Below are positions 1 to 32,208 of a DNA stretch of 32,208 nucleotides, in pieces. Positions within the stretch are counted from its first letter, which is position 1, and each line of letters starts with the position of its first letter. The notes beneath the pieces are model-generated. The model did not search any database and had not been told where the DNA came from. It saw only the letters and a list, made by a program, of their open reading frames with translations. The position numbers and the translations under genes are program-made. This DNA comes from Methylococcales bacterium. Its GTDB lineage: Bacteria; Pseudomonadota; Gammaproteobacteria; Methylococcales; Methylomonadaceae. The DNA is taken from assembly GCA_023134955.1 (NCBI GenBank), contig JAGLUC010000460.1, forward strand, positions 1-32,208. The letters run 5' to 3'.

Positions 1-449
1 TCAAACCACTGTTATGGCAGGTAACCGCTTTTACTCTGGCTCATACCATTACATTGGCGTTAAGTATATATGGTGTTATCAGTGTTTCCTCGTTAATTAT
101 TGAACCTTTGATTGCGTTATCTATTGCCTATGTGGGCATAGAAAATATGCTAACCCGTGAATTAAAACCCTGGCGTGTGGTTGTCGTTTTTTTATTCGGC
201 TTGTTGCATGGCTTAGGGTTTGCTGGAGTTTTGACCGAACTTGGCTTGCCAGAGTCTCAGTTTGTTACAGCTCTGATCAGCTTTAATATCGGTGTCGAAC
301 TGGGGCAGTTAAGCGTGATTTTACTGGCATTTTTAGCACTGTTCTGGTTGCGCAAGAATCGAGATCTATACCGTAAGTTTGTTATTATTCCAGGTTCTTT
401 CAGTATTGCTATGATGGGTTTGTACTGGACGTGGGTCAGGATTATTTGA
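1..449 (+). CDS. HupE/UreJ family membrane protein, 5'-truncated by window edge
   Basis: Frame is open from base 3 (KPLLWQVTAFTLAHTITLALSI...) to the stop at 449; hydrophobic, with the HupE/UreJ-like motifs FTLAHTITL and GLLHGLGFAGVL. Confidence 0.8.
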   Translation, partial: KPLLWQVTAFTLAHTITLALSIYGVISVSSLIIEPLIALSIAYVGIENMLTRELKPWRVVVVFLFGLLHGLGFAGVLTELGLPESQFVTALISFNIGVELGQLSVILLAFLALFWLRKNRDLYRKFVIIPGSFSIAMMGLYWTWVRII

Positions 450-555
450 TTTTGTGCAAAGATCGCAGTGAATATTATTTGTTGATATAGGTCATGCCTT
501 TCAGGCTGGTCGTGCGTTATAAATAGTGTCTGCATTCTTTTGGGAATCTGGTGGT

Positions 556-3500
556 ATGCGAAAAACAACAAGCATAACTATCGATGGTAATCAGGCCGCT
601 GCCTCGATTGCTCATCTATGTAACGAAGTCATAGCTATTTATCCCATTACACCGGCTTCGCCGATGGGGGAATGGTCAGATGAATGGTCTGCGCAGGGGC
701 AGAAAAACCTGTGGGGAACAGTGCCTGAAGTGATTGAAATGCAATCCGAGGGTGGTGCTGCAGGGGTCATTCATGGCGCATTACAGACTGGTTCTCTGAC
801 CACTACATTCACCGCATCTCAGGGTTTGCTATTGATGCTACCCAATATGTATAAGATTGCCGGTGAACTGACTCCAACGGTATTCCATATTGCAGCACGA
901 TCTCTGGCCTGTCAGGCATTATCGATTTTTGGCGATCATAGTGATGTGATGTCTGCCAGGTCTACCGGTTTTGCCATGCTGGCTTCTAACTCCCCTCAGG
1001 AAGTTCTGGACCTGGCACTTATAGCTCAGGCTGCTACTTTACAAAGTCGAATACCCATTCTGCACTTTTTTGATGGTTTCAGAACCTCTCATGAAATAGC
1101 CAAGATAAAAGCGTTTAATGACACCATCTATCATGCCATGATTGATGATGAGTGGATTAAAGCACACCATGCTCGTGGTTTATCGCCGGAACACCCTGTT
1201 TTACGTGGTAGCTCGCAAAATCCAGATGTCTATTTTCAGGCACGTGAATCGGTTAATCCGTATTACAGCAACATGCTCGCTTTAATGCAGAACGCCATGG
1301 ATCGTTTTGCTAATCTAACTGGCCGGCACTATCACTTATTCGATTACATTGGCGCTCCCAGTGCCGAACGGGTCATTATTTTGATGGGATCAGCTGCTGA
1401 AACAGTCGAAGAAACGGTCGATTTTCTAGTCAGACAAGGTGAATCTATTGGTGCAATTAAAGTTAGATTGTACCGACCTTTTTCGGCAGAAGCATTGATC
1501 ACTGCCCTGCCCGCTAACTGCACTAATATTGCTGTGCTGGATCGTACCAAGGAGCCTGGTGCTGATGGTGAACCTTTGTATAAAGATGTAGTGACAGCCA
1601 TTGCCCAGTATTGCAGCTCGGCAGATTGTAAATTTGCCAACATGCCTCGGATTATAGGGGGGCGTTATGGTTTGTCGTCTAAAGAATTCACACCTGCAAT
1701 GGTCAAAACAATTTTTGATCATCTCAAACAAGCCGTACAGAAAAACCCGTTCACCATTGGTATTTTTGATGATGTCAGTTATCACAGTCTGGACTGGGAT
1801 GAAAATTTTCGTACTGATGCCCACAGCAACACTTTTCAGGCACTTTTTTTTGGACTTGGTAGCGATGGTACCGTCAGTGCCAATAAGAACAGTATCAAGA
1901 TTATTGGTGATAACACAGACTTGCATGCACAAGGCTATTTTGTTTATGACTCCAAAAAATCAGGCGCTGTTACCGTCTCGCACCTGCGATTTGGCTCGGC
2001 ACCCATTCATTCTACTTATCTTATTGCTAGTAACGATGCCAATTTTGTCGCCTGTCACCAACCTGTGTTTCTCGAACGCTATGATATGCTTGATCTGGCT
2101 ACAGAAAACGCAGTGTTTTTACTTAATTCAGCTGCTGATTGCGAAACAGTCTGGGACACCTTACCCAAACAAATGCAACAGCAAATCATTGATAAACAGA
2201 TCAGGTTTTATAGTATTGATGCCTATGCGGTTGCAGAAAAAACCGGAATGGGCAAACGCATTAATACCATTATGCAAACCTGCTTTTTTGCCATCTCAGA
2301 TATTTTACCCAGAGATGATGCCATTCTTGCTATCAAGCAGGCGGTTGAAAAAACCTATGGCAGAAAAAACAAACGAATGGTTGAGCTGAATTTCCACGCC
2401 ATTGATGAAACTTTAGCCTGTTTATACGAAATTAAAATTCCTAAACAGGTATCCAGTGAAATTATACTGCATTCCTCCGTACCCGACTCGGCACCAGAAT
2501 TTGTTCGCAAAGTCACAGCAGAAATCATTGCGGGTCATGGAAATACGCTTCCAGTCAGTTTGTTCCCTGCAGATGGATCTTACCCTTTAGGTACCAGTGC
2601 TTACGAGAAACGTAACCTGGCACTGGAAATCCCCGTCTGGGAAACAGACTTGTGTACTCAATGTGGCAAATGCGTCATGGTTTGCCCTCATGCCGTTATT
2701 CGCAGCAAAATTTTTCCGGCAAGTGATGTAGCAGATGCACCACCAACATTCAAACATACAGCTATGCTGGGCAAGGATTTTCCAGCAAACCTGGAGATCA
2801 GTTATCAGGTTGCACCTGAAGATTGTACTGGCTGTGCCTTATGTGTAGATATTTGTCCAATCCGCGACAAATCAAATGCCAGTCGCAAGGCACTCAATAT
2901 GGCTCAGCAACCTCCACTGAAACAACAGGAAAGGGAAAACTGGGATTATTTTTTGTCACTGGCAGAGTATGATCGTCGCCTGTTAAAAGCTACGACCATC
3001 AAAGGTTCAATGCTGATGCAACCTTTGTTTGAATTCTCTGGTGCCTGTGCGGGCTGTGGTGAAACGCCTTATCTAAAACTGGCTTCTCAATTATTTGGTG
3101 ACCGCATGGTAGTCGCTAATGCCACAGGTTGTTCCTCCATTTATGGCGGTAATCTGCCGACTACCCCCTGGGCAAAAAACAGCGAAGGTCGGGGACCAGC
3201 CTGGAACAACTCATTATTTGAAGATAATGCCGAATTTGGTTTAGGTCTTCGAGTCGCCATTGATAAACATTCTGCACAGGCTGTTGAATTATTAACACAA
3301 CTCAAGCCACAGATAGATAAGGAACTGCTTGAAGCGATTATACATGCCGATCAATCCGATGAAGCAGGTCTTTATGATCAGCGCCAACGTGTTGCCAGTT
3401 TACGTCAACAGTTAAAAGCTATTGTTACGCCAGTTGCCAGCCAGTTGTTACAACTGGCTGAAGATCTTTGTAAAAAAAGTGTCTGGATCGTGGGTGGTGA

Positions 3501-4182
3501 CGGTTGGGCTTATGATATTGGTTATGGTGGTCTGGATCATGTGCTGGCGAGTGGTCGCAATGTCAATATTCTGGTACTGGATACTGAGGTTTATTCTAAT
3601 ACTGGCGGACAGACATCCAAAGCCACTCCGCGTGGTGCTGTTGCCAAATTCTCAGCCAGCGGCAAATCAACAGCCAAGAAAGACCTGGCCCTGCTTGCCA
3701 TGGATTATGAAAACGTCTATGTGGCACATGTTGCCTATGCAGGAAAAGATACTCAAACACTACGTGCTTTTCTGGAAGCCGAAGCGCATGATGGGCCATC
3801 ATTGATTATTGCCTATTCACCGTGTATTGCTCACGGCATAGATTTATCCAATAATCACCAGCAACAACAACTGGCAGTAAAAAGCGGTCATTGGCCTCTA
3901 TTCCGTTATGATCCTAACCGTATCAAACAAGGCAAAAATCCGATGCATCTTGATTCTGCACCACCTTCTATTCCATACCAGGACTTCATCCGCACAGAAG
4001 CACGCTTTGATATGCTCTGGCAGACCCATCCTGAAAACGCCGAAAAATTGCTGGCTCTGGCACAGCGCGATGTTAATCATCGGTATCATTATTACCAACA
4101 ACTGTCCGAACTAGACTGGTCTGACAGCACCCGTGTGGCTGCCGTTAAAGCTAACTTCAAACATGCAGTCAAGGAGATTTAA
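556..4182 (+). CDS. nifJ: Pyruvate:ferredoxin (flavodoxin) oxidoreductase, NifJ type
   Basis: About 1208 aa from ATG at 556. Has YPITPASPMGEW, two 4Fe-4S motifs (CTQCGKCVMVCPH, CTGCALCVDICP), CAGCGETPY and the TPP-binding region GDGWAYDIGYGGLDHV. Confidence 0.95.
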   Translation: MRKTTSITIDGNQAAASIAHLCNEVIAIYPITPASPMGEWSDEWSAQGQKNLWGTVPEVIEMQSEGGAAGVIHGALQTGSLTTTFTASQGLLLMLPNMYKIAGELTPTVFHIAARSLACQALSIFGDHSDVMSARSTGFAMLASNSPQEVLDLALIAQAATLQSRIPILHFFDGFRTSHEIAKIKAFNDTIYHAMIDDEWIKAHHARGLSPEHPVLRGSSQNPDVYFQARESVNPYYSNMLALMQNAMDRFANLTGRHYHLFDYIGAPSAERVIILMGSAAETVEETVDFLVRQGESIGAIKVRLYRPFSAEALITALPANCTNIAVLDRTKEPGADGEPLYKDVVTAIAQYCSSADCKFANMPRIIGGRYGLSSKEFTPAMVKTIFDHLKQAVQKNPFTIGIFDDVSYHSLDWDENFRTDAHSNTFQALFFGLGSDGTVSANKNSIKIIGDNTDLHAQGYFVYDSKKSGAVTVSHLRFGSAPIHSTYLIASNDANFVACHQPVFLERYDMLDLATENAVFLLNSAADCETVWDTLPKQMQQQIIDKQIRFYSIDAYAVAEKTGMGKRINTIMQTCFFAISDILPRDDAILAIKQAVEKTYGRKNKRMVELNFHAIDETLACLYEIKIPKQVSSEIILHSSVPDSAPEFVRKVTAEIIAGHGNTLPVSLFPADGSYPLGTSAYEKRNLALEIPVWETDLCTQCGKCVMVCPHAVIRSKIFPASDVADAPPTFKHTAMLGKDFPANLEISYQVAPEDCTGCALCVDICPIRDKSNASRKALNMAQQPPLKQQERENWDYFLSLAEYDRRLLKATTIKGSMLMQPLFEFSGACAGCGETPYLKLASQLFGDRMVVANATGCSSIYGGNLPTTPWAKNSEGRGPAWNNSLFEDNAEFGLGLRVAIDKHSAQAVELLTQLKPQIDKELLEAIIHADQSDEAGLYDQRQRVASLRQQLKAIVTPVASQLLQLAEDLCKKSVWIVGGDGWAYDIGYGGLDHVLASGRNVNILVLDTEVYSNTGGQTSKATPRGAVAKFSASGKSTAKKDLALLAMDYENVYVAHVAYAGKDTQTLRAFLEAEAHDGPSLIIAYSPCIAHGIDLSNNHQQQQLAVKSGHWPLFRYDPNRIKQGKNPMHLDSAPPSIPYQDFIRTEARFDMLWQTHPENAEKLLALAQRDVNHRYHYYQQLSELDWSDSTRVAAVKANFKHAVKEI

Positions 4183-4183
4183 C

Positions 4184-5197
4184 ATGGTGGACTTAAGCAC
4201 ACAATATCTTGGTTTAAAACTTAACAATCCGCTGGTTCCCTCCGCCTCCCCCTTAAGCAAAGATTTGGATACAGCAAAGCAACTGGAAGATGCAGGTGCT
4301 TCCGCTTTAGTGATGCACTCATTATTTGAGGAACGCATCGAAACTGAAGCCAGGCGACATGAGCGATTCTTTCACCAACAGGCAATTGGTCATGCTGAAG
4401 CGGATAGCTTTCACCCACTGCATTTTGACTATGACAGCTATCAAGATCGTTATCTGGAAAAACTGCATCAGCTAAAAATGCAACTCGACATCCCTGTTAT
4501 CGCAAGTCTTAATGGCACTACGCCAGAAGGCTGGATCGAATATGGCAAGGCCATTCAACAGGCTGGAGCGGCTGCGCTTGAGCTTAACGCTTATTATATT
4601 GCCGCTGATATTGAATTGACTGCTCAAGCTGTTGAAGAGCAATATCTAAAGGTATTAACTGAATTGCGTCGCCATGTTTCCATACCCATTACCATGAAAC
4701 TGTCATCCCAATTTAGTTCACCACTGCATTTTATTCGCAAGCTGGAACAAGCGGGGGCAAACGGTGTTGCACTGTTTAATCGTTTTTACCAACCTGATAT
4801 TGATCTTGAAAGCTTGCTGATCATACCTAAAATAAATCTATCTACCTCGGCTGAGACATTATTACGAATCCGCTGGGTTGCTTTGCTTTATGGTCGAGTA
4901 AAGCTGTCCATTGCGGTTACTGGCGGTTTTCATACCGTTGAAGATGTCATCAAAGCCTTGCTTGCCGGAGCCGATGTCATTCATCTATGTAGCATACTGC
5001 TGGAAAAAGGTCCGCAACAGCTTAAGCAACTGCTTAATGAGTTAGCTTATTGGCTTGAACAACACGAATATGAATCCATACAACAGCTAAAAGGCAGTCT
5101 CAGTCAACAACATGCCATTAATCCTGCTGATTACGAACGGGCAAATTATATTGAAATACTGGATAGTTATAGCTCATCTGGTGGGGTATTAAGATAA
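4184..5197 (+). CDS. Dihydroorotate dehydrogenase-like protein
   Basis: ATG at 4184 with AGGAG upstream, directly after nifJ. DLSTQYLGLKLNNPLVPSASPLS start, TIM-barrel motifs (PVIASLNG, ITMKLSSQFSS, GADVIHLCS). Confidence 0.85.
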   Translation: MVDLSTQYLGLKLNNPLVPSASPLSKDLDTAKQLEDAGASALVMHSLFEERIETEARRHERFFHQQAIGHAEADSFHPLHFDYDSYQDRYLEKLHQLKMQLDIPVIASLNGTTPEGWIEYGKAIQQAGAAALELNAYYIAADIELTAQAVEEQYLKVLTELRRHVSIPITMKLSSQFSSPLHFIRKLEQAGANGVALFNRFYQPDIDLESLLIIPKINLSTSAETLLRIRWVALLYGRVKLSIAVTGGFHTVEDVIKALLAGADVIHLCSILLEKGPQQLKQLLNELAYWLEQHEYESIQQLKGSLSQQHAINPADYERANYIEILDSYSSSGGVLR

Positions 5198-5211
5198 ATG
5201 ATGTTAAGATT

Positions 5212-8052
5212 CTAAACCTTGAATTTCCTTATAATTGCTTTTTCAATTTCAACCAGTGGCAATACCGAAAAAGAAACTGCGGTGATTAACAACCATTGTT
5301 CTACACCGATCGGGACAGTGCCGAATAATATATTCATTGGCTCCAGATAGGTAAATCCGAGTTGAAACAGAAATAAAACTATCACTGCAAACAAGGCATA
5401 TCGGTTTCCAATTAATCCCTGAACATTCAGTATGGATGCTTCAATTTTTCGGGAATTGAACAGGTAGAAAATTTCAAACATAACCAGTGTGTTGACTGCC
5501 ACTGTACGTGCATGCTCTATGGTTTCGCCGCTCTTGTGTTCCCACAAGAACAAGCCGAAAGTGCCAGTGACTATTATTAAAGATACAAAAACTATGCGCC
5601 AGATTAAAAAAGGCGTGAGTAACGGTTCATTTGCATTTCGTGGAGGTCGTGACATTACATTTACTTCAGGCGGTTCAAATGCCAGGGTTAAAGCTAGCGT
5701 GACAGCGGTAATCATATTAACCCAAAGAATCTGCACTGGTGTTATCGGTAGCATTGTGCCCATAAGAATAGCTGCCATAATAATCAATGCTTCTCCACCA
5801 TTGGTGGGCAGGATGAATAAAATAGCTTTTTTAAGATTATCGTAAACTGTGCGTCCTTCCAGTACGGCATGTGCCAATGAGGCAAAATTATCATCCGCCA
5901 GCACCATTTCCGCTGCTTCCTTGGCTGCTTCGGTGCCTTTTTTACCCATTGCTATACCGACATCTGCACGTTTCAGAGCAGGTGCGTCGTTAACACCGTC
6001 GCCCGTCATTGCCACAATATTACCATTAGCCTGCATGGCTTTGACCAAACGCAATTTGTGCTCTGGACTGGAGCGAGCAAATATATTAATTTTACTAACA
6101 GACTGTTGTAGTTCTGAATCAGACAAGGTTTCGATCTCATGCCCGGCCAGTACGGAACTAGATTCAGTTAGACCAAGCTGTGCGCCAATCGCAGCAGCAG
6201 TATCAGCATGATCACCAGTAATCATTTTTACCTTGATGCTCGCGTTCTGGCATTGTTGCACTGCAATAATCGCTTCTTCCCGTGGTGGATCCATCATACC
6301 TACGATACCCAGCAAAGTCAGATCTGTTTCCAGATCATCAAATATTAGGTTTCGCCGTTGATTGCTATTAGCCTTCATTGCAATAGCCAAGAGACGCTGT
6401 CCTCGTTGAGCCATAGATTTCATTTGTTGTAACCAATAATTGTGATTCAGCACAGTATCGTCACAACCATTACGTTGCTTGGTACACATTTCCAGCAATC
6501 TTTCTGGCGCACCTTTTATATACGTAAAACCATGTCCAGTATGATCGTGATGTAGCGTAGCCATGAACTGGTGTTCCGACTCAAATGGAATAACGTCAGT
6601 ACGAGGCCATTTTTCCTGTTCCAGATTAATTTGTAAGCCTGCCTTTAGCGCCATTGCCAGTAATGCGCCTTCAGTTGGATCTCCGTGAAGCTTCCAGTTG
6701 CCTTGTTTTTCATGCAGAGCAGCATCGTTACACAGCAGTGCTGCTCGCGCCAACTCTGCCAGGATCGGATGATCATCTAGGCTGATATCTTGTTTCTGCA
6801 ATTGAAAGCTTCCATGCGGGTTATAACCGACACCGTTTATGCTATAGAGGTGAATAGGAGTTAATATCGAAGTAACTGTCATTTCGTTACAGGTTAGCGT
6901 CCCTGTTTTATCAGAACAAATTACGGTCACTGAACCGAGGGTTTCAACGGCTGGCAAACGGCGGATAATCGCATGTCGTTTACCCATACGCTGTACACCA
7001 ATTGCCAGGGTAATAGACATGATTGCAGGCAGACCTTCTGGTATTGCTGCAATCGCCAGGCCCACCGCTGCCATAAAAATTTCAGCCATTCCGTAATGAC
7101 GAAAATAGTGACCAAATAAAAAGGTCGCAATCGCCAGCACAAAAATTGAGCCAGTCAGCCAACGCCCGAATTGTGTGACTTGTTTAAGCAGAGGAGTGAC
7201 TAATGTCTCTACTTTGGCGACCAAAGTGCTGATTAAACCAATTTCTGTACTAATTCCAGTTGCAACCACAACAGCAGTTGCCTGTCCGCTACTCACCAAA
7301 GTACCAGAATAGGCCATAGATAAGCGATCTCCCAGTTCAGCATTTTGTTCTACTGCCTCAGTTTGTTTCTCAACTGGCAGTGATTCCCCTGTTAAAACGG
7401 CTTCTTGCAGTCGAAAATTCTTGCATTTTAGCAGCCGCAAATCAGCGGGTACTTTATCGCCAGATTGCAGCATGACAATATCGCCAGGAACCAGTTGATC
7501 AGCAGCAATGGTGGTTTGATGACCCTCTCGAAGAACTATCGCTTGCGGTGAGAGCATTTTGCGGATTGCCTGTAGCGCGTTTTCGGCTTTGCCTTCCTGT
7601 ATATAACCAATTAGCGCATTAATAATAACCACGCCGAAAATCACACCGCTATCAACCATGTGACCGAGTATTAAAGTGATCATTGCGGTAAACAACAATA
7701 CATAAATAATCAAATTATGAAACTGACTGAGAAAACGTAACAACGCACTACGTGGTTTTATCTCAGGTAGACGGTTAAGCCCGTATTTTTGTTGGCGGTC
7801 ACTGATATCCGCTTGCTCAAGCCCCTTCATGGATGCATACAGTTTCGCCAATACCTGTTCCGTACTATGGCTGTGCCAGGCTATTTTATCTGGAACCTGA
7901 TGTTTATTATTGGCTTGTAATTGTCGTCTTTGTAGAAAATTCCAGGTAATCCAGGCAGAAATAATACCTAACAGCACAGCCGTAAACATAACAAGCCAAG
8001 GCCAGATATGCGTTTGTGCAAACCAATGATAAATAACTTCTTGATTACTCAT
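5212..8052 (-). CDS. Cation-transporting P-type ATPase (PMR1/SERCA-like)
   Basis: 946 aa with the phosphorylation motif [19 protein letters not shown] and the hinge [12 protein letters not shown]-terminal cation-ATPase domain and C-terminal membrane domain. Confidence 0.93.
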
Positions 8053-8099
8053 GGGACTCCGCCAATTTTAAAAGTCTGGTCGACATAGGAAAAATTAAT

Positions 8100-8260
8100 G
8101 GGGTTAGATACTGTCTTAAAAATCAACCCTTATTTGTTTTTATTTATTAAAAACGCCCTCTCTTTTTCTTGGCTCGCCCTTTAAAAACTTAGTCGGCTCT
8201 TCTACGGTCTTGTGAGTGCATTTTACCCGTCTTTGTATCATAAATCAAAGACCTGACCCC
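8100..8260. repeat. Possible MITE/REP-like element remnant with imperfect GGGGTYAG terminal repeats
   Basis: Ends are ggggttagatactgtctt at the left and the reverse complement of ggggtcaggtcttt at the right; about 161 bp of non-coding DNA. Confidence 0.25.
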
Positions 8261-8456
8261 TAGCCTTCATCAGAAATAAATATAAATTTTTACTCGACTT
8301 TAATAAAAAAATTTGCTCGCCATTATGGCTAAACGTATTTTTATACCCAGTGTTGCCATAAGAACAAAAAGCATTTAAAAAAGGACGAATATCCATTAAA
8401 TGCTTTTTGTGATTAGTCTCGTTTTCTATTGAATAACCAAAATAATTAAGTTTCAT
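8238..8456 (-). CDS. Hypothetical protein, possibly truncated
   Basis: 72-aa ORF whose 3' end runs into the repeat-like segment at 8100-8260. Confidence 0.35.
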   Translation of the reverse strand: MKLNYFGYSIENETNHKKHLMDIRPFLNAFCSYGNTGYKNTFSHNGEQIFLLKSSKNLYLFLMKARGQVFDL

Positions 8457-8525
8457 TATATTCCTTCAAAAGATTACTAACTGTGTTTCAAACATGACCT
8501 AGCCATGACCTGAAACATTTCAGGC

Positions 8526-8567
8526 ATAAATAAAGGGCTGTAGATTTCTCTACAGCCCTTTATTTAT
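8526..8567 (-). terminator. Rho-independent terminator of the tRNA-Asn locus
   Basis: Perfect 19-bp inverted repeat ataaataaagggctgtaga / tctacagccctttatttat with a 4-nt loop, immediately 3' of the tRNA CCA end. Confidence 0.85.
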
Positions 8568-8568
8568 T

Positions 8569-8615
8569 TGGCTCCCCCAGACGGGCTCGAACCGCCGACC
8601 TAGTGATTAACAGTC
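8569..8615 (-). tRNA. tRNA-Asn(GTT) 3' fragment; probable integrase attachment site
   Basis: Reverse complement gactgttaatcactaggtcggcggttcgagcccgtctgggggagcca gives anticodon loop CTGTTAA, a paired T arm with TTCGAGC, the acceptor 3' strand and CCA. The sequence beyond does not complete the anticodon stem, D arm or 5' acceptor. Confidence 0.85.
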
Positions 8616-8851
8616 GATTAGGCATGTATTTCAAATCTTTTCATACTATATCATTTCGTTTCAGTTTCTTTCAATCTCTTTGAAAATAAAGGGTTATTTT
8701 AATTTCCTTTATTTCACTAAATTCCACTTTGTTTCAATTTTTTTCATTACATCGCACGACCAAAGGCACTAAAAAGGCACTACAGATTTAATGCTTTTAA
8801 CTGACTCGTCTTTCTAACACAACCTCTATCTTTTAAAATATTAACGCTCAT

Positions 8852-9340
8852 CTATTCACCTACTCTATCCAAAATTTGCTTAATGACTGCAGGTGCAATC
8901 CTAAAACTTGACTGGTGCAAACATTCAAATACTTCTTTTGCTGAGCTAATTAATCCTCGCTGTTTTGCCATACCGATAATTGCTGCTGTGCCAATGACTT
9001 TTAATCCTTTTTCCTTGGCAACACTTCGTCCCGCTCGCTCATCCATGACCAATAAAACTTGACCTGTATATTGCATGGCAATATTAATACAGTCTGTTTC
9101 ACCTGCATCCAGATCGATATCTAACAATGGAATAATGGGTTCCTGCCAAATTTTAAGCCAACCCGATTCAAAAGCCTGAGTAATTACATCTTCACCCTGT
9201 GCTCCTGTTCCTGGTAAAACTTCATTTTTAACTGTTTCAGAAACATAAACAATATCAAATAGCTTGGGTAACCAGCTCAAACCATCCACGATAGCTAAAC
9301 CTATCAACGGACTGGCATCAATCACAACAAAGTTCTTCAT
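8852..9340 (-). CDS. DUF3368-type PIN-domain toxin-like protein
   Basis: VIDASPLIGLAIVDGLSWLPKLFD, YVSETVKNEVL, DAGETDCINIAM and VMDERAGRSVAKEKGLKVIGT match the DUF3368 PIN layout. Confidence 0.8.
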   Translation of the reverse strand: MKNFVVIDASPLIGLAIVDGLSWLPKLFDIVYVSETVKNEVLPGTGAQGEDVITQAFESGWLKIWQEPIIPLLDIDLDAGETDCINIAMQYTGQVLLVMDERAGRSVAKEKGLKVIGTAAIIGMAKQRGLISSAKEVFECLHQSSFRIAPAVIKQILDRVGE

Positions 9341-9355
9341 GTGACCTTATTCCTA

Positions 9356-9697
9356 CTATTGCTGTAACCATTGCTCCAAAGTATCCATATCCTGGTCTAC
9401 TTCTTCTGCTGTTTGGTTAATAATTGGAATACCCAACCGAGAAATATGTTCAATAAAATCAGCTAAAGCCATTTTAGCTAACTTAGCCGAGCGAGCAATC
9501 GATAACTCTCCATCTTTAAACAAAGCTGTTGCCATCGCCTTTCTAACACCAGGCATGTCTATAATATTGCCAGTGTCTACCCCTACTATCAATGCATCGG
9601 GCTCATTTCTGTTCATGACTAAAACCAAATCGTCATGAGAATAACGTAGTGCTTCACTCGGGTTGTTTTTTAAACCACTGACATTAACAGTTTTCAT
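9356..9697 (-). CDS. UPF0175-like antitoxin with Phd-like N-terminus
   Basis: Upstream of and co-directional with the DUF3368 toxin; MKTVNVSGLKNNPSEALRYSHDDLVLVMNRNEPDALIV start and SIARSAKLAKMALADFIEHISRLGIPI helical segment. Confidence 0.75.
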   Translation of the reverse strand: MKTVNVSGLKNNPSEALRYSHDDLVLVMNRNEPDALIVGVDTGNIIDMPGVRKAMATALFKDGELSIARSAKLAKMALADFIEHISRLGIPIINQTAEEVDQDMDTLEQWLQQ

Positions 9698-9788
9698 GGG
9701 AATAACTCATAGGAATATTAGATGGGGTTATTATAGTCCTAATTAATCAAAATTGAATGGTTTTGACCTAATTCATGTCAAAAACACC

Positions 9789-10202
9789 TTAATCAATCAG
9801 CCAATTTTCGACCTTTAAATTCTCAATATGACTAAATTTTTCGTCATTTTTAGTCACAACTGTTAATCCTAATGACAACGCATGGGCAGCAACTAATAAA
9901 TCATGATGACTCAGTGATACCCCTTTATTTTCGAGACTTACCCTGATTTTAGAATACAGCTCATCAATAGGTTCTTCCAGTGGCAAGATGGGCAGACTAT
10001 TTAAAACTTGCTCAACATTAAATGATAATTTTGGTGATTGATTTTTCTCTGCGCTGTAACGTAATGCACATGAAACTATAATACTGATGCAGCACTGTAA
10101 TTCTAGTCCTGATGACAGCATTCTTTCAGCAATCACACCCTGTGGATTTTTAATCAATTCAGAAACTGTATAGGTATCCAGTAAATAACGATATTTAGCC
10201 AT
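9789..10202 (-). CDS. vapC: VapC-like PIN-domain protein, possibly with degenerate active site
   Basis: YLLDTYTVSELIKNP, HHDLLVAAHALSLGLTVVTKNDEKF, ENW tail; pairs with a VapB-like gene upstream. Confidence 0.8.
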   Translation of the reverse strand: MAKYRYLLDTYTVSELIKNPQGVIAERMLSSGLELQCCISIIVSCALRYSAEKNQSPKLSFNVEQVLNSLPILPLEEPIDELYSKIRVSLENKGVSLSHHDLLVAAHALSLGLTVVTKNDEKFSHIENLKVENWLID

Positions 10203-10444
10203 TACAAAACATTTTCTGAGTCTACGGGAAAATCAATAATCTCTGGAAACTCTTCATTTAAAGGAGACAGAGATGCTAATACAGCCTTTAAACTTTTCTT
10301 TCTGACGGGTTCGATTATTAACTTGTCACCCTCTTTATGAATAATTGCTTCTGTCCCTTCTAATTCAAACTCTCGTGGAATTCGTATGGCTTGATTTCGG
10401 CCATTTCTAAATAAACTAACGTGTCGTTGATTGTTCAAAACCAT
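10202..10444 (-). CDS. vapB: VapB-like antitoxin (AbrB/MazE-type DNA-binding)
   Basis: VSLFRNGRNQAIRIPREFELEGTEAIIHKEGDKLIIEPV is typical of VapB N-termini; adjoins vapC. Confidence 0.85.
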   Translation of the reverse strand: MVLNNQRHVSLFRNGRNQAIRIPREFELEGTEAIIHKEGDKLIIEPVRKKSLKAVLASLSPLNEEFPEIIDFPVDSENVL

Positions 10445-10465
10445 TACCTCAAATAAAAATAAATA

Positions 10466-10485
10466 GCATATGCCTTGGCATATGC
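10466..10485. promoter_or_regulatory. Probable vapBC operator palindrome
   Basis: Perfect 9-bp inverted repeat gcatatgcc-tt-ggcatatgc just upstream of the vapB start. Confidence 0.55.
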
Positions 10486-10712
10486 ATATAATAAAAGCAT
10501 ATTACGCTTCAAAACTTATTGTTGCTGATGTTGAGTGCCTATCATAACGTAACCTCAGCAACTAGGAAAAAACCTAAAGGAAATGAAAAATGGTTTTTTA
10601 AAGCGCTGGTAATCAATGTGTGAAATGATAATTTCCGACAAATATAAAGTATTTCAATTGATTTCATAACAGTTCGTTTTATTACTTGTACAAAGCAACT
10701 CAGGCATATTAT

Positions 10713-11919
10713 ATGAAATTTACCGACAATCTTATAAAAGGTTTAAAACCTAAAAACAGCCCTTATCGACTATTTGAAAAAGGCTCAGATAAAGGTTTTG
10801 GTGTTCAAGTAACCAAGTCTGGAACAAAGTCTTTTTTCTTACAATATGCGCTAGATGGCAAAAGAAAATTTCTAAATCTTGGTCGATATCCCGCTATAAG
10901 TCTTTCTGATGCCCGTGATAAAGTCCGAGATAATCGTGAATTGCTTATTAATGGTGACCATATTAGCCAATATGGTTCTAAAGTCATACGGTAGTCTTGA
11001 AGATTTAATCAATTATTATATTGATCAAATGCGTTCTCAAGGAAAAAGGTCATGGGAAAAAGTTTATGCTGATATTCAATACAATGTATTCACAGTGCTG
11101 GATAATAATATACCTGCAAAAGAAATCAACTCCGCACAAATTAGAAAAGTAATACATAAAATCATCCAGCGTGGAGCGGTAGTTCAAGCTAACCGAGTTC
11201 GCTCTTATCTTCATCGAGCTTTTGAACTTGGAATTTTCCATGATAATGATCCGAAAAGTTTAAGCAATGAATTTATTTTTAACCTTTCAATCAACCCAGT
11301 AACTGCTGTCCCTAAAAATGCCAGTGCGGAAAAAGTGGGTGAACGAGCATTGTCTTTTGAGGAAATAGCTGTTATTTGGAACAGTGAAAAAATTGACGCA
11401 CCTATCCCTACATTATTAGCAATTAAGCTCATCCTAATTTTTGGAATTCGTCCTATTGAATTAACAGGCGCTAAAAAATCAGAATTCGATTTTAAAAGTC
11501 TCACTTGGTCTATCCCACCTGAACGTATTAAAAATAAGCGTTGGCATTTGTTACCTATTATCCCTCAGGCAAAACAGCTACTAGAAGAACTGTTACTATT
11601 TTCTGGTGAATCTGAATTTCTAATGCCAGGAAGATACAATCCAGAGGAATCGATTCATAAGACATCACTGGGACACTCCTTAAAAAAAACACAAAAACAA
11701 AATATTCATTATCCTGTTTTCACATTACGAGATTTAAGGCGAACTGCAAAAACAAGGATGGGAGAGCTCGGAATTAATAAATCTATTCGCGACATTATTC
11801 AAAACCATGCATTGAGTGATGTCAGCTCTAAACATTATGATCGCTGGGATTACATGCCAGAAAAACGGGAAGCATTAGAAAAATGGAGTCATTATCTTGA
11901 ATGTAAATTAATGAGCTGA
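10713..11919 (+). pseudogene. int: Tyrosine recombinase/integrase (DUF4102-type N-terminus), interrupted by a frameshift
   Basis: N-terminal frame MKFTDNLIKGLKPKNSPYRLFEKGSDKGFGVQVTKSGTKSFFLQYALDGKRKFLNLGRYPAISLSDARDK ends at 10994. The rest continues in another frame (YGSLEDLINYYIDQMRSQGKRSWEKV...IFGIRPIELTGAKKSEFDF...LRDLRRTAKTRMGELG...HYDRWDYM). Confidence 0.8.
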
Positions 11920-11969
11920 GAACGCTGCATTCTGTTTTTTCTCGTTAAACCAAAAAACATCCTCATTTA

Positions 11970-13877
11970 TTATGAGATTCTGGTCAAATGAGGGTTACTC
12001 GTAGGTGGCTCTTTAACCCCAAACACCTTTGATACATCCTCAAAAAGCACTGCATTAATAACGGCTTTTTTATTCACCCCCTTCACTGTGTATTTAACGA
12101 CATTCAAGCCTTTAGCATCTCTAACATGCCAGTTCTTTTTCAGCACCTTTTGTTGAATAGACGACCAGCTAGAAGTATCTTTATTACATTGTGATTTAGC
12201 AAAATCTTGAAAGATACCAGGGGTTATTAAAATAACGCCTTCATTGACGATGTGAATTCTAGCCTTGGCTTGATTAGCCTTTAAACTTCCAGCTTGAACC
12301 CCATCTTGTAACCACTTAAAAAACAAACTTACTTGATCCGCATTTGTACCAACATCATTATGGGTAGATAAAGTTACCTGCTTTTTTAACGATTCCTTAC
12401 TAGGAATGGTTGGCTCTGATTGAGTTGATAGTCTTGGCTCATTCTCCTCATTTTTTTTGACTTCAATTTCACCAGCAACACTCAACGTAATATTATCTTT
12501 GCTATCAGGACTTATAGAAGGTAAAAATGCTAACAGATCAGATTCATCCCCTTCTGTCACTGTAAAGTTCTGCTCCAATGGCTCTAATGCCTTATATTCT
12601 ATTTTTTCTAATGATGAGCTACCTGCACTACTCTCTGTAACATTTTTTGTACTCTCAATCTTAATCTGAGAAGCCGTTTTTTCTTGTGGCTTATTTTCAG
12701 ATAACTTAACATCCTTAGTAACAATACGCCCCTCAAAATTATTAGGCCGTTGTGCAAGGTTTACCCAGATTTTACTCGTTGCCATTTTGATCAAAGTAAG
12801 ATCATTACTCCAACCATCACCTTCTACGGTTACTGACCAGATGGCTTTATCACCATAAGGAATAATCACACCATGCTCCTGCAATACATCAAACAACCGA
12901 CCATTTTTAGTGGGAATGCCTGAATGCCCCTCCTGAATTAATTGTTCCCGAATAGCGTCTACTGTTCTCTTACTCACCAACCAACAGTCATCACCTTTAA
13001 TCCAGCCTGCTGCTCCATTTCTATTTAACGGTAACTCACCTTCCATCAATAAATAACGTAAAGCTGTTAACATCTTTTCATGTAAAGGCTTCGTTTTCAC
13101 TGTAGGCATTCGACTATTATCTGCACCTAAATTTGCAGCGACAGATTTACTATCAGCAATGCTAATAATTTCTCCAATGGATGCTGCGTTATCTATATCC
13201 CCCGAAAGACAGGCAAGCCAATGGGAAAAAATTGTCTGATCGCTACTAATCCATTTCATGCCTTGTGAAGAAATTATTCGACTGATCAATAACGGAGAGG
13301 CTTTTTCATGTAATTTATATTGCCGATTGTGTACAAACTCTGAGGTATACCACTGTCCTTGCTCATCTATAAATTGTTCCCAAGGCTCCCATTTTTGTTG
13401 TTGATGTTTTTCATCATAAATTGTCAGCACTTGGTCTACAGCAACTTTAGCTAAATCATGACAAAGTGCTGCAATAAACACCGCATAAGTCCACAAATCC
13501 TGTTTTTGACTAATTTCTTCTGCGCCTCCGGTTTCTGATAATAAATAAGATCTTCGTATTTTTAAGGCAATCACACAAACTTCAAGGGCATGAGTCAGCA
13601 TTCCTCCCAAACCTGCGTGATGATGAACCTCAGACGCAGGACATTGCTGTACAAATCGAGCATATTGGTGAATAGCAGAGAGGTAAAAACAATCAAAATT
13701 GACTTTAGATAGCCCTGCCAACTCATTAATTTGAGTCAACCGCCCTTTATGTGCACTCAGCAATTCATCAATAGATTTAACGTGAATAATACCTGGTACT
13801 TTAGGTGGTTTTAAGTATTTTATGGTTTCAGTATTTTGTTGTTCTCTACCCTTAAACCATTGTTTAAACATACTCAA
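11970..13877 (-). CDS. MobH-family (TraI_2-like) relaxase
   Basis: N-terminal HHHAGLGGMLTHALEVCVIAL, later LCHDLAKVAVDQVL and a C-terminal DNA-binding-like domain; resembles the HD-like MobH/TraI_2 relaxases. Confidence 0.75.
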   Translation of the reverse strand: MSMFKQWFKGREQQNTETIKYLKPPKVPGIIHVKSIDELLSAHKGRLTQINELAGLSKVNFDCFYLSAIHQYARFVQQCPASEVHHHAGLGGMLTHALEVCVIALKIRRSYLLSETGGAEEISQKQDLWTYAVFIAALCHDLAKVAVDQVLTIYDEKHQQQKWEPWEQFIDEQGQWYTSEFVHNRQYKLHEKASPLLISRIISSQGMKWISSDQTIFSHWLACLSGDIDNAASIGEIISIADSKSVAANLGADNSRMPTVKTKPLHEKMLTALRYLLMEGELPLNRNGAAGWIKGDDCWLVSKRTVDAIREQLIQEGHSGIPTKNGRLFDVLQEHGVIIPYGDKAIWSVTVEGDGWSNDLTLIKMATSKIWVNLAQRPNNFEGRIVTKDVKLSENKPQEKTASQIKIESTKNVTESSAGSSSLEKIEYKALEPLEQNFTVTEGDESDLLAFLPSISPDSKDNITLSVAGEIEVKKNEENEPRLSTQSEPTIPSKESLKKQVTLSTHNDVGTNADQVSLFFKWLQDGVQAGSLKANQAKARIHIVNEGVILITPGIFQDFAKSQCNKDTSSWSSIQQKVLKKNWHVRDAKGLNVVKYTVKGVNKKAVINAVLFEDVSKVFGVKEPPTSNPHLTRIS

Positions 13878-15262
13878 ACAACAGAAGCCAAGGTTGTTTC
13901 ATTTATAATCGCATTTTGAAACTTGGAGTCCATACTCCCTTTAAGCTGTAACTTTATTGCAGCGACCTGCTGAGGACGAATATACTTTAGAACAGAAGGT
14001 TCTATACGCAACTTTCGACAGGCCATATCCCAATAACTGGAATGTAATCCCAACAGAATTGTGGTTCCACAGTTGGTCAAAAAATCTTCGGAAAAATGAG
14101 TGGGTGATTGAGATGCACACCACAAACCTAAGCCAAACTTACGCCCTTCTTTGGCAATAATGTTAATAATATTACCACTGTCTTCTGAAATAAATTTATG
14201 CGCTTCATCAACAAACACAATATGCTGTATATCAGATTTCACTCCAGAATCACGGCATTGCCTAAAAATGCTTTCTAAGCGCATGAAAACAAACATAGAC
14301 TGCTCATCATCACTAAGATGTTTTATTTGATGGCAACGCCCATTAGCATCACCAAAAGCGGGAGGGTTTGGGTGAAATATTCCCGTAGCATTAAGAATAT
14401 TTAAGCGTTCTAAAACGCTTTGCAATACCTCTTTGCTGTTATATTTCATCACACCACTGATTTCATTCCCTGATTCGATATGATCAACATAGACTTCGAA
14501 TTCCGCTTTAACTTTTGATTTTGCAACCTCTAATGCTTTTTCAGTTTTTTCGATCTGTGCATCTTGATTAGATTTACTATACTTTTGCAATGCTCGATTC
14601 AGCTGTTTAGCTAAATAATTAACTTCTTCCAGTACTAATACAGCTTTAATATTAGTGCCTAGATAGAGAGAGCTTAATTTTCGTTCTGCAAAACTAAGAA
14701 GGTCATCCATCACTGGATAATATTGCCTTAGACCTTGATAATCCCCCTGTTTAATCAGGCTGTTTCGAGCTGCACCAGTAATTTCTTTTTTTCGCCAGGT
14801 ATTTGGTTCACAATCATTACACCCATTGATCCTATAGACATCATTTAGAAGGTTTCTAAGAGCTGTTTCTTGTTTTGAACCTAACTGTCTGCTAGTCGTA
14901 TTAAGCATATTAATTATTTCATTAATCCGCCTACGAACACCACCAGAGTGAGGATCAGGACTAACTGAAAGCAGGTTAAAACCTAATTGAGTTGACTCTG
15001 AATACAGTGCAGATCTTATTCCTGACTGATCAAGTTCATTATGAACATCGAAAATATCGACTTCTAAATTCTGCTCAATTGCATTTGTTAATAAACGTTG
15101 TGCCTGATAGCTTTTGCCCGTACCCGACATGCCTGTTAATAAAAGGTAGCCATTAATTAATTCTTGAGTATTTATGACAATAGGTTGATTGGTATTTTTT
15201 TGTCGATACAAATATTCGTTTAATCCAAAAATATGTTTCAAAGCCGACTCCAATAAATCCAC
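13874..15262 (-). CDS. HerA/DUF87-like P-loop ATPase, putative mobilization partner
   Basis: Walker A GMSGTGKSYQ, Walker B HIVFVDEAHKF, GRKFGLGLWCASQSPTHFSEDFLTNCGTTILLG; overlaps the relaxase start by 4 bp. Confidence 0.75.
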   Translation of the reverse strand: MDLLESALKHIFGLNEYLYRQKNTNQPIVINTQELINGYLLLTGMSGTGKSYQAQRLLTNAIEQNLEVDIFDVHNELDQSGIRSALYSESTQLGFNLLSVSPDPHSGGVRRRINEIINMLNTTSRQLGSKQETALRNLLNDVYRINGCNDCEPNTWRKKEITGAARNSLIKQGDYQGLRQYYPVMDDLLSFAERKLSSLYLGTNIKAVLVLEEVNYLAKQLNRALQKYSKSNQDAQIEKTEKALEVAKSKVKAEFEVYVDHIESGNEISGVMKYNSKEVLQSVLERLNILNATGIFHPNPPAFGDANGRCHQIKHLSDDEQSMFVFMRLESIFRQCRDSGVKSDIQHIVFVDEAHKFISEDSGNIINIIAKEGRKFGLGLWCASQSPTHFSEDFLTNCGTTILLGLHSSYWDMACRKLRIEPSVLKYIRPQQVAAIKLQLKGSMDSKFQNAIINETTLASVV

Positions 15263-15424
15263 CGGACATGATATTCAATTTATTCTTGCATAGTAAATAT
15301 TAAACCCTCACTAAAAATTAGAGGGTTATCAATTAAATATTGATTAGCTATAAGATGACTCACATATCACTTACCAACCCTCCCCAACCAGGTTGATCTA
15401 TTTGATTTTACAAACCAAAATAAA

Positions 15425-15517
15425 AATACTGAACTGATGAGTACGATAGATAAAATCAAAAATCGATTTCCTAAAGGTATTACATTAAGCGCGACTGGAA
15501 TGAGCTTGCGGTTGTAA
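15425..15517 (+). pseudogene. Possible UmuC C-terminal (DUF4113-like) remnant
   Basis: KNTELMSTIDKIKNRFPKGITLSATGM resembles the C-terminus of UmuC proteins but is a short isolated stretch. Confidence 0.35.
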
Positions 15518-15729
15518 AATGCAGATAATCCCTTCTGTGCTTATTTATTTTCCCATGACACTTTTGATTTTGGTAGGCGCTTAAAATCATCATAATTTGA
15601 ATAGAGTTAAGCGGTATATCTGACTACTTCCATTTGCCTTTTAATCATCACACTTCTTTTCAACAAGTGGTATATTTACGTTCATTATAGGATCTATTGT
15701 TTTACCAATCACTGGAATGCACTAAATAA

Positions 15730-16263
15730 ATGTCTACCTGCAGCCCTAACTTTAACTATTCTGATTTTTCTCAATGCGGTGTTACTCAAGCGAGTTATCA
15801 GCTTAGCAATCAAGCAAAAGACTCACGCACCTTAGATGCTATTCAGCAAATATGCCTTGATGTATTGGAACCTGTTGTTAAACAATTTGGCTCTCTTACA
15901 CTTACCTACGGCTTATGTTCTAATGATTTACTTCTGCAAATCAAAAAACAGTCGTCTCCTGGTATTGCCCCACAACTTGATCAGCATGCGGGGTACGAAG
16001 TAAACTCACGAGGGAACCGCATTTGCAAACGTGATGGCTTTGCTTGTGATTTTCATGTGGTTGGCATTGACTCCTTAACGGTTGCACAGTGGGTAGTAGT
16101 AAACCTGCCTTTTGACCGTCTGTATTTTTACGGTAAAGATAGGCCCCTGCATGTCAGTATTGCCCCTGAAAATAATTATGCGATTACGCTATTAGAACAA
16201 GCACCTTCTGAGCGCCGCATCCCCAAAAACATTAAAAAAGACGCTTTTCTGCTCAAAGAGTGA
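15730..16263 (+). CDS. Peptidase M15-like domain protein
   Basis: 177 aa with spaced LDQHAGYEVN, GFACDFHV and DRPLHVS, resembling the H/D/H metal ligands of M15-type folds; 4 bp before the next gene. Confidence 0.6.
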   Translation: MSTCSPNFNYSDFSQCGVTQASYQLSNQAKDSRTLDAIQQICLDVLEPVVKQFGSLTLTYGLCSNDLLLQIKKQSSPGIAPQLDQHAGYEVNSRGNRICKRDGFACDFHVVGIDSLTVAQWVVVNLPFDRLYFYGKDRPLHVSIAPENNYAITLLEQAPSERRIPKNIKKDAFLLKE

Positions 16264-16267
16264 CGCT

Positions 16268-18307
16268 ATGAATGCGAATGACTTCAATCAACTCATCAAG
16301 AAAGTAAAACTGGGTAAGCTAGTGGGTAATGCTCGCTATTTACATCGCAGTGCATTTGATGAAATCCCAGCTGAATTAACCGAGTTCATTCAGCTTATTG
16401 CGACTGCCTTAAAGGTTCCTGAAAATGATTGGAACATCATTAAGCTGCATACTCAACAATTTCGCATCTCATATTTAAATTACCCTGATTTTCACAGTGA
16501 CTCTTACCCTGCTTTGCACAACAGCATTACCGTGAATTTAGTGACTAAGACGCAAAAAGTTGCTAATTACACTGAAACTGAAAATGCCCCTATCCTGCAT
16601 CGTAAAGAATTATTTATCAGTCCTAAAGATGAACATTATGCTGAATTTGTAAGCATTACTGAAGAAGGTGTAGCGGCAGGACTGTACGAAAACAGCCGTA
16701 TTATTGGCTTCAAAAAGTCATGGGAACGTGTCATTCACCAAAAGGGCTATCAATTAGTCGATGGTCGTCTGTTTCGCTTAAGTGCTCTTCCCCAGTCAAA
16801 TACGCCTGATAACAAAATAGACCGGCACAAAACTGCTATACAGCGGCAATCCTTATCGACACCGATGAAAACGCTTGCCAAGCATAATTATCTAAGTGGT
16901 GAGTACACCCTATTTGATTATGGCTGTGGGTTGGGTGATGATTTACGTGAATTAGAAGCCCATGGTATTGATGCAGCAGGCTGGGACCCTACACATAGAC
17001 CCGAGGTTGACCGCTTCTCTTGTGACTTGGTTAATATTGGCTTTGTGATCAATGTGATTGAAGACAGAGAGGAACGTATTGAAGCCATTCAGCTGGCTTT
17101 TGAACTCGCCGATAAGTTACTGGTTGTTTCTGCCATGATTGCAGGTGATGCCCATATACAAAAGTTCACACCGTATAAAGATGGTGTCATTACCTCATTG
17201 AATACCTTTCAAAAATACTTTTCTCAATCTGAACTTCAAGGCTTTATAGAGAATACGTTAGATGAAAATGCGATTGCTGTCGGTCCTGGTGTTTTCTTTA
17301 TATTTAAGGACAAACTAGAAGAACAACTCTTTTTAGCGAGCAGGCAAACAAGGCATCATAGCTGGAAGCAGATCACTACACGACCTACCAGCAGTAAAGA
17401 AAAATTTGAGTTGGTATATGTCGAGCATGAAGCGTTATTTAAAGCGTTCTGGAACACCTGTTTAATCTTAGGTCGTATTCCTGCTAATGATGAGTTTGAT
17501 GAATCTGACAAAATAAAACAACTGGCAGGGTCTCATCATAAAGTTTTCACCCTGCTCGACAACCTATTTGAAGATAATGAGTTTGTACAAGCAGAACAAT
17601 ACCGGAAAGAAGACTTACTGGTCTATTTTGCCTTATCCCAATTTGATAAACGAAAACCTTATACCCAACTACCAGATGAATTACAGCGAGATGTAAAAGC
17701 CTTTTTCGGCAACTATAATAATGCCCAAGCCATTGCTAAAGAACTACTCTACTCAATTGCTGATACAGAGTTAATTACTGAAACAAGCTTAGCGGCACAG
17801 CAAGTATTAACTGCCAGCCACTTACTAGAAAATCACTCACTGACTTTTCACAAAGACTTTTTAGTACTACTTCCCGCCCTACTGAGAGTTTACGTGGGCT
17901 GTGCCGTGCAAATGTATGGAGAGCTAGAAGATATTCATCTCATCAAAATTCATTTTCATTCAGGCAAAGTGTCTTTTATGGGGTATGATGATTTTGATAA
18001 TTTACCACTACCCTTATTAACAGAGCGCATCAAAGTTAAATTAGCACAGCAGCAAGTGGATTATTTTGATTATATTGAGGAATACACGCCTCAGCCGCTT
18101 TATTTCAAATCAAACTACATCACGGACAGCTACCCTAATTACAAAAAACAAGTCAGCTTTGATAAGAAAATAGCGCTATTTTTACCCGTTCATAACCGCT
18201 ATGGCATTAAACTTGATGCGTTGAATATAATACTTGATAACAACCAAACAGAGATTAAAGGATTTAGATTTTATGCTAAAAAGCAACTTACTCATACAAA
18301 AGGATAG
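16268..18307 (+). CDS. DNA phosphorothioation-associated putative methyltransferase (TIGR04096-like)
   Basis: 679 aa; RHKTAIQRQSLSTPMKTLAKHNYLSGEYTLFDYGCGLGDDLRELEAHGIDAAGWDPTHRP includes a SAM-binding motif, followed by VNIGFVINVIEDREERIEAIQLAFELADKLLVVSAMI. Confidence 0.8.
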   Translation: MNANDFNQLIKKVKLGKLVGNARYLHRSAFDEIPAELTEFIQLIATALKVPENDWNIIKLHTQQFRISYLNYPDFHSDSYPALHNSITVNLVTKTQKVANYTETENAPILHRKELFISPKDEHYAEFVSITEEGVAAGLYENSRIIGFKKSWERVIHQKGYQLVDGRLFRLSALPQSNTPDNKIDRHKTAIQRQSLSTPMKTLAKHNYLSGEYTLFDYGCGLGDDLRELEAHGIDAAGWDPTHRPEVDRFSCDLVNIGFVINVIEDREERIEAIQLAFELADKLLVVSAMIAGDAHIQKFTPYKDGVITSLNTFQKYFSQSELQGFIENTLDENAIAVGPGVFFIFKDKLEEQLFLASRQTRHHSWKQITTRPTSSKEKFELVYVEHEALFKAFWNTCLILGRIPANDEFDESDKIKQLAGSHHKVFTLLDNLFEDNEFVQAEQYRKEDLLVYFALSQFDKRKPYTQLPDELQRDVKAFFGNYNNAQAIAKELLYSIADTELITETSLAAQQVLTASHLLENHSLTFHKDFLVLLPALLRVYVGCAVQMYGELEDIHLIKIHFHSGKVSFMGYDDFDNLPLPLLTERIKVKLAQQQVDYFDYIEEYTPQPLYFKSNYITDSYPNYKKQVSFDKKIALFLPVHNRYGIKLDALNIILDNNQTEIKGFRFYAKKQLTHTKG

Positions 18308-18313
18308 TCATTA

Positions 18314-18887
18314 ATGCCTACATGCTGGATAATTTCTGGACCTAATGGAGCAGGAAAAACAACCTTTTCGCTTCAGTATTTACCCAAGGTAGTGGACTGT
18401 TTCACTTAATATTAATGCAGATTTAATCGCTGCAGGAATATCTCCTTTAGCACCTGAAAGAGAGCTTGTCGCAGCCAGTAAAATTTTCTTAAATGAAATC
18501 GAATCCTGTATTCAAAAAGAAGAAAATTTTGCGGTTGAAACAACATTATCAGGGCGCAGTTACCTTCGTATGATTAAAAGGTTAAAAAATACAGGCTGGA
18601 ATGTAGAACTTATTTATTTAGCATTACCCTCTATAGAAATGTCAAAATACCGTGTTGCCGAACGAGTTAAACATGGTGGTCACAATATTCCAGCAAAAGA
18701 TATTGAGCGCCGATTTTCTCGTAGCTTAAATAACTTATTAATTGAGTTTAGTGGCATTGTAGATAATTGCTTATGCTTTATTAATTCAGGTAAAGAACCT
18801 GTTTTAATATTTGAACAACAAGGCGAGCACCGCTATATCGCGGATGACTCTTTATACCAACTATTACTAACGTATTCAAAAAAATGA
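18314..18887 (+). pseudogene. Zeta toxin-like P-loop kinase, frameshifted
   Basis: [31 protein letters not shown] in one frame, then NINADLIAAGISPLAPERELVAASKIFLNEIESCIQKEENFAVETTLSGRSYLRMIKRLKNTGWNV... in the next; a one-base insertion near 18405 would explain it. Confidence 0.8.
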
Positions 18888-19060
18888 TGCCTACAAAAAA
18901 GCCCAGCTCAAAGAAAAGCCAGACTGTTTTAAACGCCTTAAAACAAGCAACTGCTGATGCGTTAGAGAAAAAACGACTCTTAGGACAGTATGCTGTATTT
19001 TGGGAGAATGGAGAAATTATTTATGAAGGTAAAGATGCCCCTGTTGTTAAAGACTCTTAA
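18884..19060 (+). CDS. Small putative antitoxin of the zeta-like module
   Basis: 58 aa: MMPTKKPSSKKSQTVLNALKQATADALEKKRLLGQYAVFWENGEIIYEGKDAPVVKDS*. Overlaps the toxin stop (ATGATG). Absent from the ORF track because of its length. Confidence 0.65.
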   Translation: MMPTKKPSSKKSQTVLNALKQATADALEKKRLLGQYAVFWENGEIIYEGKDAPVVKDS

Positions 19061-19089
19061 CCTTAGCACCCAGTCACCTAGAAAGTACA

Positions 19090-20253
19090 ATGAATAAACC
19101 TATCTATCTTGACTACGCAGCCACAACCCCTGTTGACCCGACCGTTGCGGATCACATGATGCAACATCTTACCCTAGATGGTATTTTCGCTAATTCCGGC
19201 TCAATACAACACGTCCTTGGTGAACAAGCTGATACCACTATTGAACAGGCACGTAACAGCATCGCCCAACGATTACACTGCAAAGCCAAGGAAATCGTCT
19301 TTACCTCAGGTGCAACAGAATCCAACAATCTTGCTATTAGAGGCATCGCCTATAGTCGCAGCACACAAGACAAGCATATCATTAGCTGCCTAACTGAGCA
19401 TAAAGCAGTGCTAGACACCTGCAAGCAACTGGAAAAAGAAGGTTACAACCTCACTTACTTAAAGCCGAGCATTAACGGACTTATTGATCTTGATGAGCTA
19501 AAAAATGCAATCACTACAAAGACTATATTAGTCTCGATTATGCATGTTAATAATGAAACAGGTATCATTCAAGACATCCCTGCTATTGCAAAAATAACCC
19601 AAGAGAATAAGGTTCTTCTCCATGTTGATGCCGCTCAAAGTGCTGGGAAACTACCTATCAATCTAAGCGAGCTACCGATAGACTTACTCTCCCTCTCCGC
19701 TCATAAGTTTTATGGCCCTAAAGGTATCGGCTGTTTATTTATCCGCAATCGCGCAAAAATGCACTTACAAGCACTGACACAAGGTGGTGGGCAAGAATTT
19801 GGTTTACGTCCTGGTACATTAGCCACTCATCAAATAACTGGTATGGCTAAAGCACTTGAACTAGCTCATCAGCAGATGGATAAAGAACAACAGCAAGCTA
19901 AAACATTACAGCAGCAATTTCTGACCCAGTTGCACCCATTAGGTGGCATAACTATTAATGGTGAAATAGAGCACAGCCTTCCCAACATCCTTAACCTAAG
20001 TTTTGATAATGTTGGCGCAGATACGCTATTGACTGCATTAAGAGATAAAGTAGCCGCCGCCTCTGGCTCTGCCTGCAATTCAGGCGCTATTGAAGCATCT
20101 TATGTTTTAAGAGCAATGGGCATTGAAGGCGACCGACTCTATTCCGCTGTAAGATTCAGTTTTGGGCGCTACACAACAGAGAAAGATATCAATCAAGCCG
20201 TCGCCATTGTGAGCGAAGAAGTCCGGCGACTTAGGCTGTTGGCGGAAGGTTAA
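19090..20253 (+). CDS. dndA: Cysteine desulfurase, DndA/IscS-like
   Basis: 387 aa; IYLDYAATTPVDP, FTSGATESNN, PLP lysine region SLSAHKFYGPKGIG, catalytic Cys loop SGSACNSGAIEASYVLRAMG. Island location favours a DndA-like role; the DndA versus IscS call is by context. Confidence 0.85.
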   Translation: MNKPIYLDYAATTPVDPTVADHMMQHLTLDGIFANSGSIQHVLGEQADTTIEQARNSIAQRLHCKAKEIVFTSGATESNNLAIRGIAYSRSTQDKHIISCLTEHKAVLDTCKQLEKEGYNLTYLKPSINGLIDLDELKNAITTKTILVSIMHVNNETGIIQDIPAIAKITQENKVLLHVDAAQSAGKLPINLSELPIDLLSLSAHKFYGPKGIGCLFIRNRAKMHLQALTQGGGQEFGLRPGTLATHQITGMAKALELAHQQMDKEQQQAKTLQQQFLTQLHPLGGITINGEIEHSLPNILNLSFDNVGADTLLTALRDKVAAASGSACNSGAIEASYVLRAMGIEGDRLYSAVRFSFGRYTTEKDINQAVAIVSEEVRRLRLLAEG

Positions 20254-20339
20254 CACCTGCAAAACAACTTAATAAATTGATGTTGCGCAGAGCTCGAAAC
20301 AGTATACTTACAGCTGGATGGCTTCATAAAACTTATCAA

Positions 20340-22493
20340 TTAAATTTTTTTACGTTCCACAAAAAATTCCTGAGTAGGCACCTTAACGCCACCTGAGTCT
20401 AGGTGGTACTTCTCAAATAGAGACTTAGTTTCTGTGGTCAGCCAATGAGTTTCTAACCCTGAGTTATCCAGAAAATCAAAAGAGGTATACATAGGCTTAT
20501 TAGATTTAGCCATATTTTCACTTCCAGGCATAGGAAACATATTCCCTAAGGCATTCACATCGTCATCACGAGAGATTTCGCCATATTTATAATATGCAGA
20601 CTGTACTGCTCCTTCTGGACTAGATGGTTCCATATGATCAAGATGCATGTCTTGAATTTCCTTAGGCTTAAGGCTTAGTGAAAATGCTGCTTCCTTTAAG
20701 CATCCATTACCATCTAAATCTAGCTGCAACAAGCGGTAAAATAAGACCTTAACTCTCACCTCATTACTCCTATAACGCCATGGGGTTAACCAACTTTCTA
20801 AAGTCTTCTTATCAAGGCTTACACTATTAGGAATTAGTGACTCCGATCCTACCTTATTCGCCTTAATAATATGATTTGCCATATCTTTAGCCGGCTTATA
20901 GTCAGGAGCCATTAAGGTCGTTTTCCAGAAAATTCTAGCCTGCTCATGCACCTCTAGGTGCTTAGTATTATCACTAACTAATTCCTCTAAAACCTTCTTA
21001 GCAATATCAGTACTAAATACCTGAGTGTGATTTAACTTAATATATTGCAAAATAAAACTGACTAGCCCCGACAAAACTCCTTCATGGCCTAAAGCAAGAA
21101 GTAAATGTACCGTCTTAAAGGTATCCGTTTTATCAGAGAATTCAGCCTCTAAAGCTTTATTTACACGCCCATTAGCTTTTAACTTGAATATATCCAGAAA
21201 CTGTCGAATACACTCAAAAATGGAAAAGTCTTTATGTAAATCTTTACATGAATACCGGTCTTTATACCCATTTAAATAATCTTTAATTGCATCCCTAAAT
21301 TTATCATGGGACTTCAACCCTATTTTTGTAGACCCCGTTAAATAAGTCGTTGCTAAAAAGGCAATTAATTTATTATTTGTATCCGTGTTATTTTTAAAGA
21401 CCTTGTCTCCCCACTGCTCTTCCCTAGCAACAATTTCCTTATCAATATCTTCATCACTAATATTTGTGTTTTTACTAGAAATACATAAAGAGCGATAAAA
21501 TTGATTTTTCACCAAGTCCAGATCATCTAACGCCAAAGACCGATCATTCAATACCTCAAATAAAGTATAGGCATCTTCAGAGTTTCCTGTTTGAATAACA
21601 CAAAGCTTGACCCCCTCCAAAAATGCAACAGCAGAGTCAATAATTGAAAGCGAGGTTTTAAATGGTGAGAGTGTTCTCCCCTTACTTCTTATCTTGCTTA
21701 TTTCAACTAGTGAATCAAAAATTTGCTCAACAGCGTTTAGGTACACTGATTCAATACACTCATTAGTTAAGTTAGACCGGTCAACCTCGACTTTTAACGC
21801 ATGCTGACTATCACTCCTAACAATGATTCGTGATAATGCCTTGCATAAAGATAAATTATATGAGTTGCGATCATACGATAACCTAGGCAAGTAAACTTCA
21901 GTAAACGTTAACAGTTTTGCAATATATCTTTCAGAAAAGTCCTCTTCGGATTCTGGTTCACTAGGTAAATGAACAATTGATAAATATTCGTCTAATATTT
22001 TTTGCAACGCAGTCTCATTTGAATCACTTCCAGCATCAAAAGATTCTTCAAGATCATCTATATCAATAATTTTCGGTATATCTTTGGTGACAGCATACTT
22101 TATTGATGTATTAAATTTATCTAGTAAGCCTGAAATTGCAATTTGTTGCTTACCAACTAAAGCCTCTCGTATAGTCGTGCGTAATAATAGAAAAAGTAGA
22201 AAGTTGGTTAAATAGATTGTTGTAAATCGTTGTTGTCCATCAATTAGCTGATGCAATAACACATCGGCCTTAGAGGTACTGACAGTAACAATAGAGCCCG
22301 CAAAATACTCACCATCAGTATTTTTCTGATTCTCTAGGCTCCAATCATCTAAAAGTTGCTTAACAATATCCTTTCCCCATTTATAAGGGCGCTGATAATG
22401 TGGAATTCTAATATCACCAATAGTTTCATCATTTGTACCAATATCACAACTTAACTTATAAAAATTTCTTACTTCAGCGCCCTTTAAATCCAT
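20340..22493 (-). CDS. DUF262-DUF1524 protein, GmrSD/SspE-like nuclease
   Basis: N-terminal IRIPHYQRPYKWG and LIDGQQRFTTIYL; C-terminal HLDHMEPSSP...NALGNMFPMPGSENMAKSNKP resembles a DUF1524 HNH-type domain. Confidence 0.8.
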   Translation of the reverse strand: MDLKGAEVRNFYKLSCDIGTNDETIGDIRIPHYQRPYKWGKDIVKQLLDDWSLENQKNTDGEYFAGSIVTVSTSKADVLLHQLIDGQQRFTTIYLTNFLLFLLLRTTIREALVGKQQIAISGLLDKFNTSIKYAVTKDIPKIIDIDDLEESFDAGSDSNETALQKILDEYLSIVHLPSEPESEEDFSERYIAKLLTFTEVYLPRLSYDRNSYNLSLCKALSRIIVRSDSQHALKVEVDRSNLTNECIESVYLNAVEQIFDSLVEISKIRSKGRTLSPFKTSLSIIDSAVAFLEGVKLCVIQTGNSEDAYTLFEVLNDRSLALDDLDLVKNQFYRSLCISSKNTNISDEDIDKEIVAREEQWGDKVFKNNTDTNNKLIAFLATTYLTGSTKIGLKSHDKFRDAIKDYLNGYKDRYSCKDLHKDFSIFECIRQFLDIFKLKANGRVNKALEAEFSDKTDTFKTVHLLLALGHEGVLSGLVSFILQYIKLNHTQVFSTDIAKKVLEELVSDNTKHLEVHEQARIFWKTTLMAPDYKPAKDMANHIIKANKVGSESLIPNSVSLDKKTLESWLTPWRYRSNEVRVKVLFYRLLQLDLDGNGCLKEAAFSLSLKPKEIQDMHLDHMEPSSPEGAVQSAYYKYGEISRDDDVNALGNMFPMPGSENMAKSNKPMYTSFDFLDNSGLETHWLTTETKSLFEKYHLDSGGVKVPTQEFFVERKKI

Positions 22494-22659
22494 GTTTGAC
22501 TCCTACATAACTTGCTTAAATTTATTAAAAAAATTGCTGTTCTTTCAGGTTAGGAACGTGCATGAAATAACTTCGATAACTTGATTTAAAAACTTTGATA
22601 ACCCAAGGCTTCTAATTTTGAGTTGCCTTGCTTAATTCGTGCACGATCCTTAGTAACCC

Positions 22660-24066
22660 CTAATAACTCAACTTCATCACCCGCTTATCACCACCAAACT
22701 CACTTGGATTAAGCTCAGCTAATTGATCCCTAACTCTCTGCCTTAAATCTTTAGCGGGAGCCATAACATACTCTTCATAACCTGGATCATCAGGATTTAA
22801 CAGCAATAATTTAGACAACGCTGAAGCCAATCGAGTAACCGCTTTTACATCGCGACTATCCCCTTTGAGGGTAGGCACTACACCATAGGGGAATTCAACA
22901 TGACTCACCAATCGTAGTTGGTGTAAAAACTGTCCGAAAACATCGGCCTTAATACCGTAACCATGTGCTGCAGATTCCGTTGTGAAACGTGGTATTTTCC
23001 AGCCTGGAATAATGCCATGAAACCGATCTAATAACGCATCATCTTGGAACATTTCAGGTAAACTTTTAATATAGTCTTGCTGTCGAGGCAGACCCTCATG
23101 AATACCAATATTAGCTAGTACAATCAAACCGCACTCGCTCGTTATTTTTTCTTGGCCCACACTATATTGTCCAGACTCTAAAAAGTCTTTAAATTTGGCA
23201 TGGATATCATCCGCACCTTTAAAGTTAATTGACTGCCCTTCATCTAAAACCAATAAATCATATTTCCCAATAAGCCCCACTTCCTTGGTAGATAGATTCA
23301 TAAACAACTGTGCCTGAGTTAAAGCTCCACCACTATTTAGCCATGTATAACGACTTAAATTTGAATAAATATATGATTTTCCTGTCCCTTTAGGGGCTAG
23401 CTCCATCATATTTAAATTATTTTGCACTAACGGTAGTAATCGCAACAACACATTATTTTGCTGTTCATCACTATAAGCGGAAGGTTCATACCCCATAGTT
23501 CGTAGCAATAATGCAATCCACTCTCGTGTACTGAACTCCTTTCTCGCATTAATTAACTGCTCCAAGCGTACCGATCCAGACTGCATAGGGTGAAATTCTA
23601 TTAATTCAACCACATTAGTTTTACCTTCCTCTCGCACAGCAAGTCGCCCAGCCCCCCACTGCCCACCCTCTAGCAATGAATCATTATTTTCTAAAACTTC
23701 ACTAGTCACATGTGCATTGCGCTCATCAATACAGGGAATAGCAATTAATTTCTTATCATTTTTAATATCAATCCTTGCATCAAATCGATCTAACAATACG
23801 ACCGACTCGTTTCTCTGTAATTGATATTTAATTTTTTCTTTTTCAGTTTTTGCCGGTAAATGCTTGCTCATAAAGCTTGTAATATCGTTGTAGACCTCAG
23901 CATTTGATTTATTAGGCTCTTGAAAACGTGAAATCAACCACTCTTCAACAAAACTGGGAATCGTTCGCTTATCACGAATTTTTAATTGCCTGACCAACGC
24001 TTTATCAATCGTTAGTTCACTAAAATTTTCTAGTATTTTAGTATCTAATTCTTCTTTATTAATCAT
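22660..24066 (-). CDS. brxL: BREX BrxL-like AAA protein without a Lon protease domain
   Basis: NNLNMMELAPKGTGKSYIYSNLSRYTWLNSGGALTQAQLFMNL, LLVLDEGQSINF; 468 aa ending just after the AAA region. Confidence 0.87.
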   Translation of the reverse strand: MINKEELDTKILENFSELTIDKALVRQLKIRDKRTIPSFVEEWLISRFQEPNKSNAEVYNDITSFMSKHLPAKTEKEKIKYQLQRNESVVLLDRFDARIDIKNDKKLIAIPCIDERNAHVTSEVLENNDSLLEGGQWGAGRLAVREEGKTNVVELIEFHPMQSGSVRLEQLINARKEFSTREWIALLLRTMGYEPSAYSDEQQNNVLLRLLPLVQNNLNMMELAPKGTGKSYIYSNLSRYTWLNSGGALTQAQLFMNLSTKEVGLIGKYDLLVLDEGQSINFKGADDIHAKFKDFLESGQYSVGQEKITSECGLIVLANIGIHEGLPRQQDYIKSLPEMFQDDALLDRFHGIIPGWKIPRFTTESAAHGYGIKADVFGQFLHQLRLVSHVEFPYGVVPTLKGDSRDVKAVTRLASALSKLLLLNPDDPGYEEYVMAPAKDLRQRVRDQLAELNPSEFGGDKRVMKLSY

Positions 24067-26346
24067 CTAAAACATTCCCTCAAACCCTTGTGTTGCCGAA
24101 TCTATACTAATTAATGGCTCTGGTAAAAAACAAGAAAAAACTTTTGAATTAACCTCATGCGCTCCCTCCCTGTCATAACTTAGCTCTATGGCTAATTCAA
24201 TCATACCGACCTGCTCGTTATCGGAAGAAAAGTTTAGAAGCAGGCGACGAGATTCCCCTTTAGACATTGCTGTTGTTGATGCTTCTCCTATAAGAGGGAA
24301 CTTGAATTTCCATTTAATATTTTCAACAAAAACATCTGCGACTAATTCAGCCTCAATTTGCCACGATTTATCATTAATACGCTGGCACTTATCACTTAAA
24401 ATATTGACCATGAGTGGTGTGACACCTGCTTCAGCGTGTTTGGAAGAGAGCGTAACAAATGGAATCAACACTTCCTCAGGCGTTAACCCACCATGTGTTA
24501 GTAACGCGTCATCCGTTAACCCCACTCTTTCCTTAGGCACCAAATAAGATTTCTTTCCACCAGAATTAATGAATGCAAAACCTTCTGGCTCTTGCCCATA
24601 ATCACAAGGAACAGAAAAAACTCGCTCTTTGGTATCACCTAATTTATCACCCTGATATTTTGACCGAGTCACCGTCATACCATGATCAGCGGTAATTAAA
24701 AACACCACATCCCGATGTAAGTAAGCAGCGTCTTTACTCCAACGCTCTACCGACTCCATCAGCTGCCGTAAAACCAATGAAACATCTTTTCTATGCTTCT
24801 CAAAATCAACGCAGTCATGTAAGCGCTCATCAATTCTATTCTCGAAAAAAACCAGTAAATTTGTTTCTTCTTTGATGTGCTCTTTTTTAGATTCCTGCCA
24901 ACTTTTAACAACCCTCAAAGAATCCTGCTCGGGTAAATACTGACCATACACTTGTCGTATTGCCATTTCTTTATCGCTCGGTAACTTACTGGTCTCTTTT
25001 CCCGTTATCAGCGCCATTTTTCCAACTTCAGTTAAGGTAGGTAAAGGCGAAAATAAGGTTTCACTGCCTAACGATAGATGATTAACCTTAGAGGCACTTT
25101 CAAGCAATAAATCCTGATTTAAGGCTGAAAGCGCATCAACCATGCAAACAACAACTAAGTATCCTTTTTCAAGGTACTTATCAACGCGTGTAGAAAACTG
25201 CCTCCAATCCGATTCCGAGCGCGCGATACGCGCTGACTGAGCGAGCAACCAATGGGAAAAACTTAAATTTAAAGTATTATCAACAGCTTGCTCAGATAAA
25301 AACTGCTGCCGGATAAAATCAAAATAACCTTGGCTCCATTTATGCACCTCACTCATCGTAGAACTCTGAGATAACACTCCAAATTTTGAACGATCCAAAA
25401 TACCTGAGAACTCAACAGCGTACTGATTGACTAACTCATCATCAAACTCTGCCAACTTACTGATAAGCTCATCAGATATATAGCTTATATTATTCTGTAC
25501 TAGCTCATTTAACCGCATTAAAACCAATGGCCATGGTGCAATAACTAACTCAGCCAAGACCATTACTTCCAACTCTCCTTTATCAACTAAGCGATAAGAC
25601 CTTTCAATAGCCTCTATACACTTAACAGGTAAATCCTTTGCCCTCGCTTCAGATAACTCCAACAAAGGTAATTCAAGTAATAAGGTTGATAAAGACCTAG
25701 CTGGCAGGGCAATATTAAGGTGGAATTTAGAAATATTTTTACGCAACAATTCTTGGTGCTGCTCATAAGCAAGGCTAGCAATAAAGGCAGGAACAGACTC
25801 AGACTGTAATAAGTCATGAATGAATCTCTCAGACAACTCTTCTGATAAATTAAACTCATGTTTTAAATAGGTGATGAAATAAGACTTCACCTCACTTTCT
25901 TTAAATATCACCCAAAACGCATTACTCTGATTAAGAAGTGCCTGTGAAAAACACACAAAATCTTTTACCATAAGCCCTGCATCAACGCTCATGACAATAA
26001 TATCAATGAGACTCAAGTCCGTTAGATCTTCCGGTATCTTATTCAATAACGCTAGCTGAATAATAAGCTCATCCGATAACCAACTGGGTAAATTCTGTTG
26101 CACTAAATGCCGATAAACAACCCGTGGAATTAAATACTGCGTAGGAAAAACACCATCTAAGCCTTCAAAATAGCCAAAACTATTAAAAACAGCCTTACTG
26201 CTAAATCGCACTCGCAAAACATCATTAGTATCACTTTTTAAATGCTGATTAATGGTATTCCTTAATGAATCTACCTTATCGTAATGGGCTGTTAAAGCTT
26301 CGTCAGCATCAATATTAAACGGGTCAAAAACAAACTGAACGCTCAT
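24067..26346 (-). CDS. pglZ: BREX PglZ-like alkaline phosphatase-fold protein
   Basis: 759 aa; VVCMVDALSAL, VVFLITADHGMTVTRSKYQGDKLGDTKERVFSVPCDYG, LTHGGLTPEEVLIPFV. Confidence 0.88.
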   Translation of the reverse strand: MSVQFVFDPFNIDADEALTAHYDKVDSLRNTINQHLKSDTNDVLRVRFSSKAVFNSFGYFEGLDGVFPTQYLIPRVVYRHLVQQNLPSWLSDELIIQLALLNKIPEDLTDLSLIDIIVMSVDAGLMVKDFVCFSQALLNQSNAFWVIFKESEVKSYFITYLKHEFNLSEELSERFIHDLLQSESVPAFIASLAYEQHQELLRKNISKFHLNIALPARSLSTLLLELPLLELSEARAKDLPVKCIEAIERSYRLVDKGELEVMVLAELVIAPWPLVLMRLNELVQNNISYISDELISKLAEFDDELVNQYAVEFSGILDRSKFGVLSQSSTMSEVHKWSQGYFDFIRQQFLSEQAVDNTLNLSFSHWLLAQSARIARSESDWRQFSTRVDKYLEKGYLVVVCMVDALSALNQDLLLESASKVNHLSLGSETLFSPLPTLTEVGKMALITGKETSKLPSDKEMAIRQVYGQYLPEQDSLRVVKSWQESKKEHIKEETNLLVFFENRIDERLHDCVDFEKHRKDVSLVLRQLMESVERWSKDAAYLHRDVVFLITADHGMTVTRSKYQGDKLGDTKERVFSVPCDYGQEPEGFAFINSGGKKSYLVPKERVGLTDDALLTHGGLTPEEVLIPFVTLSSKHAEAGVTPLMVNILSDKCQRINDKSWQIEAELVADVFVENIKWKFKFPLIGEASTTAMSKGESRRLLLNFSSDNEQVGMIELAIELSYDREGAHEVNSKVFSCFLPEPLISIDSATQGFEGMF

Positions 26347-26351
26347 TCAGC

Positions 26352-29300
26352 TCACCTCTTACAATCGTCTAAAAGGCTTTCAAGTAAACTCACAATATCC
26401 TGATTAGATAACCCTGACTGTTGCAAAGCTATTCTAACTTGCCCCTTAACTTTATCAACTGGTTGAGGTTCATCGATCTCAGATGTTGTCCCTGGAAATA
26501 TATCTGTAAATGATGAAGAATCACCATAATCAGACTGCCCCTTTATAAAAGGTTGAACACTCTCTTTAGTAGGCTCCCTTCTTTCCGGTTCAGGCATTCT
26601 TGCCTGCTCAAATAAGGACTCTAATACACCGGTACAGCGACCAATATCCGAATCTGAACACTCACTAAATTTCTTAGCTAACAACTGATGAATAACGGCC
26701 TTAGGCGATACATCATCGGCAACTTCAGCACCTTCAAGTAGCCCAATTAACTGATTTGATTGATGGGTATTAATAGACTGTAAACGAGAAATAATGGCAT
26801 GACGCTCCTCAGAGTTATCTGGAAAAACATCAACCCAGCAGGCTTTTATCTCATGTAATTTAGCATCTTCAACACGCGAAAAATCATCAAAGACCGTTCT
26901 AACCGCATCCAAAACTTTCTGTATATTTTGTGTATCGAGCAAATCTCTCTTGATATCGAATAATTCAATTAAAAAACCAGCTAGGTCTTGAGGTGTTTTT
27001 CCTTTTTCTTCAATAAATTTAACTAAGCTCTGTGTTTTCAGACCAAGTTTATTAGACTGCTTTACTCCTTCCGGCTTATTCTTAATAAAGTCACTCAAGG
27101 CACTCGCACATAACGGAGCATATTCTTCATTAGACACCCCCTCAACTTGCTCAACCTTAAGAATCCGTCCGACTAAAAATAAAACCGAAAATTGCTTTTT
27201 ACTAAACTCAAATAACTGAACCGTTAATTTACTACCTTTAGTAAAGGCATCCACTAATGTTTTAGCAAACTCGGCATCTTTTTTCTGACTTCCCCAGCGT
27301 AAACGTTTGACCTCCTGCCGAATAGAAACGGCAGCAAAGAGAGGTAAAGTACAAGCAGGCAACCCATAAGGCGGTGCAATTAATTTATTTCTTAATTCAC
27401 TAACAATATACGGATTTTCACGTTTTCTAAGCAACGTATCATGTAATAACTTTAAAATCTCACGTAGCTTACCCTGAGTCTCTTCCGCTGATTTGATCCC
27501 TAAGCCACTTGCCTGTTGAACAAATAATGAATTAGCGCCTAATATGCCGTCAATTAAAGCCGACAGCTCACTCGTTTCTTTTGCCTCACCTAATAAATCC
27601 GTTTGATACGTTGGATTTTCATCAAACTCTAAAATACGCTCAACAATTTTGACTAACTTCGAGCTGCCTGAATACTTCTCGTCCCGCAATACATTCATAT
27701 TCATCGCCCTAATAGGCAACTCATGACTATAAAGCTGATTAACTTCCTGCTCTAAATACCCTTTAAATCCATGCCAGCTAAGACAATCAATAGGATCAAC
27801 AGCCCCCGACTTAAAAACCTTACATTGCGCAGACTCTAATCCCGATCGACCATACAACACCTGAAGCATCGACTTAATAGCATTACGGTTACTTTCACCT
27901 TTCGCCTCCAGTTGTCGCTTCAAATCTTCTGACAGCGCCGATCCTTGTTTTAATTGATCCGCAATTGCTAAATAACGGCACAGCAAATCATTTAAATGAT
28001 AACTAACACCATTTTCAGTATAAGTCTGTACCTCAATACCCTGCACCGGCATCCAAAAATAGATATTTTGGTTAGCCATCTCCTGTATTCTCGCCTTAAC
28101 TGTCAGCACCTCTTCTTTTGTCTGAGCTAATACCAGAAAGACACGAGCAGAAATTAAAGAGTCTTTCAATTTAATAGACTCTGGCGCAAAAGGAGCGGTT
28201 AATAATTCAACTGAAAAAGAACGAATAATACCGCAAGCTGAAGGCTCTAAGTCATGCAGGTCAAGCGTGGGCAATAAATCTTGCTGCATTAACGGATAGC
28301 TTTCAAATAAATATTGATAAGAACGCCCAGAAAAATATTTAGTCCCCTTTTCAATAAGAGCATCAATATCAACCCCACCTTCTCCTGCTAATGACCAAAA
28401 ATGATTCGCCGTATTCTTCCAAATAACACCCGCTGCTTTTAACCAAGATAAATGCTCATTCAGCGTATGAGACGCAGGCGTATTAGAGAGCGAGTCGTAA
28501 AGCGTGCAGGCCAAAAAGTCTTCACTCGCCTTAAAGGACTCACCTAATAATTGCGCTAATAACAAAGAGCTTAAAATATCTTTACGAATAGCAACCTCAT
28601 GCACATCACCACTGACACAAGCCAGTGCCTGCTCATAACGCCGCCAATCACTGCCTGATTCTTTCTTTATACTTTCTTCATAATAATGCAATAAATGAGG
28701 GAAACGAATTAGCTCCGATTGCCACAACAGACCATCCCTTAACTCCTTATTTAAGATGTCCCCTGCATTCTCACGAAAAAAGGTTAATGCTGTTCTATTC
28801 GCTTGTGCTAATTTAGAAAAATTAAACAGGCCGACTGCCATTAAAGGATGCAAAGGGTACACATCCTCAAATAATGATTCTAGCTCTGTACTTAATGGAT
28901 GAAACACAGGCAATCGCTGACATGCTTCCACTAGTTTCGCTTTTTCAGATTGGCTCTCTATTAAAAGCTTACGCCCCTCCTCAGACCAAACCTTTTGCAT
29001 CCCCAGCAGATGATAGCCATCACTCTCAGCCGCATTCAGTTCTATTTTAAAAGGCTTATTAAAGCGCCCTGAAATTTTCTCTAAACCTTCTTTAATGGTA
29101 TCCGATGCATTAGTTCTGCTGGCATACTCAGGAAATGAAACATGCGATACCCCAAAAAATAAAGTATGTCCCACATCTGGTGAGCAGCAGGTTTCTACAA
29201 AATGCTGTAAGCTGATAATTTCTTGCCCAGCATTACGAGCAGGGTTACCAATTAACTCTTCTAACGCATTACCAAACTCATCCCACAGAACAACAATCCC

Positions 29301-30077
29301 ACCATAGTTATACTTTTCAGCAAGATTTTTTCCCGCTTCCGAATACGCTTCAATAAAATTTTTACCGCCTGCCTGAGCAACATTGAAAACACTGCCGTGG
29401 CACACATTTTTATGCCACTGCAAAAAAGCATCTAACGCCAGAGGTTCATGCTCCCTTAAAGCCAAGATTAATTCAGTGGTCGTGAAATAACTATCAATAC
29501 TCCACTGAGACAAATCAGCATCAATAAAAGCAGCATCAAGCGCTAACAATTCTTCGAAGCGTTCTACACATACTTCATATTCTGTCGAGAATAGGATTTG
29601 CTTAATATCTAAGCTTTTCTCTCTTTGTAATGCATCATACAAACCCTCCATTAATTTATCGCCTAATGAAGTTGTACCTGATGCATACAAAGACACTAAC
29701 AAATAGGGTTTAGTATCTTCATTTTCTTTTGGTAAAAAAGTAGTTTGCAATGAATTGGCTAAATCTTCATTGCCTGTATGCCTAATTCTATCCGCTAACC
29801 GATTAAAGCCATCCGAACTTGCCCCATCACGTAATAATTGCGCTAACACCACCGCTAAGTGACTTTTTCCCGAACCATAGCTACCATACAAATTAATAGC
29901 ACGCTGTTGTTGTGCCGCTTCAGGTAGCACGGCTTTGCAAACATGCCTAAAAACCTGAATGGCCGATTGGGTGGGCATATAGCTGCCGACTAATGAATTA
30001 TCAGAAATCCCTTGATCCAACAAAATAGCTGCATTATTTTGATCCGTATTAATACGGATTACATCATGTAGGTTCAT
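26352..30077 (-). CDS. brxC: BREX P-loop protein BrxC/PglY
   Basis: 1241 aa; INLYGSYGSGKSHLAVVLAQLLRDGASSDGFNRL, GGIVVLWDEFGNALEELIG; DUF499/PglY-like size and layout. Confidence 0.88.
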   Translation of the reverse strand: MNLHDVIRINTDQNNAAILLDQGISDNSLVGSYMPTQSAIQVFRHVCKAVLPEAAQQQRAINLYGSYGSGKSHLAVVLAQLLRDGASSDGFNRLADRIRHTGNEDLANSLQTTFLPKENEDTKPYLLVSLYASGTTSLGDKLMEGLYDALQREKSLDIKQILFSTEYEVCVERFEELLALDAAFIDADLSQWSIDSYFTTTELILALREHEPLALDAFLQWHKNVCHGSVFNVAQAGGKNFIEAYSEAGKNLAEKYNYGGIVVLWDEFGNALEELIGNPARNAGQEIISLQHFVETCCSPDVGHTLFFGVSHVSFPEYASRTNASDTIKEGLEKISGRFNKPFKIELNAAESDGYHLLGMQKVWSEEGRKLLIESQSEKAKLVEACQRLPVFHPLSTELESLFEDVYPLHPLMAVGLFNFSKLAQANRTALTFFRENAGDILNKELRDGLLWQSELIRFPHLLHYYEESIKKESGSDWRRYEQALACVSGDVHEVAIRKDILSSLLLAQLLGESFKASEDFLACTLYDSLSNTPASHTLNEHLSWLKAAGVIWKNTANHFWSLAGEGGVDIDALIEKGTKYFSGRSYQYLFESYPLMQQDLLPTLDLHDLEPSACGIIRSFSVELLTAPFAPESIKLKDSLISARVFLVLAQTKEEVLTVKARIQEMANQNIYFWMPVQGIEVQTYTENGVSYHLNDLLCRYLAIADQLKQGSALSEDLKRQLEAKGESNRNAIKSMLQVLYGRSGLESAQCKVFKSGAVDPIDCLSWHGFKGYLEQEVNQLYSHELPIRAMNMNVLRDEKYSGSSKLVKIVERILEFDENPTYQTDLLGEAKETSELSALIDGILGANSLFVQQASGLGIKSAEETQGKLREILKLLHDTLLRKRENPYIVSELRNKLIAPPYGLPACTLPLFAAVSIRQEVKRLRWGSQKKDAEFAKTLVDAFTKGSKLTVQLFEFSKKQFSVLFLVGRILKVEQVEGVSNEEYAPLCASALSDFIKNKPEGVKQSNKLGLKTQSLVKFIEEKGKTPQDLAGFLIELFDIKRDLLDTQNIQKVLDAVRTVFDDFSRVEDAKLHEIKACWVDVFPDNSEERHAIISRLQSINTHQSNQLIGLLEGAEVADDVSPKAVIHQLLAKKFSECSDSDIGRCTGVLESLFEQARMPEPERREPTKESVQPFIKGQSDYGDSSSFTDIFPGTTSEIDEPQPVDKVKGQVRIALQQSGLSNQDIVSLLESLLDDCKR

Positions 30078-30095
30078 TACTTTTCCTTAATAAAA

Positions 30096-30563
30096 TTAAT
30101 CAGCACGCGCAGGTCGCCATACTTTTATAGCAAGGCCATCGAGTGGTTTATCTTTAAAATAAGCATTATTAATGGTTTGGAATTCATCACTCTCAGCAAA
30201 CACTAGCACAATCTTTTTTGTACTGTGCCACATCCCAATAGCAGACCAAAAAGCTTGCTTTTCCAATAATGACCATTGATTTAACCACTGCTCCGGCTGA
30301 TGAATAACCACACCTTCTTCTGGAATTTTTAATATTTTTTCTTCAAAGCGCTTACGAGAAACAATAAGTTCAGGGGTAGACTGCATTTTGGGCTGCTGCC
30401 AAAGCGCATAGCGAGGTAATAAAGCGCGAAGTGTCTGGGTTACATCATCAAGATCACGTAAACTTTTACTTGAAAACCCCACATTACAATACCGAAGGGT
30501 ACTCTCTGAATGATATTGATCAAGAGTCTCTTTCAATGTTGTATTTAGAAAATTTAAATCCAT
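30096..30563 (-). CDS. Uncharacterised BREX-4-associated small protein
   Basis: 155-aa ORF within the tight co-directional operon; no recognised domain. Confidence 0.75.
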   Translation of the reverse strand: MDLNFLNTTLKETLDQYHSESTLRYCNVGFSSKSLRDLDDVTQTLRALLPRYALWQQPKMQSTPELIVSRKRFEEKILKIPEEGVVIHQPEQWLNQWSLLEKQAFWSAIGMWHSTKKIVLVFAESDEFQTINNAYFKDKPLDGLAIKVWRPARAD

Positions 30564-30575
30564 TCGTATTTCCTC

Positions 30576-31445
30576 TTATAACCAAGTATCTTGGCCCTTT
30601 TGCAATAACTCTAATAAAGTTCGGTTTGGCTCACAGGAATCTTTAAAAGTAATTGACTCTAAATCAACAGCGTAATCAAAACTAAAATGCCCTTGCCATT
30701 CGCTCATGGAGCTTATCCGCTGTAAATTTTTCCTTAACTCCTCTTTTGAGCAGCATAGGAAATTAGGCAGCCCTGTTGATGCTAGTTCAGAAAAACTAAT
30801 AGAATCACGACTTTTAAAGTGTGAAAAACGGACAAGCGCTAGTCCATGCATAAAAATTTCATCTGATAAGAGCGGGCTTCCTAGTCGAATCACTGCGCCG
30901 GAATTATGAGCACCACTATTAATCTCGACTAAGCCCAGTTCCGCTAGTGGGTTATCACCTTGGAACATCCTTCTAACACCGCCGAGCAAAGATTCAATAG
31001 TTGAGTTTTTATACTGTTTACCAGATAAGTCAATTAAAGCGTTCTGTGTTTTTTTTATTACTTGAACCCAATCACTCCAGTCTTTAGTGGCTGTTTCTAA
31101 ATTTAGAAAAAAAATAGGATAAGGCTCGCTATCTTCAGAAAAACAAAGTGATAAGTGAAATGCCCACCACGTTGAAGATTTAATTAAACTGGGGTCATTA
31201 GTAAAGATAGAAAGCCCGAACTCTGTTAATTCATATTCTCTAGGGCTTCTTTTATTTTCGATCAGCCTAGAAGACACCATCCAGGACTTAATTGTTGTAA
31301 TCCTATTCGCACCAGCTATAAACTTTAACCTAGCTTCACGCATTTTTGATTTTGTAAAAATATCCCTTTCAGTTCTAACTACTTCCAGCCCTTTACTAAC
31401 CCACCATCTAGTAACAGGCTCACCTTCATTATTCATTAGTGCCAT
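30576..31445 (-). CDS. DUF4007 family protein
   Basis: RWWVSKGLEVV, FIAGANRITTIKSWMVSSRLIE, YELTEFGLSIFTNDPSLIKSSTWWAFHLSLCF follow the DUF4007 layout; directly downstream of a PAPS reductase-like gene. Confidence 0.72.
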   Translation of the reverse strand: MALMNNEGEPVTRWWVSKGLEVVRTERDIFTKSKMREARLKFIAGANRITTIKSWMVSSRLIENKRSPREYELTEFGLSIFTNDPSLIKSSTWWAFHLSLCFSEDSEPYPIFFLNLETATKDWSDWVQVIKKTQNALIDLSGKQYKNSTIESLLGGVRRMFQGDNPLAELGLVEINSGAHNSGAVIRLGSPLLSDEIFMHGLALVRFSHFKSRDSISFSELASTGLPNFLCCSKEELRKNLQRISSMSEWQGHFSFDYAVDLESITFKDSCEPNRTLLELLQKGQDTWL

Positions 31446-31506
31446 TTTTATTTCCTTTAACTTTGAGCTCGTATATAGATTTAAAAAAGTTTATCTGTCG
31501 AAGGGG

Positions 31507-32208
31507 CTATTTGAAGCACACCAAACAACCATCATCGTCATCGTCATCGTCATCGTCTAAGACAGCACCCAAGAAACTTGTATTTTTCTTGTTGGGGTTA
31601 ATTTCTTTAAATTTTTCTTTAATCTCATCTTTTCGGGCTAGCATTTCATCTAATGATTCATCCTGAGACCAAGTATGATTGCGACCTAAATTTTTATGAT
31701 AAAGCTCAAACTCCCTTGCCTTTTCAAAAAATTCCGGATGATTTTCATGCAACCCTATCCACTCAATTTTTCTCTGATAAAAACAAAAATAACACCCTGA
31801 ACGACTACGCCATTCGTAATACTTAGGCATCCCAAGACCAGACTCATCAAGTATCTTAACTATATCTTCTTTGTTTTTGCCATCTTCTTTGAAAGGATAG
31901 ACAGCACTAATATTTGGTTTTGTTGATATATAGCCTGTTCTATAAGCTTCATCTGCTCGAATGGCAACATAACTAATCACAGGATCATCACCAACAAAAT
32001 TCTCAAAGGGCTTTAACTTTAAGTTAGTCGTGCACCAGCGCGATCGAGCGGTAGGTAAAAAATTACCATTCAACTTTAAATAGTAATCAAAGCCTCTTCC
32101 AGAATTCAATCTAGTAATAGGCTTACCCAAATAATCTTCCATGAGATCAACAAATTCTAAAGTCTCTGGTAATTCAGCACCCGTATCAGCAAAAAAATAT
32201 TCCATTTC
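31507..32208 (-). CDS. PAPS reductase-family protein (BrxP/DndC-like), 5' end beyond window
   Basis: YFFADTGAELPETLEFVDLMEDYLGKPI, ARSRWCTTNLKLKPFENFV, SGCYFCFYQRKIEWIGLHENHPE and C-terminal GCLVCFK. The expected N-terminal PP-loop (SGGKDS) lies past the window end. Confidence 0.82.
   Translation of the reverse strand, partial: EMEYFFADTGAELPETLEFVDLMEDYLGKPITRLNSGRGFDYYLKLNGNFLPTARSRWCTTNLKLKPFENFVGDDPVISYVAIRADEAYRTGYISTKPNISAVYPFKEDGKNKEDIVKILDESGLGMPKYYEWRSRSGCYFCFYQRKIEWIGLHENHPEFFEKAREFELYHKNLGRNHTWSQDESLDEMLARKDEIKEKFKEINPNKKNTSFLGAVLDDDDDDDDDGCLVCFK
31531..31557. repeat. Hexanucleotide-type microsatellite encoding a 9-Asp tract
   Basis: atcatcgtcatcgtcatcgtcatcgtc on the plus strand; minus-strand codons gac/gat alternate to give DDDDDDDDD. 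Confidence 0.9.

Follow-up and report, generated by a model that had tools for sequence, protein, structure and literature searches.

Gene content of the locus

The window, that is, the whole 32,208-nt stretch of DNA analysed here (contig JAGLUC010000460.1 of assembly GCA_023134955.1, Methylococcales bacterium), contains only part of a locus that continues past position 32208. Contig C296 (L008) shares an overlap of exactly 150 bp with the right end of the window and supplies the missing start of sspD as well as the full sspC1 and sspB1 genes. In the joined locus, one operon runs sspB1-sspC1-sspD, DUF4007 (sspB2)-p155-brxC (sspC2)-pglZ-brxL, with sspB1, sspC1 and the start of sspD on C296, and it is faced by sspA, a TIGR04096 methyltransferase gene and a small partner gene. 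This order is kept down to about 25-30% protein identity, which places the arrangement far beyond chance. Every gene named in the original prediction lies where it had been placed. With an integrase and a TraI-like relaxase nearby, the surroundings of the locus look like a mobile element. A HerA-like ATPase gene (13874-15262) was considered as DndH/SspH and rejected; it adjoins the TraI-like relaxase.

The sspD gene (31507..32208, minus strand), cut at its 5' end by the contig end, encodes a PAPS-reductase-fold sulfur transferase (PADLOC SspD, 2.3e-94) that is 266 aa long once the contigs are joined, and its SGGKDS and GCxxC motifs were found in 24/24 relatives. Upstream, on the other contig, are sspC1 (L008 8822-12241; PADLOC SspC, 1299 bits) and sspB1 (L008 7890-8825; PADLOC SspB, 3e-92), whose products align with the Ssp modification models nearly from end to end. 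The cysteine desulfurase gene sspA/dndA (19090..20253, plus strand) scored 508 bits with the PADLOC SspA model and 495 bits with DndA (profile E = 5e-153), and the window copy has the PLP-lysine motif and the Cys loop. Judged by sequence, SspB1, SspC1, SspD and SspA all correspond strongly to the enzymes of Ssp phosphorothioation, and the joined locus shows the diagnostic Ssp arrangement of SspB, SspC and SspD in order plus SspA or IscS. No DndC, DndD or DndE, the defining Dnd set, was found among the window proteins, whose sulfur enzyme is of SspD type; the predicted absence of DndB, DndD and DndE from the window was borne out.

On the same strand as sspA lies the gene for a phosphorothioation-associated putative methyltransferase (TIGR04096; 16268..18307, plus strand; NCBIfam 7.8e-206), with a SAM motif present in 12/12 sequences. 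A 177-aa protein is encoded by a separate gene here (15730..16263, plus strand) and is fused to the methyltransferase C-terminus in M. buryatense and other relatives; it had been labelled M15-like, a label for which Pfam and NCBIfam gave zero matches. A frameshifted zeta-toxin-like kinase gene (18315..18887, plus strand), whose frame break was read directly from the sequence, lies outside the system.

The genes that follow sspD, all on the minus strand, look like a complete BREX core without PglX. The first, sspB2 (30576..31445), encodes a second DUF4007 protein (Pfam, 1e-18) in the BrxA-like slot of the core. SspB2 matches PADLOC SspB weakly (5e-14), aligns with SspB1 over a short stretch only (26% identity), and is without the polar N-terminal residues (H18, T20 and R24 of SspB1) kept by nearly all SspB proteins. 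The p155 gene (30096..30563) encodes a protein with no real matches in Pfam, NCBIfam or PADLOC; for its AlphaFold2 model (pLDDT 90.5), the best PDB fold matches were AAA+ proteins, including LAP1 and Sir3, at E of about 0.01, and Walker A is absent in 29/29 sequences. Chloroflexota loci have P-loop small proteins in this slot, and profile comparison of p155 with these (hhalign E 0.023) and with the small proteins of loci in Bacteroidota (E 0.5) was suggestive at best. We regard p155 as a probable BrxB/BrxF-like pseudo-AAA+ protein on the basis of this modelled fold. The sspC2/brxC gene (26352..30077) encodes a second ATPase, of BREX-core type (best match SspC, 4e-47; BrxC 1e-10), and 28/29 sequences retain both Walker motifs, A and B.

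The product of pglZ (24067..26346), a member of the alkaline-phosphatase superfamily, scored below the cut-off of NCBIfam BREX_PglZ_4 (4e-12; 45.5 bits, cut-off 140) and weakly in Pfam (2.5e-4), and the relatives keep the motifs ADHG (36/37) and HGGxTPEE (37/37); it is the likely nuclease effector. Plasmid tblastn searches with PglZ or p155 as queries returned nothing useful, and PglZ was not found in viral contigs. The last gene, brxL (22660..24066), encodes the AAA+ protein of BREX (Pfam BrxL_ATPase 3e-94, BrxL_N 3e-25; PADLOC BrxL 6e-112). The operon holds PglZ, a BrxC-like ATPase and BrxL, the general hallmark of BREX, with PglZ and BrxC recognised by weak or divergent matches.

Beyond brxL is a gene for a GmrSD/DUF262 protein (20340..22493, minus strand; GmrSD_N 1.4e-26, with a weak GmrSD_C match) that has the DGQQR and DHxxP motifs and may be an optional accessory restriction factor. 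It matches PADLOC SspE weakly (1e-13) and a DUF262 protein of V. scophthalmi at 35% over 84 aa, and the SspFGH models had no match among the scanned window proteins. The same slot is occupied in relatives by other GmrSD proteins, a kinase, a SIR2-STAND protein or a PLD-helicase. Because the slot varies, this DUF262-DUF1524 protein, which the original prediction had reading or acting on the mark, was rejected as a general reader belonging to the core; it is a neighbour that can be dispensed with.

Modular evolution and the sulfur-binding domain

Among relatives, all six upstream genes are kept in 16/24 loci with enough upstream sequence, Vibrio and Thermomicrobium roseum have intact copies, and the order is conserved from Methylococcales to Vibrio, Chromatiales and Thermomicrobium. 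Among seven genomes without linked sspB1-sspC1, five hold the pair elsewhere, four of these carrying one SspD beside the BREX core; G630 keeps the core and SspD with SspC1 absent. Where 8 kb or more of downstream sequence is available, SspA and/or the methyltransferase lie nearby in 10/15 loci, so that the survey suggested in the original prediction for the linkage of the two facing blocks was moderately positive.

The writer and core sets have separate origins. The SspC1 proteins all group with Ssp ATPases from BREX-less loci (branch support 99), and SspC2 forms its own clade (support 100) apart from all modification SspCs. Identities co-vary tightly within the sets (r=0.97 both for SspB1-SspC1 and for SspC2-PglZ) and less between them (about 0.67-0.72); SspD co-varies with SspB2 at r=0.85 and with SspB1 at 0.82. 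G622 has exchanged its writer cassette (AU p=3e-4), and the SspC1s of dual systems are not one clade (p=9e-5), which indicates that the two sets are separable modules. Seven other gammaproteobacterial SspBCD loci have no second set and different neighbours, and in a Chloroflexota MAG the same effector gene order comes after an MmeI-like methyltransferase in place of SspBCD.

Many relatives have a sulfur-binding domain (SBD), either fused to SspB2 or encoded just ahead of it, whose best PDB match is the ScoMcrA SBD (5ZMO, 1.1e-10; structural match TMt 0.82). The SBD occurs in 15/33 core carriers but in just 9/278 of the order's other genomes (p=6e-11), and was never found on SspB1; SBD-bearing proteins also come after SspD in other Ssp loci (G199, G553). 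The cavity residues (H116, R/K117, Y164, P165) read HK..YP in 7/12 SBDs of relatives, and in the remaining five YK..YA or HA, the essential cavity proline being replaced by alanine. The sequences show these SBDs to be homologous to solved sulfur-reading domains, which bind sulfur-marked DNA (PMC6224610), and the SBD on the second DUF4007 protein appears to be the best candidate reader in many relatives. Homology and cavity residues are found together in relatives only: the SspB2 of the window has no SBD, nor was one found elsewhere in its genome.

Comparison with known defence systems

SspA, SspB1, SspC1 and SspD form the same modification cassette as in SspABCD-SspE and SspABCD-SspFGH, but the effector here is a BREX core. 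The locus resembles BREX types 1 and 3 in its BrxA-like, putative BrxB/BrxF-like, BrxC, PglZ and (type 1) BrxL roles; it differs in having no PglX/PglXI methyltransferase, and the mark would be sulfur. The relatives' SspB2 N-terminus is an SBD, as in the type IV restriction enzymes ScoMcrA and SprMcrA, where the SBD belongs to an SRA-HNH protein rather than to an SspB/BrxA-like DUF4007 protein; the window copy has none. The Thermomicrobium roseum DSM 5159 megaplasmid (NC_011961, TRD_RS09730-09770) carries a locus with these nine genes, the desulfurase among them, in an identical order. Its PglZ matches a PADLOC PglZ model end to end; its sequences are very divergent, its genes form one co-directional operon, and the record annotates them gene by gene only. 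No pairing of an Ssp cassette with a BREX core appeared in the literature searched, which excluded Yuan et al. on BREX-4 phosphorothioation (PMC12914056).

Proposed mechanism and alternatives

These comparisons lead us to favour, by a modest degree, a composite defence system in which an SspABCD writer is separate from its effector, a PglX-less BREX core that spares sulfur-marked DNA. SspA would take sulfur from cysteine and SspD would carry it onward, and SspB1 (DNA binding/nicking) and SspC1 (ATPase) would place it in the host DNA backbone, like known Ssp enzymes. The effector, made up of SspB2, p155, BrxC (SspC2), the nuclease PglZ and BrxL, would check DNA for the mark and block unmarked phage DNA; the check itself would be made in many relatives by the SBD on SspB2, which the window's own SspB2 is without. 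We infer the chemistry, the direction of the check (the mark protects) and phage defence. The original prediction that a BREX-4 core marks DNA with sulfur via the linked desulfurase holds in that a BREX-like core is tied to a sulfur pathway fed by that enzyme; the writer would instead be a complete SspBCD cassette, half outside the window, with its own DUF4007 protein and ATPase.

Several observations fit the composite reading poorly: the window genome has no SBD, SspD tracks SspB2 as closely as SspB1, the cavity proline is altered in 5/12 SBDs, and G630 lacks SspC1 although it keeps the core and SspD. In M. buryatense 5G, an IS truncates SspD while the core and SBD appear intact, a state that misfits a core killing DNA of its own host that is unmarked, unless firing of the core also depends on SspBCD.

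An alternative that we consider unlikely, yet the most serious of those weighed, is SspE-like mark sensing, in which the core would fire only when docked on phosphorothioate DNA and then act on nearby phage DNA or on replication, so that the mark would serve to license the effector and not to shield the host. SspE, which has been studied more than any other Ssp effector, acts only where the mark is present (PMC8092258, PMC9646914), and both the binding of marked DNA by the SBD (PMC6224610) and the SBD proteins behind SspD in G199 and G553 are in line with it. M. buryatense with its damaged SspD would then simply be silent, with no self-killing. A protective mark agrees better, however, with those relatives of the core that are coupled to a methyltransferase, and the BREX systems known to date spare modified DNA.

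We give still less weight to two writers sharing one SspD, with SspB2-SspC2 also installing phosphorothioate but at a motif of its own, a task that falls to BrxP/BrxC in canonical BREX-4 with its one DUF4007/ATPase set. The single SspD per locus, beside sspB2 in split genomes and co-varying with SspB2, agrees with this, but SspB2 has lost H18, T20 and R24, its SBD looks like a reader, and the same core is methyltransferase-coupled in Chloroflexota.

That the locus is an ordinary BREX type 4 (brxPCZL) is very improbable. BREX-4 has already been described as phosphorothioate-making (PMC12839542, PMC11931770, with citation of Yuan et al.); its components, a PAPS-reductase-fold protein, DUF4007, BrxC, PglZ and BrxL, recur here, and the reported share of taxa with a Type-4 desulfurase is 56% (PMC12839542). 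However, canonical BREX-4 (BrxP-BrxC-PglZ-BrxL) has a single set, with one BrxP fusion and one ATPase in the Bacteroidota loci, whereas this locus has two complete sets: a full SspBCD cassette plus a second DUF4007 protein, p155 and a second ATPase. BrxP is a PAPS reductase with an extra Fe-S domain and a fused DUF4007, and SspD is short and unfused, matching the SspD model at 2e-94 versus BrxP at E=0.005 only. Instead of one BrxC and a type-4 PglZ with BrxL, there are two ATPases, both PglZ (under the BREX_PglZ_4 cut-off) and SspC2 lie far from the BREX-4 models, and BrxL alone corresponds. Membership of canonical BREX-4 was rejected on layout and profile scores, and the locus, given the single set of that type, is a distinct variant. 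Two independent defence systems meeting by chance in one island is hardly credible, despite the apparent mobile element and the independent replacement in G622, given an order conserved from Methylococcales to Vibrio, Chromatiales and Thermomicrobium and an sspB1-sspC1 pair retained even when unlinked.

We tentatively propose, at a little under even confidence, that the composite system is a hitherto undescribed BREX variant whose self-marking falls to a complete, exchangeable SspBCD cassette and whose core, methyltransferase-coupled in other bacteria, reads the mark via an SBD fused to its BrxA-like DUF4007 subunit. How marked and unmarked DNA are told apart in BREX has been hard to settle, since PglX usually ties writer, reader and effector together. 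In this locus a separate, independently studied cassette would be the writer, and one core subunit of many relatives bears a reader domain of known structure, so that writer, reader and effector can be deleted or swapped singly. Roughly 80% of sspBCD cassettes have been reported without SspE or SspFGH (PMC8092258), and pairing with a BREX core may explain some of them.

Gene content of the locus

The window, contig C402 of metagenome-assembled genome (MAG) G000, contains all of the minus-strand genes named in the original prediction, with the gene of the sulfur enzyme truncated at the right edge. The final 150 bp match the end of contig C296 exactly, and joining the two contigs yielded a complete sspD (266 aa), together with upstream sspC1 (1139 aa) and sspB1 (311 aa). 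The operon then reads sspB1-sspC1-sspD-sspB2-p155-sspC2-pglZ-brxL, followed by a DUF262 gene, and the join is supported because relatives share the identical gene order. Three genes face the operon: sspA, one for a TIGR04096 methyltransferase, and a small one that in Methylotuvimicrobium buryatense and others forms a fusion with the methyltransferase. Between the methyltransferase gene and sspA lies a frameshifted zeta-toxin-like kinase gene (18315-18887), with a small ORF after it. Integrase, TraI-like relaxase, HerA-like ATPase and toxin-antitoxin genes (window 8852-15262), and apparent conjugation genes recognised by reading only on C296 (L008, 1-6519), suggest that the locus lies within an integrative conjugative element.

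The window PglZ weakly matched known BREX models, and its closest relatives belong to Methylococcales (a MAG at 92% identity and a Methyloprofundus MAG at 80%). Within the order, 33 of 311 genomes carried PglZ of this kind, against only 2 of the 369 sampled across Gammaproteobacteria, G000 included. Upstream sequence extended at least 9.8 kb beyond pglZ in 24 loci, of which 16 kept all six upstream genes, the remainder being split, decayed or cut; SspA and/or the methyltransferase was nearby in 10 of the 15 loci having at least 8 kb downstream. The operon order was also observed in purple sulfur bacteria, in Venteria and in a Vibrio, and it recurs, with a desulfurase, on the Thermomicrobium roseum megaplasmid. 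The Vibrio locus additionally has sspA, the methyltransferase gene and the small gene facing the operon. In Vibrio sp. PID17_43, a second sspD and a 754-aa DUF262-like gene lie directly upstream of the composite operon (L180, 12916-16209); a single writer may thus serve two types of effector.

Two gene sets and their origins

The genes fall into a putative writer set (SspB1, SspC1, SspD, SspA) and a BREX core (SspB2, p155, SspC2, PglZ, BrxL), which are divergent in one Flavobacterium. PADLOC models for Ssp phosphorothioation strongly matched SspB1 (3e-92), SspC1 (1299 bits), SspD (2e-94) and SspA (508 bits), while SspB2 (50 bits) and SspC2 (159 bits) were distant paralogues. A tree of 57 ATPases placed all SspC1 sequences with SspC from Ssp loci without BREX (support 99) and the gammaproteobacterial SspC2s in their own clade (support 100); its deeper joins are unsure, as is the long branch of the Thermomicrobium SspC2. 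Pairwise identities correlated within sets (SspB1-SspC1 and SspC2-PglZ, both r=0.97), with lower values between sets (0.67-0.72); SspD was intermediate, being equally close to SspB2 (r=0.85) and SspB1 (r=0.82). In G622, a distant version is substituted for sspB1-sspC1 with the remainder of the locus unchanged (AU p=3e-4), and the SspC1s of dual systems taken together are not one clade (p=9e-5), which makes the writer set an exchangeable cassette. The sspB1-sspC1 pair was located elsewhere in five of the seven genomes lacking it beside the core, and four of these five retain a single SspD at the core. The other two genomes are both damaged: sspA is split in G630, and in the Bathymodiolus methanotroph symbiont G580 (L013/L041), which keeps sspA and the methyltransferase, SspC2 is without Walker A and neither SspD nor SspC1 was found in the genome, an apparent case of decay in a symbiont.

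The second set was absent from seven other gammaproteobacterial SspBCD loci. Canonical BREX-4 loci located with the BREX_PglZ_4 model (G1104 and G1158, the latter confirmed by PADLOC with BrxP at 958 bits and BrxC at 2619 bits) carry one 786-aa BrxP, one BrxC, PglZ and BrxL, a single BrxP and a single ATPase in contrast to the two sets here. In a Chloroflexota MAG (L121), an MmeI-like methyltransferase precedes DUF4007, a 152-aa protein, BrxC-like, PglZ and BrxL; the effector set is thus not bound to sulfur chemistry in itself. Chloroflexota/Rubrobacter MAGs share the arrangement MmeI/DrmMI-like methyltransferase, DUF4007, small P-loop protein, BrxC-like, PglZ and BrxL (L121, 1-13093), and are perhaps an unclassified BREX type; L120 and L131 were likened to L121 by gene order, the methyltransferase being scanned in L121 only.

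BREX-4 is known to use phosphorothioate, to share SspB/SspC/SspD homologues and often to include a desulfurase (PMC12839542, PMC11931770). Neither the double set nor a sulfur-binding domain (SBD) on the BREX DUF4007 was found in the searchable text of the papers covered, supplements and PMC12914056, the main paper on BREX-4, excepted.

Sulfur-binding domains and p155

Several relatives carry an additional domain of about 155 residues at the N-terminus of their second DUF4007; in other relatives this domain is a separate gene immediately upstream of the DUF4007 gene. Its profile matches the ScoMcrA SBD bound to phosphorothioate DNA (5ZMO, E=1.1e-10) and SprMcrA domains (about 1e-6). In the model of the Thiocystis fusion, the DUF4007 part resembles SspB crystal structures and the N-terminus resembles 5ZMO (TM-score 0.82, target length). 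At the reported ScoMcrA cavity positions (PMC6224610), 7 of 12 SBDs have HK..YP and the other five YK with YA or HA. SBDs were found in 15 of 33 core carriers vs 9 of 278 other genomes of the order (Fisher p=6e-11, related genomes being non-independent), and never on SspB1. The domain is broken by a transposase gene in G565/G571 and is a remnant in G460; the window SspB2 does not have it, nor did a search of G000 reveal a copy. Six of the nine SBDs of non-carriers lie within ORFs of 779-786 aa; the one checked (G553) is directly 3' of sspD, as in G199 from outside the order. At these loci without BREX (L203 and L166-L167), the protein of ~780-790 aa adjoining sspD combines an N-terminal SBD with a P-loop (GHAGDGKST) NTPase-like region, and is a candidate unrecognised SspBCD partner effector. 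In Candidatus Venteria ishoeyi, an inserted SBD/HNH nuclease gene separates sspC1 from sspD (L099, 3230-4114).

The AlphaFold2 model of p155 is a confident alpha/beta fold (pLDDT 90.5) with AAA+ proteins as nearest solved folds, although at an E of only about 0.01; LAP1 and the AAA+ domain of Sir3 were the top matches. Walker A was not found in any of 29 homologues. BrxB and BrxF are described as AAA+ relatives of the STAND/ORC type, Walker motifs being absent from BrxB (PMC12839542), and BrxB binds PglZ (PMC12205998). Because of the fold, the missing Walker A and these descriptions, we infer that p155 is the probable BrxB/BrxF-like component.

A proposed mark-and-inspect mechanism

Most probably, SspA-SspD-SspB1-SspC1 would mark host DNA with sulfur, and the BREX core (SspB2, p155, BrxC, PglZ, BrxL) would inspect DNA and block any that is unmarked. 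If an SBD effector has its own writer beside it, marked DNA alone cannot be its trigger, because the host would be attacked, so docking should restrain the core or require a second signal. We lean towards docking on the mark restraining the core; licensing as in SspE, with the core activated through docking, seems rather unlikely. A second writer made of SspB2 with SspC2 is less probable, since SspB2 lacks polar residues that almost every SspB retains. In M. buryatense 5G, a transposase gene cuts sspD at residue 216 (L010, 4706-8542), and sspB2 with its SBD, sspC2, pglZ and brxL appear intact despite this. The truncated sspD beside an apparently intact core warns against a strongly self-toxic core, and this strain would serve as a natural test of core toxicity in the absence of the mark.
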